Assembly (NCBI GenBank): GCA_900471815.1
Contig: UICE01000003.1
Coordinates: forward strand, 457,558-521,557
Direction of reading: 5' to 3'
DNA: 64,000 nt
From: Hyphomicrobiales bacterium
Lineage (GTDB): Bacteria > Pseudomonadota > Alphaproteobacteria > Rhizobiales > Rhizobiaceae
Below are positions 1 to 64,000 of the stretch, one piece after another (position 1 is the first letter of the stretch; every line of letters begins with the position of its first letter). Below the pieces are notes generated by a model. That model was given only the letters and a program-made list of their open reading frames with translations. It did no database searches and had not been told where the DNA came from. The translations under genes were made by a program, and so were the position numbers.

Positions 1-704
1 ACGGCCTCCGCAAACTCTTCGAGTTTGAACAACCAGTAGGGCATATCAAACGTATTATGGTCTATTGAGATTGCATTTTTGGGAAATGCGCTGGCAAATT
101 CATTATGTGGATCAAGGATCAGGATTCGAAGTTCTGGGCGCTGCTTGATGATTTTGCGCAAAAGAAGCGAAACTGCGCTCGATTTTCCGACGCCTGTGCT
201 GCCAAGAACGGCAAAGTGGCGGGTAATCAAACTTTCGATGGAAATCAGGGCAGGGATCGATGCGTTCTGCGATAGATGTCCTATTGAAACTGCATTCTTG
301 AGACTTGCGGTGTAAATCGTGGCCAGATCAGTTGCGCGAATACGATGCGCTATCGCCCCCATATGAGGATAGTTTGCGATGCCCGACGAAAATGTCAGTT
401 TGTCATTCGTATCCGTGTTGACCTGTCCGACAAGTTCGACGTGCACATGCACATCCTGATCCGAACCTGAAACCCATCGGGTTTCAGGCAAATCAACTTT
501 GAATATCAGCCCGACTATCCGGGCGTTGTCGACTTGAATGGAGATAAGTTGCCCGACGGTCCAGTAATCGTCGGAAGCACCTATTGACGGACCTGTTTGG
601 GCATAAATGACAGCTGTCCGGCCATTGCATTCAATAATGTGACCATCAGCTCTGTTGCGAACAAATGGCCGCGGTTCTCCGGTAGGCATGGCTTCAGCGC
701 TCAT
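1..704 (-). CDS. HerA-like ATPase (DUF87), cut by the left window edge
   Basis: The minus strand is open from an ATG at 704 (complement) to the first base of the window with no stop, so only the first 234 or so residues are visible. The start of the protein looks like the beta-barrel (HAS-barrel) region found in front of HerA-type ATPases. A clear Walker A motif, GSTGVGKSS, follows at about residue 165, and then a hydrophobic strand ending LILDPHNEF, which fits a DUF87 core. Family members are hexameric DNA translocases or helicases in the cytoplasm, often paired with a NurA nuclease; no NurA is visible because the gene's 3' side is outside the window. It is transcribed away from ilvI. The general family is fairly certain, the role is not. 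Confidence 0.8.
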   Translation of the reverse strand, partial: MSAEAMPTGEPRPFVRNRADGHIIECNGRTAVIYAQTGPSIGASDDYWTVGQLISIQVDNARIVGLIFKVDLPETRWVSGSDQDVHVHVELVGQVNTDTNDKLTFSSGIANYPHMGAIAHRIRATDLATIYTASLKNAVSIGHLSQNASIPALISIESLITRHFAVLGSTGVGKSSAVSLLLRKIIKQRPELRILILDPHNEFASAFPKNAISIDHNTFDMPYWLFKLEEFAEA

Positions 705-846
705 CGGCTGTTTGTCCCAATTAGATTGCCCGTCGGATGACAGAGGCCAGATGGCTATTTTGCATGCAAGGAATTGAAAATACCTTAGCGACCCAATGCT
801 AAATCGCCGTGACCGCAATCACCTGACTTGATTTGCACTTTGCCGG

Positions 847-875
847 TTGACGGATTGAAATCACTAAATTATCGT
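847..875 (+). promoter_or_regulatory. candidate sigma-70-type promoter for the ilvIH leader
   Basis: TTGACG (847-852) and TATCGT (870-875) are separated by 17 bp. They would start transcription at about 882, right at the leader peptide ATG (884). The -10 box is poor, so this is a weak call. If correct, the leader peptide would be read from a nearly leaderless transcript, which fits the lack of a Shine-Dalgarno sequence in front of it. Confidence 0.3.
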
Positions 876-883
876 CCGCGACC

Positions 884-934
884 ATGAAAACAGTTCTTAT
901 TGTCGTGGGACCGCGTATGGGCAGGGTGTTGTAA
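884..934 (+). CDS. ilvIH leader peptide, 16 residues, rich in branched-chain residues
   Basis: This short frame reads MKTVLIVVGPRMGRVL and stops at 932-934. Val-Leu-Ile-Val-Val sit together at residues 4-8 and Val-Leu end the peptide, so 7 of 16 residues are branched-chain amino acids, the end products of the operon it precedes. It lies about 130 bp before ilvI, and a set of stem-loops ending in an intrinsic terminator begins inside it. That is the classical layout of ribosome-mediated attenuation: starvation for charged Val, Leu or Ile tRNA stalls the ribosome in the run and spares the operon from termination. No convincing Shine-Dalgarno sequence is visible. The composition and position make this much more than a chance frame, but it has not been tested here. 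Confidence 0.8.
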   Translation: MKTVLIVVGPRMGRVL

Positions 935-989
935 GCACCCGGCGAAAGCTCCCATGCGCGAAACACAGGCTCCCTCGGGGGCCTTTTTT
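912..989 (+). terminator. attenuator of the ilvIH operon (pause stem, antiterminator, terminator)
   Basis: Three nested elements are visible. An outer 10-bp stem pairs 912-921 with 951-960 (one T-G pair) and encloses a hairpin at 924-940 that overlaps the leader stop codon. A terminator pairs 968-973 with 978-983 around a CTCG loop and is followed by six T (984-989). The sequence GCTCCC occurs twice, at 948-953 and 969-974; both copies can pair with GGGGGC at 977-982, so the first copy can act as an antiterminator when a stalled ribosome covers 912-921. The switch is inferred from base pairing done by hand. Confidence 0.75.
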
Positions 990-1062
990 ATTTTCTACAT
1001 CTCAGTTAAACGAAAGCACCTTCTGAAAGGCTTTGCGCCGCAGAATAGACGGGAAGAGACCG

Positions 1063-2865
1063 ATGACAGCAGATAAACAGGATAGCAGTAAAACTTCGCA
1101 ACGACGTGAGATGACTGGCGCCGAAATGGTCGTGCAGGCTCTTATCGATCAGGGCGTGACCGATATTTTCGGATATCCCGGTGGTGCTGTGCTTCCGATC
1201 TATGATGAACTCTTTCAGCAGGACAAGATCAACCACATTCTCGTTCGCCATGAGCAGGGCGCTGGTCATGCGGCTGAAGGATATGCTCGTTCCACCGGCA
1301 AAGTCGGTGTCATGCTGGTTACTTCCGGTCCAGGTGCAACCAACGCCGTTACCCCACTTCAAGATGCGTTAATGGATTCAATTCCGCTTGTTTGCATCAG
1401 CGGACAGGTTCCAACCAGCTTGATCGGATCAGATGCTTTTCAAGAATGTGATACCGTTGGGATTACGCGTCCTTGCACCAAACATAACTGGCTGGTGAAG
1501 GACGTAAACGATCTCTCCCGTATATTGCACGAAGCGTTTCACATCGCTCGTACCGGACGTCCTGGTCCAGTTCTGGTTGATGTTCCCAAGGACGTTCAGT
1601 TCGCTACGGGCATTTATACACCTCCTGAAACCAGTCCGCGGACCAGTTATCGTCCTACCATCCAGGCAGACCTCGAAGCCGTAAAGCAGGCTGTAGCGCT
1701 GATGCTGACGGCAAAGCGCCCGGTGATTTATTCGGGTGGTGGCGTCATCAACTCCGGTGATGAAGCAAGCAAATTGTTGCGCGAGTTGGTACAGCTGACG
1801 AATTTCCCCATCACATCGACATTGATGGGGCTTGGTGCTTATCCGGCTTCGGGCAAGAATTGGCTGGGAATGCTCGGCATGCATGGCACGTATGAAGCCA
1901 ATATGACCATGCATGACTGTGATGTCATGGTGAACGTTGGTGCACGTTTTGATGACCGCATTACAGGGCGGCTGAGCGGATTCTCACCAAATTCGAAAAA
2001 GATTCACATCGACATCGATCCATCGTCAATCAACAAAGCCGTTCGGGTCGATATTCCAGTGATAGGTGACGTTGCCTCGGTGCTTGAGGATATGATCCGC
2101 TTGTTGCGTGCTTCATCCACCAAACCCGACGCGAAGGCGATTGATGATTGGTGGCTGCAGATTGACAAGTGGCGTAGCCGGAAATCCTTGTCTTATACCC
2201 GCAACAAGGACGTTATCATGCCGCAATACGCGCTTGAACGCCTCTATGCTCTGACCAAGGATCGCGACACCTACATTACGACGGAAGTCGGACAACATCA
2301 GATGTGGGCGGCGCAGTTCTACGGCTTTGAAAAGCCAAACCGCTGGATGACATCCGGTGGGCTTGGCACGATGGGATATGGTTTGCCGGCGGCGCTGGGG
2401 GTGCAGATCGCCCATCCTGACTCGTTGGTTATCGATATTGCTGGCGATGCGTCTGTGCAGATGACCATGCAGGAAATGAGCGCGGCAGTTCAATATGAGG
2501 CGCCGATCAAGATCTTCATCTTGAACAACCAATATATGGGTATGGTTCGTCAGTGGCAGCAATTGCTGCACGGCAATCGCTTGTCGCATTCCTACACAGA
2601 AGCATTGCCGGACTTTGTCAAATTGGCGGAAGCTTATGGTGGCCATGGTATTCGTTGTGAAAAGCCTGGCGATCTCGACGACGCTATTCAGGAAATGATT
2701 GATGTCAAAAAGCCTGTGCTTTTCGATTGCCGCGTTGCCAATCTGGCAAATTGCTTCCCGATGATACCATCAGGCAAAGCCCACAATGAGATGCTTCTGC
2801 CTGACGAAGCCACCGATGAAGCCGTTGCAAACGCTATTGATGCCAAGGGCAGACAGCTCGTTTAA
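1063..2865 (+). CDS. ilvI: acetolactate synthase large (catalytic) subunit
   Basis: This 600-residue ThDP enzyme joins two pyruvates to acetolactate, or pyruvate and 2-oxobutyrate to acetohydroxybutyrate, the first common step to Val, Leu and Ile. The catalytic Glu is in RHEQGAGHAAEG (E64). The ThDP/Mg motif runs from GDASVQMT to the NNQYMG segment near residue 485, and the central domain carries the FAD-binding region usual in this family. Start ATG 1063 was chosen over the in-frame TTG at 1033 because GGGAAGAG (1051-1058) is correctly placed before it and the protein then begins like its relatives. It is the first gene after the attenuator, with ilvH 17 bp downstream. Identification is secure. 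Confidence 0.97.
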   Translation: MTADKQDSSKTSQRREMTGAEMVVQALIDQGVTDIFGYPGGAVLPIYDELFQQDKINHILVRHEQGAGHAAEGYARSTGKVGVMLVTSGPGATNAVTPLQDALMDSIPLVCISGQVPTSLIGSDAFQECDTVGITRPCTKHNWLVKDVNDLSRILHEAFHIARTGRPGPVLVDVPKDVQFATGIYTPPETSPRTSYRPTIQADLEAVKQAVALMLTAKRPVIYSGGGVINSGDEASKLLRELVQLTNFPITSTLMGLGAYPASGKNWLGMLGMHGTYEANMTMHDCDVMVNVGARFDDRITGRLSGFSPNSKKIHIDIDPSSINKAVRVDIPVIGDVASVLEDMIRLLRASSTKPDAKAIDDWWLQIDKWRSRKSLSYTRNKDVIMPQYALERLYALTKDRDTYITTEVGQHQMWAAQFYGFEKPNRWMTSGGLGTMGYGLPAALGVQIAHPDSLVIDIAGDASVQMTMQEMSAAVQYEAPIKIFILNNQYMGMVRQWQQLLHGNRLSHSYTEALPDFVKLAEAYGGHGIRCEKPGDLDDAIQEMIDVKKPVLFDCRVANLANCFPMIPSGKAHNEMLLPDEATDEAVANAIDAKGRQLV

Positions 2866-2882
2866 GAACCCGGAGAAATAGA

Positions 2883-3455
2883 ATGAACGCTCAAAATCTA
2901 GCCTCCGGCTCGGCATATTTCATCGCCAAGGAGACTGAACTACCTGTTACGACTGTCTTGTCCGTCCTTGTGGATAATGAACCTGGTGTACTCGCACGCG
3001 TCATCGGTCTCTTTTCCGGACGGGGCTATAATATCGAAAGCCTGACGGTTTCCGAAACGGAGCATGAGCAACATCTGTCACGCATCACCATTGTGACACG
3101 AGGGACGCCGCATATTCTTGACCAGATACGCCATCAGCTAGAGCGCATCGTGCCGGTGCACCGTGTTGTGGACCTCTCTGTCCGTGCTGATGAACTCGGC
3201 CAAGCAGGGCCAATCCAGCGCGAACTGGCACTGGTCAAGGTTGCTGGGCTTGGCGAGCACCGAAATGAAGCATTACGTCTTGCAGATGCTTTTCATGCAA
3301 AAGTTGCTGATGCCACAACCGAGCACTTCATTTTTGAAATCACCGGCAAAGGTTCGAAAATCGATCAGTTTATTGCGATCATGAAGCCGCTTGGTCTTGT
3401 TGAAATCTGCCGGACCGGTGTCGCTGCAATGAACCGTGGTCCTTTGGGAATGTGA
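2883..3455 (+). CDS. ilvH: acetolactate synthase small (regulatory) subunit
   Basis: This 190-residue partner of IlvI confers feedback inhibition by valine and raises catalytic activity. An N-terminal ACT domain (about residues 22-95) begins VLSVLVDNEPGVLARVIGLF, with the typical RGYNIESL segment after it, and the C-terminal half matches the second ACT-like domain of the family. The ATG at 2883 has a GGAG about 8 bp upstream. The protein has about 20 extra residues before the ACT domain, usual for alphaproteobacteria. It shares the ilvI transcript and so the attenuator. Confidence 0.97.
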   Translation: MNAQNLASGSAYFIAKETELPVTTVLSVLVDNEPGVLARVIGLFSGRGYNIESLTVSETEHEQHLSRITIVTRGTPHILDQIRHQLERIVPVHRVVDLSVRADELGQAGPIQRELALVKVAGLGEHRNEALRLADAFHAKVADATTEHFIFEITGKGSKIDQFIAIMKPLGLVEICRTGVAAMNRGPLGM

Positions 3456-3479
3456 TCTGTCAGAGGATCAATTCTCTTT

Positions 3480-3508
3480 TTGTCAGGGGTAAATTGTATC
3501 CCTGACAA
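3480..3508 (+). repeat. inverted repeat after ilvH, possible weak terminator
   Basis: TTGTCAGGG (3480-3488) pairs perfectly with CCCTGACAA (3500-3508) around an 11-base loop. It lies 24 bp after the ilvH stop, where a transcript end is expected. There is no T-run after the stem, so it is either a Rho-assisted or RNA-stabilising hairpin rather than a standard intrinsic terminator. Confidence 0.5.
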
Positions 3509-3570
3509 GTTGGATATTGAGCGGTGGCAGGCCAGATCTTAATGTTGGATTTTCATTGACTGGTTCTTAA

Positions 3571-4164
3571 ATGGCGCTCGATGTTTTCCTGACACTACTT
3601 CTTTTTGCTTTCGTGACCTCGATAACGCCGGGACCGAACAATTTAATGCTGCTGACCTCAGGCGTTAATTTCGGTTTCAGGCGATCCATTCCGCATATGT
3701 TCGGCATTGGCTCTGGCTTCTTCACCCTATTGATTGGTGTCGGCTGCGGGCTTGGCGCACTAATTGAAGCCATGCCTGTGCTTTATACCGTCCTGAAATT
3801 CGCAGGCGGAGCCTATCTTCTTTATCTTGCTTATAAAATTGCGATGTCTCGCTCCATAAGCAATGTTGATAGCAGGGCTCGGCCAATGACGTTTGTGGAA
3901 GCGGCAGCCTTTCAATGGATCAACCCCAAGGCGTGGGTGATGGCCGTTACAGCCATGGCGACCTATACCTCGCCGGATGCCTATTTCACGACGATGATGA
4001 TAGTCGGCATAGCCTTTGCTGTCGTCAATATACCATCGGTATCGAGCTGGGCCGCATTTGGCCAGATCATGCGCGGATGGCTTGCCGATCCAGTAAGACT
4101 CAAATGGTTCAATATCATTATGGCCGTTCTCTTGGTGGCAAGTCTTTGGCCTATGTTGAAGTGA
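3571..4164 (+). CDS. LysE/RhtB-family exporter
   Basis: A 197-residue inner-membrane protein with about six hydrophobic segments. The N-terminus carries the family signature TSITPGPNNLMLLTSG (residues 16-31) followed by a Gly-rich second helix. Members export amino acids or related small metabolites by proton exchange. The substrate cannot be told from sequence. It stands alone between ilvH and the nitrile hydratase genes, with no obvious Shine-Dalgarno sequence. Its position after ilvIH hints at, but does not show, branched-chain amino acid export. Confidence 0.9.
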   Translation: MALDVFLTLLLFAFVTSITPGPNNLMLLTSGVNFGFRRSIPHMFGIGSGFFTLLIGVGCGLGALIEAMPVLYTVLKFAGGAYLLYLAYKIAMSRSISNVDSRARPMTFVEAAAFQWINPKAWVMAVTAMATYTSPDAYFTTMMIVGIAFAVVNIPSVSSWAAFGQIMRGWLADPVRLKWFNIIMAVLLVASLWPMLK

Positions 4165-4201
4165 TCTTGCATCTAAGGCTTTAGGTGCATAGGATTTTGC
4201 C

Positions 4202-4822
4202 ATGCCACATGATCACGACGACCATCACCATGATAATGAGCTTGACCCCATGGCTGCGCGAGTGCGTGCGCTGGAAACGATCCTGACCGAAAAGGGTTTG
4301 ATCGATCCCTTGGCGATAGATGCCATAGTCGAGACTTATGAAACCAAGATCGGCCCAAGAAATGGCGCCAAGGTAGTAGCAAAAGCGTGGAGCGATCCTG
4401 AATTTTCAGACTGGCTCCAGCGGGACGCTACGGCGGCTATCGCTTCACTTGGATTCACCGGTCGGCAAGGCGAGCATATGCAGGCTGTATTCAATACGGC
4501 CGATACGCATAATCTTGTCGTTTGCACACTTTGCTCTTGTTATCCGTGGTCAGTGCTTGGATTACCTCCAGTCTGGTACAAATCGCCACCTTATCGATCA
4601 CAAGCCGTGATCGACCCTCGCGGTGTTCTCGCCGAATTTGATCTGGTTCTGCCTCAAACCACCCAGATACGGGTGTGGGATTCAACCGCTGAGCTGCGCT
4701 ACCTGGTGGTGCCACTGCGCCCTGAAGGTTCCGATGACCTGAATGATGAGCAACTGGCCGCTCTCGTTACGCGGGATTCAATGATCGGGACCGGACTGCC
4801 TTTGACGCCGGGGCATACATGA
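4202..4822 (+). CDS. nthA: nitrile hydratase alpha subunit, cobalt type
   Basis: This 206-residue subunit carries the metal site of nitrile hydratase, which hydrates nitriles to amides in the cytoplasm. The claw motif VCTLCSCY (residues 107-114) holds the three Cys ligands C108, C111 and C113. Thr at 109 marks the non-corrin cobalt class, as iron enzymes have Ser there. Two of the cysteines are normally oxidised to sulfinic and sulfenic acid. The N-terminus is unusually rich in His and Asp (residues 3-11). The stop overlaps the nthB start by 4 bp, so translation is coupled. Confidence 0.97.
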
Positions 4823-5478
4823 ACGGGCCGCAGGATCTTGGCGGGCAGATGGGATTTGGTCCCGTTGCCCCTGAAGTCAACGAGCCATTGTTTCATGCAG
4901 AATGGGAAAAAAGGGCGTTAGGCATCACGCTTGCTGCGGGTGGCATGGGGCATTGGAACATTGATGAAAGCCGTCATGCTCGAGAAAGCCTGCATCCAGC
5001 CGATTATTATTCGTCATCCTACTATGAAATTTGGATCAAGGCTTTGGAAGTTCTCCTGGAGCGACATGGGTTCGTTTCAGATGACGAATTGAGAATGGCG
5101 CGGTTTTTAACAAAGGGCGCGACTCCAAAACGTGTCTTATTAGCAGAAAGCGTACCCTCCGTGCTCGCTAAAGGTGGTCCATGCGACAGGGAGATGAAGT
5201 CCGAGCCTCGTTTCCAAGCGGGTGATCGAGTGCGAACCCGTAATCTAAATCCTAAGACTCATACGCGCCTACCACGCTATGCGCGGGGCAAGACCGGTAT
5301 CATCGAAGCTGTTCGCGATGGTTTCGTGTTTCCTGACACGAACGCGCATGGCCAAGGGGAAAACCCTCAATATGTCTATACCGTCGTGTTTCAAGCTTCA
5401 GAAATTTGGGGTGTTGCCGCAGATCCTTTGTTGACCATCAGTATTGACGCTTGGGAGGATTATATTGAGCTTGCATGA
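4819..5478 (+). CDS. nthB: nitrile hydratase beta subunit
   Basis: A 219-residue protein that begins [16 protein letters not shown], the standard opening of the beta subunit, and contains [13 protein letters not shown] in the N-terminal half. The C-terminal half (from about residue 130) is the small beta-barrel, with RVRTRN and the YARGKTG segment that contacts the alpha-subunit metal site. Length is normal for the family. It overlaps nthA by 4 bp, and the reading frame for the activator starts inside its last 14 bases. Confidence 0.97.
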
Positions 5479-5821
5479 TCTGATCGGTAATTCCGCCGCC
5501 CCTGGAGGAGAAACAACGGTTTTTGCGCAACCTTGGCAGGCAGAAGCATTTGCAATGGTGGTCGCGCTACATGAGCGTGGATTGTTCAGCTGGGCCGAGT
5601 GGGCACAGGCTTTATCGTCCCAACTAAAACAGTCGGACGAGCTGGAAGACCCTAGCGACTATTATCAATGCTGGCTTGCTGCGTTGGAATCGCTCATAAC
5701 GGAAAAGAAGGTTGCGCCAAAAGCGGATATAGATTTGCTGACGCGTGCCTGGCAACGCGCTGCCTTGGCAACGCCTCATGGGCAGCCTATCAGGCTGGAA
5801 AATGATCCTGATCGGGTATGA
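5465..5821 (+). CDS. nitrile hydratase activator / accessory protein
   Basis: A 118-residue protein of the activator family that resembles the N-terminal part of the beta subunit (for example WQAEAFAMVVALHERGLFSWAEW and DYYQCWLAALESL). In cobalt enzymes such proteins act as self-subunit-swapping chaperones that deliver Co and help oxidise the Cys ligands of the alpha subunit. I place the start at TTG 5465, since GGGAGG lies at 5453-5458 with 6-bp spacing; an upstream in-frame TTG at 5444 lacks such a site. It overlaps nthB at one end and the next gene at the other (ATGA). Confidence 0.9.
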   Translation: MSLHDLIGNSAAPGGETTVFAQPWQAEAFAMVVALHERGLFSWAEWAQALSSQLKQSDELEDPSDYYQCWLAALESLITEKKVAPKADIDLLTRAWQRAALATPHGQPIRLENDPDRV

Positions 5822-6264
5822 AAACTATGCTGACAGTATTGCGAAGTATTTCTGTTCTTGCTGCCCTTGTTGGAGGACTTGTGGTAACGCAGGCCCTTGC
5901 ACAGGCAGATATTTGGCCTACGCCTAATGAGGAAGAGCTCCGTAAGATCGTCACAGGGGCAACGCTTACCGGCGAAGTCAAAGCGCAGCCGCCCTTTAAT
6001 TTCAGCGAATATCTTGGCGCTGATGGCACATCACGCGGCAAGATGATCGAATGCTGCAAGCCCGACGAGCTCGCAACAAAGGGCATGTCATATTCGGGGG
6101 AGTGGGCGCTGGACCAAGGTAGCCTATGTTTCACTTATGAAGGTGAGGAAAAGAAAATTTGCTGGAAGTTGCAGGTCAAGGGCGACCGTTTTCGTATGTT
6201 AGACCAGCAATTTGGCCTTGCCGGCGAAGGACAGATCCGTTCCGGGAATCCTGATAATCTATAG
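5818..6264 (+). CDS. exported protein of unknown function, coupled to the nitrile hydratase operon
   Basis: A 148-residue protein with a signal peptide: Met-Lys, a hydrophobic stretch to about residue 27 and a likely cut after ALAQA. The mature part contains three cysteines, two adjacent (ECCKP), and no membrane segment. The start overlaps the activator stop as ATGA, so it is translated from the same messenger. I do not recognise the family. A periplasmic protein is a surprising partner for a cytoplasmic enzyme; a role in nitrile or metal handling outside the membrane is possible, but coupling is the only evidence. Confidence 0.75.
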   Translation: MKTMLTVLRSISVLAALVGGLVVTQALAQADIWPTPNEEELRKIVTGATLTGEVKAQPPFNFSEYLGADGTSRGKMIECCKPDELATKGMSYSGEWALDQGSLCFTYEGEEKKICWKLQVKGDRFRMLDQQFGLAGEGQIRSGNPDNL

Positions 6265-6325
6265 TCTAATGGCCTTTGTCAGCATTTTCCTTGCCCTTTG
6301 ATTACGAATCCTGTCTCTCAGGATC

Positions 6326-7453
6326 ATGCAACTGTCACCACAACAGGATGAGGCCTTACAGGCCGTCTCAAAATGGCTGAAGGGCGGACGGAGTCCGATT
6401 TTCAGGCTGTTTGGCTATGCCGGCACCGGCAAAACAACACTTGCGCGTTATTTTGCGGAACATATCGAAGGCGATGTTCAATTTGCTGCGTTTACGGGCA
6501 AAGCTGCGCAGGTTTTGCGTTCCAAGGGCGCCAAGAACGCGCGCACGCTGCATTCGCTTATCTATAGGCCGCGCGGTGAAGAGGCTGTCGAAAACGAAAC
6601 GACAGGCAAAACCAGCATCGCGCCAACCTTTTCTCTCAATAGGCAGAGTCCTGTAGCAAAGGCAAAATTGATTGTCGTTGATGAGTGCTCGATGGTTGAT
6701 GAGCAATTGGGGCGGGACCTTATGAGTTTCGGAACGCCAATTCTTGTTTTGGGTGATCCGGGACAATTGCCGCCCATATCCGGCGGTGGCTTTTTCACCG
6801 AACATGAGCCTGACTTTCTATTGAGTGAGATTCATCGGCAAGCGCGTGACAATCCAATTTTGCGGTTGGCCTTGGACGTTCGTGAGGGGCGCGAATTTGA
6901 ATTTGGCGATTATGGTGCCGCCAAGGTGATTTCCAAGTCAGAGGTTACTCAAGAGCTGGTGCTGGAGGCAGATCAAGTTCTCGTGGGTACGAACCGAACC
7001 CGCAAACGATATAATCAGCGCTTGCGAGAGCTCAAGGGATTTTCGGCTGCCTTTCCGCAGGCAGGCGATAAGCTGGTCTGCTTGCGTAACGATCCAGCCA
7101 AGGGGCTTCTCAATGGTTCGCTTTGGAAGGTGATGACCTCTTCACGCGAAACAGTAAAACCTGGCATCAACTTGCTGATCGCACCGGAAGATGAAGAGCC
7201 AGGACGGGGTGTCGCGAAAATAAAATTGCTGAAAGCGCAGTTTGACGATCCCGATGTGGAGATACCGTGGCAAACAAAGAAGCGTTTCGATGATTTCGAT
7301 TATGGCTACGCGTTGACTACTCATAAGGCACAGGGTTCACAGTGGAACGAAGTTGTGCTGTTTGACGAGAGCTATGCATTTCGAGACACGCGGGATCGCT
7401 GGCTTTATACGGCTATAACCCGTGCAGCCGAACGCTTGACTGTTGTTCGATAA
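6326..7453 (+). CDS. RecD-like ATP-dependent DNA helicase
   Basis: A 375-residue superfamily 1 helicase. Walker A is GYAGTGKTTLA at about residues 29-39, Walker B is VVDECSMVD near residue 115, and the C-terminal UvrD-like part has YALTTHKAQGSQW and ends YTAITRAAERL. It is about half the length of RecD2 and lacks its N-terminal domains, like the short exonuclease-V-subunit-like helicases common in alphaproteobacteria. It starts 61 bp after the previous gene with AGGAT before the ATG. DNA unwinding is expected; the cellular pathway is unknown. Confidence 0.88.
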   Translation: MQLSPQQDEALQAVSKWLKGGRSPIFRLFGYAGTGKTTLARYFAEHIEGDVQFAAFTGKAAQVLRSKGAKNARTLHSLIYRPRGEEAVENETTGKTSIAPTFSLNRQSPVAKAKLIVVDECSMVDEQLGRDLMSFGTPILVLGDPGQLPPISGGGFFTEHEPDFLLSEIHRQARDNPILRLALDVREGREFEFGDYGAAKVISKSEVTQELVLEADQVLVGTNRTRKRYNQRLRELKGFSAAFPQAGDKLVCLRNDPAKGLLNGSLWKVMTSSRETVKPGINLLIAPEDEEPGRGVAKIKLLKAQFDDPDVEIPWQTKKRFDDFDYGYALTTHKAQGSQWNEVVLFDESYAFRDTRDRWLYTAITRAAERLTVVR

Positions 7454-7562
7454 ATTCAAGCGGTTAAGTTGAGGGTTTGCGCTGCCGACGCAAAGATAAG
7501 CATGTCTAGGGTCTCCAAACTCATGTACAACAAAATCCAAATACACTGCTCCGGATATTTTC

Positions 7563-8303
7563 ATGACCGCTTCTTTGTCTGTTAATCTGAACGCAATTGC
7601 TATGTTGCGGAACCGCCGTGATCTGCCTTGGCCAAATGTCATCGGTATCGGCCGTATAGCATTGGCTGCGGGGGCTTCCGGACTGACGGTGCATCCCCGG
7701 CCCGATGAACGGCATATCCGGTTTGCCGACCTTCCGGAAATTCGGGCCCTCATTGATGATGAGTTTCCTGAAGCAGAGTTCAATATTGAGGGTTATCCAA
7801 CCAGTGAATTTCTCGAACTGGTTACCAGGAATGAACCAGAACAGGTGACGCTGGTGCCGGATGATCCAGCCCAATCGACGTCCGATCATGGTTGGGACTT
7901 GGAGCGCAACGCAGAATTTCTGACGCCTATTATTCGGGATTTGAAAAACCGCGGCATGCGAGTCTCCCTTTTTGTTGATCCGGATCCGGAGACGCCGCTG
8001 GCCGCAAAAGAACTTGGCGCTGATCGAATTGAACTTTACACTGGCCCTTATGGCTCAATGTATGATGATCCAAACGGCGCGCTAATTGAACTTGAGAAGC
8101 TGGGCGTTACGGCATCTGCAGCAGCGAAAGCGGGTATTGCGGTGAATGCCGGACATGATCTGACGGTAGCAAATTTACCTGCGCTGGTGAAGAAAGTGCC
8201 AAAACTTGCCGAAGTTTCCATTGGTCACGGCCTCACAGCGGATGCTTTAATACATGGGATGGCGGGCTCTGTGGAAAGATTTCTCAATGCGCTCAAGGTA
8301 TAA
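7563..8303 (+). CDS. pdxJ: pyridoxine 5'-phosphate synthase
   Basis: A 246-residue TIM-barrel enzyme that condenses 1-deoxyxylulose 5-phosphate with 3-amino-2-oxopropyl phosphate to form pyridoxine 5'-phosphate, the last ring-forming step of DXP-dependent vitamin B6 synthesis. Diagnostic segments are [14 protein letters not shown] at the start, [14 protein letters not shown] near residue 40, EFNIEGYP near 70 and [12 protein letters not shown] near the end. Length is standard. The gene stands alone, 109 bp after the helicase. Confidence 0.97.
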
Positions 8304-8313
8304 TGCTTTGATT

Positions 8314-8325
8314 TAGCATGCTAAT
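8314..8325. promoter_or_regulatory. palindrome TTAGCATGCTAA upstream of kup
   Basis: A perfect 12-bp palindrome lies 10 bp after the pdxJ stop and about 20 bp upstream of the candidate kup promoter. Just after it, ATGCA and TGCAT (8336-8347) form a second short inverted repeat. It could be an operator for kup or a remnant end structure for pdxJ; the lack of a T-run argues against a terminator. Confidence 0.35.
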
Positions 8326-8341
8326 CTGCTGTCATGCATTT

Positions 8342-8369
8342 TTGCATAACGCAAAGGATGAGATATGTT
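8342..8369 (+). promoter_or_regulatory. candidate promoter for kup
   Basis: TTGCAT (8342-8347) and TATGTT (8364-8369) are separated by 16 bp, giving a start near 8376 and a 5' untranslated region of about 70 bases before the kup ATG. The boxes are reasonable matches for sigma-70; the call rests only on pattern and position. Confidence 0.4.
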
Positions 8370-8443
8370 AAAATGGCGATTGATATTGCGGTGCAACACG
8401 ACTAACTCGTCCGCCCACGCTGTAGGAGCGAGGGAAAACTTTT

Positions 8444-10369
8444 ATGAATGACCAGCAAGCGGTCGGCGATGATTGCGATAACGGTTCGGTAAGTTACGAG
8501 CCAGAACCGCATCACAAGGAAGCCTTTCCAGTTCTCGTTCTGGGCGCGCTTGGTGTTGTCTATGGCGATATCGGAACCAGCCCGATCTATGCTTTTCGCG
8601 AAGCGTTGCATGCTGCATCCCTTGATGGCAGCTTGAGCCGTACTGACGTGCTCGGCGTCGTATCCATGATTTTTTGGGCATTGACGGTCATTGTTACCAT
8701 CAAGTACGTCACCTTCGTATTGCGCGCAGATAATGACGGCGAAGGCGGTATCCTATCCTTGATGGCCCTAGCCCGGTCCAGCTTTAAATCACGGCCGCAA
8801 CTTATCTTGGGGCTTGGTATCATTGGCGCTTCCCTGTTTTACGGGGATGCCGTGATAACGCCTGCGATTTCTGTCCTCTCGGCCGTCGAGGGACTTGAGA
8901 TAGTAACGCCAACCTTAAAACCATTTATCGTCCCGATAACGATTGTCATCCTCCTGACCTTGTTCTCCATCCAAAGGTTTGGGACAGCGAGCGTAGCAAA
9001 GATATTTGGACCGATTACGTTGATCTGGTTTCTTGCGATCGGTTTTTTCGGGCTGCTGCACATTGCCGATGATCTCAGCATTTTTGCGGCTGTTAACCCA
9101 TACTATGCGTTCGAATATATCATGGATAATCCGGGTACCGCTTTCCCCACGATTGGAACTGTGTTCCTTGCCGTGACGGGTGCGGAAGCGCTTTATGCCG
9201 ATCTTGGCCACTTTGGACGCAAACCGATTGCTACCGCGTGGATGTGGGTTGTTTTCCCGTGTTTGCTGCTCAATTACTTTGGGCAGGGCGCCTTCATCCT
9301 CGCTTATCCGGATGAAGCAAAAAATCCATTCTTCGAGATGTTCCCGCATTGGGCACTCTTACCGATGGTTGTGTTGGCGACTATGGCCACTGTTATCGCC
9401 AGCCAGGCTGTTATTTCGGGCGCATACTCATTGTCCCGTCAGGCTGTGCAGTTGAACCTTCTGCCGCGCCTGAATATCGAGCACACGTCAGAGAAGCAGT
9501 CAGGCCAAGTCTACCTGCCAAAGGTCAACGCACTTCTCGGTATTGTTGTTATACTGCTTGTTTTGGGCTTCGAGCGCTCTTCAAATCTGGCATCCGCATA
9601 CGGTATTGCCGTTACTGGAAATATGCTAGTAACGACAATCCTGCTTTTCATTGTCATGACCCGCATCTGGAAATGGAGTTTGTGGTTGGCAACCAGTCTG
9701 ACCGCGTGTTTCCTCATCATCGACCTTGTTTTTGTAAGCGCCAATTTGATTAAGGTCGTAGATGGAGGCTGGGCGTCTTTGGTCGTTGCTTTCCTGGTTG
9801 TTCTTATCATGTTTACCTGGGTTCGCGGCAGCCGGAAGCTCTTCGAGAAAACTCGCAAGGGCGAAGTTCCGCTGGCTTTGATCTCAAAGAAAATGGCTGA
9901 AAATCCGCCTACCCTGGTCCCGGGCACTGCGGTTTTCCTGACTGGCGATCCGAAAAGCACGCCAACAGCGCTCATGCACAGTCTTAAGCACTACAAGGTT
10001 TTGCATCAGAACAATGTGATCCTGACCGTAATCACCGCTCCATCGCCTTTGGTGAAAAAGAGTGAGCGGGTGCGGATAGAACCTATCAACGACCTGTTCA
10101 TGCGGGTAACCTTGACGTTCGGCTATATGGAGCGACCAAACATTCCCAGGACGCTCGCGATTTGTCGTAAGCAAGGATGGAAGTTCGATATTATGACGAC
10201 TTCATTCTTCCTGTCCCGGCGGTCCTTGAAGGCTTCGGCGCGCTCTGAAATGCCACGCTGGCAGGACCGTCTTTTCATTGCTCTGGCAAGAAGCGCCAGC
10301 GATGCGACTGAATATTTTCAGATACCAACAGGACGCGTCGTCGAGATTGGAACGCAGGTCAATATTTAG
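8444..10369 (+). CDS. kup: Kup family potassium uptake protein
   Basis: A 641-residue potassium/proton symporter of the inner membrane. After a polar N-terminus it has the family signature GALGVVYGDIGTSPIYAFRE (from about residue 30) and about twelve membrane helices to about residue 470, followed by a cytoplasmic C-terminal domain of about 170 residues. Rhizobia often have several kup copies, so a number cannot be assigned. GAGGGAAAAC precedes the ATG. The preceding 140 bp hold a palindrome and a candidate promoter. Confidence 0.96.
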   Translation: MNDQQAVGDDCDNGSVSYEPEPHHKEAFPVLVLGALGVVYGDIGTSPIYAFREALHAASLDGSLSRTDVLGVVSMIFWALTVIVTIKYVTFVLRADNDGEGGILSLMALARSSFKSRPQLILGLGIIGASLFYGDAVITPAISVLSAVEGLEIVTPTLKPFIVPITIVILLTLFSIQRFGTASVAKIFGPITLIWFLAIGFFGLLHIADDLSIFAAVNPYYAFEYIMDNPGTAFPTIGTVFLAVTGAEALYADLGHFGRKPIATAWMWVVFPCLLLNYFGQGAFILAYPDEAKNPFFEMFPHWALLPMVVLATMATVIASQAVISGAYSLSRQAVQLNLLPRLNIEHTSEKQSGQVYLPKVNALLGIVVILLVLGFERSSNLASAYGIAVTGNMLVTTILLFIVMTRIWKWSLWLATSLTACFLIIDLVFVSANLIKVVDGGWASLVVAFLVVLIMFTWVRGSRKLFEKTRKGEVPLALISKKMAENPPTLVPGTAVFLTGDPKSTPTALMHSLKHYKVLHQNNVILTVITAPSPLVKKSERVRIEPINDLFMRVTLTFGYMERPNIPRTLAICRKQGWKFDIMTTSFFLSRRSLKASARSEMPRWQDRLFIALARSASDATEYFQIPTGRVVEIGTQVNI

Positions 10370-10392
10370 CCCGCATTAGCAAACTGGTCCGC

Positions 10393-11616
10393 ATGAAAAA
10401 ATTACAGATCGCTATTGTTGGCGCAGGACCGGCTGGATTGGCCGCCGCGCTCTACCTTAAGCGTTCGGACAATCATGTTACATTGTTTGAACGGTTTGAA
10501 TCGGCTTCTGCGGTTGGTTCAGGTCTTATCCTTCAACCCACGGGACTGACGGTTCTTGACGATCTCGGGTTGTTTGAGATGATCCGGGGTTTGGGTAGTC
10601 GCATCGACAGACTTTATGGTGCGGATGCACATTCTGGCCGCACTGTTCTTGACGTGAGATACTCTGCGCTTAAGGGTGGGCGTTATGGCATTGCGGTTCA
10701 CCGGGCGGCTTTGTTTGGTGTGCTTTACGATGCAGTGCTACGCGAAGCTATCGATATTGAGACGAATATTGATGTTGTTTCAATGGAAGTCGGAGCTGGT
10801 TCCGCTTGGCTCATAACGGATACTGGCCGCCGCGTCGGGGCCTTTGATCTGATTGTTGATGCCAGCGGATCGAGATCGAAAATAAATAAATTTGCATACA
10901 AGAGCCGGGACCCGAAGCCGCTGGCTTATGGGGCTTATTGGGCCTCGCTCAAATGGCATCCGGATGCTTTTGATGAGCGTTCGCTGCAACAGCGTTATCG
11001 CAAAGCAGGAATAATGATTGGCGTGCTGCCGATAGGCAAAGCAAGCGTTGCTGACGAGAAGAGCGCTGCCTTCTTCTGGAGTACCAAGCCAGACGAAAAC
11101 GTAAAATTGCGTAGTGCCGGAATGACGCAATGGAAAGACAATATATTGTCACTTTGGCCGGAATGTTCGGTTTATCTCGACCAGATCGGCAGCTTCGATG
11201 ATATGGCATTGGCGCGTTATGGCCATCATACACTCCCTTTCCCAATCGGGCGTCACCTTTCGGTTATTGGCGATGCAGCACATTCGACGAGTCCCCAATT
11301 GGGGCAGGGTGCAAATATGGCTTTGCTGGATGCCAAGGCTCTCGCTCATGCGCTGCATTCTTCATCTGACCTTGCAACAGCATTGTCGCTATATGCATCG
11401 TCGCGACGTGGGCATATACGGAGTTTCCAAGCATTGTCGCGCGCATTCACGCCATTTTATCAATCAGACTCCAGAATATTGCCCTTCATCCGTGACCGCT
11501 TGGTACCAATAATTTCTGGCATTCCGCCAGCGCCGCAATTATTGGCAGCAATGGTTTCAGGCACGCTGATAGATCCATTTGGACCGATCGGATTGCGTGA
11601 GAAAGTCTGGAGCTGA
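10393..11616 (+). CDS. FAD-dependent monooxygenase (UbiH/PheA-like)
   Basis: A 407-residue class A flavoprotein hydroxylase. The FAD-binding Rossmann motif GAGPAGLAAALYL is at residues 9-21 and the second FAD motif, GDAAHSTSPQLGQGANMALLDA, is near residue 300. Members hydroxylate aromatic or quinone substrates using NAD(P)H and oxygen. No substrate-specific feature is recognised. It starts 23 bp after kup; a TetR regulator follows 85 bp later with repeats upstream, which suggests inducible expression by a small molecule. Confidence 0.87.
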   Translation: MKKLQIAIVGAGPAGLAAALYLKRSDNHVTLFERFESASAVGSGLILQPTGLTVLDDLGLFEMIRGLGSRIDRLYGADAHSGRTVLDVRYSALKGGRYGIAVHRAALFGVLYDAVLREAIDIETNIDVVSMEVGAGSAWLITDTGRRVGAFDLIVDASGSRSKINKFAYKSRDPKPLAYGAYWASLKWHPDAFDERSLQQRYRKAGIMIGVLPIGKASVADEKSAAFFWSTKPDENVKLRSAGMTQWKDNILSLWPECSVYLDQIGSFDDMALARYGHHTLPFPIGRHLSVIGDAAHSTSPQLGQGANMALLDAKALAHALHSSSDLATALSLYASSRRGHIRSFQALSRAFTPFYQSDSRILPFIRDRLVPIISGIPPAPQLLAAMVSGTLIDPFGPIGLREKVWS

Positions 11617-11670
11617 ATTTTCGGCCTAACGCTTGTCAAACCCTGGGACATGTATTAAAAGCCAAGCCGT

Positions 11671-11690
11671 AACGTACGGTACGGTACGGT
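11671..11690 (+). repeat. tandem TACGG repeats before the TetR gene, candidate operator
   Basis: The sequence between 11671 and 11690 contains the unit TACGG three times in a row, preceded by CGTAA. It lies directly upstream of the TetR Shine-Dalgarno sequence and so would sit in the promoter or early transcript of that gene. TetR proteins often bind their own upstream region, so this is a reasonable operator candidate. It is not a perfect palindrome. Confidence 0.45.
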
Positions 11691-11701
11691 TGGAGGATGT
11701 G

Positions 11702-12340
11702 TTGAAAGCAGAACTGGAAATCAGCGAAACGGCATTAACGGAACGTCAGAAAGACGTCCTTGATGCTGCGCTCGCGCTTCTGGTTGAAGCTGGCGACAAA
11801 CTCACAATGACAAGCGTGGCGCGCCGTGCAAGCTGTTCGAAAGAAAGCTTATACAAATGGTTTGGCGACCGCGATGGCTTGCTGACGGCTACGGTCCAGT
11901 GGCAAGCCTCCAAGGTCAGGGGAGTCCCCGTCAGCCGCAATGCATTTGATCGCGATGCGCTGGTAGCTGGTTTGGAGCGTTTCGCGGCAGATTGGCTGCG
12001 GGTTTTGTCGGGTAAAATCTCAGTTGCATTGAACCGCGTTGCTGTCACGCATGCCGGCACAGACAAGCACGGACTTGGTCGCGATCTTGGCGGTATCGTT
12101 CTGGAGAATGGCCCATTTGCCATGGCTCGCAGGCTCGAGCCCGTTCTGCTGCTTGGCCGGGAAGCGGGGTTGCTTAAGTTCGAACAGACCGATGAGGCAT
12201 TCCGTACATTTTTTGGTCTGGTGGTTCGCGATGTGCAAATTCGTCTGCTGTTAGGAGATCGCTTCGAGTTGGGCGAGGCAGCTATTGAGCGTGACGCAAA
12301 ACGGGCCACGGAACAATTTCTGGTTCTATACAAACCTTGA
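11702..12340 (+). CDS. TetR-family transcriptional regulator
   Basis: A 212-residue repressor-type protein. Its N-terminal helix-turn-helix spans about residues 35-60 and reads TSVARRASCSKESLYKWFGD; the rest is the variable ligand-binding and dimerisation domain. I chose TTG 11702 because GGAGG at 11692-11696 lies 5 bp before it; the longer in-frame TTG at 11633 would place the repeats inside the coding region. The ligand is unknown. The flavin monooxygenase upstream is the likeliest linked target besides itself. Confidence 0.85.
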   Translation: MKAELEISETALTERQKDVLDAALALLVEAGDKLTMTSVARRASCSKESLYKWFGDRDGLLTATVQWQASKVRGVPVSRNAFDRDALVAGLERFAADWLRVLSGKISVALNRVAVTHAGTDKHGLGRDLGGIVLENGPFAMARRLEPVLLLGREAGLLKFEQTDEAFRTFFGLVVRDVQIRLLLGDRFELGEAAIERDAKRATEQFLVLYKP

Positions 12341-12379
12341 GAAAAACCGGTCAAGCGACTGGAAAACAATACTGATTGA

Positions 12380-13420
<1,041 letters not shown>

Positions 13421-13444
13421 GAAGATCAGAACACAATTTTAAAG

Positions 13445-13472
13445 GCCACCGGCGAAACCCGGTGGCTTTTTT
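13445..13472 (+). terminator. intrinsic terminator of ilvC
   Basis: GCCACCGG (13445-13452) pairs with CCGGTGGC (13459-13466) around a CGAAAC loop, followed by six T. It begins 24 bp after the ilvC stop. Confidence 0.9.
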
Positions 13473-13507
13473 GTGTCTTTAGATCCGGCGAAGCCACTGA
13501 ATTTACA

Positions 13508-13843
13508 TTACAAATTGCATCGTTCTCGCGGACGGTTATATGGCTTATAGGTATTGTCGAAAGCTCGATAGGACTGATAGGCCGCGCGACATTTCTCAGC
13601 CTGCGTAGGACCGTTATTTCCGGTCGGTCGGTTAGCTCGTCCATTGTAGCAGTTTCCTGTTGAACAATCCCGCAGACTATCCCGATACGGACTATTATTG
13701 CGCAGGATCGTTGGGGATCGCGGCACCACATCAAGCCCTCGCGGAGCCGGTCGATATGTCTGGATTTCACGCGCGAAAGCAGTCGGCATCTGGCCGACCA
13801 TTTCTAAAACCAGAAGAGCCAGCGCCATCTTAAGAAATTTCAT
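13508..13843 (-). CDS. BA14K-like exported protein
   Basis: A 111-residue protein with a signal peptide (MKFLKMALALL, ending near TAFA at residue 24). The C-terminal segment from CRAAYQSYRAFDNTYKPY to the final RERC resembles the BA14K motif of Brucella immunoreactive proteins, in which two Cys flank a Tyr/Arg-rich stretch. The middle is rich in Pro, Asn and Arg. I use ATG 13843 because it directly starts the signal peptide; a longer frame to 13912 exists without a signal-like start. The gene is convergent with ilvC. The BA14K assignment is by pattern and is moderate. Confidence 0.7.
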   Translation of the reverse strand: MKFLKMALALLVLEMVGQMPTAFAREIQTYRPAPRGLDVVPRSPTILRNNSPYRDSLRDCSTGNCYNGRANRPTGNNGPTQAEKCRAAYQSYRAFDNTYKPYNRPRERCNL

Positions 13844-13975
13844 TGTTTCAAGCTTCCGGTTATTCATAGGGTTGATATAGGCGCTTGTGATGCCAATCGC
13901 TACTGGCAGCAACGGGGTAATGCGGGTAGGCTATGAGCGCATAGAGCGTCATTGATCTTAATCCAGAGTATTTGC

Positions 13976-15091
13976 ATGTCAGTTCGCATTGCTACCTTCA
14001 ACGTTGAAAATCTGATGAATCGTTTCGACTTTTCCGGTTTCAAAAATAATCTTAACAAAGACAGAGCCTTGCAGCTCTTTCAGATAGATGATGAGGCGCA
14101 ATACCGGCAGCTTGAACAGGCTCGAGCTATTGCTTATGCCGATGACACACGCCAGCTGACCGCATTGGCGATCGCCGAAACTCATGCGGACATTCTTTGC
14201 CTCCAGGAGGTGGACAATATCGGCGCGCTAAATGCTTTCGAATTCGGCTATTTGTTCAAGATGGTGGGTGAGGGCTATCGCCACAAATATATGGTCGAAG
14301 GAAATGACAGCCGTGGCATCGACGTTGCTGTCCTGATGCGAGATCAGACACGTGACGGTTTACCGATCGAATTTGTTGCGATGACGAGTCATGCCCATCT
14401 CACATATAATGATTTTGGTATTTATAGCTCTGACCTGGCGTTATTGGGTATCGAATCCTACCAGCGAATATTCAAGCGTGACTGCCTAGAGATCGACGTG
14501 CGCATCGGTGGAAAGCCGTTGACGCTTTTTGTCAGTCATTTCAAATCCATGGGCACGCCTCGCAACGGCATGGATGGGCGGGCTGCTTCCATGCCCGTCC
14601 GAGTTGCGGAGGCAAAGGCCGTGCGCCGTATCATCGAAGACAAATTTGCCAGCAGTGGGGGATCAGCTGATAAGAGTTGGGTCATCTGTGGTGATTTCAA
14701 TGATTATCGAGAGCGTGTTCTTATCAAGGGGGACACGCTGGTTGGGTACATGTTCGAGCCGGTTAAAGAGATGGAGAGCAGTCTTAACATCCTGCTTGAG
14801 GATGGCTTTTGTGAAAATCTGGTAGAAAGACGCCCCGAAATGGATCGCTGGACGCTTTATCACACGCGAGGACCCAATGAACGGCACTTGTGCCAGCTTG
14901 ATTATATCTTGGCGTCACCGTCCTTGGCGCAGAATAACATGCAAGCTGTTCCCGACATCATCAGACAAGGACAGCCATTCCGGGCAGTATTCCCACCTGA
15001 TCAAAAGTTTGAACGTTTTCCTCGTATTGGCTGGGATCGCCCCAAGGCCAGCGATCATTGTCCTGTCGTAGTTACGTTTGACATGGTTTGA
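13976..15091 (+). CDS. endonuclease/exonuclease/phosphatase family protein
   Basis: A 371-residue protein of the EEP superfamily. It begins MSVRIATFNVENL, the usual first strand with the metal-binding Asn, followed by CLQEVDNI (catalytic Glu), WVICGDFNDYRE near residue 240 and KASDHCPVVV near the end (catalytic His). There is no signal peptide, so it acts in the cytoplasm, cutting a phosphodiester or phosphomonoester substrate that sequence does not define. Start ATG 13976 avoids an unlikely extension to 13952. A Nudix gene follows after 3 bp, probably in the same transcript. Confidence 0.85.
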   Translation: MSVRIATFNVENLMNRFDFSGFKNNLNKDRALQLFQIDDEAQYRQLEQARAIAYADDTRQLTALAIAETHADILCLQEVDNIGALNAFEFGYLFKMVGEGYRHKYMVEGNDSRGIDVAVLMRDQTRDGLPIEFVAMTSHAHLTYNDFGIYSSDLALLGIESYQRIFKRDCLEIDVRIGGKPLTLFVSHFKSMGTPRNGMDGRAASMPVRVAEAKAVRRIIEDKFASSGGSADKSWVICGDFNDYRERVLIKGDTLVGYMFEPVKEMESSLNILLEDGFCENLVERRPEMDRWTLYHTRGPNERHLCQLDYILASPSLAQNNMQAVPDIIRQGQPFRAVFPPDQKFERFPRIGWDRPKASDHCPVVVTFDMV

Positions 15092-15094
15092 ACA

Positions 15095-15808
15095 ATGAAA
15101 GCCTCTCCCGAGAAGACGGTGATTGAGCTCAAACATGCTGCGATACGGATAGAAAGTGGCTCGCTAACCTATGAATTAGAAAACAAGTCTGAAATTGGGG
15201 CAAATTGGGAAGAGGAAATTAGAGCCAATCCTACTCTTTTCAATGGCGATTTCTTTATGGCTGAGCAGGCTCACGTCAACGGTGATGCCTTCGAGGCGGT
15301 CTATAAACGCACGCGTTTCAAAACGATGATGCACTGGAAGAAGAATCGGACATCACTGAAGCCTTGGCACGTTTATGCAGTAGGCGTGATCGTCTCTAAC
15401 GACAATAAGCTGATCGCCGGTCGAATGGCCAGTTCAACGGCGGCGGCAGGGCGTGTCTATTTTCCGGCCGGTTCCTTTGATGAAGGTGATGTGCGCAACG
15501 AAATTATTGATATTGAAGGGAATATGAGGCGTGAGGTTTTGGAGGAGACTGCTATTGATTTAGCGGATGCTCAGGGCTTTGACAGCAATATTTATCTCGT
15601 TACCGCGGATCGCAGCATTGCATTGTTTCGTCGCTATTATTTTGATTTGTGTTCCCAAGAATTGTTGACGCGCATACGTCGCCATATCACTGCAGAACTC
15701 ATTTCGGAGCTCGACGATGTTGTTGCAGTGGCTTCATCGGCTGATATGACTGATACAACACCTGTTACATTCCGCGCGTTCGGCGACTGGCATTTCAGCC
15801 AAATGTAA
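15095..15808 (+). CDS. Nudix-domain hydrolase
   Basis: A 237-residue protein whose C-terminal half holds a recognisable Nudix box: GSFDEGD is followed after a short insertion by GNMRREVLEETAIDL (about residues 148-163), with the REVxEE catalytic core intact. The N-terminal 90 residues have no family I recognise. Nudix proteins hydrolyse nucleoside diphosphates linked to another moiety. It follows the EEP gene by 3 bp, which makes a nucleotide or RNA-end processing pair possible. Confidence 0.83.
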   Translation: MKASPEKTVIELKHAAIRIESGSLTYELENKSEIGANWEEEIRANPTLFNGDFFMAEQAHVNGDAFEAVYKRTRFKTMMHWKKNRTSLKPWHVYAVGVIVSNDNKLIAGRMASSTAAAGRVYFPAGSFDEGDVRNEIIDIEGNMRREVLEETAIDLADAQGFDSNIYLVTADRSIALFRRYYFDLCSQELLTRIRRHITAELISELDDVVAVASSADMTDTTPVTFRAFGDWHFSQM

Positions 15809-15816
15809 CCGTTACA
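15804..15816. promoter_or_regulatory. palindrome TGTAAC-C-GTTACA before the PhzF gene
   Basis: A perfect 6+6 palindrome around one base overlaps the Nudix stop codon and lies just upstream of a TTGACT box (15821-15826). Its position before a possible promoter suggests an operator. No regulator gene lies alongside. Confidence 0.35.
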
Positions 15817-15829
15817 AGGTTTGACTTGC

Positions 15830-15874
15830 GCCCCTTTAGGGTTGGTCTATTTTTCATCAAATTGAAAAAGGGGC
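15830..15874 (+). promoter_or_regulatory. stem-loop hiding the PhzF Shine-Dalgarno sequence
   Basis: GCCCCTTT (15830-15837) pairs perfectly with AAAGGGGC (15867-15874), and the latter contains the AAGGGG ribosome site for the ATG at 15882. An alternative inner hairpin pairs TTTTTCA (15850-15856) with TGAAAAA (15863-15869) and shares bases with the outer arm, so the two folds compete. This looks like a translational on/off element, but no ligand or regulator is suggested by the sequence. Confidence 0.45.
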
Positions 15875-15881
15875 AACGCCC

Positions 15882-16799
15882 ATGACCTTCCGCCGTTATG
15901 AAATATATGATGTCTTTACTTCCGAGGTCCTGAAAGGGAATCCATTGGCAATCGTTCACGATTCGCAGGGCCTTGATGATGAGGCGATGCAGCGTATCGC
16001 CCGTGAGTTCAACCTGTCGGAAACAGTTTTCGTGCTGCCGGCGAAAAACGCCGCTCATACAGCATGGGTTCGCATTTTTACGCCGGATTATGAGATGCCG
16101 TTCGCCGGGCATCCTACGGTTGGGACAGCTGTGTCACTTGCGCAAAATCGTTTTGGTGAAGTTGAAAACGATCAAGATGCGCTTATTATTTTGGAAGAGC
16201 AGGTTGGACCTGTTCGGTGCGGCGTAAGACTGGGAAAACACGGGGCTTTTGCGGAATTTGACCTCCCTAAATTGCCGCAACGGGTAGACTACAACTACGA
16301 CAAGGTTGCCATAGCGCGGGCACTGCGGTTAGAGCGCGACGAGATTGGTTTCGAAAACCATGTTCCCAGCATTTGGGATGCCGGTGTACCATTTTTACTT
16401 GTGCCGATACGTGGTCTTGCGTCAGCTGCTCGAATACGGATCGATCAGGCTGCAATGCAGCGCATAGCACCCCGAATTGGCCATAGGCAATTGCCGGTTT
16501 ATGCTTACTGCCGTGAAACCGTAGGGCATGAGAACGATTTTCATTCGCGTATGTTTGTCAGTGACGAAGGAACTTATGAAGACCCTGCAACTGGCTCAGC
16601 GACAGCTGCGTTTGCCGGTGCAATTCACTTGTTCGATGAACCGCTTGATGGCGTACAGCGATTTTCTATTGAACAAGGCTATGAGATGGGCCGGCTGTCG
16701 AAACTTGAGCTAGAACTCGATATTAAGGATAAGGCAATCATAAGCGCACGAATCGGCGGCGCGGCGATCAAGGTGGCAGAGGGCAAATTGTTTGTCTGA
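15882..16799 (+). CDS. PhzF-family isomerase
   Basis: A 305-residue member of the PhzF/DapF-fold superfamily. The two halves are pseudo-symmetric; the first holds NLSETVF with the conserved catalytic Glu (E47) and FAGHPTVGTA, the second EDPATGSATAA. Family members are isomerases or epimerases acting on small metabolites; outside phenazine operons their substrates are mostly unknown. No phenazine genes are nearby. The gene stands alone, followed by tRNA-Lys. Confidence 0.9.
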   Translation: MTFRRYEIYDVFTSEVLKGNPLAIVHDSQGLDDEAMQRIAREFNLSETVFVLPAKNAAHTAWVRIFTPDYEMPFAGHPTVGTAVSLAQNRFGEVENDQDALIILEEQVGPVRCGVRLGKHGAFAEFDLPKLPQRVDYNYDKVAIARALRLERDEIGFENHVPSIWDAGVPFLLVPIRGLASAARIRIDQAAMQRIAPRIGHRQLPVYAYCRETVGHENDFHSRMFVSDEGTYEDPATGSATAAFAGAIHLFDEPLDGVQRFSIEQGYEMGRLSKLELELDIKDKAIISARIGGAAIKVAEGKLFV

Positions 16800-16852
16800 G
16801 AGCGAAAATTTCATCTTCTTGCCGATCAGCGCGATAAAGTTTGGTGAAGGGC

Positions 16853-16880
16853 TGGACAGGCAAGATTTGCCCCGTTATAG
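16853..16880 (+). promoter_or_regulatory. candidate promoter for tRNA-Lys
   Basis: TGGACA (16853-16858) and TTATAG (16875-16880) are 16 bp apart and would start transcription about 25 bases before the mature tRNA. The boxes are close to the sigma-70 pattern and are in the only gap before the tRNA. Confidence 0.45.
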
Positions 16881-16911
16881 AGCGCTCACTGTCGTCGCGG
16901 AAGCGGCTGAC

Positions 16912-16987
<76 letters not shown>

Positions 16988-17000
16988 TTTTTCTGAAACG

Positions 17001-17021
17001 AGGGCCGTATGGCCCTTTTTT
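17001..17021 (+). terminator. intrinsic terminator of tRNA-Lys
   Basis: GGGCC (17002-17006) pairs with GGCCC (17011-17015) around GTAT, and six T follow (17016-17021). Confidence 0.85.
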
Positions 17022-17072
17022 CTTGCACCAAGCAAGCCTCGGCTTGCCCGAAACCTTCCACAGGAGATTTTC

Positions 17073-17417
17073 ATGAGCGTTCGTCGTATTGAAGCAGGCC
17101 CTCGCATGAGCCAGGCCGTGATCCATGGTAATACAGTCTATCTGGCCGGTCAGGTAGGTGGTCCGGGCAAGAGCGTAACAGAACAGACTAAAGACGTCCT
17201 GGCCTCGGTTGATCGTTTGCTCAAAGAGGCAGGTACAGATAAGTCGAAGTTGTTGCAGGCCATCATCTGGCTTGATGACATGAAGGACTTTGGCGAAATG
17301 AATGCAGTATGGGATGCATGGGTTGATCCAGCCAATGCTCCAGCACGCGCGACAGGTGAAGCCAAGCTTGCAACACCGGAATATAAGGTTGAAATCATCA
17401 TCACGGCTGCAATCTAA
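17073..17417 (+). CDS. RidA-like (YjgF/UK114 family) protein
   Basis: A 114-residue trimer-forming protein of the Rid family with the usual GNTVYLAGQVG and LASVDRLLKEAGTDKS segments. Classical RidA destroys reactive enamine/imine intermediates of PLP enzymes using an Arg in the PxRxxVE region. Here the matching stretch reads LATPEYKVEI, so that Arg is not present. This places the protein among the Rid subgroups that lack imine deaminase activity, and its role is open. It lies alone after the tRNA, with AGGAG before the ATG. Confidence 0.9.
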   Translation: MSVRRIEAGPRMSQAVIHGNTVYLAGQVGGPGKSVTEQTKDVLASVDRLLKEAGTDKSKLLQAIIWLDDMKDFGEMNAVWDAWVDPANAPARATGEAKLATPEYKVEIIITAAI

Positions 17418-17584
17418 AGATTGCGTATCCAAGTTTAATTGCTTGGGTGCACTGGATTTTTGGCGCGGGAATGAATAAAGTCCGCGCTTCTCCGGATTGC
17501 CGTTGTGGCAATTCTTCAAACGCTTGTCTGATTGTGGCCAGTTTTGGTACTGCAAGACGAGGCAAGCATGGGTAAGGAAAACGA

Positions 17585-17863
17585 TTGCAAGTTCTCGTCC
17601 GTGATAACAATGTTGAACAAGCCCTACGGGTCTTGAAGAAAAAGATGCAGCGCGAAGGTCTATTTCGCGAAATGAAGGCCCGTCAGGCTTTCGAGAAGCC
17701 TTCTGAACGTCGTGTTCGCGAAAAAGCAGAAGCCGTTAGCCGCGCCCGCAAGGCCGCCCGCAAGCAGGCTCAACGCGAAGGCTTGTTGCCTGGACCAAAG
17801 AAAAAAGAACGTGTTGCACGCCCTGGCGCGCCAGCAGGTAACGACTATAATAATAATCGCTAA
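17585..17863 (+). CDS. rpsU: 30S ribosomal protein S21
   Basis: A 92-residue basic protein that starts [20 protein letters not shown], the standard S21 opening, and ends in a long Lys/Arg-rich helix plus a polar Asn-rich tail. S21 helps the 30S subunit engage messenger RNA. The start codon is TTG 17585, with AAGGA about 6 bp upstream. Alphaproteobacteria often carry more than one S21 gene, so this may be one of several copies. The tail of about 20 residues after GLLPGPKKK is longer than in E. coli. Confidence 0.95.
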
Positions 17864-17899
17864 TATCTGACGGGCTTTAACGCCCTTCATTGTGACGAC

Positions 17900-17940
17900 A
17901 AACCCGCATGGCCAAATCGCTATAGCGGGTTTCGTTTTTT
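17900..17940 (+). terminator. intrinsic terminator after rpsU
   Basis: AAACCCGC (17900-17907) pairs with GCGGGTTT (17925-17932) around a 17-base loop, followed by CG and six T (17935-17940). A shorter GGGC/GCCC stem lies just upstream at about 17872-17885. Confidence 0.8.
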
Positions 17941-18044
17941 GTGGGACTACGCAGACATTCCGGGCAGTTTCAAAAAAGTGCCTTCTTGTGCGATGGGTCA
18001 ATGTCTTTACTTATCGATTATCGCAGTTTTGGAGATATGATACT

Positions 18045-18614
18045 ATGGCACTCAGGCTCAATATTATAATCGCAAGCACGCGGCCCGGGCGTGGTGGTCC
18101 TGCTGTAGCAAAGTGGTTCAACGAATTCGCCAAGCAGGATGGCAAGTTCGACCCTGTGCTTATCGATTTGGCTGATTTCAAGTTGCCGGTCTATGACGAA
18201 CCGAATCATCCCCGCATGAAAAAATACGAACATCCGCATACAAAGAAGTGGAGTGAGGCGATTGAGCCGGCCGACGCTTACATCTTTGTCATGCCTGAAT
18301 ATGACTACAACGCGCCACCTTCGCTCATCAATGCCTTGGTCTATTTATGGAATGAGTGGAACTACAAACCTGTAAGCTTTGTAAGTTATGGCGGTGTTTC
18401 CGGTGGATTGCGTGCTACCGAATCGGTCAAAGGGTTGATCTCGGCACTCCGTATGGTTTCGCTTGCAGAAAGCGTTCCCATTCCTTCGTACCAGCAGTTT
18501 ATCAACGATGATGGCGTGTTCACGCCAAATGAACTGATAACTACCAGCGCCAGCACGGTTTTGACTGAACTTGCAAAATGGGCAGGTGCTCTGAAACCGC
18601 TTCGCGCTTCGTAA
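18045..18614 (+). CDS. NADPH-dependent FMN reductase-like flavoprotein
   Basis: A 189-residue flavodoxin-fold protein. The N-terminus LNIIIASTRPGRGGPAVAKWF is the FMN phosphate-binding loop of the NADPH-dependent FMN reductase family, and FVMPEYDYNAPPSLINALVYL is the second signature near residue 80. It reduces flavin or a quinone-like substrate. ATG 18045 has GGAG 10 bp upstream and the flavin motif begins right after it, so the long extension to 17892 is rejected. It is a single-gene unit. Confidence 0.9.
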   Translation: MALRLNIIIASTRPGRGGPAVAKWFNEFAKQDGKFDPVLIDLADFKLPVYDEPNHPRMKKYEHPHTKKWSEAIEPADAYIFVMPEYDYNAPPSLINALVYLWNEWNYKPVSFVSYGGVSGGLRATESVKGLISALRMVSLAESVPIPSYQQFINDDGVFTPNELITTSASTVLTELAKWAGALKPLRAS

Positions 18615-18665
18615 TTTTATGAAGCGCTTGACAGCAATACGTCAGGCGGTTCACTTTAGGCCATT

Positions 18666-18767
18666 CACCAGGGGAGTCCCGACAAGGGGCTGAGATACTG
18701 CTTCAGGCATAGCCAAGCGCAGTGACCCGTTGAACCTGATCCAGTTCACACTGGCGTAGGGACGGTG
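18666..18767 (+). promoter_or_regulatory. TPP riboswitch (THI element)
   Basis: The thiamine pyrophosphate aptamer is clear: GGGGAGTCC then GGGGCTGAGA in the first helix set, ACCCGTTGAACCTGATC in the pyrophosphate-binding part, and CTGGCGTAGGGA to close. The ends CACC (18666-18669) and GGTG (18764-18767) form the base of P1. It precedes thiC by 115 bp. In this family TPP binding shuts off expression. Confidence 0.97.
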
Positions 18768-18784
18768 CAAAGGTTATCGCGCAT

Positions 18785-20700
<1,916 letters not shown>

Positions 20701-20701
20701 G

Positions 20702-21697
20702 GTGAATATTCTGGTGAAAGGGGCCGGCGTTGCCGGCCTCACAGTTGCTTATGAGCTTCGAGCACGTGGAGCCGAAGTGACGATACTAGACCCCTTTGGC
20801 GGCGAAAATTCTGCAGCCTCCTGGTATGCCGGTGGCATGCTCGCACCTTGGTGTGAGCGCGAAAGCGCTGAACAGGCTGTCATTGATCTTGGAATGAACG
20901 CGGCCAATTGGTGGGAGTCTGTAATTCCCGGATCCGTGAGTCGCAAGGGAACGCTGGTGGTGGCCACACCGCGGGATGTAAAAGAACTGGAGCGCTTTGG
21001 CGCGCGGACGTCGGGCTTTGTGCGCATTGGTGAGGAAGCAATTTCGCTCTTGGAACCCGATCTTGGCGAGGCGGCTTTCCGCAAGGGATTGTTCTTTGAA
21101 AGTGAGGCGCATCTGGCGCCACGTCAGGTTCTAACGGAATTAAAGGCAAAACTCGTTGGGTTAGGCGCCCGCTGCGAAACTGAGATGAGCGCCGCTGAAA
21201 TTTCCAGCTTTGAATGGGTTGTCGATTGTACTGGAATCGCGTCTCCAGATATTGATTTGCGGGGCGTGCGTGGCGAAATGCTCATCTTGCGCAGCAAAGA
21301 CATATCACTATCACGACCCATACGGCTTATTCACCCGCGGTTCCCGCTTTATATTGTGCCCCGACCGGACCACACCTTCATGGTGGGCGCGACGATGATT
21401 GAGAGCGATGCCAATGGACCGGTAACGGCGCGCTCAATGATGGAATTATTGAACGCTGCCTACACTGTTCACCCGGCATTTGGTGAAGCCGAAATTATCG
21501 AAACCGGAACAGGCGTTCGCCCAGCCTACCCAAATAATCTGCCGCGCGTGGTTAAAACGGGCAATTGCATCAGCATTAATGGACTTTATCGACACGGTTT
21601 TCTGCTTGCGCCAGCGATGGCAAAGCAGGCTGCCGACATGATCCTGAAAGAAAGGAGTATACGCCATGAAACTCACCGTGAACGGACAAGCGCATGA
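20702..21697 (+). CDS. thiO: glycine oxidase of thiamine synthesis
   Basis: A 331-residue FAD enzyme that oxidises glycine to iminoglycine for ThiG. The Rossmann motif GAGVAGLTVAYEL starts six residues in, and the C-terminal NGLYRHGFLLAPAMA is the substrate-side signature of the DAO fold in ThiO. I prefer GTG 20702, one base after the thiC stop with GGGG upstream, since the FAD strand then starts at the usual place; an ATG at 20687 inside thiC adds five residues and cannot be excluded. The 3' end overlaps thiS by 32 bp. Confidence 0.93.
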   Translation: MNILVKGAGVAGLTVAYELRARGAEVTILDPFGGENSAASWYAGGMLAPWCERESAEQAVIDLGMNAANWWESVIPGSVSRKGTLVVATPRDVKELERFGARTSGFVRIGEEAISLLEPDLGEAAFRKGLFFESEAHLAPRQVLTELKAKLVGLGARCETEMSAAEISSFEWVVDCTGIASPDIDLRGVRGEMLILRSKDISLSRPIRLIHPRFPLYIVPRPDHTFMVGATMIESDANGPVTARSMMELLNAAYTVHPAFGEAEIIETGTGVRPAYPNNLPRVVKTGNCISINGLYRHGFLLAPAMAKQAADMILKERSIRHETHRERTSA

Positions 21698-21863
21698 TGT
21701 CTCGGCGCAAACTCTTGAAGCGCTGTTGTTAGAGCTTGAATTTGAGGGTGAATGGCTCGCAACAGCAGTCAATAGTGAGCTTGTACGAGCAAACGAGCGG
21801 CAGAATCACACTCTAAAGAATGGTGATCGCATCGAAATTTTGACCCCGAAGCAGGGTGGGTGA
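21666..21863 (+). CDS. thiS: thiamine sulfur carrier protein
   Basis: A 65-residue ubiquitin-like protein ending in the required Gly-Gly (KQGG), which is activated and carries the sulfur for the thiazole ring to ThiG. It begins [20 protein letters not shown] lies before the ATG and the gene overlaps the end of thiO, so translation is coupled. ThiF, which activates it, is not in the window. Confidence 0.95.
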
Positions 21864-21864
21864 A

Positions 21865-22638
21865 ATGTTGAAACTTTATGGCGCCGAAATATCGTCTCGC
21901 CTTTTGCTTGGTACGGCGCAGTATCCATCTCCTGCAATTCTTATAGATGCGATTAAAGCTTCAGGAACAGAGATCATAACCGTGTCGTTGCGCCGCGAAA
22001 TGGCTGGCACGAAAAGTGGCGACGGATTTTGGTCCTTGCTTCGTTCCTTGGAATTGCGTGTGTTGCCTAATACAGCCGGGTGTCACACAGTGAAAGAAGC
22101 TGTGCTGACTGCGCATATGGCGCGTGACGTTTTTTCTACAGACTGGATCAAGCTTGAAGTCATTGGTAATCACGACACTCTACAACCCGATGTTTTCGCT
22201 TTGGTAGAAGCCGCAAGGATTTTGAGCGAAGATGGCTTCAAGGTGTTTCCCTATACAACCGATGACCTGGTCATCGCTGAACGGTTGCTGGAAGCGGGCT
22301 GCGATGTTCTCATGCCGTGGTGCGCGCCTATTGGTTCAGCCATGGGACCGCTCAATTTGCATGCATTGCGCTCGATACGCGGGCATTTCCCTGAGGTTCC
22401 GATTATTATCGATGCTGGCTTGGGTCGGCCGTCGCATGCAGCGGCTGTGATGGAATTGGGATTTGATGCGGTCCTTCTCAATACAGCGGTAGCCAAGGCA
22501 GGCAATCCGCCAGCAATGGCACAGGCTTTTGCCAAAGCTGTTGAGGCTGGCCATCAAGCTTATCAAGCGGTCGTGCTGGAGCCGCGCGATATGGCTGTGC
22601 CGTCAACGCCTGTAATAGGCAAGGCTGTATTTACATAG
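21865..22638 (+). CDS. thiG: thiazole synthase
   Basis: A 257-residue TIM-barrel enzyme that forms thiazole phosphate from deoxyxylulose phosphate, iminoglycine and ThiS thiocarboxylate. [13 protein letters not shown] opens the barrel, VSLRRE near residue 45, and [14 protein letters not shown] near 70 are family segments; the Schiff-base Lys is in WIKLEV. ATG 21865 is used because AGGGTGGG lies directly before it. It ends the operon: only 5 bp separate its stop from the convergent methyltransferase, so thiE, which commonly follows in rhizobia, is not here. Confidence 0.96.
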
Positions 22639-22643
22639 GGAGA

Positions 22644-23243
22644 TTACCTGGCCTTTGTAGCAATAACATCGAGCCATTCCGTCGGCTCATTATCGTAACC
22701 ACTCCCCATATAATTCTTGATCTCGACCAAAGACCAGCTTGAGCCATAAGCCTGCCTAAGCCATTCAGGAGAGGGGTAGTTATAATAACGCCCAAACTTG
22801 TCGCGCCCTTCCTGCTTTCCAGCCTTGTAACTGGCATAAAACAAACCGCCTGATTTAAGCGCTCGCTCGATACGCTGAAGAATAGCGGCAAGGTTTGGTC
22901 GCGGAACATGTAAAAGACAGGCGTTGGCCCACACAGCATCAAATTTGCTGCGATCCTTGATTTGATCGAACTTCAATACTTTTGCAGGAACGCCCAGACG
23001 TTTCTCAGCTTGATAGGCAAGTTCTGGGCTGCCATCGGTAGGTGTAACGTCAAAGCCTAGAGCGAGCATGCGGGCACTGTCATCGCCGCCGCCGCAACCA
23101 AGTTCTAGAATGGAGCAATTGCGAGTAAGACGAATAAGAAAGGAATCCAATCGTTCGTATGATCTATGTTCAATGCGATTGGCATAGGTCTCTGCTTCTT
23201 CTGAATAAAATCGAAGAGTATCTTGATCTTCAGCGACCACCAC
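22644..23243 (-). CDS. class I SAM-dependent methyltransferase
   Basis: A 199-residue protein with motif I ILELGCGGGDDS at about residues 46-57 and the acidic motif II TPTDGSPELA. The later motif DAVWANACLLHVPRP and the GLFYASYKAG segment resemble TehB-like and related small-molecule methyltransferases. The start is GTG 23243 with AAGGA 5 bp before it. It lies 9 bp after the Rrf2 gene on the same strand and so is probably in its transcript. The substrate is unknown. Confidence 0.88.
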   Translation of the reverse strand: MVVAEDQDTLRFYSEEAETYANRIEHRSYERLDSFLIRLTRNCSILELGCGGGDDSARMLALGFDVTPTDGSPELAYQAEKRLGVPAKVLKFDQIKDRSKFDAVWANACLLHVPRPNLAAILQRIERALKSGGLFYASYKAGKQEGRDKFGRYYNYPSPEWLRQAYGSSWSLVEIKNYMGSGYDNEPTEWLDVIATKAR

Positions 23244-23252
23244 ATCGTCCTT

Positions 23253-23702
23253 TTACATATCAAGAATGGCGGGTATTTTCCCCTTTTCGCCATAGATCAG
23301 ACAATCGGCAATGGTCGTTTTGTCGAGTACCCCGCGTGTTACATTCGCAACTTCGTTGAAAACATGGCGGATTTCACAGGTATCTTCATCGCTGCAGTCC
23401 TCGCAGCGCCGATAGGCAATTTTACTCAAACACGGAAGGGAAGCTATGGGGCCGTCTATCAGGCGCAGAATTTCGCCGAAAGTAATGTCGTCCGCACCTT
23501 TCAGAAGAAGATAGCCACCCATCTTGCCTCTTCGGCTCATGACAATGCCTTCACGCTTTAGGTCTAGCAAAATCTGTTCGAGAAATTTCTTTGGAATATT
23601 TTGCTCTTCTGCAATATCCGAAATGAATAGAGCTTTTTCAGAGTCGGCGCGTGCGAGGACGACAAGCGCGCGGAGAGCATATTTGGCTTTTTGCGATATC
23701 AT
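23253..23702 (-). CDS. Rrf2-family regulator with Fe-S-type cysteines
   Basis: A 149-residue winged-helix regulator. The N-terminus MISQKAKYALRALVVLA and the following IPKKFLEQILLDLKREGIV (recognition helix near residues 37-55) are typical of Rrf2. Four cysteines in CLSKIAYRRCEDCSDEDTC (about residues 90-108) could hold a cluster as in IscR, NsrR or RirA. It is transcribed divergently from the sulfate transport genes, about 750 bp away with a small gene between, so control of sulfur uptake is a reasonable guess. It begins an operon with the methyltransferase. Confidence 0.92.
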   Translation of the reverse strand: MISQKAKYALRALVVLARADSEKALFISDIAEEQNIPKKFLEQILLDLKREGIVMSRRGKMGGYLLLKGADDITFGEILRLIDGPIASLPCLSKIAYRRCEDCSDEDTCEIRHVFNEVANVTRGVLDKTTIADCLIYGEKGKIPAILDM

Positions 23703-24004
23703 TCTTCTTAGCCTACAACCTTCTGGGTGCAGTCATAGCCCTTCGATAAACATTTCCTAGTATAAAAACGTAAAAAATGTGAGTTTTTTTGCGGCGCCCG
23801 AATGTCTCAATAATGGCACGTAATGCTCTGAAAAATAATAATTCATTAAGGTTTTTGCTTTGGAAAATACCTTTGTGAAGCCATTTTGATACACGATTAA
23901 ATCAGTCGTGATTATTGACAAACAATTTCAAGGCGTCATCATTGTCGTTCTATTGCCCGTCAATGGTAAGCCACTTTACAGCCGAGTTATTTTTGGAGGT
24001 CGCA
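23703..24004. promoter_or_regulatory. AT-rich divergent intergenic region
   Basis: Three hundred bases without a gene separate the Rrf2 start from the small frame at 24005. It is AT-rich and should hold the promoters for both directions. An imperfect inverted repeat (AAGG at 23848-23851 with CCTT at 23870-23873, extended by T/A pairs with one mismatch) is the only structure I see. No clear promoter boxes or riboswitch motif stand out. Confidence 0.4.
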
Positions 24005-24196
24005 ATGTATAGTGAAGTCTCAAACATCTTCAATCGAGCGGAGCGTTTATGGCGTGAGGTATTCACGTCTGATAACATCAAATTCGATGCTCGTAATTCT
24101 GAGAATTGCGCAGATGATAAAGCTCCTGTGAAGAAGCGGCGCAACTCGGGCGAGGAAGATTTTCTGTGGTGCTGGCAGCATCGTGGTTTTTGGTAA
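24005..24196 (+). CDS. small protein of unknown function (63 residues)
   Basis: A 63-residue frame with a strong GGAGG ribosome site 5 bp before its ATG (GGAGGTCGCAATG). It starts MYSEVSNIFNRAERLWREVF, likely an amphipathic helix, has a charged middle (KKRRNSGEED) and ends with an aromatic segment, FLWCWQHRGFW. There is no signal peptide. It sits between an Fe-S-type Rrf2 gene and the sulfate-binding protein gene. I do not recognise the family. The ribosome site makes it likely to be real. Confidence 0.6.
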   Translation: MYSEVSNIFNRAERLWREVFTSDNIKFDARNSENCADDKAPVKKRRNSGEEDFLWCWQHRGFW

Positions 24197-24416
24197 ACCG
24201 ACAGCCTGAGACCCGAAGTATATCAATTAATGCGGGCGGCCTGGAGCATCGCCGTCGTTTGCCCTGATTTTCCCAGTTCATAGTATTTTGTTTCTATTCT
24301 TTGCGGTTCCTTGGAAAGGTAACCCTTCCTTCCGCCCGTTTTTACCGACAGTCTTAGAATAATTGTCCGTGAAGCCGGAGAGCAGGCGGATTGGGTGTGG
24401 CTTGAAAAGTAGATTG

Positions 24417-24429
24417 GGCGATTATCGCC
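24417..24429. promoter_or_regulatory. palindrome GGCGAT-T-ATCGCC before sbp
   Basis: A perfect 6+6 palindrome around a single base lies 18 bp before the sbp start codon and just upstream of its GGGAGAA ribosome site. It is a candidate operator or translational element; the Rrf2 regulator next door is one possible ligand. Confidence 0.4.
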
Positions 24430-24447
24430 TCCGACTGGGAGAATTTC

Positions 24448-25455
24448 ATGAAAAAATTGGTTGCTTTTGCGGCTTTGGCGCTGAGCTTTGCTTTAACTCC
24501 TGCACAAGCGGCAGAAGAGCCTACGGAAATTCTCAATGTCTCTTACGATATCTCCCGTGAACTTTACGAGCAGATCAACAAAGCTTTTAGCGCTGCTTAC
24601 AAGGTACAGGTCGGTAAGGACATTACGGTAAACCAGTCGCATGCGGGCTCATCGAAGCAGGCGCGCTCCATTCTTGAAGGCCTTGAGGCTGACGTTGTAA
24701 CGTTCAATCAGGTGACCGACGTGCAAGTGTTGCACGATAAGGGAAATTTGATCCCAGCCGATTGGCAATCACGCCTTCCCAACAATTCATCGCCATATTA
24801 TTCCCTTCCTGCTTTTCTCGTGCGGGCCGGTAATCCAAAGAATATCAAGAACTGGGATGATCTTGTTCGTGATGATGTAAAGGTTGTTTTCCCCAATCCG
24901 AAAACATCCGGTAATGGTCGGTATACTTACTTGGCCGCCTATGCCTATGCGCTTGAGGCAAACAATAAGGATCAAGCAAAGGCTCAAGAATTCGCGAAAA
25001 AGTTGCTCGCCAATGTTCCGGTGTTTGACACTGGCGGTCGCGCTGCCACCACAACTTTTGCTGAACGCGGGATTGGCGACGTGCTCATCACGTTCGAGGC
25101 AGAGGTGCTGGGCACTCGAAAGCAGCTTGGCGAAGACAAGTACGAAGCGGTCATTCCACCGGTAAGCTTGTTAGCTGAGTTTCCAGTATCTGTAGTCGAT
25201 AAAGTTGCGGATAAGCGCGGATCACGTGCAATTGCTGAAAGCTATCTGAAATTCCTTTACACCTCGGAAGGCCAGGACATCCTCGCGCAGAATTATAACC
25301 GTGTGCATGATGAAGCAGTCAAAGCCAAATACGCCTCGCAGTTTCCAGAAACCCGTCTTTTGACTGTCGAGGATGTGTTCGGAGGCTGGAAGAAGGTCAC
25401 CACAGATCATCTGGCTGAAGGTGGTATTCTTGATAAGGTATTCACCAAGCGCTGA
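24448..25455 (+). CDS. sbp: sulfate ABC transporter, periplasmic sulfate-binding protein
   Basis: A 335-residue binding protein with a signal peptide (MKKLVAFAALALSFALTPAQA). The mature chain begins ILNVSYDISRELYEQINKAF, the standard sulfate/thiosulfate-binding start, and SHAGSSKQARSILEGL near residue 65 holds sulfate-binding residues. It delivers sulfate to the CysTW permease. A palindrome lies before it and an intrinsic terminator after it, so it may be made in excess over the permeases. Thiosulfate specificity (CysP) cannot be told apart by eye. Confidence 0.95.
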   Translation: MKKLVAFAALALSFALTPAQAAEEPTEILNVSYDISRELYEQINKAFSAAYKVQVGKDITVNQSHAGSSKQARSILEGLEADVVTFNQVTDVQVLHDKGNLIPADWQSRLPNNSSPYYSLPAFLVRAGNPKNIKNWDDLVRDDVKVVFPNPKTSGNGRYTYLAAYAYALEANNKDQAKAQEFAKKLLANVPVFDTGGRAATTTFAERGIGDVLITFEAEVLGTRKQLGEDKYEAVIPPVSLLAEFPVSVVDKVADKRGSRAIAESYLKFLYTSEGQDILAQNYNRVHDEAVKAKYASQFPETRLLTVEDVFGGWKKVTTDHLAEGGILDKVFTKR

Positions 25456-25478
25456 ATCAAAGGTAAATCTCTATACAG

Positions 25479-25508
25479 ACGGCGCGGCAGCCAATCCGCG
25501 TCGTTTTT
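25479..25508 (+). terminator. intrinsic terminator between sbp and cysT
   Basis: A 9-bp stem (25479-25487 with 25496-25504, one G-T pair) with an 8-base loop ends in a run of five T (25504-25508). It lies 24 bp after the sbp stop and 50 bp before cysT. Inside an operon it would lower permease expression relative to the binding protein. Confidence 0.7.
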
Positions 25509-25558
25509 CGTTGCAACAGATCACTTGCGTTAAAGTCTGGATGAATTAAGAACCTCGC

Positions 25559-26401
25559 ATGTCATTGTTTTCCAAGTCCAGTCAGCGCGGAATTTTGCCC
25601 GGTTTCGGTCTCACTCTTGGAGTGACGTTATTTTATTTTACGTTGATTGTGGCTCTGCCATTGCTGGCAATGCTGTACAAATCCTTCAATCTGGGTTGGG
25701 CGGATTTCTGGAGTATCATCTCTTCTGAACGGGCCGTCGCAACCTATCGCATAACAGTCAGTGCAGCTTTGTTGGCCACCTTGCTGAATGCGCTTTTTGG
25801 GATGCTCCTAGCGTGGGTATTGGTGCGTTACGAGTTTCCCGGAAAACGACTTCTTGATGCGGTGGTCGACTTGCCTTTCGCTTTGCCCACGGCCGTTGCT
25901 GGGTTGGCATTGGTCACCGTATTTTCCGCCAATGGCTGGTTCGGACGGTATCTGGAGCCGCTGGGTATCAAAATCGCATATGCACCTTTGGGAATTGCGC
26001 TCGCGATGATGTTTACCAGCATTCCCTTCGTTGTCCGGACGGTTCAGCCCGTTTTGGAAGATGTGGCAACAGATGTAGAAGAGGCTGGCCGCTCTTTGGG
26101 TGCCACAAACTGGCAGATATTCGCAAACATTATCTGGCCCGCCATTTTTCCGGCATTTGTCGCTGGTTGCAGCCTTTCATTTGCAAGAAGCTTGGGAGAG
26201 TTTGGTGCCATCGTCTTTATTTCGGGCAATTTGCCGTTTGAAACAGAAGTAATGTCTCTTCTCGTCTTTATCCGGCTTGATGAATATGACTATCCCGCAG
26301 CTGCAGCCATAGCGACAGTTATGTTGGTCATAGCGTTCGTCATGCTTTTCGTAACAAACTCAATACAGGCCTGGCAGCTGAAATATGCAGAACGTAACTA
26401 A
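25559..26401 (+). CDS. cysT: sulfate ABC transporter permease CysT (CysU)
   Basis: A 280-residue inner-membrane permease with about six helices. It begins with FGLTLGVTLFYFTLIV, and the cytoplasmic EAGRSLGATNWQIFANIIWP segment (about residues 170-190) is the EAA loop that contacts the ATPase. With CysW it forms the sulfate channel. Its last 17 bases overlap cysW, so translation is coupled. Confidence 0.95.
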   Translation: MSLFSKSSQRGILPGFGLTLGVTLFYFTLIVALPLLAMLYKSFNLGWADFWSIISSERAVATYRITVSAALLATLLNALFGMLLAWVLVRYEFPGKRLLDAVVDLPFALPTAVAGLALVTVFSANGWFGRYLEPLGIKIAYAPLGIALAMMFTSIPFVVRTVQPVLEDVATDVEEAGRSLGATNWQIFANIIWPAIFPAFVAGCSLSFARSLGEFGAIVFISGNLPFETEVMSLLVFIRLDEYDYPAAAAIATVMLVIAFVMLFVTNSIQAWQLKYAERN

Positions 26402-27251
26402 TCTTGCTGCGCCCGTCGGGAGCCTGAAGCCGTCATCGCGACACGGCAAAAAGCCCGTGCGATTGTCCCAGCGGCTTTTGGTAATTTCCGCGATTTTGCT
26501 GTCTATATTGCTTATCGGCGTACCGCTGCTCGTTATTTTCACCTACGCATTTCGGGAGGGTATGACGGTTTATTTGACTCAGATAAGCCAACCCGCAACC
26601 CTGCACGCGATTTGGCTAACTGTCTTGACCGCGATCGTCGTAGTGCCGATCAACATGGTGTTCGGGATTTGCGTGGCATGGTTGGTTACGCGCTTTAGAT
26701 TTCCCGGACGAGGGTTGTTGATTACATTTATCGAGATACCTTTTTCGGTCTCGCCAATCGTTGCGGGTGTGACCTATCTCTTCCTATATGGGAGTCAGGG
26801 CCTGCTTGGACCGTTGTTGGAGAACTACGACATAAAAATTATGTTTACGGTTCCCGCCATCTTTTTGGTCAGCCTTTTCGTTACAAGCCCATTCGTTGCA
26901 CGCGAGCTTATTCCCCTGATGCAGGCTCAAGGTAGCGAAGATGAGGAGGCGGCAATCACCCTTGGCGCCAATGGCTTGCAAACATTCTTTTACGTTACAT
27001 TGCCGAATATCCGTTGGGCTCTTCTTTACGGTGCGGTGCTATGCAATGCTCGCGTGATGGGCGAGTTTGGTGCCGTTTCAGTTGTTTCCGGCGCCATTCG
27101 GGGGCAAACCAACACGCTGCCTTTGCAAATTGAGCTGCTATTCAATGACTATAATGTCACTGGTGCATTTGCAGCCTCATCTACATTGGCGCTGATTGCT
27201 GTCGTGACATTAGTTCTCAAATATCTGCTTGAACGCAAGCAATTGGTTTAG
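26385..27251 (+). CDS. cysW: sulfate ABC transporter permease CysW
   Basis: A 288-residue second permease, with a 25-residue polar N-terminus, about six helices and the EAA loop DEEAAITLGANGLQTFFYVTLP near residue 185. The usual next gene, cysA (ATPase), is absent: the stop overlaps the stop of a convergent hydrolase by 4 bp. The ATPase must be encoded elsewhere for transport to work. Confidence 0.95.
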   Translation: MQNVTNLAAPVGSLKPSSRHGKKPVRLSQRLLVISAILLSILLIGVPLLVIFTYAFREGMTVYLTQISQPATLHAIWLTVLTAIVVVPINMVFGICVAWLVTRFRFPGRGLLITFIEIPFSVSPIVAGVTYLFLYGSQGLLGPLLENYDIKIMFTVPAIFLVSLFVTSPFVARELIPLMQAQGSEDEEAAITLGANGLQTFFYVTLPNIRWALLYGAVLCNARVMGEFGAVSVVSGAIRGQTNTLPLQIELLFNDYNVTGAFAASSTLALIAVVTLVLKYLLERKQLV

Positions 27252-27808
27252 GCAGCGCGTTGTGCGCGAAAACTCTGGTGAGGCCTGCGCATTGAATCTG
27301 CCAGGACATGTCCTTCTGGCCACGAGCCGAAACCGCTTTCAACATTAATGTGCCCTGAATTACCCATATCAACGAAACCGGAACCCCAGATATTCGCTAG
27401 GGCCTGTGCTTTATTGAAAGACATATAAGGATCGTCACGGCTTGCCACGACCACAGAAGGGAAGCTCAGTTTATGGCGCGGCAAGGGCGCGAAACTTGCA
27501 AACTTTTTGTCCCAAGCGGCCATACGCTCTGCGTCTGCAGGTGCCACGAGCACAGCGCCCGCTACATGCGCAGCTGAAGGCCTGCTCGCAAGGTGAGCCA
27601 CCAAAATAGATCCTAGACTATGGGCCACAAGAATGGCACCGGGCGTTTCGGCAAGAGCGGCCTCCAATACATGAAGCCATTGGGATAGATCCGGATTGTC
27701 CCAGTCATCCTGTTCAAGGAGCTGCGATGTCTCATCCTCAAGCAACCACTGGCGTTGCCAATGGCCATTTTCGGAGCCGCGGTATCCCGGAATAATCAAT
27801 GTTGTCAT
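27248..27808 (-). CDS. RBBP9/YdeN-family alpha/beta hydrolase
   Basis: A 186-residue small serine hydrolase. It opens TLIIPGYRGSENGHWQRQW, the family start, and the nucleophile elbow is VAHSLGS (Ser at about residue 82). The catalytic Asp and His fit ASRDDPYM and GNSGHINVESGFG. Function of the family in bacteria is poorly known; esterase-type activity is expected. It converges on cysW and overlaps its stop. Confidence 0.9.
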   Translation of the reverse strand: MTTLIIPGYRGSENGHWQRQWLLEDETSQLLEQDDWDNPDLSQWLHVLEAALAETPGAILVAHSLGSILVAHLASRPSAAHVAGAVLVAPADAERMAAWDKKFASFAPLPRHKLSFPSVVVASRDDPYMSFNKAQALANIWGSGFVDMGNSGHINVESGFGSWPEGHVLADSMRRPHQSFRAQRAA

Positions 27809-27944
27809 TGTGGCACTCCACGTTGAAGTCTGCCTTCAAAATAGAGTGGGGCGCTGTGCTCTTGAAGAAACTGCGCACCAATTTGTGGCTTATCTGGAAA
27901 ATATTTCCTACGTGAAATCGCTCAACCTGAAAATGGTCCGATGT

Positions 27945-28889
27945 TCATTCTTCTTTCTTATACCAGCGCAGGAGCAATTGCGAACGTTCGAAGACGAGCA
28001 CAACCACCAGCGAAAGAGCAAATGGAATCAACAAGTAGAACAGACGGAATATGATGAGAGCGGCAAGCACGTCGGCTTGATTCATGTCCGGGAGGCCCGT
28101 CAGAAAGACGAGTTCAAGCACGCCTAATCCGCCCGGTGCATGCGATATCAGTGCGGCAGAAAAGGATACAAGAAATATGCCAAGGATAATCATAAATCCG
28201 GGATTTCCGGCTTCTGGCAATGTGAAATAAATAATTGCAGCCGCGCCGATGAGCTCCAGTGGTCCTACGATTAATTGTTGCGCGACAACAGTCAGCCGGG
28301 GATATTCAAGGGTAAACTGGCGAATGCGTAGCGGCTTAAAGTGCAGCCAGCTGCCGAAAGCGTAAAGCAAGATAAGTGACAGCGAACCAAGACCGAGAAT
28401 ATAGCTTAGTGAAAGCGGTAATTCCGAATTGAACCGCTGTAGAATTTCCGGCTCAATCAGAAGCACGATGGCGCTCAAACTCATAACGCCAACTAGAAAA
28501 GTGAATGAGCAAAAGGCAATCAGGAGCGCTATTTCCGGCCCGCTCATCCCTTGCGAGGAATAAGCGCGGTACCGGACGACCGCGCCCGAAAGCACGGAAG
28601 CACCTATATTATGGGATAGGGCGTAGGTCGTGAACGAACAAAGGGCTATAAACACCCATGAAATCTTGCGGCGAAGGTGCAAAAGCGCGATGCGGTCGTA
28701 ACCAGCAAGGGCGGCATAGGCCACTAGCGACGCTAGAGCAGCCAGTACCCAACGATGCATCGATATAGCTTTAAGGCTGTCGACCACATCATCCAGCGAA
28801 ATACTACGCAACTCCTTGTAAAGAAGCCATGCAGATATGCCGACTGCGGCCAACCCTACGACCGGCCAAATGTAATCTTTAAGTTTCAT
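27945..28889 (-). CDS. YbhN/UPF0104-family membrane protein (MprF-like transmembrane fold)
   Basis: A 314-residue inner-membrane protein with about eight helices. The central GASVLSGAVVRYRAYSSQG and the later SHAPGGLGVLELVF are signatures of the lysylphosphatidylglycerol-synthetase transmembrane family. It lacks the soluble aminoacyl-transferase domain of MprF, so it is more likely a flippase-like or lipid-linked membrane protein than a lipid-modifying enzyme. It follows the antiporter gene by 42 bp on the same strand and probably shares its transcript. Confidence 0.85.
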   Translation of the reverse strand: MKLKDYIWPVVGLAAVGISAWLLYKELRSISLDDVVDSLKAISMHRWVLAALASLVAYAALAGYDRIALLHLRRKISWVFIALCSFTTYALSHNIGASVLSGAVVRYRAYSSQGMSGPEIALLIAFCSFTFLVGVMSLSAIVLLIEPEILQRFNSELPLSLSYILGLGSLSLILLYAFGSWLHFKPLRIRQFTLEYPRLTVVAQQLIVGPLELIGAAAIIYFTLPEAGNPGFMIILGIFLVSFSAALISHAPGGLGVLELVFLTGLPDMNQADVLAALIIFRLFYLLIPFALSLVVVLVFERSQLLLRWYKKEE

Positions 28890-28931
28890 TGTCTTTCCTG
28901 CCCGGCCTTCGTAATCATCATTCTTTTAGTT

Positions 28932-30695
28932 TTAGGTTTCGGTCAGTGGTCCCTCTGGCTTTGGCTCATCCAAACTCAGTATATGCGAAACAATTCCTCG
29001 CGCTATCTCGCGTTCTCCCATGATCACGGCGTCAGCACCCAGATCCTGCAAATGCTGAACCTCCGCATCGGAATGAGCGCGGGCAAGTATGCTGATAACT
29101 GGATTGGCGGCGCGGGCTTTGACTACGATTTGTCCTGCCTCGAACGCATTCGGGATAGCGAGAATAAGCTGCCGTGCACCGGCTAGATTGGCAGCAGCGA
29201 GAATATCACCGTTTGCAGCATTCCCGACGATTGTTTCAATGTTATCGTCCCGCAATTTGGCAACTGTCTTGTCGGCGTCTTCTATAACAAGGAATGGCTT
29301 TCCGACCTCTTTCAGCGCATCTCCGACCAGACTGCCAACTCGCCCATAACCAACCAGCACAGCGTGGTCGGTAAGCAATGTGGGACGAATTTCCTCTACA
29401 TCCGTTTCGTCTGCTTTCGGAGTATCCGCCTCCGCCGCCGGTTCTGTAGCTGCGGGTGCTCGCTTTTCTAACCAAGGTTTTACATAGGTTACCCCTGCAA
29501 AAACCAACGGATTCACGAGAATTGAAAGAATGGCGCCGCCAAGAATGAGGTCGCGCCCTTCCTCTGGAAGCATGCCCAGACCGACACCGAGTTCCGCCAG
29601 AATAAAGGAGAATTCGCCAATCTGGGCGAGACTGGCAGAGATGATAAGCGCAGTTCCGGTTGGATAGCCAAATGCAAGCACGATGAAGAAGGCAGCCAGC
29701 GATTTGCCTATGACAATGATCGCCAGCGTTGCAAGAAGCGGCAGGGGGTCGTTTATAATTGTCATCGGATCGAACAGCATACCGACCGAAACAAAGAACA
29801 AAACCGCGAAAGCATCGCGTAGCGGCAGCGATTCTTCAGCGGCCCGGTGGCTCAATTCAGACTCGCTCATGATCATGCCGGCGAAGAACGCACCCAGTGC
29901 AAACGATACGCCAAAGAGTTTTGCTGCGCCAAAAGCCACGCCAAGCGCAATTGCTAAAACTGCAAGCCGGAAAAGTTCGCGTGAGCCGGTGTGGGCAATG
30001 GCATGGAGGGTCCATGGAATAACGCGACGGCCCACAATCAGCATAACGGCAACGAACGCCGCAACTTTACCGAGTGTCAGGGCGATCACGCCGCCAATAC
30101 CGAGATTGAAATAGGCTGCTATGGGATCGCTATTGGCGTGAATTGGCCCGCTGGGCGTGTCGCCGCCATTAAGTGCACCAGCAATTGCAGGCAGCAGAAC
30201 AAGCGCCAACACCATGGCGAGATCTTCAACGATAAGCCAGCCGACAGCAATGCGACCGCGTTCTGTCTCAATGAGCCGGCGCTCTTGCATTGCGCGAAGG
30301 AGAACAACAGTACTGGCAACAGATAGGGCCAGACCAAAAACAAATCCGGCTTGAAGGCTCCATCCGAGAATCCAGGCAAGTCCCAGTCCGAGAAGCGTTG
30401 CGGCCAGAATTTGGACAATGGCACCGGGAATGGCGATCGCTCGCACGGAAAGAAGATCTTTAAGAGAGAAGTGCAGCCCGACACCGAACATCAACAGAAT
30501 AACGCCGATTTCGGCGAGTTCGGCTGCCAAATCTTGATCGGCAACAAAACCGGGAGTGTGTGAACCAGCGAGAACACCGGCAACAAGGTAACCGACAAGG
30601 GGAGGGATACGCAGACGGTTGGCAATCGCACCGAAAATAAAGGCTAGCACAAGGCCTATGACGATGGTCGCAATCAGCGGCGTTTCATGAGGCAT
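28932..30695 (-). CDS. CPA2-family potassium/proton antiporter (YbaL/KefB-like)
   Basis: A 587-residue protein with about twelve membrane helices (PPLVGYLVAGVLAGSHTPGF near the start) and a C-terminal cytoplasmic RCK/TrkA-N domain with the nucleotide motif VGYGRVGSLVGDAL near residue 440. It should exchange K or Na for protons, gated by nucleotide. A Pro/Glu/Ala-rich linker joins the two parts. A YbhN-like gene follows. The exact subfamily is uncertain. Confidence 0.92.
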   Translation of the reverse strand: MPHETPLIATIVIGLVLAFIFGAIANRLRIPPLVGYLVAGVLAGSHTPGFVADQDLAAELAEIGVILLMFGVGLHFSLKDLLSVRAIAIPGAIVQILAATLLGLGLAWILGWSLQAGFVFGLALSVASTVVLLRAMQERRLIETERGRIAVGWLIVEDLAMVLALVLLPAIAGALNGGDTPSGPIHANSDPIAAYFNLGIGGVIALTLGKVAAFVAVMLIVGRRVIPWTLHAIAHTGSRELFRLAVLAIALGVAFGAAKLFGVSFALGAFFAGMIMSESELSHRAAEESLPLRDAFAVLFFVSVGMLFDPMTIINDPLPLLATLAIIVIGKSLAAFFIVLAFGYPTGTALIISASLAQIGEFSFILAELGVGLGMLPEEGRDLILGGAILSILVNPLVFAGVTYVKPWLEKRAPAATEPAAEADTPKADETDVEEIRPTLLTDHAVLVGYGRVGSLVGDALKEVGKPFLVIEDADKTVAKLRDDNIETIVGNAANGDILAAANLAGARQLILAIPNAFEAGQIVVKARAANPVISILARAHSDAEVQHLQDLGADAVIMGEREIARGIVSHILSLDEPKPEGPLTET

Positions 30696-30881
30696 ATGTC
30701 GGCTTCTCCCCCTTGAGGTTTGTTAATGGAAGACACTCGTATCAATCGATGGATCGTTGTTTGTAACAGTATTGCCTACCGGGTCCGGCTTGCAAACCGT
30801 TTTCGTTGTTTTGCGGCGCAGGAAAGGCGATTTTTTCCATGCGCCGCAAATATTTAGCGACAAATATTAAATTGCGCGCTT

Positions 30882-33416
30882 TCAGCCTTGGGTGACTGCC
30901 TTGTCAGTAGAACCGATGCGATGGGCGTGGTTCTTTTCCCACCATGTCCCGAGAAGGAGCAAGATTGGCGCTGCGATAAACAGCGATGAACTCGTTGCGA
31001 TAATGACGCCAAACAACATAGGGAGCGCAAAGTTCTCTACTGCTTTTCCGCCCCAGATTGCCATTGGCAGCATGGCGAGGAAGACGGTCAAGGACGTGTA
31101 GATACAACGCGCCAAGGTCTGGTTGATCGACAGATCGATGATCTGGCGTAGAGGCATCTTTTTGTGGATTCGCAAATTTTCGCGCATTCGATCATAGACG
31201 ACCACCTTATCGTTCACGGAATAACCGATAATCGTCAACAATGCCGCGATGGCTGTTAGGTTGAAATCGAGACCCAACAGGGCAAAGAAGCCGACTGTTT
31301 TCGTTGTGTCGAGGATCAGGGTCGCAATGGCGCCCAAGGCAAAGTGCCATTCAAAACGCCACCAAATGTAAAGCAGCATTGCAAGGCTGGCGAGAACAAC
31401 CGCGATAATACCTGAACGCGCCAGTTCTCCACTGACTTTCGGTCCAACAACTTCGGAACGCTCAATCTTTACACCCGGATCAAGCTCTTCAACAGCAGCT
31501 TTGACCTTTGTTACAGCTGCAGTCTGCGCCTCTTCGCCACCTTCCTGACGCTGCACGCGGATCAGGACCTGGCTATCGCCGCCAGCTTGCTGCAATGCGA
31601 CTTCACCGAGTCCCAATCCTTCCAGCTTTTCGCGCATCGAAGCGAGTTCCGCTGGTTTGGATGTGGTGACTTCGACCTGGATACCACCCTTGAAATCGAT
31701 ACCATAATTGAGGCCGGGATGGATAAACAGAATGATGGATGCGATGGAGAGAAAGATAGAAACACCAATGCCGAAGAATCGAGCATTCATGAAAGAGATA
31801 TTGGTGTTTTCTGGCACAAGCTTAAACAGATGCTCGATGTGAATTGTCTTCATCTTGCGGCGGCGAACGATAGCCATCGTGATGATGCGAACCACCGTAA
31901 CCGCTGTGAACATGGACACGAGCGCGCCAATGATCATTGTAATCGCAAAACCGCGTACAGGCCCGGTGCCGAAAAGGAACAGGAGGAAGGTTGCGATAAG
32001 ATGCGTGGCATTGGCATCAATAATGGTCGAATAGGCAAGCTTAAAGCCACGATCCACTGCGGCCATCGCGCCTATGCCTTTGCGCGCCTCCTCACGAATA
32101 CGCTCGTTGATAAGGATGTTTGCGTCGACCGCAAAGCCGATACCAAGAATGATAGCGGCGATACCGGGGAGTGTAAGCGTTGCGCCGATCAAGCTCAGAA
32201 TTCCGAATGTCAGAATAACATTCAGTGCAAGAGCAAAATTGGCGATCAGACCCCAGCCACTGTAAAGAATGAAGATAAAGCCGACGACAAGCGCAAAGCC
32301 AATCAAACCGGTCAAAAGACCCATTTTGATCACGTCGCCGCCAAGATCCGGACCAACAGTTCGTTCTTCAATGACGGTCAGAGGTGCAGGCAGAGCGCCT
32401 GCGCGAAGAAGAGCGGCAGTAGTAACAGTGTCCTGAACGGTGAAATTGCCGGTTATTTGGCCTGAGCCGCCGGTGATCGGTACCTGAATGACAGGCGCTG
32501 TCAGGACTTTCCCGTCAAGTACAATCGCGAAGGGACGGCCGACATTCTGGCTTGTTATCTCGGCAAATTGACGGGCACCAATATTGTCAAACCGAAAGGA
32601 TATGATCGGCTGGTTGGTCTGCTGATCAAAAGCGGCGCGTGCGTCCGTGAGGCGTTCACCGCTAAGTGCAACGCGATCTTCGACGGGATAAGTCACGCCC
32701 GGCTCTTTAGCGTCAGGAAGAATGGAAACGCCCGGGGGAGGTGCTTCCCCTGTGTTGCGGTCGGCAACCATATGGAACGTCATTTTGGCAGTGCTGCCGA
32801 GCAGCGCGCGCAATTGGCTTGGATCCTGTAGCCCTGGAAGCTGGACAACGATACGGTCTGAACCGACGCGTTGGATGGATGGTTCGGCAACGCCGACCTG
32901 GTCAACACGTCGACGAACGATCTCCAAGCTCTGGGTCAGCGCATTGTCGAGCTTGTCCTTCATGCCCGCATCAGTAAGCGTGAGGCGGATCTGGTTGTCA
33001 TTGGTTGCGATATCAATGTCGCTAACCGGCGCTGCAAATCCGATCTGCGCAACCTGTGTCGTCAGCTCGCGAAGTGCTGTCGTCGCGGCATCACGCTGTG
33101 CAGGATCGGTGATTGTAACGACAACGCTGTCGCCAGCGATCCGAACAGATTGTGGTTGAATTTTTGCTGTACGCAAACGACCGCGGGCATCATCCAGGAT
33201 GGAACGAATGCGATCCTTTTTCAGCGCGGCAGCGTCGACTTCCAGGACAAGATAGGAGCCGCCGCGAAGATCGAGACCGAGCGCAACCTGTTTTTTAGGA
33301 AGCCAGTTCGGCATCGCATCAAGCTGTGCCTTGGTGAACATATTAGGGAAGGCAAGAACAATGCCCGCAAGGATAATAAAAATATAGGTCCAAAGAACCC
33401 ATCTAGAAGTGCGCAT
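30882..33416 (-). CDS. secDF: protein translocase SecDF (fused)
   Basis: An 844-residue fusion of SecD and SecF that uses the proton gradient to pull exported proteins across the inner membrane. It starts with a single helix, then the periplasmic domain (GLDLRGGSYLVLEVD near residue 48), a six-helix SecD bundle from about 360 (GFAVDANILINERIREE), and the SecF half from about 540 (GIDFKGGIQVEV; GYSVNDKVVVYDRMREN). The fusion is normal for this order. The usual upstream neighbour yajC is not present. Confidence 0.97.
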   Translation of the reverse strand: MRTSRWVLWTYIFIILAGIVLAFPNMFTKAQLDAMPNWLPKKQVALGLDLRGGSYLVLEVDAAALKKDRIRSILDDARGRLRTAKIQPQSVRIAGDSVVVTITDPAQRDAATTALRELTTQVAQIGFAAPVSDIDIATNDNQIRLTLTDAGMKDKLDNALTQSLEIVRRRVDQVGVAEPSIQRVGSDRIVVQLPGLQDPSQLRALLGSTAKMTFHMVADRNTGEAPPPGVSILPDAKEPGVTYPVEDRVALSGERLTDARAAFDQQTNQPIISFRFDNIGARQFAEITSQNVGRPFAIVLDGKVLTAPVIQVPITGGSGQITGNFTVQDTVTTAALLRAGALPAPLTVIEERTVGPDLGGDVIKMGLLTGLIGFALVVGFIFILYSGWGLIANFALALNVILTFGILSLIGATLTLPGIAAIILGIGFAVDANILINERIREEARKGIGAMAAVDRGFKLAYSTIIDANATHLIATFLLFLFGTGPVRGFAITMIIGALVSMFTAVTVVRIITMAIVRRRKMKTIHIEHLFKLVPENTNISFMNARFFGIGVSIFLSIASIILFIHPGLNYGIDFKGGIQVEVTTSKPAELASMREKLEGLGLGEVALQQAGGDSQVLIRVQRQEGGEEAQTAAVTKVKAAVEELDPGVKIERSEVVGPKVSGELARSGIIAVVLASLAMLLYIWWRFEWHFALGAIATLILDTTKTVGFFALLGLDFNLTAIAALLTIIGYSVNDKVVVYDRMRENLRIHKKMPLRQIIDLSINQTLARCIYTSLTVFLAMLPMAIWGGKAVENFALPMLFGVIIATSSSLFIAAPILLLLGTWWEKNHAHRIGSTDKAVTQG

Positions 33417-33508
33417 ATCTGTGTTCCATTACGAAAAGCGGGGCACGCTGCCTTGACTGACGGCTGCCGGAATTTGGTTCATCATTTCCCTGATGAGAAA
33501 CGGAGATA

Positions 33509-33934
33509 TCAAGCGGTGAGCGGCGGCGCTCTAGCGCTGAAAAATGAATGATAATCCAGTATTCGACTGGACCCAAGCTGTTCTGGCTCTGCCACAACTT
33601 TTTGAACTATAACGAGTTGCGATTCTCCGGGCAAAAGTCCGTCTTGTGATCCGGCGTCAGTGTGCAATCCGCTTTTTATCTTCAGATGCAGCGTTTCGAG
33701 AGCAATGACCCGCAATGGTCGCTGGGCTGGCACGGATGAGCTATCAACTTCACGAGCGATTCGTGTCGTGTTCTTTATGGGGGTGCGAATATCCGTTGAT
33801 GAGATATTTGCATCGCGATCGACCACACAGCCAGCACCAAATGTCGCGCTAAGAGTGGAGAGAATCCAGAAAATAGAAATCAGGAGCGGAGCAGTGCCGC
33901 GTGTTCCCGTCTTCCTATTTCCAAACAAATTCAT
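33509..33934 (-). CDS. predicted exported protein of unknown function
   Basis: A 141-residue frame that starts MNLFGNRKTGTRG followed by a hydrophobic stretch (PLLISIFWILSTLSATFGAG) that could be a signal or anchor, with a Cys right after it. The remainder is polar and has no motif I know. GGGA lies 7 bp before the ATG. It is 92 bp upstream of secDF on the same strand. A frame on the other strand (33660-34037) overlaps but looks like a shadow. It may be a real gene; coding evidence is only moderate. Confidence 0.45.
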   Translation of the reverse strand: MNLFGNRKTGTRGTAPLLISIFWILSTLSATFGAGCVVDRDANISSTDIRTPIKNTTRIAREVDSSSVPAQRPLRVIALETLHLKIKSGLHTDAGSQDGLLPGESQLVIVQKVVAEPEQLGSSRILDYHSFFSARAPPLTA

Positions 33935-34129
33935 GGTTTATCCCGTAAAAACAGAGCGGGGTGCAAAGCACCTCGCTGCGTCCTTCTTTATGAAGTCTGA
34001 CTCCCCGAGTCACTTAAAATCGTCGTGTAATGTGTAAATGCCAGCAAAATATGGCGTTCAGCAGGAAACGGGTGGAAGAATATCCACAATGCGGCACGCT
34101 GCTCCCGGATAAGAACTGAGGAGATTTAC

Positions 34130-34837
34130 GTGTTACATAAATTGGATACTTCCAAAATAAACTGGGCCGCGGCCGAAACTGAACTCGATGATTTCGGCTG
34201 CGCGCTGCTGCCCGGTCTGCTGTCTCAAGCAGAAACTCGACAGATCGCAATCGCATATAAAGATGATAACCAGTTCCGGAAGCGCATTGTCATGGCGCGA
34301 CATGGCTTTGGGCGTGGCGAGTATAAATATTACAACTACCCGCTACCGGATGTCATCCAGGAACTGCGCTCCACGCTTTATCCACCGTTGGCAAAAATCG
34401 CAAATCGTTGGAACGAATGGATGGGCATCGACATTCGCTATCCCGATCAGCACAAGGCCTTTGTTGAAAGATGCCATGCGGCTGGGCAAGACCGCCCCAC
34501 GCCACTTCTTCTGCAGTATCGCGAAGGCGACTATAATTGCATGCATCAGGATATTTATGGTGAACACACTTTTCCGCTACAGGTTGCGATTCTATTGTCA
34601 CAACCTTGGGATGATTTCAGCGGAGGCGAGTTCGTTCTGACCGAGCAGCGCCCACGGATGCAATCGCGTGCTGAAGTCGTTTCTCTTAAACAGGGCGATG
34701 CGGTGATCTTTCCGGTCAGTCAACGCCCGGTGAAAGGCTCGCGAGGATATTACCGCGTGAATATGCGTCACGGCGTAAGCCGTTTGCGTTGGGGACAGCG
34801 GAATACGTTAGGGATTATTTTCCACGATTCCCGATAG
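34130..34837 (+). CDS. 2-oxoglutarate/Fe(II)-dependent oxygenase
   Basis: A 235-residue enzyme with the double-stranded beta-helix iron site: HxD in CMHQDIYGEH (H139, D141), distal His in NMRHGVSR (H214) and an Arg a few residues later for 2-oxoglutarate. Such enzymes hydroxylate or demethylate small molecules, nucleic acids or proteins; the substrate here is unknown. The start is GTG 34130, with GAGGAG 7 bp upstream. It precedes the purine genes by 66 bp. Confidence 0.88.
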   Translation: MLHKLDTSKINWAAAETELDDFGCALLPGLLSQAETRQIAIAYKDDNQFRKRIVMARHGFGRGEYKYYNYPLPDVIQELRSTLYPPLAKIANRWNEWMGIDIRYPDQHKAFVERCHAAGQDRPTPLLLQYREGDYNCMHQDIYGEHTFPLQVAILLSQPWDDFSGGEFVLTEQRPRMQSRAEVVSLKQGDAVIFPVSQRPVKGSRGYYRVNMRHGVSRLRWGQRNTLGIIFHDSR

Positions 34838-34903
34838 CCGGACCAGTTGCATCGGCTCTCAAACGACCGCATTGTAGCGCGGTATGGGACGTGTGGGGTG
34901 TCG

Positions 34904-36136
34904 ATGGATTATCTGATTTTCTGGGAATGGCTCAGTTTTGCTGCCCGTTGGCTACATGTGATCACAGCCATTGCGTGGATAGGGTCGTCATTCTATTTCA
35001 TTGCTCTTGATCTTGGTCTGCGACGCCATGCCAATCTGCCCCAAGGGGTAAATGGTGAAGAATGGCAGGTCCATGGCGGTGGCTTCTATCACATTCAAAA
35101 GTACATGGTCGCGCCGCCCAATATGCCTGAGCATCTAATCTGGTTCAAATGGGAATCCTATGCCACTTGGCTCTCCGGATTTACATTGCTTTGCATCGTT
35201 TATTATGCGGGTGCCGATCTTTATTTGATAGATCCCAATGTCTTGGATGTGTCGACGCCCGTCGCGATTTTAATATCCCTTGTTTCGCTTTTTATCGGCT
35301 GGCTGATTTATGATCTGCTGTGCCGTTCTCCGCTTGCCTCCAACGATACCGCACTGATGATCGTTCTTTATGGGGTGATCGTTTTTATGGCTTGGGGTTA
35401 CACGCATCTCTTTACCGGACGGGCTGCTTTTCTGCATCTCGGCGCTTTCACCGCGACAATTATGTCAGGCAATGTTTTCCTGTTGATTATCCCTAATCAG
35501 AAAATCGTTGTTGCTGATCTCATCGCTGGAAAGACACCTGATCCAAAGCTTGGGAAACAAGCAAAACAGCGATCAACACACAATAATTATCTGACGCTCC
35601 CAGTCATTTTCCTGATGCTGTCCAATCACTACCCCCTTGCGCATTCCACGCAGTTTAATTGGGTTATTGCCGCGCTGATCTTCATCATGGGTGTTCTTAT
35701 CCGGCACTATTTCAATTCCAAACATGCGGGAAAGGGCAATCCGCATTGGACGTGGCTTGCAACAACCATTCTTTTCATAATTGTCATCTGGCTGTCGACT
35801 GTACCCAAAGTGCTGACTGGAGAGGAAAAGGTTTCTCGCGCTGCTCAACCATTTCTTGCAGCACGTAATTTCGAGCACGTTCGGGATACTGTCATGGGAC
35901 GTTGTTCAATGTGCCATGCCGCAGAGCCGTCTTGGGAAGGTATTGTGCTGCCCCCAAAGGGCGTGCGCCTCGACACAGCCGAACTGATCGCGACCCATGC
36001 CAACGAGATTTACATTCAGGCCGGGGTGAGCCATGCAATGCCTCCCGGTAATCTGACCCGGATAACCGATGATGAACGTGCGCAAATCGTTGCGTGGTAT
36101 CGTGATGGAACATTGAGAAAACCGGCAAATGACTGA
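34904..36136 (+). CDS. puuD: membrane-bound urate hydroxylase with cytochrome c domain
   Basis: A 410-residue protein with about eight membrane helices in the first 310 residues (WLHVITAIAWIGSSFYFIAL near the start) and a C-terminal cytochrome c domain with CSMCH (C334, C337, H338) and the likely axial Met in HAMPPGN. It is the PuuD type of urate oxidase, which passes electrons to the respiratory chain instead of making peroxide. ATG 34904 is preceded by GTGGGGTG. The stop overlaps the guanine deaminase start, in keeping with a purine breakdown unit. Confidence 0.92.
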   Translation: MDYLIFWEWLSFAARWLHVITAIAWIGSSFYFIALDLGLRRHANLPQGVNGEEWQVHGGGFYHIQKYMVAPPNMPEHLIWFKWESYATWLSGFTLLCIVYYAGADLYLIDPNVLDVSTPVAILISLVSLFIGWLIYDLLCRSPLASNDTALMIVLYGVIVFMAWGYTHLFTGRAAFLHLGAFTATIMSGNVFLLIIPNQKIVVADLIAGKTPDPKLGKQAKQRSTHNNYLTLPVIFLMLSNHYPLAHSTQFNWVIAALIFIMGVLIRHYFNSKHAGKGNPHWTWLATTILFIIVIWLSTVPKVLTGEEKVSRAAQPFLAARNFEHVRDTVMGRCSMCHAAEPSWEGIVLPPKGVRLDTAELIATHANEIYIQAGVSHAMPPGNLTRITDDERAQIVAWYRDGTLRKPAND

Positions 36137-37436
36137 AATATTGCTCCGCGGACGGGTCCTGACTTTCCACGATGAACCTTTGGAAGGCGAAGCCAGCACG
36201 GATACGTACACATATATAGAAGACGGTGGTCTGCTGATACGAAATGGCAAAATAGTTGCACTGGACGACTATTCAGCTTTGCGGGCAGGCGAGGGACGAA
36301 ATGTCGAAGTCGTTGACCATCACCCGCATCTTATCGTGCCAGGTTTTATTGATTGCCATATTCATTATCCCCAGATGCAGGTGATAGGATCCTATGCCGG
36401 GGCATTATTAGAATGGCTCGATAAATATACCTTTGTCGAGGAGCAAAAATTTGCAAATCAAGGACATCCGGAACGAATAGCCTCCGCTTTTTTTGATGAG
36501 CTAATCCGGCATGGGACGACGACCGCCGCCGCCTATTGTTCTGTGCATAAAGCGTCCGTCCAAGCCTTCTTTACTGAGGCGCATAAGCGCAATATGCGTA
36601 TGGTCGCGGGCAAGGTGATGATGGATCGCAATGCGCCATCAGGTCTGCTGGATACGCCGCAGTCGGGTTATGACGAGACCAAGGCTCTGATCAATGAGTG
36701 GCATGGGAAGGGTCGTCAGCTTTACGCTATAACGCCACGGTTCGCACCGACATCGACACCCGAACAGCTCGAGATGAGTGGCGCGCTGGTGCGTGAATTT
36801 CCGCAACTGCACGTGCAGACGCATTTGTGCGAAAATATGGCTGAGATCGCTTTCGTTGCAGAGCTCTTCCCCTGGAGCCGTGATTATACCCATGTTTACG
36901 AACATTACGGGTTGCTTGGTCCCAAGACATTGCTTGGTCACTGCATTCATCTGACCGATGCCGAGATTGGTGTCATCGCCAATAGCAAATCAGTTGCAGT
37001 CTTCTGCCCAACCTCGAATCTCTTTATTGGTAGCGGGCTTTTCGATCTTGGCCGATTGAAAAAATCAAATGTCCGGAATGCACTCGCAACGGACGTTGGA
37101 GGAGGTACATCCTATTCGATGCTACGCACAATGGATGAGGGCTATAAGATACTAAACATCCAAGGGCAGCGGTATCATCCGCTCCGATCCTTCTATCAGG
37201 CGACGCTTGGCAACGCTCGTGCTTTATCTTTGGACGGTGTTGTCGGGTCATTCAAACCTGGTGCGGAGGCTGATTGCGTTGTTCTTGACGCACGCGCCAC
37301 ATCCGCCATGCGCGCGCGGATGGAGACGATCGAGACGTTGGTCGAAGAGCTGATGTTGTTGCAAACGATGGGTGACGACAGAAGTGTTGCAGAAGTCTAC
37401 GTAACAGGAAAAGCATCCAAAAGCACGTTGACCTAG
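36129..37436 (+). CDS. guaD: guanine deaminase
   Basis: A 435-residue zinc amidohydrolase that converts guanine to xanthine. The metal motif PGFIDCHIHYPQ is at about residues 73-84, VQTHLCEN near 230 gives a further His, LGHCIHLT another, and ATDVGGGTSYSML near 320 the catalytic Asp with the family Ser/Gly run. It overlaps puuD by 8 bp and so is co-translated with it: the two act at the start and the end of the guanine-to-urate route. Confidence 0.95.
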   Translation: MTEILLRGRVLTFHDEPLEGEASTDTYTYIEDGGLLIRNGKIVALDDYSALRAGEGRNVEVVDHHPHLIVPGFIDCHIHYPQMQVIGSYAGALLEWLDKYTFVEEQKFANQGHPERIASAFFDELIRHGTTTAAAYCSVHKASVQAFFTEAHKRNMRMVAGKVMMDRNAPSGLLDTPQSGYDETKALINEWHGKGRQLYAITPRFAPTSTPEQLEMSGALVREFPQLHVQTHLCENMAEIAFVAELFPWSRDYTHVYEHYGLLGPKTLLGHCIHLTDAEIGVIANSKSVAVFCPTSNLFIGSGLFDLGRLKKSNVRNALATDVGGGTSYSMLRTMDEGYKILNIQGQRYHPLRSFYQATLGNARALSLDGVVGSFKPGAEADCVVLDARATSAMRARMETIETLVEELMLLQTMGDDRSVAEVYVTGKASKSTLT

Positions 37437-37492
37437 GAACGAAGCTTGGTGTCGGACGTTTCGAACGAGCACTGCATTGTTCGGGAATTTTC

Positions 37493-38704
37493 ATGACAAC
37501 ACAGCATCGGCGTTTGAGAACCGGCCAGCCAATCTGGTTGGGTAAACCCGCAACAGGCGTGAAATTTGATACTTTAATGGATGATATCAGTGTCGATATC
37601 GCCGTTATCGGTGCGGGGATAAGCGGTGCACTTATAGCCGAGAATCTTACGGAGGCTGGCTATAGTGTGGCAATTTTCGATCGTCGCAAACCAGTGATGG
37701 GTTCGACACCGGCGAGCACAGCCTTGTTACAATTCGAGATTGATATGCCGTTGCATAAATTGGCAAAGCGCATCGGCCTAAATAACGCCGAACGCGCATG
37801 GCGATGCTCGAAACTGGCGGTCGATGCGATGCGAGAGCGAACTCGAAATTTGGGCATTTCGTGTGAAATGAAGAATAGGGATTCGCTTTACATCGCTGGT
37901 GATGTGCTGGATGCGAAGGGGCTGCATCGGGAATTTCTTGCCCGCCAGCGAGCAGGTATTGAGACGACATTCCTCTCCCAAGCTGACCTTCAGACAAGAT
38001 TTGGAATAGACCGTGAGGCAGCACTTATGAGCTTTGATAATATCGAGGCTAACCCCCGTAAGCTTGCCCTTGGCTACTTGAAAAAGGCAATTGATAGGGG
38101 AGCTCACATTTATGCTCCTGTTGAAGTGGCAAATGTTGAGCCAAGATCGCGCGATGTTCTGGCGACAACCGTTGAAGGTCGGAAAATCCGCTGCAAATAT
38201 CTTGTATCGGCGACCGGCTATGAACTACCCGCGCACATACCAAAAAAAGGACACCGTATTATTTCGACATGGGCACTTGCGACTGTGCCGCAACCTGAAA
38301 GGCTATGGCCAGAACGCTGCCTCATTTGGGAGGCTTCCGATCCCTATCTTTATATGCGGACGACGCAGGACGGACGAATTATAGTTGGGGGTGAAGATGA
38401 GGAATTCGAAGACGAGAGAAAACGTGATGCCAAGCTCTCATCCAAAACTCATACTCTATTGACTAAACTCAAAAAGATGTTCCCCAAATCAATAGCCGAA
38501 GCCGATTACGCTTGGACAGGAAGTTTTGGCTCAAGCACTACCGGATTGCCCTTTATTGGCGCAATTCCCGGAATGGATCGATGCTATGCAGTTCTCGGAT
38601 ATGGCGGTAACGGCATCACATTTTCCATGGTTGCATCACAGCTTATCCGCGGGCTGATAAGTGGAGATGGTCACCCCGACGAAGATGTCTTTGCATTCAA
38701 ATAA
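37493..38704 (+). CDS. FAD-dependent oxidoreductase (DAO fold)
   Basis: A 403-residue flavoprotein with the FAD motif VIGAGISGALIAENLTEAGY (about residues 37-56) and the C-terminal TGLPFIGAIPG ... LGYGGNGITFS signature. It resembles the DadA/glycine-oxidase fold; no Rieske or methyltransferase-like domain is attached. The substrate is probably an amine or amino acid. It follows guaD after 56 bp and converges on soxG, only 2 bp apart. It does not show the features I associate with the sarcosine oxidase beta subunit. Confidence 0.85.
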   Translation: MTTQHRRLRTGQPIWLGKPATGVKFDTLMDDISVDIAVIGAGISGALIAENLTEAGYSVAIFDRRKPVMGSTPASTALLQFEIDMPLHKLAKRIGLNNAERAWRCSKLAVDAMRERTRNLGISCEMKNRDSLYIAGDVLDAKGLHREFLARQRAGIETTFLSQADLQTRFGIDREAALMSFDNIEANPRKLALGYLKKAIDRGAHIYAPVEVANVEPRSRDVLATTVEGRKIRCKYLVSATGYELPAHIPKKGHRIISTWALATVPQPERLWPERCLIWEASDPYLYMRTTQDGRIIVGGEDEEFEDERKRDAKLSSKTHTLLTKLKKMFPKSIAEADYAWTGSFGSSTTGLPFIGAIPGMDRCYAVLGYGGNGITFSMVASQLIRGLISGDGHPDEDVFAFK

Positions 38705-38706
38705 GA

Positions 38707-39294
38707 CTATTCCACACGATAGCCGACCTCTTCGGCTGCGTGCCCAAGGGTTAACCAGAAGGAACGCGCAAAAGAGCGGAAAACGTAAAGATCAAAACTA
38801 TTTTCGTCTATACGTTGGATCAGAGTATGAATGTCGTGATGTAATGTTGCCCGGCCGGTTCCAACAGGAAAAGCATGTTCGGAGAAATCCAGTGCAAACA
38901 GCTTGGCTAGCACCCATTCCACGCGCGATCCGCTTATACGAATAACCGTACGCCCATGCGTTAACGCAACGATTGTTCCAAGATCGGTCGAAATGGCAGC
39001 GCGTAATCGCTGCTCAAGATCTGGAGTTGCTCCCGTAACCATGAAACGTCCTGGCGCAAAACCAAAAACAGATTTTTCGCCAGCAACCCGGCCATGCCCG
39101 GGCTTATTTTGAACGATAACACCGGTCGCACTGCCAATTGCCGTTAAAACCGTTGGAATGGTGTTGTTCCAGGCGGTCACCTGAATGAGAGAAATGTTGG
39201 TCCGCTCATGCAATGTTATGCCAACGCCGCCGGCAGCATTGCCATGATCTCCCGGGATAAACGTGACCCCAAGCGGTGATTGAAGATCAACCAT
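38707..39294 (-). CDS. soxG: sarcosine oxidase gamma subunit
   Basis: A 195-residue subunit of the four-part sarcosine oxidase. The chain has the family's low-complexity look: LVDLQSPLG-like start (MVDLQSPLGV), a middle with VALTHGRTVIRISG, and a YxWKT-free C-terminal half with FDLYVFRSFARSFWLTLGHAAEEVG. I use ATG 39294 (GGGAG upstream) rather than 39309. It starts inside the end of soxA (8-bp overlap) and closes the operon. Confidence 0.93.
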   Translation of the reverse strand: MVDLQSPLGVTFIPGDHGNAAGGVGITLHERTNISLIQVTAWNNTIPTVLTAIGSATGVIVQNKPGHGRVAGEKSVFGFAPGRFMVTGATPDLEQRLRAAISTDLGTIVALTHGRTVIRISGSRVEWVLAKLFALDFSEHAFPVGTGRATLHHDIHTLIQRIDENSFDLYVFRSFARSFWLTLGHAAEEVGYRVE

Positions 39295-42277
39295 GCATCC
39301 GACTCCCATCCTTGTCGAACATGTGGTGGCTCACGATCTCGACCGCGCCGTGCTTGTCGCGCAGGAGATCGGTAGCGAAGGCTCGTTTTCCGATCATCGA
39401 TGTTCCATGTTTGACCAGTGCTAATGCGATGTATTTGCCCAACGCCGGCGAATAACACGCAGCCGTTACGTGACCGAAGCTGTCGGCGGGTTCGCGGGGT
39501 GTCTTATCTGACACAATGTGACTGCCCCCGTTGATTGATTGATTATCGAGCGAAATAAGACCGACAAGTGATAACCGATGCTCGTCTTTCAGGCCGGGTC
39601 GATTAATCATGGCCGAGCCAATATAGGTTTTTTTCTTTGAGAGCATCCAGCCAAGATGAAGATCATGTGCTGTGGTTCGCCCATCGATCTCCGCGCCCGT
39701 CACGTGACCCTTTTCGATACGCAATGTTCCAAGTGCTTCCAATCCATAGGGGACAATGTCGAATTGTTTACCCGCAGCTATAAGCGCCTCCCAAATACGC
39801 GTTCCATGCCCAGCGCCAGAATAAACTTCGTAAGCCAGTTCCCCAGAGAACGACAGACGGCAGATCATCACCGGAATATCGGCAATGCGACCATAAACAA
39901 TACCCATAAATGGCAAGGCCGTATTGTCCACTTTGGTTCCGGTAACGCATGTTTCGAGCACGGAACGCGATTTGGGGCCTGAAATAGCGGCTCCAGCCCA
40001 AACGTCGGTTACGGATGTGAGATGGACACGCAGTTCCGGCCATACGCAGTCGAGATAATATTCCAGATGTTGCATGACCGGACCGGCATTGGCCGTCGTG
40101 GTTGTCATCAAAAATTGGGTTTCGCCAAGACGCCAGGTGGTGCCGTCATCAAAAACGATACCATCCTCACGCAGCATGAGACCGTAGCGCGCCTTTCCGA
40201 CAGGAAGCGTCGAGAACATATTGGTATAAACACGGTCGAGAAATTCCGCCGCGTCGGGCCCCTGAATATCGATCTTGCCCAATGTAGATACATCGACAAT
40301 GCCAACGCCCTCACGCACGGCGCGGGCTTCGCGCGTATATGCCTGCTCAATGGTTTCGCCGTGGCTACCATAGATCATGGGACGATGCCAAAGGCCGGCT
40401 TCGTAGGTCTTGGCGCCATTCGAGATGTGCCAATCATGCATTGGAGTCAGCCGATGGGGGCGCAGATCACCATAGCGCTCTCCAGCGATGGCGCCCATGG
40501 ACACAGGCGTAAATGGCGCACGAAATCTCGTAGTGCCAGCATCAGGAATTGAGATGCCGCGAATGTCGGCCATGATGGCAAGGCCGGGGACATTTGAAGT
40601 CTTGCCCTGATCTGTTGCCATGCCAAGAGTGGTATAGCGTTTGAGATGCTCGACCGAATGAAAACCTTCGCGATAGGCGAGGCGAATATCACTTGCGGTT
40701 ACGTCATGCTGAAAATCGACAAAAGCTTTCTGCGATTTTCCGGCTGGTTCGATCTCAAAGACTGGTGCAGGAGAACTATCCAGCATGGGTGCCTCCACAC
40801 TCGGCAGAACAAGTCTGCTTTTGGCCGAGCCCTTGGTGGCCGCATCTGAAAGAACGCTGATTGTATCCATGTAGCCAGCAGCTGACCCGGTGACGACCCA
40901 GTTCTGGTTGGGTTCTGGCGCGAGGAAAGCTTGTAAATCCTCATCCCACTCGGGTTTTCCACCGGCTTGGCTAGCAAGGTGAATGACCGGCGACCACCCA
41001 CCGGATACACCCAGACAGTCAGTTTTTATCTCCCGCGGAGCACCAGATATCCGTCCTGTCGTCATATTGAAATGCTGGACAGTTATAGCGCTTAAGGATT
41101 TTCCAGCATGGGTGCCGGTGACGGCCGATCCGAGCAGCAATTCAGCACCGAGAATATTGGCAATATCCCTGCAAGCGCCAGATACGTCGGGACGGACGTC
41201 GACAATAGTGGTTACTGCAATGCCAGCCAGTGACAATGTTCGCGCTGCATCATAAGCGCTGTCATTATTGGTGAAGAAGGCAACGTTCTTTCCCGCCGCC
41301 ACGCCATACTCGACAGCAAAGCGGCGTACAGCGTCGGCCAGCATGACTCCGGGACAATCATTGCCGGGGAAAACGATTGGACGTTCGAACGCGCCTGTTG
41401 CGAGAATGGTTTTACCCGCGCGAATTACCCAATGACGTTGGCGCGGTTGTCCCTTGGTTCGGTTTGGCTTGTGATCAGAAACGCGCTGGACAGCTGTTAA
41501 AACGTTTCCGTCATAATATCCCCAGACAGAGGTGCGGGTCAGAAAGCGAACGTTCGGGAGATTTGCAAGGGCTTCGGCTTTTTCGCGTGCCCAAACTGCC
41601 GGATTACGTCCGTCAATAATTTCGCCGGAAGCTAATAGAGAGCCACCAGCGACAGGTCGCTCTTCCGCAATAATAACCCGTGCTCCGGTTGCGGCTGCGG
41701 CTTCAGCGGCGATAAGGCCTGCGGGGCCGCTCCCTACTACAAGCACATCGCAAAATGCATTCATTCGCTCGTAGCGGTCTGGATCAGCGGCGATGCCTGC
41801 TTTTCCAAGCCCCGCCGCGCGCCGGATAAACCGTTCGCAAAACATCCAGAAGCGAGTGCTTTTCAACGGGCCAATCGCCGGGCCCATAAAGGTTTTATAA
41901 TAGAAACCTGCTGAGAGAAGCGAGCCTGCCAGCTGGTTGACGGCCATCAGATCATGTTCAAGGGACGGAAAACGGTTCTGGCTTTGAACGGCAAGGCCAT
42001 CAAAAATTTCCAGCTCGGTGGCTCGCACATTCGGCTCGCGAACATCGCCTGAAATGATTGTGACCAGCGCATTAGGTTCATCACTGCCTGCTGCAAGTAG
42101 GCCGCGCGGACGGTGATATTTGAAAGAGCGTCCGAAAAGCGTGACGCCATTGGCAAGCAATGCCGAAGCGAGCGTGTCACCTGGATGGCCGCTATAGGCC
42201 CTGCCGTCGAATGTAAATCCAACGGATTTAGCGCGCTCAATCTGCCCGCCATTTGGAAGTCGCGAACTTGTCATCAC
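39287..42277 (-). CDS. soxA: sarcosine oxidase alpha subunit
   Basis: A 996-residue subunit. It has an N-terminal 2Fe-2S ferredoxin-like domain (GDTLASALLANGVTLFGRSFK), an NAD-binding Rossmann part (LVVGSGPAGLIAAEAAA near residue 155), and a C-terminal GcvT-like folate domain from about 610 that takes the methyl group as methylene-tetrahydrofolate. It works with SoxB, SoxD and SoxG to oxidise sarcosine to glycine. The start overlaps the soxD stop. The catalytic SoxB subunit is not encoded next to it. Confidence 0.96.
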   Translation of the reverse strand: MMTSSRLPNGGQIERAKSVGFTFDGRAYSGHPGDTLASALLANGVTLFGRSFKYHRPRGLLAAGSDEPNALVTIISGDVREPNVRATELEIFDGLAVQSQNRFPSLEHDLMAVNQLAGSLLSAGFYYKTFMGPAIGPLKSTRFWMFCERFIRRAAGLGKAGIAADPDRYERMNAFCDVLVVGSGPAGLIAAEAAAATGARVIIAEERPVAGGSLLASGEIIDGRNPAVWAREKAEALANLPNVRFLTRTSVWGYYDGNVLTAVQRVSDHKPNRTKGQPRQRHWVIRAGKTILATGAFERPIVFPGNDCPGVMLADAVRRFAVEYGVAAGKNVAFFTNNDSAYDAARTLSLAGIAVTTIVDVRPDVSGACRDIANILGAELLLGSAVTGTHAGKSLSAITVQHFNMTTGRISGAPREIKTDCLGVSGGWSPVIHLASQAGGKPEWDEDLQAFLAPEPNQNWVVTGSAAGYMDTISVLSDAATKGSAKSRLVLPSVEAPMLDSSPAPVFEIEPAGKSQKAFVDFQHDVTASDIRLAYREGFHSVEHLKRYTTLGMATDQGKTSNVPGLAIMADIRGISIPDAGTTRFRAPFTPVSMGAIAGERYGDLRPHRLTPMHDWHISNGAKTYEAGLWHRPMIYGSHGETIEQAYTREARAVREGVGIVDVSTLGKIDIQGPDAAEFLDRVYTNMFSTLPVGKARYGLMLREDGIVFDDGTTWRLGETQFLMTTTTANAGPVMQHLEYYLDCVWPELRVHLTSVTDVWAGAAISGPKSRSVLETCVTGTKVDNTALPFMGIVYGRIADIPVMICRLSFSGELAYEVYSGAGHGTRIWEALIAAGKQFDIVPYGLEALGTLRIEKGHVTGAEIDGRTTAHDLHLGWMLSKKKTYIGSAMINRPGLKDEHRLSLVGLISLDNQSINGGSHIVSDKTPREPADSFGHVTAACYSPALGKYIALALVKHGTSMIGKRAFATDLLRDKHGAVEIVSHHMFDKDGSRMHG

Positions 42278-42549
42278 TGGTCTCCCGCGTGTTTACTGTC
42301 GCGTGCAAAGCCAACCGATGAAATCGAATGGGTCGACATATCGCGGGTAACGACCAGATGCTGACGGCAACCGCCCGTATGCAGCCAGAATTCGCGATGG
42401 GATTTTGCGGGATTGGAACGATCGTAAATATAAGCATTCCATAGGTTCTGGTCTGTCGAACTTGGATCAGGCCTCTTGCGGGTCGCGTCGCCCTGATAGG
42501 TAAACTCAATAACGTCGCGCGGACCACAATAGGGGCATTTGATAATCAT
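42274..42549 (-). CDS. soxD: sarcosine oxidase delta subunit
   Basis: A 91-residue zinc-binding subunit. It begins MIIKCPYCGPRDVIEFTYQGD and has a C-terminal GGCRQHL, which together with the two N-terminal Cys gives the Zn ligands. A longer frame to 42693 exists, but the family always starts at this MI-KCP-type motif. It overlaps soxA by 4 bp. In relatives soxB lies directly upstream; here the upstream 235 bp are non-coding and then a channel gene begins on the other strand. Confidence 0.94.
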   Translation of the reverse strand: MIIKCPYCGPRDVIEFTYQGDATRKRPDPSSTDQNLWNAYIYDRSNPAKSHREFWLHTGGCRQHLVVTRDMSTHSISSVGFARDSKHAGDQ

Positions 42550-42784
42550 TGTTTCATTGTCCGATAAGCGAATCGCTGGAGTTATTATTATGATGGTGGC
42601 GTGAATCGCGTACAAACAGAAGACAGGATATGTAGGCTTTTGCAAAGACGCGAACTGCGGTTCTAACAATATGCTATTGTCAGCCGGGTACAATCATCAG
42701 TATAGCGGCGATGACTGTCATGGAACCGACCCCGTTTTTCTTGATCACGCCTTGATTGTGCCGAGAAGAGGGGGCAAGTCGACA

Positions 42785-45274
42785 ATGAAACTCTCCCTGC
42801 ATGGATTTGAACCTGTGATTTCTTCATTTCGGCAAATTATTCTCGCCTTCGCAATGTTTCTGGCCGTCGCCTTACAAACACATTCGACCTGGGCCCAGAC
42901 TGCTGAGCAGCCAGTCGCCGCTGCTAGTTCTGGCATTGTTGCCGAACAGCGTCCCCTCATCGATGATCTAAAAAAGCAGATCTCCGGTTATCAGCAGAAG
43001 TTCAAGGACAAAGCAGATGCAGATGCTGCACTGGCCGATCTACGTCTTGACTTGGAAGCGACGGCAAAAAAGCTTCTCGAGATCGGCGTATCATTTCGTC
43101 CTCGATTGACTGAAATCAACTCGCGTTTGGAACAATTGGGTCAGCCTCCCGCACAAGGGCAACCGGCCGAGGCGCAGATTGTCACTGACGAGCGGACAAG
43201 ACTGACAACCGAAAAAGCGGAAATCAATGCTGTTCTTGGAGAAACCGAGGATCAGTTGATCGCCGTTAACAAAATGGTTGATGCTATCAGCGATGCCAGG
43301 CGGGAGCTGTTTGCGAACACACTGTCTCAACGCGTCGATATAAATTATTCGCTGGGGAGCGAAGTGGCGGAAGCTTACGGCCGCGAACTGCAAACGATGA
43401 ACCAGCGCATATCATCATGGTGGCGCTTTGTTATCGCATTCAAATGGCAATCCATGCTGGCGGCGGCAGCAATGGCTGCCGTAACAGCATTGGTGCTGTT
43501 GATTGGCGGGCAGCGAGTCTTGGGTCATCTTTATTTGCGCGATGCAACGGTTGAGGCTCCCTCATATCTTAGCCGGTTGGCAGTGGCATTCTGGTCAACC
43601 CTTATGCGCTCGCTAACCGTTGTGGTTTTCCTTGCCACCACCTATTTCTTTCTCGACTATTTCAATGTCCTCAGAGAAGATATTGCTTCTCTTTTCTACA
43701 CTTTATTCAGCGTTATCGGGATCGTCTATTTTGTTCACGCCTTGGCCCAGGCGGTTATCTGTCCGGGCGCGCCCAATTGGCGGCTTGTGCGGGTTGCTCC
43801 TCGGCCCGGTCGCATATTGATGGTTCTCATTACGGCAACCGCCACGATCACGGGCTTGGATTATCTGGCGGACACAATTAACCAGATCGCAACATCGCCT
43901 TTGTCACTGACAGTGGCCAAAAGCCTCTTTGCCACAATATTGGTTGGTCTTCTCATCTTTTCGATCGCCTTGCTAAAACCGCTGGAAGATCAGGAAACGG
44001 GTAAGGTCAAGCCGTGGCCTAAGACCATAAGCTACTCTCTATACATTATCGCATTATTGCCGGTTGTTGCTGCCCTGCTTGGTTATATCGGGCTTGCGCG
44101 TTTTGTTTCGCAGCAAGTCGTTATAAATGGTGCAGTCGTTGTTACAATGTATCTCGGCTTTCTGACCGCTCGGGCCGTGTCAGACGAAAATGCTCTATCA
44201 AGCACAGTGTTTGGTAGGGCTATTCAAACCCGTTTTGGTATGGATGAAACAACGCTGGACCAGCTTGGGCTTGCAGCCAGTATTGTTATTTATGTGTTTG
44301 TCCTTCTGTTGGGCATACCGGTTATATTGCTGTTGTGGGGCTTCCAGTGGAGCGAAATGACGGCCTGGTTCCTCAATGTCGCCACTGGCTTTCAGATCGG
44401 ATCAGTCAACATCTCGCTTGTGGCGATTGCCATAGGCATTTTGCTGTTTGCAATGTTCTATGCCTTTACGCGTTGGTTTCAGGGGTGGCTCGATACAAAA
44501 GTCATGGCGCGCGGCAAGCTCGATTCCGGCGTGCGCAATTCCATCCGCACCGCAGTTGGTTATCTGGGCCTGGGTATAGCAGGTGTAATTGGTATTTCTG
44601 CCGCTGGTATCAATCTATCAAGTCTCGCTCTGGTTGCTGGCGGTCTATCACTGGGTATCGGTTTTGGTATGCAGGCGATCGTGTCCAACTTCGTTTCCGG
44701 TCTTATCCTTCTGGCCGAGCGTCCGTTCAAAGTAGGAGACTGGATCGAAACGGCCGGCGTTGGCGGTATTGTGAAGAAGATCAGCGTGCGCGCAACCGAG
44801 GTGGAAACCTTCCAGCGCCAGTCAATAATTATCCCGAACTCTTCGTTTATTAATGGCAATGTCGGCAACTGGACCCATCGCAACAAATTGGGCCGTGTCG
44901 AAATTGCGGTTGGCGTTTCCTACAAATCGGACCCTAAACGCGTTTATGATGTGTTGATGGAAATCGCACGGGCACAACCTCTCGTGCTCAAAAACCCCGA
45001 ACCGTTCGTAGCCTTCAAGGCATTAACATCTTCTACGATGGATTTTGAACTGCGCGTTCATCTTGCCGATCTGTCAAACTCCGGCACCGTTCAGAACGAT
45101 ATCCGATTCGCGATGATTGATCGTTTTGCCGAGGAGGGGATAGAAATTCCCTACCCGGCACGGGACGTGAAGCTCAATCTGGAAGAGGCAGATGTTCTGA
45201 TTGAAGCATTGACCAGCAGGATCAAGGCCGAGATCACGTCTGAGGCCAAGAAGCCGAAATCCAAACCTGTTTAG
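42785..45274 (+). CDS. large MscS-family mechanosensitive channel (DUF3772-type)
   Basis: An 829-residue inner-membrane channel. It has a signal peptide (to about HSTWAQ), a periplasmic region with coiled-coil character (residues 45-210), about ten membrane helices, and the MscS core near residues 620-760, including AGGLSLGIGFGMQAIVSNFVSG of the pore helix and ERPFKVGDWIE of the beta domain. It should release solutes on osmotic downshock. ATG 42785 starts the signal peptide directly. No partner gene is linked. Confidence 0.93.
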   Translation: MKLSLHGFEPVISSFRQIILAFAMFLAVALQTHSTWAQTAEQPVAAASSGIVAEQRPLIDDLKKQISGYQQKFKDKADADAALADLRLDLEATAKKLLEIGVSFRPRLTEINSRLEQLGQPPAQGQPAEAQIVTDERTRLTTEKAEINAVLGETEDQLIAVNKMVDAISDARRELFANTLSQRVDINYSLGSEVAEAYGRELQTMNQRISSWWRFVIAFKWQSMLAAAAMAAVTALVLLIGGQRVLGHLYLRDATVEAPSYLSRLAVAFWSTLMRSLTVVVFLATTYFFLDYFNVLREDIASLFYTLFSVIGIVYFVHALAQAVICPGAPNWRLVRVAPRPGRILMVLITATATITGLDYLADTINQIATSPLSLTVAKSLFATILVGLLIFSIALLKPLEDQETGKVKPWPKTISYSLYIIALLPVVAALLGYIGLARFVSQQVVINGAVVVTMYLGFLTARAVSDENALSSTVFGRAIQTRFGMDETTLDQLGLAASIVIYVFVLLLGIPVILLLWGFQWSEMTAWFLNVATGFQIGSVNISLVAIAIGILLFAMFYAFTRWFQGWLDTKVMARGKLDSGVRNSIRTAVGYLGLGIAGVIGISAAGINLSSLALVAGGLSLGIGFGMQAIVSNFVSGLILLAERPFKVGDWIETAGVGGIVKKISVRATEVETFQRQSIIIPNSSFINGNVGNWTHRNKLGRVEIAVGVSYKSDPKRVYDVLMEIARAQPLVLKNPEPFVAFKALTSSTMDFELRVHLADLSNSGTVQNDIRFAMIDRFAEEGIEIPYPARDVKLNLEEADVLIEALTSRIKAEITSEAKKPKSKPV

Positions 45275-45312
45275 ACCTTGGCAGAATGAAGGCAAAATAA
45301 CGGAGTGTTCAG

Positions 45313-45340
45313 TTGCCGTTCAGTTTGTTGCCGCTATAAC
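45313..45340 (+). promoter_or_regulatory. candidate promoter for the small exported protein gene
   Basis: TTGCCG (45313-45318) and TATAAC (45335-45340) lie 16 bp apart, giving a start near 45347. The 7-bp sequence GTTGCCG occurs twice (45312 and 45328), once over each half of the promoter, which may be a binding site or chance. Confidence 0.5.
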
Positions 45341-45401
45341 TGTTTGTGAAAGAGTAAGTTTGACTCTTGGTAACAGGGACGGTGGTAACACTGGAATGGA
45401 T

Positions 45402-45665
45402 ATGAACAAGGTTGCTATTGCTATTCTTATGAGTGCCATCTCTGCCGGGTCGGCTTTTGCCGCCAGTATCACAAATGGCGATTCATCTGCTCAGACTATT
45501 GTTGTCACGGAAGGTTCGAGCAAGACCGAGCTTCAGGTGGGAGCTGGCGAGACTGTCGATTTTTGCAGCAATGGTTGCTTTGTTACATTTTCCAATGGCG
45601 ACCGTGAGGCATTGACCGGCGGTGAAACCGTCGAGATCAAAGGCGGCAAAGCCACCATCAAGTAG
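45402..45665 (+). CDS. small exported protein of unknown function
   Basis: An 88-residue protein with a clear signal peptide (MNKVAIAILMSAISAGSAFA). The mature part is about 68 residues, acidic with Gly/Thr-rich beta-type repeats and two close cysteines (DFCSNGCF) that could form a disulfide in the periplasm. I do not know the family; similar short proteins are common in this order. It has its own candidate promoter and terminator, so it is a single-gene unit that may be well expressed. Confidence 0.75.
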   Translation: MNKVAIAILMSAISAGSAFAASITNGDSSAQTIVVTEGSSKTELQVGAGETVDFCSNGCFVTFSNGDREALTGGETVEIKGGKATIK

Positions 45666-45695
45666 ATTCTACAAATCAGATAACTATTTTATAGG

Positions 45696-45723
45696 CCGGC
45701 TGAGTCCTTCAGCCGGTTTTTTT
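45696..45723 (+). terminator. intrinsic terminator after the small exported protein gene
   Basis: CCGGCTGA (45696-45703) pairs with TCAGCCGG (45709-45716) around a 5-base loop, and seven T follow (45717-45723). Confidence 0.9.
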
Positions 45724-45868
45724 AATTGTTGATTTACTGTCGCTATTACTTTCCCCGAAGAACTCGCCCCTGCTAGATAAGTTCATTGTTCATTTTATCT
45801 TTTACGGTAAGCACTGCACCAATGAATAATGTAAATGTCCCGCACGTGCAGGACTCCAGGGATTTGTC

Positions 45869-47308
45869 GTGATAGATTCTCCTTCGAGTAACAAAGTTTT
45901 GGACTTGGTCGTAGACCTTGATGGCACGCTGATAGCGACTGATCTTCTTTGGGAAAGTGTGTTTCAGTTACTGAAGAAGAATATGCTCTACATTTTTCTT
46001 TTGCCGGTTTGGTTACTTAAAGGGAAAGCAAATCTAAAACATCAGATATCGCTGTGCGTTACTATTGATCCCTCAACATTGCCTTATCGATCCGAGTTTA
46101 TTGAATATCTAAGGCAGGAACGCGATCAAGGCCGCAGATTGGTCCTCGCCACCGGTTCGGCACGCAGCTTCGCAGACAGTATCGCTGGGCATCTTGGGAT
46201 ATTCGATGCGGTTTATGCGACCGATGAAAACCGCAACCTGACGGCACACAAAGCAGCGTTTCTGTTGGAAACCTACGATAATGTGAAGTTCGCTTATGCC
46301 GGAAACAGTCGTGCTGACCTGCCGGTGTTCGATGCAGCGAGCGAGGTCATCGTGGTCGCCCCGGATCGGGCAGCACGCAAATGGCAACAAACGCATTCTA
46401 CCCGGCTCTTCGAAGCACCCAAAACCAACTTCAAAATATTCCTGAAGATGCTTCGGGTCCACCAATGGATGAAGAACACGCTGATATTTGTTCCAGCCAT
46501 TTTAGACCATATGTTGATGGAATGGCAGGTAATCGTAAATTCCATCTTTGCGTTCTTTGCGTTTTCCGCTGCAGCCTCGGCAATCTACATTATCAATGAC
46601 TTGTTCGATCTTCCGCTTGACCGACAGCATGCCCGCAAGAAGAACCGTGCTTTCGCCAGCGGTGCTTTTTCTATTCGTTTCGGCCTTGTTGTTGCTGCGT
46701 CGCTTCTCCTGATAGCGGGGTTGCTCGCATCGCAACTGCACTGGACTTTTGGTGCCATGCTAGCAGGTTATCTGATCACGACCACGGCCTATTCAATCTC
46801 AATAAAACGAATGTTGCTGGTGGATGTTTTTACCCTCGCAGGGCTATATACCTTGCGTATTCTTGCGGGTGCAGCGGCCAATCAGACTGAGGGCTCGTTC
46901 TGGTTGTTGGCATTTTCATCATTCTTCTTTTTGTCGCTGGCACTGGTGAAGCGATATGTGGAACTAAAAAACTCTGTCGTTGAGGAGAATAATCGCATTG
47001 CGGGCAGGGGATACCGGCGCGCTGATCGTGAAGTTATTGCTCAATGCGGAATCGCTTCGGCATTCGCTGCGGCCCTCGTTCTGGCGCTGTATGTGGACAG
47101 TGACGCCGTCGTAAGTCTTTACGCTTATCCATGGATGATCTGGCCGCTGTGCCCAATCGTACTCTATCTCAACATTCGCATCTGGATATTGGCATATAGA
47201 GGTGAAATGCATGACGACCCGGTTGTGTTTATCATATCGGATTGGCGCAGCCAGGTCGTAATAGCTATTGGAGCTGCTCTCCTTCTTTATGGCGGTATGC
47301 GCTCGTGA
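45869..47308 (+). CDS. HAD phosphatase - UbiA prenyltransferase fusion (decaprenyl-phosphate phosphoribosyltransferase-like)
   Basis: A 479-residue two-domain protein. The N-terminal HAD domain starts VVDLDGTLIATD (D16, D18), with the Thr/Ser motif in ATGSARS and the acidic motif in GNSRADLPVFDA near 145-156. From about 190 comes a UbiA-type membrane domain with NDLFDLPLDR (residues 243-252), of the kind that moves phosphoribose onto polyprenyl phosphate. The HAD part could then remove the 5'-phosphate. The start is GTG 45869. The next gene overlaps by 4 bp. Function follows from the mycobacterial Rv3806c comparison and is inference. Confidence 0.85.
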   Translation: MIDSPSSNKVLDLVVDLDGTLIATDLLWESVFQLLKKNMLYIFLLPVWLLKGKANLKHQISLCVTIDPSTLPYRSEFIEYLRQERDQGRRLVLATGSARSFADSIAGHLGIFDAVYATDENRNLTAHKAAFLLETYDNVKFAYAGNSRADLPVFDAASEVIVVAPDRAARKWQQTHSTRLFEAPKTNFKIFLKMLRVHQWMKNTLIFVPAILDHMLMEWQVIVNSIFAFFAFSAAASAIYIINDLFDLPLDRQHARKKNRAFASGAFSIRFGLVVAASLLLIAGLLASQLHWTFGAMLAGYLITTTAYSISIKRMLLVDVFTLAGLYTLRILAGAAANQTEGSFWLLAFSSFFFLSLALVKRYVELKNSVVEENNRIAGRGYRRADREVIAQCGIASAFAAALVLALYVDSDAVVSLYAYPWMIWPLCPIVLYLNIRIWILAYRGEMHDDPVVFIISDWRSQVVIAIGAALLLYGGMRS

Positions 47309-48627
47309 CTGGAAATTATAACAGTTTTGGGTTGATCGACAGACGTCAACGTGTGGCTATTCCGCTTGAGCAAGCTCGAGAGCTTTTTGAAAACCAGCGT
47401 TATGACCCGGGCGGTTTTCTGGCGTTTGGCAATGGAAAGTCTTACGGCGACTCCTGCCATAATGATCAAGGAACGCTGATCGATATGCGTGGCAGCGATA
47501 AACTCATTGAGTTTGACGCCAACACTGGTCGTCTGACGGCGCAAGCCGGAATAACGCTTTCCAGCATCATAAGCATCGGAGCAAAGCACGGCTATTTCCT
47601 GCCGGTTACGCCGGGCACGCGCTTTGTAACATTGGGCGGTGCGATAGCCAACGACGTCCACGGCAAAAATCATCACCGACGTGGAACATTTGGCTGTCAT
47701 GTTGAGCGCTTTGAGCTTCTCAAGTCAGATGGTTCCACGATCACATGCTCGCCCGAAACGAATTCCCGGCTTTTCGAGGCCACAATCGGTGGTCTGGGCC
47801 TGACTGGCGTCATTCTTGCTGCGACAGTTCAGCTTATGAAGGTCGGGTCTCTGGATGTCCTTGAACGTATCCGTCCCTTTAGGAGTTTGGGAGAATATTT
47901 CAGCCTTGCCGTTCAGGCCGATGCGGACAATGAATATTCTGTAGCCTGGGTTGATCAGCTGGCATCTGGTGCTGATGCTGGGAGAGGCGTCCTCATAAGT
48001 GGTAATCATGCTGACAATGGCAATTTCGCGGTGAGTACAAAACCCGGCCGGTTGAATGTACCATTCGACCTCCCGATCTCCGCGTTGAATTACCCCAGCC
48101 TAAAGCTGTTCAATGCCGCTTATTATAATCTGAAGGGCCGCCAACAGAAGTTACATCTGAGCGGCTATCAGGACTTCTTTTATCCGCTTGATCAGGTTTT
48201 AAATTGGAACAGGCTGTACGGCAAAGCCGGTCTCTTTCAGCATCAAAGTGTCATTCCTGAAGCCGCGGCACCATCCGTAATACCAAACATGCTAAAAGCC
48301 ACGCGCGATGCCGGGCAAAGCTCTTTTCTCACGGTGCTGAAAAGGTTCGGTGATATTCAATCCCCTGGAATCCTTTCCTTTCCTCAAGCGGGCTACACTC
48401 TCACCGTGGATTTCCCCAATCGCGGTCGCCGCACGCTTGGCTTGCTGGCTGAACTTGACCGGATGACAATTGCCAGTGGGGGGCGGGTCAATCCTTATAA
48501 GGACCAACGAATGAGCGCTGCGGTTTTCAAAGCCAGCTTTCCGCGCTGGAAGGAACTTGATCAGGAGCGGGACCCAGAAATCAATTCGAACTTTTGGCAG
48601 CGAACTGCCTTGGCTGGAGCAATGTGA
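47305..48627 (+). CDS. DprE1-like FAD oxidoreductase
   Basis: A 440-residue FAD-binding-4 oxidase. GNGKSYGDSCHNDQGTLIDM and GGAIANDVHGKNHHRRGTFG match the FAD region of DprE1, which oxidises C2 of decaprenylphosphoryl-ribose. The C-terminal GYTLTVDFP has Thr (about residue 367) where I recall the M. tuberculosis enzyme having Cys387, the residue attacked by benzothiazinones; the Lys in PYKDQR (K399) is kept. The GTG start overlaps the previous stop (GTGA). It very likely acts on the product of the HAD-UbiA fusion. Confidence 0.88.
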   Translation: MTGNYNSFGLIDRRQRVAIPLEQARELFENQRYDPGGFLAFGNGKSYGDSCHNDQGTLIDMRGSDKLIEFDANTGRLTAQAGITLSSIISIGAKHGYFLPVTPGTRFVTLGGAIANDVHGKNHHRRGTFGCHVERFELLKSDGSTITCSPETNSRLFEATIGGLGLTGVILAATVQLMKVGSLDVLERIRPFRSLGEYFSLAVQADADNEYSVAWVDQLASGADAGRGVLISGNHADNGNFAVSTKPGRLNVPFDLPISALNYPSLKLFNAAYYNLKGRQQKLHLSGYQDFFYPLDQVLNWNRLYGKAGLFQHQSVIPEAAAPSVIPNMLKATRDAGQSSFLTVLKRFGDIQSPGILSFPQAGYTLTVDFPNRGRRTLGLLAELDRMTIASGGRVNPYKDQRMSAAVFKASFPRWKELDQERDPEINSNFWQRTALAGAM

Positions 48628-48689
48628 TGAAAGCATCAAACTTTAATAATGTGCTTGGTGTGTTCTCAAGACAGGATTGTTATCGATCG

Positions 48690-48707
48690 GGGGACATAAG
48701 GGGACAT
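48690..48707 (+). repeat. tandem GGGGACAT repeat at the flippase ribosome site
   Basis: GGGGACAT occurs at 48690-48697 and again at 48700-48707, ten bases apart. The second copy is the Shine-Dalgarno sequence of the ATG at 48712. Two ribosome-site copies in register could be a standby site or a binding element. Confidence 0.45.
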
Positions 48708-48711
48708 TTCA

Positions 48712-49140
48712 ATGACTAAGTATATCCCGTTCATTCTGTTTACGGTGATGACAAACGCGGCTGCCCAGGTCCTGCTAAAATATGGAATGATAAGCTTGGG
48801 ACCAATCAGCTTCAGTGCCGACACAATTATCCAACGCGTCTTTCAGATTGTATTCAATCCGTGGGTATTTGCCGGGCTTTTCATGTTTGTCATTTCCATG
48901 GCGTCCCATCTCTTTGTGCTTTCAAAGGTTGATCTTTCCTACGCTTATCCATTTCTAAGCCTTGCTTACGTCGTCGTGGCGGTCATCGCCTGGGCGCTGT
49001 TCAAGGAAGAGCTTGGAGCATACAAGCTTGCGGGAATTGCATTTATTATGGTGGGCACAATCCTTATCGCACAAGGCGGGCACGAGAGCGGATCGGCACT
49101 GGATGCTGAGAAATCGTCAACGCTAAACACACCATCATAA
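48712..49140 (+). CDS. small EamA/ArnE-like membrane transporter (lipid-sugar flippase candidate)
   Basis: A 142-residue inner-membrane protein with four helices, of the small multidrug resistance/EamA superfamily. The N-terminal AAQVLLKYG and the central VDLSYAYPFLSLAYVVVAV are typical of ArnE/ArnF, which flip undecaprenyl-phosphate-aminoarabinose to the periplasm. A polar tail of about 25 residues follows. Between a DprE1-like enzyme and sugar-modifying genes it is likely to flip a polyprenyl-phosphosugar. A single small protein would act as a homodimer. Confidence 0.82.
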   Translation: MTKYIPFILFTVMTNAAAQVLLKYGMISLGPISFSADTIIQRVFQIVFNPWVFAGLFMFVISMASHLFVLSKVDLSYAYPFLSLAYVVVAVIAWALFKEELGAYKLAGIAFIMVGTILIAQGGHESGSALDAEKSSTLNTPS

Positions 49141-49153
49141 GTGGAACCGAGGC

Positions 49154-50149
49154 ATGAGACATATTATTTTTGGTGGTGACGGGTTTGTCGGGCGGCATCT
49201 CGCACCAAAGCTTGCGGCAGAAGGCGAAGAGGTGCTTGTCGCTGATATCGTTAAGAGCAGTCTGCCACATTACGGCGACGTCCAGTTCGTGCAATGCGAT
49301 GTCACAGACACCAGTGCAATTGCCAACGTCGGAATTAAAGCTGATGACATGGTGTACAACCTGTCAGCGAAAATGCTGTCGCCGTTACAGGTCAGGGCAA
49401 AGCGACATGATTTCTTTTTCCCCGTAAACTACTACGGGACCGAAAATATCATCAAGGCTTTGGATAAGGCTGGCGCCAACAAGCTGGTGCACTACACGAC
49501 GGATATGATTTACGGCCATACATATGTTTGGCCACAAACCGAGGAACATCCGGCTGCTCCACTTGGCGAATACGGATTGTCAAAGTGGAAGACAGAGGAA
49601 CTGGCGACCGAGTGGCGCAAGCGTGGGATGAACATCTCCTTGTTTCGGCCCCGCTTGATTATCGGTCCCGGGCGGCTTGGTATCCTGGAAAAGCTCTTCA
49701 AGCTGGTGGATTACAATCTGCCTGTCCCAATGATCGGTTCTGGCAAAAACCCTTATCAGTTCATTTCCGTGTTTGATTGCGCGGATGCGGCCTATGCAGG
49801 TTGGAAGGCAGGTGTTCCAAACGAAGCTTATAATCTTGGTTCACTCAACCCGCCACCGGTTCGCAAGCTTCTGGGCGATCTTGTGAGGTTCGCTGATTCT
49901 AAATCATTGCTTGTGCCGACACCGGCTTGGGCAGTGAAACGCACGCTGGATTTTTTCGACATGATCAACATGCCCATCATGGATCCCGAGCAATATCTGA
50001 TCGCTGATGAAATGTGCGTGCTTGATGTTTCGAAGGCGGAAAGACAATTGGGTTGGATTCCAAAGCATCGGGACGAGGACATGCTGATTGCGGCCTATAA
50101 AGAATACCGGCTGATCAAAGAAGGCAAAGCGCCAATGGCAGCGCATTAA
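49154..50149 (+). CDS. extended SDR NAD-dependent epimerase/dehydratase
   Basis: A 331-residue extended short-chain dehydrogenase. The NAD motif IFGGDGFVGRHL is at residues 4-15 and the catalytic pair is YGLSK (Tyr near residue 140), with a Thr in YTTDMIYG before it. It would reduce, oxidise or epimerise a nucleotide- or lipid-linked sugar. It lies 13 bp after the flippase gene and 12 bp before the aminotransferase. In mycobacteria a classical SDR, DprE2, reduces the keto product of DprE1; this could be a functional substitute, though it belongs to a different SDR class. Confidence 0.85.
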   Translation: MRHIIFGGDGFVGRHLAPKLAAEGEEVLVADIVKSSLPHYGDVQFVQCDVTDTSAIANVGIKADDMVYNLSAKMLSPLQVRAKRHDFFFPVNYYGTENIIKALDKAGANKLVHYTTDMIYGHTYVWPQTEEHPAAPLGEYGLSKWKTEELATEWRKRGMNISLFRPRLIIGPGRLGILEKLFKLVDYNLPVPMIGSGKNPYQFISVFDCADAAYAGWKAGVPNEAYNLGSLNPPPVRKLLGDLVRFADSKSLLVPTPAWAVKRTLDFFDMINMPIMDPEQYLIADEMCVLDVSKAERQLGWIPKHRDEDMLIAAYKEYRLIKEGKAPMAAH

Positions 50150-50161
50150 CGGGGAATGGCG

Positions 50162-51598
50162 ATGAGTAACGTTCAAGAAATGACAAAAGCCGATACGTCG
50201 GTTATCCGGCCGAACCTGTTGTCAGTCGATGATGCCAAGGCAATGACTTTGCCACGCATGACAGAAATCTTCACAAAGCATCTCAATCCGGGACAACTTC
50301 ACTTCATGAAGTTGCTTGGCTTTCACAAGATCAAGATCGAACGGGCTGAGGGGATGTATTATTACGATCAGAACGGGCGAGCGATCCTCGATTTTTTCGG
50401 AGGATTCGGATCGCTTGCATTCGGTCACAACCACCCGAAGATCGTGGAAGCACGCAAAAAATTTCAAGATGAGAAGCGGCAGGAAATTGCAATCGCCTTC
50501 ATGTCGCAATATGCCAGCGCGCTCGCTCATAATCTGGCAGCATGTTCGCCCGGCGATCTGGATATGGTATTTCTGGGCTCGTCTGGCTCTGAAGCGATGG
50601 AAGCGGCCATCAAGGTTGCCGAGCGTGCGGCAGGCCCAAAGAAACCCAAGATTGTTTATGCCGAAAACTCGTTTCACGGCAAGACCAAGGGCGTCCTGTC
50701 TATTACGGACGGTTCGCTTTACCGTGGCGAATTCAAGCTGGTTGACAATACGATCCGCGTGCCCTTCGGCGATATCAATGCCGTAGAAAATGCTTTCAAG
50801 TCGGATCCAGAGATTGGCGTCATTGTTCTGGAGACGATTCAGGGCGGCGGCGGCATTATTCAGGCTCCGAACGAATATTGGCAAAAACTACGGGCGCTTT
50901 GCGATCAATATGGCGTACTTTGGGTTGCCGACGAAGTTCAGTGTGGTTTTGGCCGATCCGGCAAATTCTATGCTTTTGAACATGCCGGCGTGGTTCCGGA
51001 TGTCACCGCATTGGCCAAGTCGCTGGGTGGAGGCAAGGCGGCGGTCGGGGCGATGATCGCCCGGCGCGATGTCTATATGAAAGCCTATGGCACGCCGAAG
51101 ACCGCTATGATCCATGCCATGGCCACTTTCGGAGGTATCGGGGAAGCATGCGTAACTTCGATCGAAGCGATAAATATTCTCTACGATGATAATCTGATCG
51201 CCAATTCAGCAGCGACGGGCGCTTATCTCCTGAGTAAGCTTGAAGAGCTGAAAGCAAAGCATCCAGCTATGATCAAGGATGTGCGCGGCAAGGGCCTTAT
51301 GGTTGGCCTGGAGTTCCATGACTTCTCCAAAACCGTTCCCATGGTGTTGCGTCCGGTATTGGCCGTACTCGATGATAAACTTAAAGGTTCGCTTCCTGGC
51401 TTTATTGGAAGTCATTTACTTCGCGACCATGGCGTGCTGGTTGCCTTCACCGAGTACAATCGCAATGTTGTCCGACTGGAACCTCCATTGATCTGTGAGC
51501 GCGAACATGTCGATGAATTCATCAAGGCGCTGGATGAGGTTCTTTCGCGTGGGATTGTGCGGATTGTGAAGGATTTCGTGAAAGCCCAAGTAAAATAG
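50162..51598 (+). CDS. class III PLP-dependent aminotransferase
   Basis: A 478-residue aminotransferase of the ornithine/putrescine type. The PLP phosphate loop is GSSGSEAMEAA (near residue 138), the ring Asp is in VADEVQCGFGRSG (about residue 260) and the Schiff-base Lys in ALAKSLGGGKA (about 285). Members usually act on terminal amino groups or aldehydes. ATG 50162 has GGGGA 6 bp upstream; an ATG at 50156 is also in frame. It ends the operon before a terminator. Its inclusion suggests an amino sugar or amino-alkyl product. Confidence 0.9.
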   Translation: MSNVQEMTKADTSVIRPNLLSVDDAKAMTLPRMTEIFTKHLNPGQLHFMKLLGFHKIKIERAEGMYYYDQNGRAILDFFGGFGSLAFGHNHPKIVEARKKFQDEKRQEIAIAFMSQYASALAHNLAACSPGDLDMVFLGSSGSEAMEAAIKVAERAAGPKKPKIVYAENSFHGKTKGVLSITDGSLYRGEFKLVDNTIRVPFGDINAVENAFKSDPEIGVIVLETIQGGGGIIQAPNEYWQKLRALCDQYGVLWVADEVQCGFGRSGKFYAFEHAGVVPDVTALAKSLGGGKAAVGAMIARRDVYMKAYGTPKTAMIHAMATFGGIGEACVTSIEAINILYDDNLIANSAATGAYLLSKLEELKAKHPAMIKDVRGKGLMVGLEFHDFSKTVPMVLRPVLAVLDDKLKGSLPGFIGSHLLRDHGVLVAFTEYNRNVVRLEPPLICEREHVDEFIKALDEVLSRGIVRIVKDFVKAQVK

Positions 51599-51621
51599 CC
51601 GCCGCGATAATTCTTTTAGGG

Positions 51622-51645
51622 AAGCCGGCTTTGTCCGGCTTTTTC
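51622..51645 (+). terminator. intrinsic terminator of the polyprenyl-sugar operon
   Basis: AAGCCGG (51622-51628) pairs with CCGGCTT (51635-51641) around CTTTGT, with a T-run to 51644. It closes the five-gene operon and separates it from the convergent membrane protein gene. Confidence 0.88.
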
Positions 51646-53372
51646 TATTGGGTTGGTAACCTTATTCCTGATCTGAGCAAGAGATCCCAACACTCGTTGA
51701 GTTTGATGATTGTCCGATCGTCCAGCGCTTTGGCGTAGATGTCTTGTAGATGACGCCGCGCTGTTGTTGTCGGGCAAGTCGGCCGCAGCACACCGTCTGT
51801 GGCGCGCACAGAAGCTTCTACCAACGGCGTGAGCGTCCCGACTGTGCGGAATGGATCTGCACCAATTTGAATATGCCGCGTGGCATCCCGATCCAATATC
51901 CAGGGAAATGGATCAGTGAAATCAAGGTTCATCAAGCTATTTAGACGTATATTGTTTGTAGTCTCAAATTGCTTGATGGCTTTAACCGCATGGTCGACCG
52001 ATAAAAGCCAGTACATCTGATAGTCAAGCTCGGCATAGAACCGCCAGCTGGGCAATTGCCCTTCATCAGCTAGCTGCTGATAGGACTTCACGTTTTGCGT
52101 ATAATGGTCTTCCAGCAGTAGAGCTCGGTCCATTATATCTGCACGCGTCGAAACCAGTCCCATTGTTTTTAATTCGGATACTGGGGCAGGGATATAATTG
52201 GGGGCAACGGCGACAAAACGCAAAGTGCCGTGGATGACCTTCGTTATCGTGGGAATGGCAGTGAAAGCGATAAGGCAAAAGATGATTAGCCGTTTTTTTT
52301 CGTCAAATGCCGTCGACTTGTAAATTATCGCCAGCAAAACCGGCCAAAGGAAGATAAACTCCTGGCTGCCCGTGTTTTGCGTCTCAAGGAATGTCCCTGC
52401 AACCATTAAGATGCTGACCCATAGCCAATCCCGGTCGAGAAAAGACCTGCTTTTCTGCAACATTGTTGTTTGGGAATGGCCGCGCCAATCAAGCCAAAAC
52501 AAAAAGATGATCAGACCGGCTGCAGCAATTATAACGTCGAGTTTATTCGAAAAGACCGTCAGAAAACGTGAAATCAATAGTCCTTCGTTCAAACTGACCA
52601 GCGCAATGATGTTTGCGATATAGGATGAGACCATTCCGTTATTGAGCTCAAGTCCCGCTAAGACAATCATGAAAACCGCGAGTGCCAGAATTACATGGCG
52701 TAGCAGGAAACGGCCTGTAAGTACGGCAAAAAGGCCAATCATTCCCCCCGCAAGAAATCCCGTGATCTTCGTGAAAAAAAGCGCAAGCATCGCCAGCGCC
52801 GCAATAATTGCTAAGGCGCGACCTCTAGGCAAAAATATAAGCGCGCTTGTTAAGATGTAGAGAAATAAAGAGGTGTGGCGATTGTAGATGCCAAACCCAC
52901 TCACGCCTGGATAGGAATGAAAGGCTTGGGTATTCATAGGACAAAGCGCAAAAATCAGAAAAGGTATTAGGATAGCCATCGCTAATTTGCGATTGTCTTT
53001 ATGTACCACGGCAATAACTGCCGCCATCAGCGGTATTGCTGATATCAGGACAGACCATTGTGCCAGCAATGTCGGTTGCCCAGAGGGAAAAAGCGTTTGC
53101 AACCAATAAAACTGATAATATTCCATAGCGCCGACGGGGGCTTGAAAATCGACGGCGGGAATTTGTCCGAGCTTCAACCGCTGTGCTGCGTCCAGATATA
53201 TGTAGGTATCCCAGTACATCGGGCCGATGGGAATAATGAGCGGTAAGCTCAGTAGAACGCAGAAAACCAGTGCAGTTAGAAACAGCAAACTCAATGGCGA
53301 AAAAAACCACGTAACCGATTGTTTCCTGCCCGTTGTCAAATCCACCATTTGCTTTCGCTTCAGCTCGTTCAC
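51645..53372 (-). CDS. GT-C-like integral membrane glycosyltransferase candidate
   Basis: A 575-residue protein with about eleven membrane helices up to residue 370 and a C-terminal soluble domain of about 200 residues. The first periplasmic loop, just after helix 1, reads YWDTYIYLDAAQRLKLGQIP, with acidic residues where GT-C enzymes (PMT, ArnT, arabinosyltransferases) keep their catalytic Asp. GT-C enzymes take sugars from polyprenyl-phosphate donors on the periplasmic side. It converges on the operon that appears to make such a donor, so a role as the user of that donor is plausible. I cannot name the acceptor. Confidence 0.65.
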   Translation of the reverse strand: MNELKRKQMVDLTTGRKQSVTWFFSPLSLLFLTALVFCVLLSLPLIIPIGPMYWDTYIYLDAAQRLKLGQIPAVDFQAPVGAMEYYQFYWLQTLFPSGQPTLLAQWSVLISAIPLMAAVIAVVHKDNRKLAMAILIPFLIFALCPMNTQAFHSYPGVSGFGIYNRHTSLFLYILTSALIFLPRGRALAIIAALAMLALFFTKITGFLAGGMIGLFAVLTGRFLLRHVILALAVFMIVLAGLELNNGMVSSYIANIIALVSLNEGLLISRFLTVFSNKLDVIIAAAGLIIFLFWLDWRGHSQTTMLQKSRSFLDRDWLWVSILMVAGTFLETQNTGSQEFIFLWPVLLAIIYKSTAFDEKKRLIIFCLIAFTAIPTITKVIHGTLRFVAVAPNYIPAPVSELKTMGLVSTRADIMDRALLLEDHYTQNVKSYQQLADEGQLPSWRFYAELDYQMYWLLSVDHAVKAIKQFETTNNIRLNSLMNLDFTDPFPWILDRDATRHIQIGADPFRTVGTLTPLVEASVRATDGVLRPTCPTTTARRHLQDIYAKALDDRTIIKLNECWDLLLRSGIRLPTQ

Positions 53373-53726
53373 TTTTTACAATTGATGATCAGGATCGCGT
53401 CAATTTTGCCCGGCAGCTTTGTCGCAAAGGCTTGCAAATGGATCACGGTCCCTTCGCCTTTGCTCATCTTGTCCAAACGAAAAAGCGTTGTACCATTTCA
53501 CCGGGACTAACAGCTTATGACCCTACCCTTCAGTTCTCCATATTGCGTTAAATTGTAAGGCTGATCTTCAAGTTTTTTAGTTAAGGCAGGCAGTGTTTAC
53601 TATGCGTCGCGCCATGTTTTGGGCATGTCGCAAACAGGCCTTAGCAATAGACACGCAGAACGGCATAGTGCAAAAAATCATAGATGCCGTTCGAACCCCT
53701 CGATCGATACCAAAGGATGTTTAGAA
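53373..53726. promoter_or_regulatory. divergent intergenic region with a TGTCGCA motif
   Basis: These 354 bp separate the membrane glycosyltransferase gene from the dimethylglycine dehydrogenase-like gene and should carry promoters for both. TGTCGCA is found at 53626-53632, near GCGTCGC at 53604-53610. The same heptamer occurs twice upstream of the AraC-type regulator (58255-58261 and 58356-58362). No gene-like frame in this stretch has a convincing ribosome site. Confidence 0.4.
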
Positions 53727-56240
53727 ATGAAAACTGAGGCGCGTGTTGTCGTTATCGGCGGAGGTGTGGTGGGTGTTTCAACACTTTATCACTTGGCCAA
53801 AAAAGGCTGGAGCGACGTTGTCCTGATCGAACGGAAAGAACTGACTTCCGGGTCCACTTGGCATGCGGCTGGCCTGCTTCCGCTCTTTAACATGAGCTAT
53901 TCAGTAGGCCAAATCCACAAGTACTCAGTAAAATTCTATCAGGAGCTGCAGGAAGAAACCGGTATGAATGTCGGTTTTACCAATTGCAGCAATATTCGTC
54001 TTGCCCGTACCAAGGATCGCTGGGACGAGTACATGTATTATGCCGGTGTCGCTGAGACGATCGGAGTGCCGGTGAAGCTACTGACACCGGATCAGGTAAA
54101 GGAAATTTGGCCTCTCGCGGAGATGGACGGAATTTTAGGTGCGATTCAGCATCCCGAAGATGGATATATTCAACCGGCTGATCTGACACAGGCGCTTGCC
54201 AAAGGCGCACGCGATCGCGGTGCAACGATTTATCGTTATACAACTGTGCTCGGCATCGAACAGTTGCCGTCCGATAAATGGCTGGTAAAGACCGATAAAG
54301 GCGATATCACCGCGGATCACGTTGTGTCCGCCACCGGTAATTTTGCTCGAAAGACCGGCAAAATGGTGGGGCTCGATGTGCCGGTTATTCCGGTCGAGCA
54401 CCAATACATTGTTACAGAGCCTCATCCTGCTATCGTTGAACGCAAAGCAAAAGGCTTGCCGGAGATGGGCGTTCTGCGCGAAAGTGATAGTTCCTGGTAT
54501 ATGCGCGAAGAAAATGGCGGGCTTTTGCTTGGGCCATATGAGCGCGGCGCTCCGGTCTGCTATGTCGATGGACCTTCAGATGGCAGCGAATACGAGCTTT
54601 TCCAGGAAGATTTGGACAGGCTCGAGCCTTACATTGAAACAGCCATTGCGCGGGTTCCCGCCTTTGGCGAAGTTGGCATCAAGAAGGTCTATAATGGTGC
54701 TATTGCTTATACGCCAGATGGTTCGCCGATCATTGGACCTGCGCCTCGCCTGAAAAATTTCTGGCTCAATGAAGGTCATTCCTTTGGCGTGACTGCGGCT
54801 GGCGGCGCTGGCTGGCAGTTGGCAGAATGGATTGTGGAAGGCGAACCCTCGATCGATATGATGGGCGTCGATCCAAGACGCTTTGGACCCTACGCAACTG
54901 AGGGTTACCTCAAAGAAAAGAACGAAGAGGCCTATGCGGAAGTCTTCTCGGTTCATTATCCGGATGAAGAACGCGGTGCAGCGCGCCCCTTGAAGCGCTC
55001 GCCAACATATGAGCGCCAGAAGGAATTGGGTGCTGTGTTCGGGACTGTCTATGGTTGGGAACGCGCCAACTGGTTTGCACCGATAGAATATGAACTGGAC
55101 GTCGCAAAGCTGGACAAGCCGGACGTCCTGATGAATCACAATCATCCCAAGCCGGTAAACGGCAAAGTGAAGGAATTGTGGTCATTTCGCCGTTCGAATT
55201 ACTTCGAACATGTTGGCCTCGAGATCAAGAACGTTACCAGCAATGTCGGCCTGCTCGATATGTCGGCGTTCGCTAAAATGGAAGTGTCGGGTCCTGGTGC
55301 ACGCCAATGGCTTGATTCAATTCTGGCGAACCGCATCCCCAAAAAACAGGGACGCATCGCACTTTGCCATCTTCTGACGAAGCAGGGTGGCGTTCGCTCT
55401 GAGTTCACGGTCTATGAGTGGGTGCCTGGCAAATTCTATTTGGTCTCTGCCGGGGCATATGAGAACCACGATCATGATTATCTCTATAAGCTATTGCCGA
55501 CCGATGGCTCAGTATCGCTACGTCCCATCACGTCGACCTATGGGGTTTTGGTTCTTGCTGGACCAAACAGCCGCAAGGTGCTTCAGAAGCTGACACGTGC
55601 AGATCTTTCCAATGAAGCATTCCCTTGGCTGTCCGGTAAAGAAATAAGCGTAGGCACTGCGACTGCTCATGCCCTCCGAGTTAATTTCGTCGGCGAGCTC
55701 GGATGGGAATTGCATCACCCCATCGAACAGCAGAGCGCCATATACGAAATGTTGCTTGAAGCCGGCGCAGAGTTTGGCATCAAGCCATTTGGCATCCGTG
55801 CCATGACTGCAATGGCCGTTGAGAAGTCCTACCGTCTCATCCCACGCGAACTATCCATTGAGTATAATGCCTTTGAAAGTGGACTTGACCGGTTTGTTCA
55901 TCCGAACAAGGGTGACTTTATTGGTCGCGACGCTGTCGTGAAGGCACGTGAAGACGGCTTGAAATGGAACTTCGTTACCTTGGAGGTGCATGTACCTGGC
56001 GTATCCGATGTCGACGCAAGGGGCAGCGAACCAATTTACTCCAAAGGCGAACTCGTTGGACGTGCAACTCACGGTACTTACGGCTGGCGCTTAGGTAAAA
56101 GTCTTGCGCTGGCAATGGTAAAGCCGGAATACTCGGCTTTGGGTACAGAACTCGAAATCAAGATTCTCGGTAAGACTCACAAGGCCACGGTCATTCCGGA
56201 ATCACCTTTCGACACTGAAAATGAACGACTGAAGGCTTAA
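53727..56240 (+). CDS. dimethylglycine/sarcosine dehydrogenase-like flavoprotein with GcvT domain
   Basis: An 837-residue enzyme. The FAD motif VVVIGGGVVGVSTLYHL is at residues 7-23, and GSTWHAAGLL places His46 where related dehydrogenases attach FAD covalently. From about residue 440 the GcvT-like and glycine-cleavage C-terminal domains bind folate and receive the methyl carbon. It demethylates dimethylglycine, sarcosine or a close relative to feed one-carbon metabolism. ATG 53727 follows AAAGGATG; a frame open to 53619 is ignored. It is a single-gene unit with a strong terminator. Confidence 0.92.
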   Translation: MKTEARVVVIGGGVVGVSTLYHLAKKGWSDVVLIERKELTSGSTWHAAGLLPLFNMSYSVGQIHKYSVKFYQELQEETGMNVGFTNCSNIRLARTKDRWDEYMYYAGVAETIGVPVKLLTPDQVKEIWPLAEMDGILGAIQHPEDGYIQPADLTQALAKGARDRGATIYRYTTVLGIEQLPSDKWLVKTDKGDITADHVVSATGNFARKTGKMVGLDVPVIPVEHQYIVTEPHPAIVERKAKGLPEMGVLRESDSSWYMREENGGLLLGPYERGAPVCYVDGPSDGSEYELFQEDLDRLEPYIETAIARVPAFGEVGIKKVYNGAIAYTPDGSPIIGPAPRLKNFWLNEGHSFGVTAAGGAGWQLAEWIVEGEPSIDMMGVDPRRFGPYATEGYLKEKNEEAYAEVFSVHYPDEERGAARPLKRSPTYERQKELGAVFGTVYGWERANWFAPIEYELDVAKLDKPDVLMNHNHPKPVNGKVKELWSFRRSNYFEHVGLEIKNVTSNVGLLDMSAFAKMEVSGPGARQWLDSILANRIPKKQGRIALCHLLTKQGGVRSEFTVYEWVPGKFYLVSAGAYENHDHDYLYKLLPTDGSVSLRPITSTYGVLVLAGPNSRKVLQKLTRADLSNEAFPWLSGKEISVGTATAHALRVNFVGELGWELHHPIEQQSAIYEMLLEAGAEFGIKPFGIRAMTAMAVEKSYRLIPRELSIEYNAFESGLDRFVHPNKGDFIGRDAVVKAREDGLKWNFVTLEVHVPGVSDVDARGSEPIYSKGELVGRATHGTYGWRLGKSLALAMVKPEYSALGTELEIKILGKTHKATVIPESPFDTENERLKA

Positions 56241-56258
56241 TAACCTTCGTTGAAAAAT

Positions 56259-56290
56259 AAAAATGGCGCCGTTTGGCGCCATTTTTCTTT
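56259..56290 (+). terminator. intrinsic terminator of the dimethylglycine dehydrogenase-like gene
   Basis: A perfect 12-bp stem (56259-56270 with 56275-56286) closed by GTTT, A-rich on the left and T-rich on the right. It can work in both directions. Confidence 0.92.
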
Positions 56291-56363
56291 TGTGTTCATT
56301 CAACTGCGCGTGAACAAGTACAAACCCGCTTTGCGTTATTTCATTTTGCGGTACACTTTCCAT

Positions 56364-57215
56364 ATGTCATCACAAAAGAAAGCTCTTTGCGGTTTTCTGA
56401 TACTGGCGGCGCTCTTGGCCAGTTCCTTGGCGCGCTCACAATCAAACGAAATTGATGTGGATGTAGAGCTTGTTCTTGCGGTTGACGCATCGCGCTCGAT
56501 GCAAAGTTTTGAGCAAAAAATTCAGAGAGATGGTTACGTTGCGGCTTTTCGGCAAAGAGACGTGGTTCGCGCCATTCAGGAGGGCGTTCATGGCAAGGTT
56601 GCGATTACCTATGTCGAATGGGCAGGCTCGACAATGCAACGGGTCATCGTTCCATGGATGGTGGTGGACAGTACAGAATCTGCTGAAAAGTTCGCATCCC
56701 TACTTGCAGCGCCTATCCCAACAACACAAAGCAGGACGTCTATCTCAGGCGTCATCGACTTTGGCGCCACCCTTTTCGATGATAACGGTTTTAAAGGGTT
56801 GCGCCGTGTCATCGATGTTTCTGGAGATGGTGCAAACAATAATGGACGCCCCGTACTTGAAGCCAGAAATGATGCGACCGCAAAGGGTGTAACGATAAAT
56901 GGATTGCCCCTTATGACCCGGGGCGATTTTTACTCCGATTGGGCCGTCGAGGATTTGGATGTCTATTACACAAACTGTGTCATTGGCGGGCCCGGTGCAT
57001 TCATGATTCCCGTCAATTCGTGGGATCAATTTCCTGAGGCGGTAAGACGCAAGCTTGTCCTCGAATTAGCGGGAGGTGCATTCGATGTGCACAAGGTGGA
57101 TTATCGCTCATCAGATATGCCTCCTATTTCGGTTGTACAGAACAAGCGGGAATACGACTGTTTGTCCGGAGAGCGAATATGGCAAAAGCGGATGCAGGAC
57201 TGGGAGTCCCGCTAA
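56364..57215 (+). CDS. DUF1194 protein with von Willebrand factor A domain, exported
   Basis: A 283-residue protein with a signal peptide (hydrophobic stretch CGFLILAALLASSLARS, cut about residue 30). The mature part is a vWFA fold with the metal-ion site DASRSM (DxSxS) in ELVLAVDASRSM at the first strand and DVSGDGANN further on. Such DUF1194 proteins are periplasmic and of unknown function. ATG 56364 gives a standard signal peptide; the frame open to 56250 runs through the terminator. It converges with the regulator gene, 5 bp apart. Confidence 0.9.
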   Translation: MSSQKKALCGFLILAALLASSLARSQSNEIDVDVELVLAVDASRSMQSFEQKIQRDGYVAAFRQRDVVRAIQEGVHGKVAITYVEWAGSTMQRVIVPWMVVDSTESAEKFASLLAAPIPTTQSRTSISGVIDFGATLFDDNGFKGLRRVIDVSGDGANNNGRPVLEARNDATAKGVTINGLPLMTRGDFYSDWAVEDLDVYYTNCVIGGPGAFMIPVNSWDQFPEAVRRKLVLELAGGAFDVHKVDYRSSDMPPISVVQNKREYDCLSGERIWQKRMQDWESR

Positions 57216-57220
57216 CCTGA

Positions 57221-58219
57221 CTAGGCAGCCATAAGCTGCTTGCGATCAGCGCGCTCCTGTTGTGGCGAGCGCCCATATAGTTCGCGATAGCATTTTGAAA
57301 AGTGTGAGGCGGAAACAAATCCGCAAGCTACCGCGACTTCAACAATGGGCATTGACGATTGGATCAACAGATGGCGTGCACGATCAAGCCGGATTTCCAG
57401 ATAGTAGCGAGCAGGGGAACGCCCCATTTCCTGGCGGAATAAGCGTTCAATCTGGCGGCGAGACAGGCCGACATGATCGGCAATTTCTATCAATGAAAGT
57501 GGTTCGGAAAGTCGCGCTTCCATCAGCTCGATAATCGTAAGCACTTTTGAATTTTGTACACCTAGCCGCGCACGGAGAGGCAGACGTTGGCGGTCATGCG
57601 GACTGCGGACTCGATCGGTTAGAGCCTGCTCGCAAACGCGGTTGACGATATTATCGCCAAAATCATCACCAATAAGTTTGAGCATCATGTCGAGCGCAGC
57701 AGTGCCCCCGGCACAGGTGTAAATATTGCCATCGACCTCAAAAAGATCGGCATAGACATCAGCTTTAGGAAAGGCTTCCGCAAAGCCGGGCAGGTTTTCC
57801 CAGTGAATGGCACAGCGCTTGCCTGAGAGCAGGCCAGCCGCAGCCAGTATATGCGCACCTGTACATAGTCCACCGACCGCGACGCCGCGGTTGAATTCCT
57901 CGCGAAGCCAGGCAAAAACGGACTTGTTCTGGAACTTTTCAACGTGAACGCCCGAGCAAACAAAGACCATTGATGGACGGTCTTCGCCGGTCAAGTAACG
58001 CCGCTCATCTTCAAGCGAGGAATTGGCGGCGCATTCAACGCCATTTGATGCTGTTACCGGCTTTGCATCCACCGATGCGAGGCGCCAACGATATGCCTCA
58101 TATCCCAACATGCGATTGGCAATACGCAAAGGCTCAATCGCAGTCGCAAATGCGATCATAGAGAAATTCGGAACCAGAAAAAATACGAAAGAGCGCTTGG
58201 TGAGACCGACTTGATCCAT
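57221..58219 (-). CDS. GlxA-family AraC-type regulator (GbdR-like)
   Basis: A 332-residue regulator with an N-terminal DJ-1/PfpI-like domain (residues 10-170; AVGGLCTGAHILAAAGLLSG is its nucleophile-elbow region) and a C-terminal AraC domain with two helix-turn-helix motifs (IADHVGLSRRQIERLFRQE and ACGFVSASHFSKCYRELYG). Relatives such as GbdR sense glycine betaine and dimethylglycine. The dimethylglycine dehydrogenase-like gene just beyond DUF1194 is a natural target. TGTCGCA sites lie upstream of both genes. Confidence 0.9.
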   Translation of the reverse strand: MDQVGLTKRSFVFFLVPNFSMIAFATAIEPLRIANRMLGYEAYRWRLASVDAKPVTASNGVECAANSSLEDERRYLTGEDRPSMVFVCSGVHVEKFQNKSVFAWLREEFNRGVAVGGLCTGAHILAAAGLLSGKRCAIHWENLPGFAEAFPKADVYADLFEVDGNIYTCAGGTAALDMMLKLIGDDFGDNIVNRVCEQALTDRVRSPHDRQRLPLRARLGVQNSKVLTIIELMEARLSEPLSLIEIADHVGLSRRQIERLFRQEMGRSPARYYLEIRLDRARHLLIQSSMPIVEVAVACGFVSASHFSKCYRELYGRSPQQERADRKQLMAA

Positions 58220-58254
58220 GTTGACCTATGTTCCCGTATCTGGCTTTAAGGCCA

Positions 58255-58261
58255 TGTCGCA
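58255..58261. promoter_or_regulatory. TGTCGCA motif upstream of the regulator
   Basis: One of three TGTCGCA copies found near the betaine-type genes. This copy is 36 bp upstream of the regulator start; a second is at 58356-58362, and a third precedes the dimethylglycine dehydrogenase-like gene. A shared site for the GlxA-family regulator is a testable guess. Confidence 0.3.
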
Positions 58262-58385
58262 CCTGAACCAGCATGTTCCGGCGGCGGGCGTGGTCTTTAG
58301 AGCTTTTTTTCAGATACAACCATAGAACTATTCTAAATGGAAGGGCTTGGCCCTGTGTCGCAAAAGCGCAGGTGTAACTAATATT

Positions 58386-58422
58386 AAAGGGAGCAGATAG
58401 TTCGTTATCTGCTCCCTTTTTT
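58386..58422 (-). terminator. strong bidirectional hairpin terminator
   Basis: A perfect 14-bp stem (58386-58399 with 58406-58419) has a 6-base loop, with T on the plus side and A on the other. It lies 16 bp past the stop of the small DUF1127-like gene, which it most likely terminates, and would isolate it from the regulator gene. Confidence 0.85.
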
Positions 58423-58437
58423 GAATTGGCCTCGCAT

Positions 58438-58698
58438 TTAATTTGGCCGGCGTTTCATTTCATTGCATTCCTGCACCTGACGCTCGTACAGATCAGGCCA
58501 GCCAATATCTTGCCGAATACCTTCGGGCAGTGAATCAAGTGCACTTTCCGTAGCGTGAAATCTGCGGTTGCGAATAACGGAATCGCGTGCATTCAAAACA
58601 GCTCGCGCCAAGCCGTGTACGTGCTCGTTAATGGAAGCTGCAATACGCTCGGAAAATCCAATCTCGCCCTTATTATAGCCTTCGTCACAAATACTCAT
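58438..58698 (-). CDS. DUF1127-like small protein
   Basis: An 86-residue protein. The C-terminal part reads ALDSLPEGIRQDIGWPDLYER, close to the DUF1127 pattern of a short helix, Leu-Pro and an Arg-Asp-Ile-Gly turn. Arg-rich DUF1127 proteins in this group bind RNA and affect phosphate and carbon metabolism; this one has fewer Arg than the shortest examples. GGAGAACGAAG precedes the ATG. It is divergent from the LysR gene. Confidence 0.7.
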   Translation of the reverse strand: MSICDEGYNKGEIGFSERIAASINEHVHGLARAVLNARDSVIRNRRFHATESALDSLPEGIRQDIGWPDLYERQVQECNEMKRRPN

Positions 58699-58768
58699 CT
58701 TCGTTCTCCTTTTTGAAAAGAAAGGTGCTTCATGCTTACCTTTCGATACACTTGACTATCGGCGCTAA

Positions 58769-58783
58769 TTGATGTTCAATCAA
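58769..58783. promoter_or_regulatory. inverted repeat TTGAT-N5-ATCAA in the DUF1127/LysR intergenic region
   Basis: A perfect 5+5 inverted repeat of a size seen in LysR-type operators (T-N11-A within it) lies 53 bp before the LysR start. It may be the autoregulatory site; the short arms make this a weak call. Confidence 0.35.
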
Positions 58784-58835
58784 ACGAAATTAGAGAATGG
58801 TATAATTAAGAAAAATTGATCTGTGAGGATGTGAC

Positions 58836-59744
58836 ATGTCAGCACCAATGCATCACCCGATTCCGATCCTGGATCTGGACGTATTGCGCACATTTGCAAT
58901 GATTGCCGAAACTGGCAGCTTTTCCAGCGCTGCCAATGCAGTCTTCCGCACCCCTTCCGCAGTTTCGATGCAAATCAAGAAGCTGGAAGAGGTGCTCGGT
59001 CATGTTCTGTTGGAACGTGACGCACGATCAGTAAAGTTAACACCAAGTGGCGAGATATTGCTGGGTTATGCCAAGCGCATGCTCTCACTGAACCGCGAAA
59101 CAGTTGCAAAATTTATTGCTCCGACAGTTTCTGGTGTTGTGCGGCTTGGAGCACCGGATGATGTTGGAGAAAGAGTGCTCCCGTTTGTCTTAAAGAGATT
59201 TGCTGAGTCGCACCCGGATGTGACAGTCGACGTGGTTATCGATCAGAGCAACAACCTACGGAAGCGCCTTGATGAGCAGCGTCTCGACGTGACCTTGGTC
59301 AATGTCAATGAGACATTGGCGAAGCATGATGAAATTGAAGTTCTCATGACTGAAAAGATTATCTGGGCCGGAGCCAAGTGCGGTAATGCCCACGAACGCA
59401 GTCCACTGCCGTTGTCGATGTGGGAGGAGGGCTGCATCTGGCGTGCCAACGCCATTGAGGCATTGGAGAGCATGGGTCGCGATTATCGCGTCGCTTATAT
59501 GAGCGCACATACGATGGGCCAGCGCGCAGCCATCGTTGCCGATTTAGCGGTCGCACCATTCTCGAAGTTTCTTCTGGATGACAATATGGTTCAGCTTGGA
59601 CCAGAGCACGGATTACCCGAGCTTGGTGAATCAAAGCTTGGTATGCTCGTCACCAAGAATGCCGGTGCCCACATTAAAGCAGTAGCTCAACATCTTCGCG
59701 TCTATTTCGAAGGGTATGAACGTACTGGCAAACTTACCTGCTGA
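58836..59744 (+). CDS. LysR-family transcriptional regulator
   Basis: A 302-residue regulator. The N-terminal winged helix-turn-helix reads AMIAETGSFSSAANAVFRTPSAVSMQIKKLEEVLG (about residues 20-55, shown in parts: SSAANAV, SAVSMQIKKLEE). The C-terminal effector domain has no feature that names the ligand. It starts with a short polar segment. It ends 11 bp inside the convergent cutC gene. Likely targets are itself and the divergent DUF1127-like gene. Confidence 0.92.
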   Translation: MSAPMHHPIPILDLDVLRTFAMIAETGSFSSAANAVFRTPSAVSMQIKKLEEVLGHVLLERDARSVKLTPSGEILLGYAKRMLSLNRETVAKFIAPTVSGVVRLGAPDDVGERVLPFVLKRFAESHPDVTVDVVIDQSNNLRKRLDEQRLDVTLVNVNETLAKHDEIEVLMTEKIIWAGAKCGNAHERSPLPLSMWEEGCIWRANAIEALESMGRDYRVAYMSAHTMGQRAAIVADLAVAPFSKFLLDDNMVQLGPEHGLPELGESKLGMLVTKNAGAHIKAVAQHLRVYFEGYERTGKLTC

Positions 59745-60456
59745 GGCAATAGTTTTTCAAAGCTCTAACGAGATCCGGGCAAGTCTGCTTTTGCGAGGCG
59801 GTTTCAAAACCAAGCCGCCTTGCCGATTCACTGACAATGGGCCGGGAAACCGCGCAAGATGAATGTATTTCTGCAAAGGGAATGCGATCAAGGAGCATCT
59901 CGGCATTGTCGATGTTGACGCCCGATCCGGGCATGATTTTTATCCGTCCGTCAGCAAGCTCAAACGTTTGCTGCAGATCATCAACACCTTCGCGAGAAGT
60001 TGGCGCGCGTCCGGAGGTGAGGATTCTTTCAAATCCGAGATCGACTGCCATATTAATGGCATCTTCAAGGTCTGGCACGAGGTCAAATGCACGATGCAAC
60101 GTAACACCCAGTCCGCTGCATTGCCGGATTAGCCGTCCAAGCGTCTTGTGATCCAACTCGCCGCTGATCAGGTTTGCGCCAAAAACAACACCTGAAAGAC
60201 CGCTCGCACGAATAACATCGATTTCGCGAAGCATTGCATCGACATCAGTTTCGTTGAAAACGAAGTTTCCTGGACGGGGCCGGATCATCGCGTAGATAGG
60301 TATTGATGATGCAGCAGCTTGACCGATCAGGCCGGGAGTTGGCGTCAAGCCACCGAGCTCGAGTGCGGAACAGAGTTCCACGCGGTCAGCGCCACCCTTT
60401 ATTGCCGCTGCCAACCCTTCAGGACTATCCACGCAAACTTCAAGTAAAACAGTCAT
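59734..60456 (-). CDS. cutC: CutC-family protein
   Basis: A 240-residue TIM-barrel protein. It begins VLLEVCVDSPEGLAAAIKGGADRVELCSA, the family opening, and carries MIRPRPGNFVFNETDVDAM near residue 60 and GRAPTSREGVDDL in the middle. CutC was first linked to copper handling, but the evidence is weak and an enzymatic role is likely. It overlaps the upstream kinase gene by 4 bp, so the two are co-translated; that pairing suggests sugar metabolism. Confidence 0.93.
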   Translation of the reverse strand: MTVLLEVCVDSPEGLAAAIKGGADRVELCSALELGGLTPTPGLIGQAAASSIPIYAMIRPRPGNFVFNETDVDAMLREIDVIRASGLSGVVFGANLISGELDHKTLGRLIRQCSGLGVTLHRAFDLVPDLEDAINMAVDLGFERILTSGRAPTSREGVDDLQQTFELADGRIKIMPGSGVNIDNAEMLLDRIPFAEIHSSCAVSRPIVSESARRLGFETASQKQTCPDLVRALKNYCLSR

Positions 60457-61367
60457 TTAGGCAGTTCCATCAATCCTAGAACTCCAGCGCCGATCAAGCC
60501 GGGTTCAATCTTAAGTTCTGCCGGAATTACCAGCGGCCTGTCAGTCCGTCTTAAGATACGGCGGCGAACTGCTTCGTCCAGTTTGCCGATCAGGGAGCGA
60601 GAATTAGCGAGTCCTCCGCCAACTGGTACAATAGAGGCTCCGACTATGTTGAGTGTCATTGCCAATGGTGCGCTTACAATATCAACATAAACGTCAATCG
60701 TTCGAGCTGCTGCCTCGTCACCAGCATCCCAAGCTGCAATAATCTCTGTGCTGGCAAGCGAAACACCGTGAATATGTGCATGGAGCCGTTCCATGCCGCG
60801 AGCCGCTCCTACTGCATCAACGCAGCCAATCTGACCGCAACCGCACGCATAACGAGGTATGGCAATGGGCGGGTTGCCTGCAAGTGTCGCCGAAACAGGA
60901 CCATGGCCCCATTCGCCTGCAAAACCTCCAGTCCCCTCGTGAATTTTGCCGTTTATAACCAGGCCACCGCCAACGCCTGTTCCCAGAATGATGCCGAAGA
61001 CAACCCGATGATTGCGTCCAGCACCGACGACAGCTTCGGACAATGCAAAACAGTCAGCATCGTTTGCCACAAGCACTGGCCGTTTCAGTTTCTCACTAAG
61101 GTCCGCAACCAACCGGCGGCCATTTATACATGGGATATTGGCACAAGTGATCACGCCAGTGTCAGAGTCGACAACTCCCGCGATTGATATAGATATCAGA
61201 CTTGTCGGAGCCACGCCGCCATCAGCCGCAATTTTTTCTATTGCCATGGCAAATAGATCGAAGTCGTGCAGGGGAGTAGCAACCTTGGACAAAGGGCGAA
61301 TATCTTCTGGCGAATAGGCTATCGCACCCTTGATGGCTGAGCCACCAATATCAAAACACGCTATCAT
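60453..61367 (-). CDS. ROK-family sugar kinase
   Basis: A 304-residue kinase. The phosphate-binding loop FDIGGSAIKGAIAY is at the start, and the zinc/sugar signature is CGCGQIGCVDAVGAARG. The residue after GCV is Asp where most ROK kinases have Glu. The ATP site includes GTGVGGGLVINGKI and EWGHGPV. It would phosphorylate a hexose or amino sugar such as N-acetylmannosamine. It is co-translated with cutC. Confidence 0.9.
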   Translation of the reverse strand: MIACFDIGGSAIKGAIAYSPEDIRPLSKVATPLHDFDLFAMAIEKIAADGGVAPTSLISISIAGVVDSDTGVITCANIPCINGRRLVADLSEKLKRPVLVANDADCFALSEAVVGAGRNHRVVFGIILGTGVGGGLVINGKIHEGTGGFAGEWGHGPVSATLAGNPPIAIPRYACGCGQIGCVDAVGAARGMERLHAHIHGVSLASTEIIAAWDAGDEAAARTIDVYVDIVSAPLAMTLNIVGASIVPVGGGLANSRSLIGKLDEAVRRRILRRTDRPLVIPAELKIEPGLIGAGVLGLMELPK

Positions 61368-61433
61368 AGGTGGTAATTTCCGGAATCACTCATATGAGGT
61401 TGTTTGATAGCGGAAATTACGAAATTAACAAAG

Positions 61434-63539
61434 CTAATCACGTGATCGGCGGGCAGCGCGATCCTCACGTGAACGGCGACGCGGCGTGGCGTCACCTGCA
61501 ATGCCATCCTCGCTGACATTTTTGCGTGGAGGCAAGGTAACGGCTTTGGACAGTTTTGGGAAAGGATCGACCTTATTAGGCATCGCCATTGCATAAACGA
61601 AATGTTCTTGGAACTTCGGTTCGAGAGCAGTTTCAATTTTCTCGATGCGAGTAACAGTGTCCTCGATTTCGCGGCGATAGTTGCGGTTTAGCAAAGCCAT
61701 GCGTGCGCCGGTACCCGCCGCGTTACCCACGGCTTGAACCTTGTCCAAATCGCAATCAGGGATCAGACCGAGAACCATGGCGTATTTCGGATCGATAAAC
61801 GAGCCAAAGGCGCCGGCAAACCGTATTTGATCGACGTGATCAATGCCCAACTTGTCCATCAGCAACTTGACCCCGGCATAAAGTGCCGCCTTTGCCAGCT
61901 GAATGGCTCGGACATCTGTCTGGGTAATGGTAATTGTCGGCATACCTTCATGCAAAAGGTAGGAAAACGTGCGGCCAGTTGCCATAACGCGTGGTGATTT
62001 GGCAGCAAGGCTACCGTCGATCACGCCATCTTCGGAAATTATTCCAGACAGATACATCTCCGCAACGACTTCAATAATGGCCGAGCCGCAAATGCCGGTA
62101 ATACCGCTTGCCGCCACAGCGTCATCAAAGCCCGGCTCGTCGGACCATTGTTCTGTGCCGATCACCCGGAAGCGAGGCTCCAGAGTTACGGGATCTATGC
62201 GAACCCTCTCAATGGCGCCGGGTGCTGCACGCTGACCACCAGAAATTTCTGCACCTTCAAAGGCCGGACCAGTCGGCGATGAGGCGGCAACTGTACGATG
62301 ACGATTTCCCAGAACGATCTCGGCATTGGTGCCAACGTCAACCAGCAACATCATCTCTTCTTGGCGATGCGGGCCCTCCGCCAGAGTGGCGGCTGCAGCA
62401 TCAGCGCCAACGTGCCCAGCGATACATGGCAGCATGTAAACACGGGTTCCGAGATTCATCGGAAGGCCAATGTCAGATGATTTGAGATGCACAGCGCCTG
62501 AAACCGCCAGCGCAAATGGCGCTCCACCTAGCTCTGTCGGATCAATGCCGAGGAAAAGATGGTGCATGATCGGATTACCGACGAAAACTGCATCGAGAAT
62601 ATCTTCGCGGGCAACTCCGCCTTCGGCGCAGACCCTGTCGATCAGTTCATTTATCGCCCCACGAACGGCGGTGGTCATGCCTTCGCGTCCGTCCGGATTC
62701 ATCATGACATATGAGACGCGGCTCATCAGGTCTTCGCCGAAGCGGATTTGCGGATTGGACGTGCCCGCCGATGCGATGGTACGAACTGAAAGAAGCGACG
62801 ACAGATGCATGGCAATCGTCGTGGAGCCTATATCACAAGCAATGCCATAGGCTTCATTCTTGAGGCCAGGCCACAAGCCGATCATGGTTGGGCGGGATGT
62901 CTCTTCATCATGGTGGATAGCGGCAGTGACGCCCCATTCGCCCTTGCGAAGTATCTTCTGAACATCGGCGAGAAGATAGGTGTCGACGTCTATATTGTGA
63001 AAGCCCCATTCCTTTTCGAGCGCAGCCTTCAGTCGGTCTAGATCGCCAAGCGGTTTGTGCATGTCGGGCTCTTCAACCTCGACATAGCACATGCGGATAG
63101 CGGGATTACGCTCGATCACGCGTGTGTCGACGTCTTTGCGTACGACCTGTGCATTGACTTGAACGTCTTGCGGAACGTCGACAACAAGATCGCCAAGGAT
63201 TGTCGCCGAACAGGACAGGCGCCTGCCTTGTTTCAGGTCCCGCTTTTCCGCGTATCGTTGCTCTTTGGCGCCAAATTCCGAAATATGATCGTTGGAGGAG
63301 GTAATGCCATGTTTGGCAAAGCGGCCCTCCTGTACTTCGACCTGACAACGGCCGCAAATACCGCGACCGCCACAAACACTTTCGACATATACGCCGAGAG
63401 TACGTGCTGCATCGAGGATAGGAGTGCCAACTGCAAAGCGACCACGCTTTCCTGAAGGCATGAAAAGCACGAGTGCTTCTCTGGCGGAGCTTTCAGGTGT
63501 TTTAACGGGTGCGTTCAAGATCGGTACTCCAAAACTCAT
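61434..63539 (-). CDS. corrinoid activation protein, RamA/RACo-like
   Basis: A 701-residue protein that keeps corrinoid methyltransferase cofactors in the active Co(I) state using ATP. The N-terminus is a 2Fe-2S ferredoxin domain (SVCGGRGICGRCQV, C56, C62, C65, and C110), followed by a linker and a C-terminal ASKHA-type ATPase (CDIGSTTIAMHL near residue 235; LLVDVGTNAEIVLG near 395). It ends in a strongly basic tail (PRRRSREDRAARRSRD). It follows the methyltetrahydrofolate methyltransferase gene by 63 bp, behind a hairpin that pairs its possible ribosome site. Such clusters serve demethylation of betaine-type or methylamine compounds. Confidence 0.9.
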   Translation of the reverse strand: MSFGVPILNAPVKTPESSAREALVLFMPSGKRGRFAVGTPILDAARTLGVYVESVCGGRGICGRCQVEVQEGRFAKHGITSSNDHISEFGAKEQRYAEKRDLKQGRRLSCSATILGDLVVDVPQDVQVNAQVVRKDVDTRVIERNPAIRMCYVEVEEPDMHKPLGDLDRLKAALEKEWGFHNIDVDTYLLADVQKILRKGEWGVTAAIHHDEETSRPTMIGLWPGLKNEAYGIACDIGSTTIAMHLSSLLSVRTIASAGTSNPQIRFGEDLMSRVSYVMMNPDGREGMTTAVRGAINELIDRVCAEGGVAREDILDAVFVGNPIMHHLFLGIDPTELGGAPFALAVSGAVHLKSSDIGLPMNLGTRVYMLPCIAGHVGADAAAATLAEGPHRQEEMMLLVDVGTNAEIVLGNRHRTVAASSPTGPAFEGAEISGGQRAAPGAIERVRIDPVTLEPRFRVIGTEQWSDEPGFDDAVAASGITGICGSAIIEVVAEMYLSGIISEDGVIDGSLAAKSPRVMATGRTFSYLLHEGMPTITITQTDVRAIQLAKAALYAGVKLLMDKLGIDHVDQIRFAGAFGSFIDPKYAMVLGLIPDCDLDKVQAVGNAAGTGARMALLNRNYRREIEDTVTRIEKIETALEPKFQEHFVYAMAMPNKVDPFPKLSKAVTLPPRKNVSEDGIAGDATPRRRSREDRAARRSRD

Positions 63540-63570
63540 TAGGTGGAGGGCAGGGTGTAGCCTCCACCTA
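63540..63570 (-). promoter_or_regulatory. intercistronic hairpin before the RamA-like start
   Basis: A perfect 10-bp inverted repeat (63540-63549 with 63561-63570) fills most of the gap between the two genes. Read on the minus strand, the upstream arm contains GGTGGAGG, a good ribosome site; the stem ends next to the ATG at 63539. No T-run follows, so it is more likely translational control or messenger protection than termination. Confidence 0.55.
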
Positions 63571-63602
63571 TCTATGCCGGGCCGAGCGTCTGACGCAAAC
63601 GG

Positions 63603-64000
63603 CTAGCTTGCGACGCCGCGTCGCGCATCTCGTCCACCACGGCGACGACCGCCACCGGATGAATCGGCAGGGACAGAAATTCCTGCTGTTGCACCTGCCG
63701 CTGCTGGCTGATGGTCACGGTATTTTTTGATCCAATAGGTGCAATTGGCATCAGTGCCGTTGAGAACATTGGCAGCGTGCACCGCTTCCATCTCCTGTGG
63801 GCGGCAGGGATTCATAATGGCCGACGTCATCCCAGCGCCGATGACCATTGGAATGAAACCGGCATTGATGCCATGACGATGCGGTAAACCGAACGAAATG
63901 TTTGACAGGCCGCAAGTGGTATTTACCTTGAGTTCTTCCCGCAGGCGGCGAAGCAGGGCAAATACCTGACGTCCCGCATCGCCGAGGGCTCCGATGGGCA
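63603..64000 (-). CDS. methyltetrahydrofolate:corrinoid methyltransferase, cut by the right window edge
   Basis: The minus strand is open from the stop at 63603 to the last base, with no start in view, so only the C-terminal 131 or so residues are visible. TTCGLSNISFGLPHRHGINA and PMVIGAGMTSAIMNPC match the pterin-binding fold of the AcsE/MtvA-type methyltransferases that pass a methyl group between a corrinoid protein and tetrahydrofolate. The protein ends in a Gly/Arg-rich basic tail (SSGGGRRRGGRDARR). The rest of the gene and probably a corrinoid protein lie to the right. Confidence 0.85.
   Translation of the reverse strand, partial: PIGALGDAGRQVFALLRRLREELKVNTTCGLSNISFGLPHRHGINAGFIPMVIGAGMTSAIMNPCRPQEMEAVHAANVLNGTDANCTYWIKKYRDHQPAAAGATAGISVPADSSGGGRRRGGRDARRGVAS

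Follow-up and report, generated by a model that had tools for sequence, protein, structure and literature searches.

Known pentofuranose and amino-pentose systems

The closest described systems are the three-component pentofuranose systems of Citrobacter youngae O1/O2 (PMC11127046). They contain a HAD-UbiA fusion, an ArnE-like small flippase, a GT-C transferase, and an accessory SDR. The activity of the Citrobacter fusion has been shown, and the flippase/GT-C scheme was shown or proposed in the same 2024 study. The word "aminotransferase" is absent from its main text. The mycobacterial decaprenylphosphoryl-arabinose pathway (Rv3806c, Rv3807c, and DprE1/DprE2) has a UbiA phosphoribosyltransferase, a 5-phosphatase step, a DprE1-like C2 oxidase, and GT-C enzymes that use the product. 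The Arn pathway (ArnB, ArnC, ArnEF, and ArnT) supplies Ara4N for lipid A. Polyprenyl-phosphate amino-pentoses are known mainly as Ara4N, which alters the charge of the outer membrane.

The Phyllobacterium locus described here shares components with all three. Its HAD-UbiA fusion carries the same motifs as the Citrobacter fusion, but the locus adds two enzymes: an oxidase related to DprE1 and a class III aminotransferase (AT). In contrast to the mycobacterial pathway, it has an SDR and the AT instead of a DprE2 ortholog, a phosphatase that is of another family and fused, and a predicted flippase of another family (after PMC11127046). With the Arn pathway it shares a predicted ArnE/F-like flippase, ArnT as the best fold match of its GT-C-like protein and, as a prediction, an amino-pentose on polyprenyl phosphate. 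However, the locus would start from PRPP and oxidise the sugar on the lipid, whereas the Arn route starts from UDP-glucuronate. The ArnB family is also a different aminotransferase class from the class III (PF00202) enzyme of the locus.

Organization of the locus

The window is the whole stretch of 64,000 nucleotides that was analysed. A sequence-only reading of it had described five families in one tight operon closed by a terminator. All five ORFs were found on the + strand at 45869-51598, and their families were matched. The terminator-like hairpin was not reported by the automatic scan but is visible by eye. The features are as follows.

45869..47308, + strand: HAD phosphatase-UbiA fusion (ORF list, profile matches, PDB match, alignment)
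47305..48627, + strand: DprE1-like FAD oxidase (reading frame open from 47242; 47305 is the probable start)
48712..49140, + strand: EamA/ArnE-ArnF-like small membrane protein, predicted flippase (family profiles)
49154..50149, + strand: extended SDR (PF01370; GGDGFVG, TTD, and YxxxK motifs)
50156..51598, + strand: class III PLP aminotransferase, AT (PF00202)
about 51622..51645, + strand: terminator-like hairpin and T run 3' of the AT gene (sequence read by eye)
51645..53372, - strand: GT-C-like membrane protein, convergent to the five-gene set (predicted fold)

The DprE1-like gene probably begins at a GTG that gives it a 4-base overlap with the end of the UbiA gene. The following gaps, from DprE1 to EamA, SDR, and AT, are 84, 13, and 6 bases.

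The HAD-UbiA protein matched NF006088 with 611.9 bits (cut-off 351), as well as PF01040 and PF12710, and it aligned to the decaprenyl-phosphate phosphoribosyltransferase 8j8j (E 5e-19). An alignment of 11 sequences showed no variation at the HAD-motif residues D16 and D18 or at N243-D244-D247-D251 and R362/E365 of UbiA. The protein is therefore predicted, from sequence, to be a polyprenyl-phosphate phosphoribosyltransferase and 5-phosphatase. The fusion that the earlier reading had pointed out is thus real, but it is not new, being a curated family with the Citrobacter protein as precedent (PMC11127046); the flippase/GT-C scheme is likewise already published. The locus has in common with the three-component systems the UbiA N/D motif and R..E pair, the HAD domain, and a linked gene for a protein with a GT-C-like predicted fold. 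UbiA occurs without the fused HAD domain in two genomes (G263 and G694); this domain is missing from the UbiA ORFs of loci L115 and L136.

The DprE1-like protein matched NF053785 with 326 bits (E 4.2e-97), under the equivalog cut-off of 500, and solved DprE1 chains at best with E 3.7e-62. It keeps SYGD, HGKNHH, and K420, the lysine of the DprE1 "AKDSR" stretch. The equivalent of Cys387 is Thr. The reaction predicted for this enzyme is oxidation of the lipid-linked ribose at C2.

The EamA protein scored 63 bits with the ArnF-like profile (cut-off 99) and 40 bits with the ArnE-like profile (cut-off 92), so that neither equivalog was assigned. By its family and by analogy with ORF14 of PMC11127046, it is a predicted flippase for the lipid-linked sugar. 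The extended SDR (PF01370, 109.7 bits) keeps the NAD and YxxxK motifs and is predicted to work on the lipid-linked pentose as an epimerase or oxidoreductase. The AT (PF00202, 298 bits) has K288 as the presumed PLP lysine. It aligns to 4ppm, titled Aminotransferase (PigE according to the NCBIfam match), and to the putrescine aminotransferase 4uox. Here, the AT is predicted to aminate a keto-pentose, although neither of these nearest solved relatives is known as a sugar enzyme.

Conservation of the gene set

The gene set is common to many soil and plant-associated bacteria. The earlier reading had suggested looking for the same five genes elsewhere, with regular separation in relatives speaking against it. 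All 18 intact relatives that were fetched keep the genes in the same order (a count that excludes the deletion remnant L031). So do 79 of the 80 named rhizobial loci, which are the best 80 of 435 encoding a relative; the 80th is interrupted by a contig end. Regular separation was thus not observed, and although these relatives are not independent samples, such recurrence shows that the grouping is not due to chance. In two distant genomes, the five genes are present in a different arrangement. In locus L106, UbiA is missing because the contig stops short.

Apparent replacement of DprE2

Wherever a DprE1 relative was found without the AT, a DprE2-like reductase adjoined it (31/31 fetched loci, comprising 28/28 from the class sample and L112-L114; a contig end truncates one of the matches). 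In AT-bearing genomes, no DprE2 ortholog was found in 19 genomes in one search or in 12 in another, five genomes being common to both. A whole-genome DprE2 profile gave E 6.1e-56 or better in all ten DprE2-type genomes, three of which had supplied the profile, and no better than E 4.3e-21 in all 12 AT genomes. In the host genome, where a profile search found no DprE2 ortholog, the best match was 2.9e-17, compared with 5e-143 in G003. Strong DprE1 matches were present in 22 of 59 relatives. Nineteen of these carried the AT, and none of their DprE2 matches surpassed 4.7e-17; the other three had DprE2 and no AT ortholog.

On the DprE1 tree, the AT-associated genes require two changes on the starred branches. 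In one distant genome, the AT and SDR accompany a DprE1 of another lineage; this second AT-associated lineage is represented by that single draft genome. Since DprE2 is absent where the SDR and AT are present, this pair appears, by sequence comparison, to replace DprE2. The comparison lends good support to the earlier proposal of a DprE1-type lipid-linked pentose pathway in which the keto sugar has another fate; the amino sugar itself stays a prediction. As a related case, the earlier reading had cited the Nod-factor arabinosylation genes of Azorhizobium, which are noeC, noeH, noeO, and noeP (PMC2443382).

The DprE2-type operons of L112 (another Phyllobacterium), L113, and L114 share HAD-UbiA and DprE1 relatives with the locus and come from the same genus or order. 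They differ in having DprE2, another extended SDR, an FAD amine-oxidase-like gene, and GtrA, and no AT ortholog. Orthology of the locus SDR to the extended SDR of L112 or L114 was rejected, since the proteins showed no more than 21% identity (L112, across 223 residues) or marginal local matches.

Proposed pathway and alternatives

We consider it probable that the locus directs both the synthesis and the use of a polyprenyl-phosphate-linked amino-pentofuranose. The HAD-UbiA protein would transfer PRPP-derived phosphoribose onto polyprenyl phosphate, the fused HAD domain would remove the 5-phosphate, and the DprE1-like enzyme would oxidise C2 to a ketone. These three steps are based on homology and conserved catalytic residues. 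In place of the DprE2 step, the AT would convert the ketone to an amine, with C2 as the favoured position, and the extended SDR would set or invert an adjacent centre; this may be C3, in line with the proposal for Citrobacter ORF13. The lipid would then be flipped by the ArnE/F-like protein, and the sugar passed to an extracytoplasmic acceptor by the GT-C-like protein, or by a GT87-like protein in most Mesorhizobium loci seen. The product and the aminated carbon are inferences, as is the acceptor. A more specific form is put forward tentatively: the Rhizobiales donor may represent a class of lipid-linked sugar not described before, a polyprenyl-phosphate 2-amino-2-deoxy-pentofuranose made from PRPP, with the AT/SDR pair standing for DprE2, that decorates a surface glycan or glycolipid via either of two exchangeable GT-C enzymes.

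The extended SDR might instead replace DprE2 as a reductase, or be a C3 epimerase. In that case the AT would modify another molecule of the pathway, for example the acceptor, and the lipid would bear a neutral sugar (arabino-, xylo-, or lyxofuranose). We regard this as unlikely, although in Citrobacter the ORF13 SDR by itself determines whether the side chains are ribofuranose or xylofuranose (NMR of mutants, PMC11127046). In L133-L135, distant SDR relatives (26-38% identity) also adjoin an EamA, UbiA, or GT-C-like gene; at the cut-offs applied, these genomes gave no match to the AT or to DprE1. In the fetched loci, SDR relatives of at least 60% identity are neighbours of the AT or close to it, and this co-occurrence makes the two roles inseparable by comparison. 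However, among the five proteins conservation is highest for the AT (mean identity 90% across 14 loci of the genus and 77% across four others), which lies immediately 3' of DprE1 in L115. DprE1 is also present in every fetched locus with a complete AT, and no second ketone-making enzyme was recognised in the gene set.

SDR and aminotransferase pairs are a common way of putting amino groups into sugars. The SDR, with its NAD and YxxxK motifs, could thus oxidise C3 or C5 for amination by the AT, the DprE1 product serving for epimerisation. This arrangement is less probable still; it requires a further reductase for the C2 ketone, and a DprE2 ortholog was not found in these genomes. An ordinary DprE1/DprE2-type arabinosylation operon with an unrelated aminotransferase passenger is disfavoured as very improbable: four of the five families do have counterparts in known pentofuranose systems (PMC11127046), but the AT keeps its place in the 18/18 and 79/80 loci, accompanies a second DprE1 lineage, and occurs where DprE2 is absent.

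If the amino-pentofuranose reading is true, nitrogen-fixing and root-associated bacteria have a second, PRPP-derived route to an amino-pentose, which would account for a so far unassigned operon in many genomes and would predict a new envelope sugar. The DprE1 intermediate would mark a point of divergence and not an obligatory stage on the way to arabinose, following a partner-swap rule in which DprE1 goes either with DprE2 or with the SDR and AT. Among the matches listed from the open-licence PMC literature, none appeared to describe this AT branch (DprE1 with the aminotransferase set).

Acceptor and GT-C enzymes

Phyllobacterium trifolii PETP02T is the type strain of a species carrying the gene set (L037). 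Its lipid A is reported to have a backbone built from the sugars GlcN3N and GalA, with pentose absent (PMC5644692). Lipid A is therefore disfavoured as the acceptor and probably does not serve as one under those conditions.

The convergent gene at 51645-53372, which the sequence-only reading had omitted, encodes a protein with no Pfam or NCBIfam match and no profile match to PDB sequences. Its AlphaFold2 (AF2) model from a 30-row alignment reached pLDDT 88.4 and pTM 0.89; an earlier 14-row model was poor (pLDDT 57.7). Fifteen of the first 16 Foldseek matches were named GT-C or oligosaccharyltransferase (OST) entries, with ArnT as the best (E 1.2e-4; TM 0.39-0.41) and AftA, AftB, and OST also matched. 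The fold match is modest, with TM about 0.4, a large rmsd, and just two matches under E 0.001. By its modelled fold, the protein looks like a GT-C glycosyltransferase that is predicted to use the lipid-linked pentose. A relationship to the 719-residue membrane protein of L112 was considered and gave no significant match.

Of 59 genomes, 20 carried the GT-C-like gene: the 19 that have the five-gene set and one with the deletion remnant. None of the 39 genomes without either had it. Off-cluster copies in G022, G028, and G032 (L129-L132) had no recognisable glycan cluster around them, as judged from ORF starts only. Of seven further AT genomes, two gave a match to the gene and five gave none; among the five, G596 has a GT87-like gene instead, and the short contig of G263 showed neither. 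In the 80 named loci (best 80 of 435), 42 have the GT-C-like gene, at most 465 bases from the AT in 41 and 1.8 kb away in one, and 37 have a GT87-like gene at most 203 bases away; these gaps are distances between tblastn match ends rather than annotated genes. Most Mesorhizobium loci seen carry the GT87-like protein in place of the GT-C-like protein.

Gene content of the locus

All five families that the sequence-only reading had placed in one operon were found by ORF calls and family profile searches (Pfam, NCBIfam). A convergent membrane protein gene lies immediately beyond them.

45869..51598, + strand: five-gene set of HAD-UbiA fusion, DprE1-like FAD oxidase, EamA/ArnE-F-like membrane protein (142 residues), extended SDR and class III aminotransferase (AT)
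51645..53372, - strand: membrane protein of 575 residues, called F here (AF2 fold, Foldseek)

The window lies on contig C12 of a 4.6-Mb genome (G000), and its closest named matches (among the best 80 of 435 relatives) are Phyllobacterium. The DprE1-like ORF is open from 47242. The GTG at 47305 is its likely start, in a 4-base overlap with the UbiA stop. By eye, the 3' end of the set is a hairpin followed by T residues, which agrees with the terminator claimed to close it.

Other genes around the set were also noted. A 101-residue, apparently secreted small protein (by eye) is encoded directly upstream at 45360-45665 and is found in 15/15 Phyllobacterium loci examined. It is preceded by a large MscS-like membrane protein (42671-45274, by eye), and many Mesorhizobium and Phyllobacterium loci have a relative of this protein upstream of the set. 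Genes resembling those for sarcosine oxidase/dimethylglycine dehydrogenase (by eye) are present at 39287-42277 and 53619-56240, and such genes also bracket the locus on either side in Phyllobacterium.

Absence of DprE2 from loci with the aminotransferase

DprE2 is the reductase partner of DprE1 in the mycobacterial arabinose donor pathway. Of 59 compared genomes, 22 have a strong DprE1 match (E of 1e-100 or below). Nineteen of these have the AT, with a best DprE2 match of 4.7e-17 (25-32% identity where listed). The other three (G003, G044 and G053) have no AT ortholog and carry DprE2 at at least 54% identity, the value for G003 being 100% because it is the query source. An even class sample of 289 genomes contains DprE1 in 30 and AT in 2, namely the window's own genome and G263. 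All 28 AT-less DprE1 loci of this sample were fetched, and a DprE2-like gene is adjacent in 28/28 (33-47% identity to the queries; one match is cut by a contig end), or in 31/31 with the three genomes above. A whole-genome DprE2 profile, built with three of the 10 DprE2-type genomes, gave E 6.1e-56 or better in 10/10 of them and at best 4.3e-21 over 12/12 AT genomes. In G108 and G249, which are of neither type and complete the 24 searched, the best value was 3.6e-23. Among the 80 named loci, none has a DprE2-like match in the locus DNA (E 1e-10). By these sequence comparisons, DprE2 is missing where the SDR and AT are present.

Conservation of the set

The sequence-only reading proposed a search for the same genes elsewhere, and they are kept together. 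Order and orientation are the same in 18/18 fetched intact loci, and 79 of 80 named loci (best 80 of 435 relatives) have the full ordered set, the remaining one being cut by a contig end. These loci come from Phyllobacterium, Rhizobium, Agrobacterium, Neorhizobium, Shinella, Mesorhizobium, Aquibium, Devosia, Ochrobactrum-group Brucella and unnamed Rhizobiales. A complete AT ortholog is present in 19/59 genomes: 15/20 in the genus (window included), 4/15 in other genera of the family and 0/24 elsewhere in the order, although related genomes are not independent and such counts overstate the statistical weight. In a phylum sample of 398 genomes, it was found in 7, all of the window's order. The SDR and AT are the best kept of the five: their mean identities are 88% and 90% across 14 genus loci, and 71% and 77% across four loci outside the genus; the corresponding values are 78% and 49% for UbiA, and 71% and 50% for DprE1.

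The AT is truncated in G019, a Phyllobacterium genome. A deletion there (L031, about 5898-7411) has left the 5' end of the UbiA gene abutting the 3' end of the AT gene in another frame, and the adjacent GT-C-like gene remains open. This deletion is a natural loss of the pathway.

Catalytic residues are retained. UbiA N243, D244, D247, D251, R362 and E365 and HAD D16 and D18 are invariant in an 11-sequence alignment. PMC11127046 describes mutants of Citrobacter ORF15 at the counterparts of these UbiA residues and at the HAD nucleophile, the R and E mutants still being active. Aligned with solved DprE1, the oxidase keeps SYGD, HGKNHH and K420 and has Thr at the Cys387 position. The SDR motifs GGDGFVG and YxxxK are kept, and AT K288 aligns with the AK(A/S)LGGG stretch of putrescine aminotransferase. 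K288 is the presumed PLP lysine.

A predicted glycosyltransferase beside the set

F has no Pfam or NCBIfam match in family profile searches. Its AF2 model, from a 30-row alignment, has a pLDDT of 88.4 and a pTM of 0.89. In Foldseek against the PDB, 15 of the first 16 matches are named GT-C or oligosaccharyltransferase entries, with ArnT at the top (E 1.2e-4), then OST, AftA, DPY19, AftB and ALG3/ALG9; at rank 9 stands a translocon-complex chain. Structural similarity is modest (TM about 0.4 to ArnT, large rmsd, E <0.001 for two ArnT entries only), and the predicted fold looks like that of a GT-C glycosyltransferase.

Relatives of F occur in 20/59 genomes, namely the 19 with complete AT and G019 with its deletion remnant, and in 0/39 of the others. 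Since F sits elsewhere in the genome in G022, G028 and G032, adjacency to the set is unnecessary. In seven further AT genomes, F is present in two (G704, G694) and was not found in five (G596, G452, G497, G392, G263); G596 has a GT87-like gene in its place.

In the named loci, the AT is flanked by convergent F in 42/80 (one match partial; 41 within 465 bases, one 1.8 kb away), by a co-directional GT87-like membrane protein within 203 bases in 37/80 (an assignment under the Pfam cut-off, 21.5 vs 25 bits), and by neither in one. An FkbM-type methyltransferase accompanies the GT87-like gene in 24/37, which suggests a methylated product. L110 (11468-13455) has the GT87-like protein in the GT-C slot, as in most Mesorhizobium loci seen.

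Proposed chemistry

According to PMC11127046, three-component systems combine a HAD-UbiA polyprenyl-phosphoribose synthase, an ArnE-like flippase and a GT-C transferase; the Citrobacter SDR ORF13 is required for xylofuranose, and DprE1/E2 homologs occur where arabinofuranose is present. The window's set fits the same frame, with the DprE2 step apparently exchanged for SDR and AT. Phosphatase fusion, flippase and GT-C all belong to kinds already known. Among the matches listed in open-licence PMC text, neither a DprE1-aminotransferase set nor a lipid-linked amino-pentofuranose is apparently described.

In the simplest reading, the DprE1-like enzyme would form a 2-keto pentose on polyprenyl phosphate, which would be aminated to a polyprenyl-phosphate amino-pentofuranose, and the SDR would adjust a neighbouring centre of the pentose. 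Alternatively, the SDR may itself be the reductase, with the AT acting elsewhere. The comparison does not part these readings because close forms of SDR and AT co-occur in the loci seen.

With an SDR profile, 5 of the 289 genomes in the class sample gave a match. Two are the window's own and G263; the other three, G249, G259 and G108, hold distant relatives (26-38% identity) and gave no match to AT or DprE1 at the thresholds applied. The distant SDRs (L133-L135) adjoin EamA, EamA-UbiA or GT-C-like genes (the last labelled by eye; some contigs are short), which suggests that the SDR family acts on lipid-linked sugars. In L134 (7532-11295), from a small alphaproteobacterial genome, the SDR is flanked by two GT-C-like membrane proteins (by eye), and its 19-kb stretch has no UbiA, DprE1 or AT match.

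The genome of P. trifolii carries the set (L037). PMC5644692 reports a lipid A sugar backbone of GlcN3N and GalA for this species, with pentose absent. Under the growth conditions used, at least, lipid A is therefore probably not the acceptor.

A second DprE1 lineage and other arrangements

In G263, from another order, the layout is EamA-SDR-UbiA-DprE1-AT. Its SDR and AT share 60% and 63% identity with those of the window, and its DprE1 falls in another clade. Pairing with AT requires two changes on the starred branches of the DprE1 tree, so that the pairing with SDR/AT would have arisen more than once, or moved; the tree would look no different had a conserved module exchanged its DprE1. This lineage is the main independent point of comparison, and one draft genome stands behind it (91% complete, 230 contigs, the genes on a 12.6-kb contig). 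G694 has two convergent blocks, EamA-SDR-AT and DprE1-UbiA. UbiA has no fused HAD domain in either genome; the HAD-UbiA fusion is therefore optional.

Another Phyllobacterium has an AT-less operon (L112, 3261-11635) of HAD-UbiA, DprE1, DprE2, a further extended SDR, an FAD amine-oxidase-like gene, GtrA and a 719-residue membrane protein. Relatives of its first six genes are found in L113 and L114.
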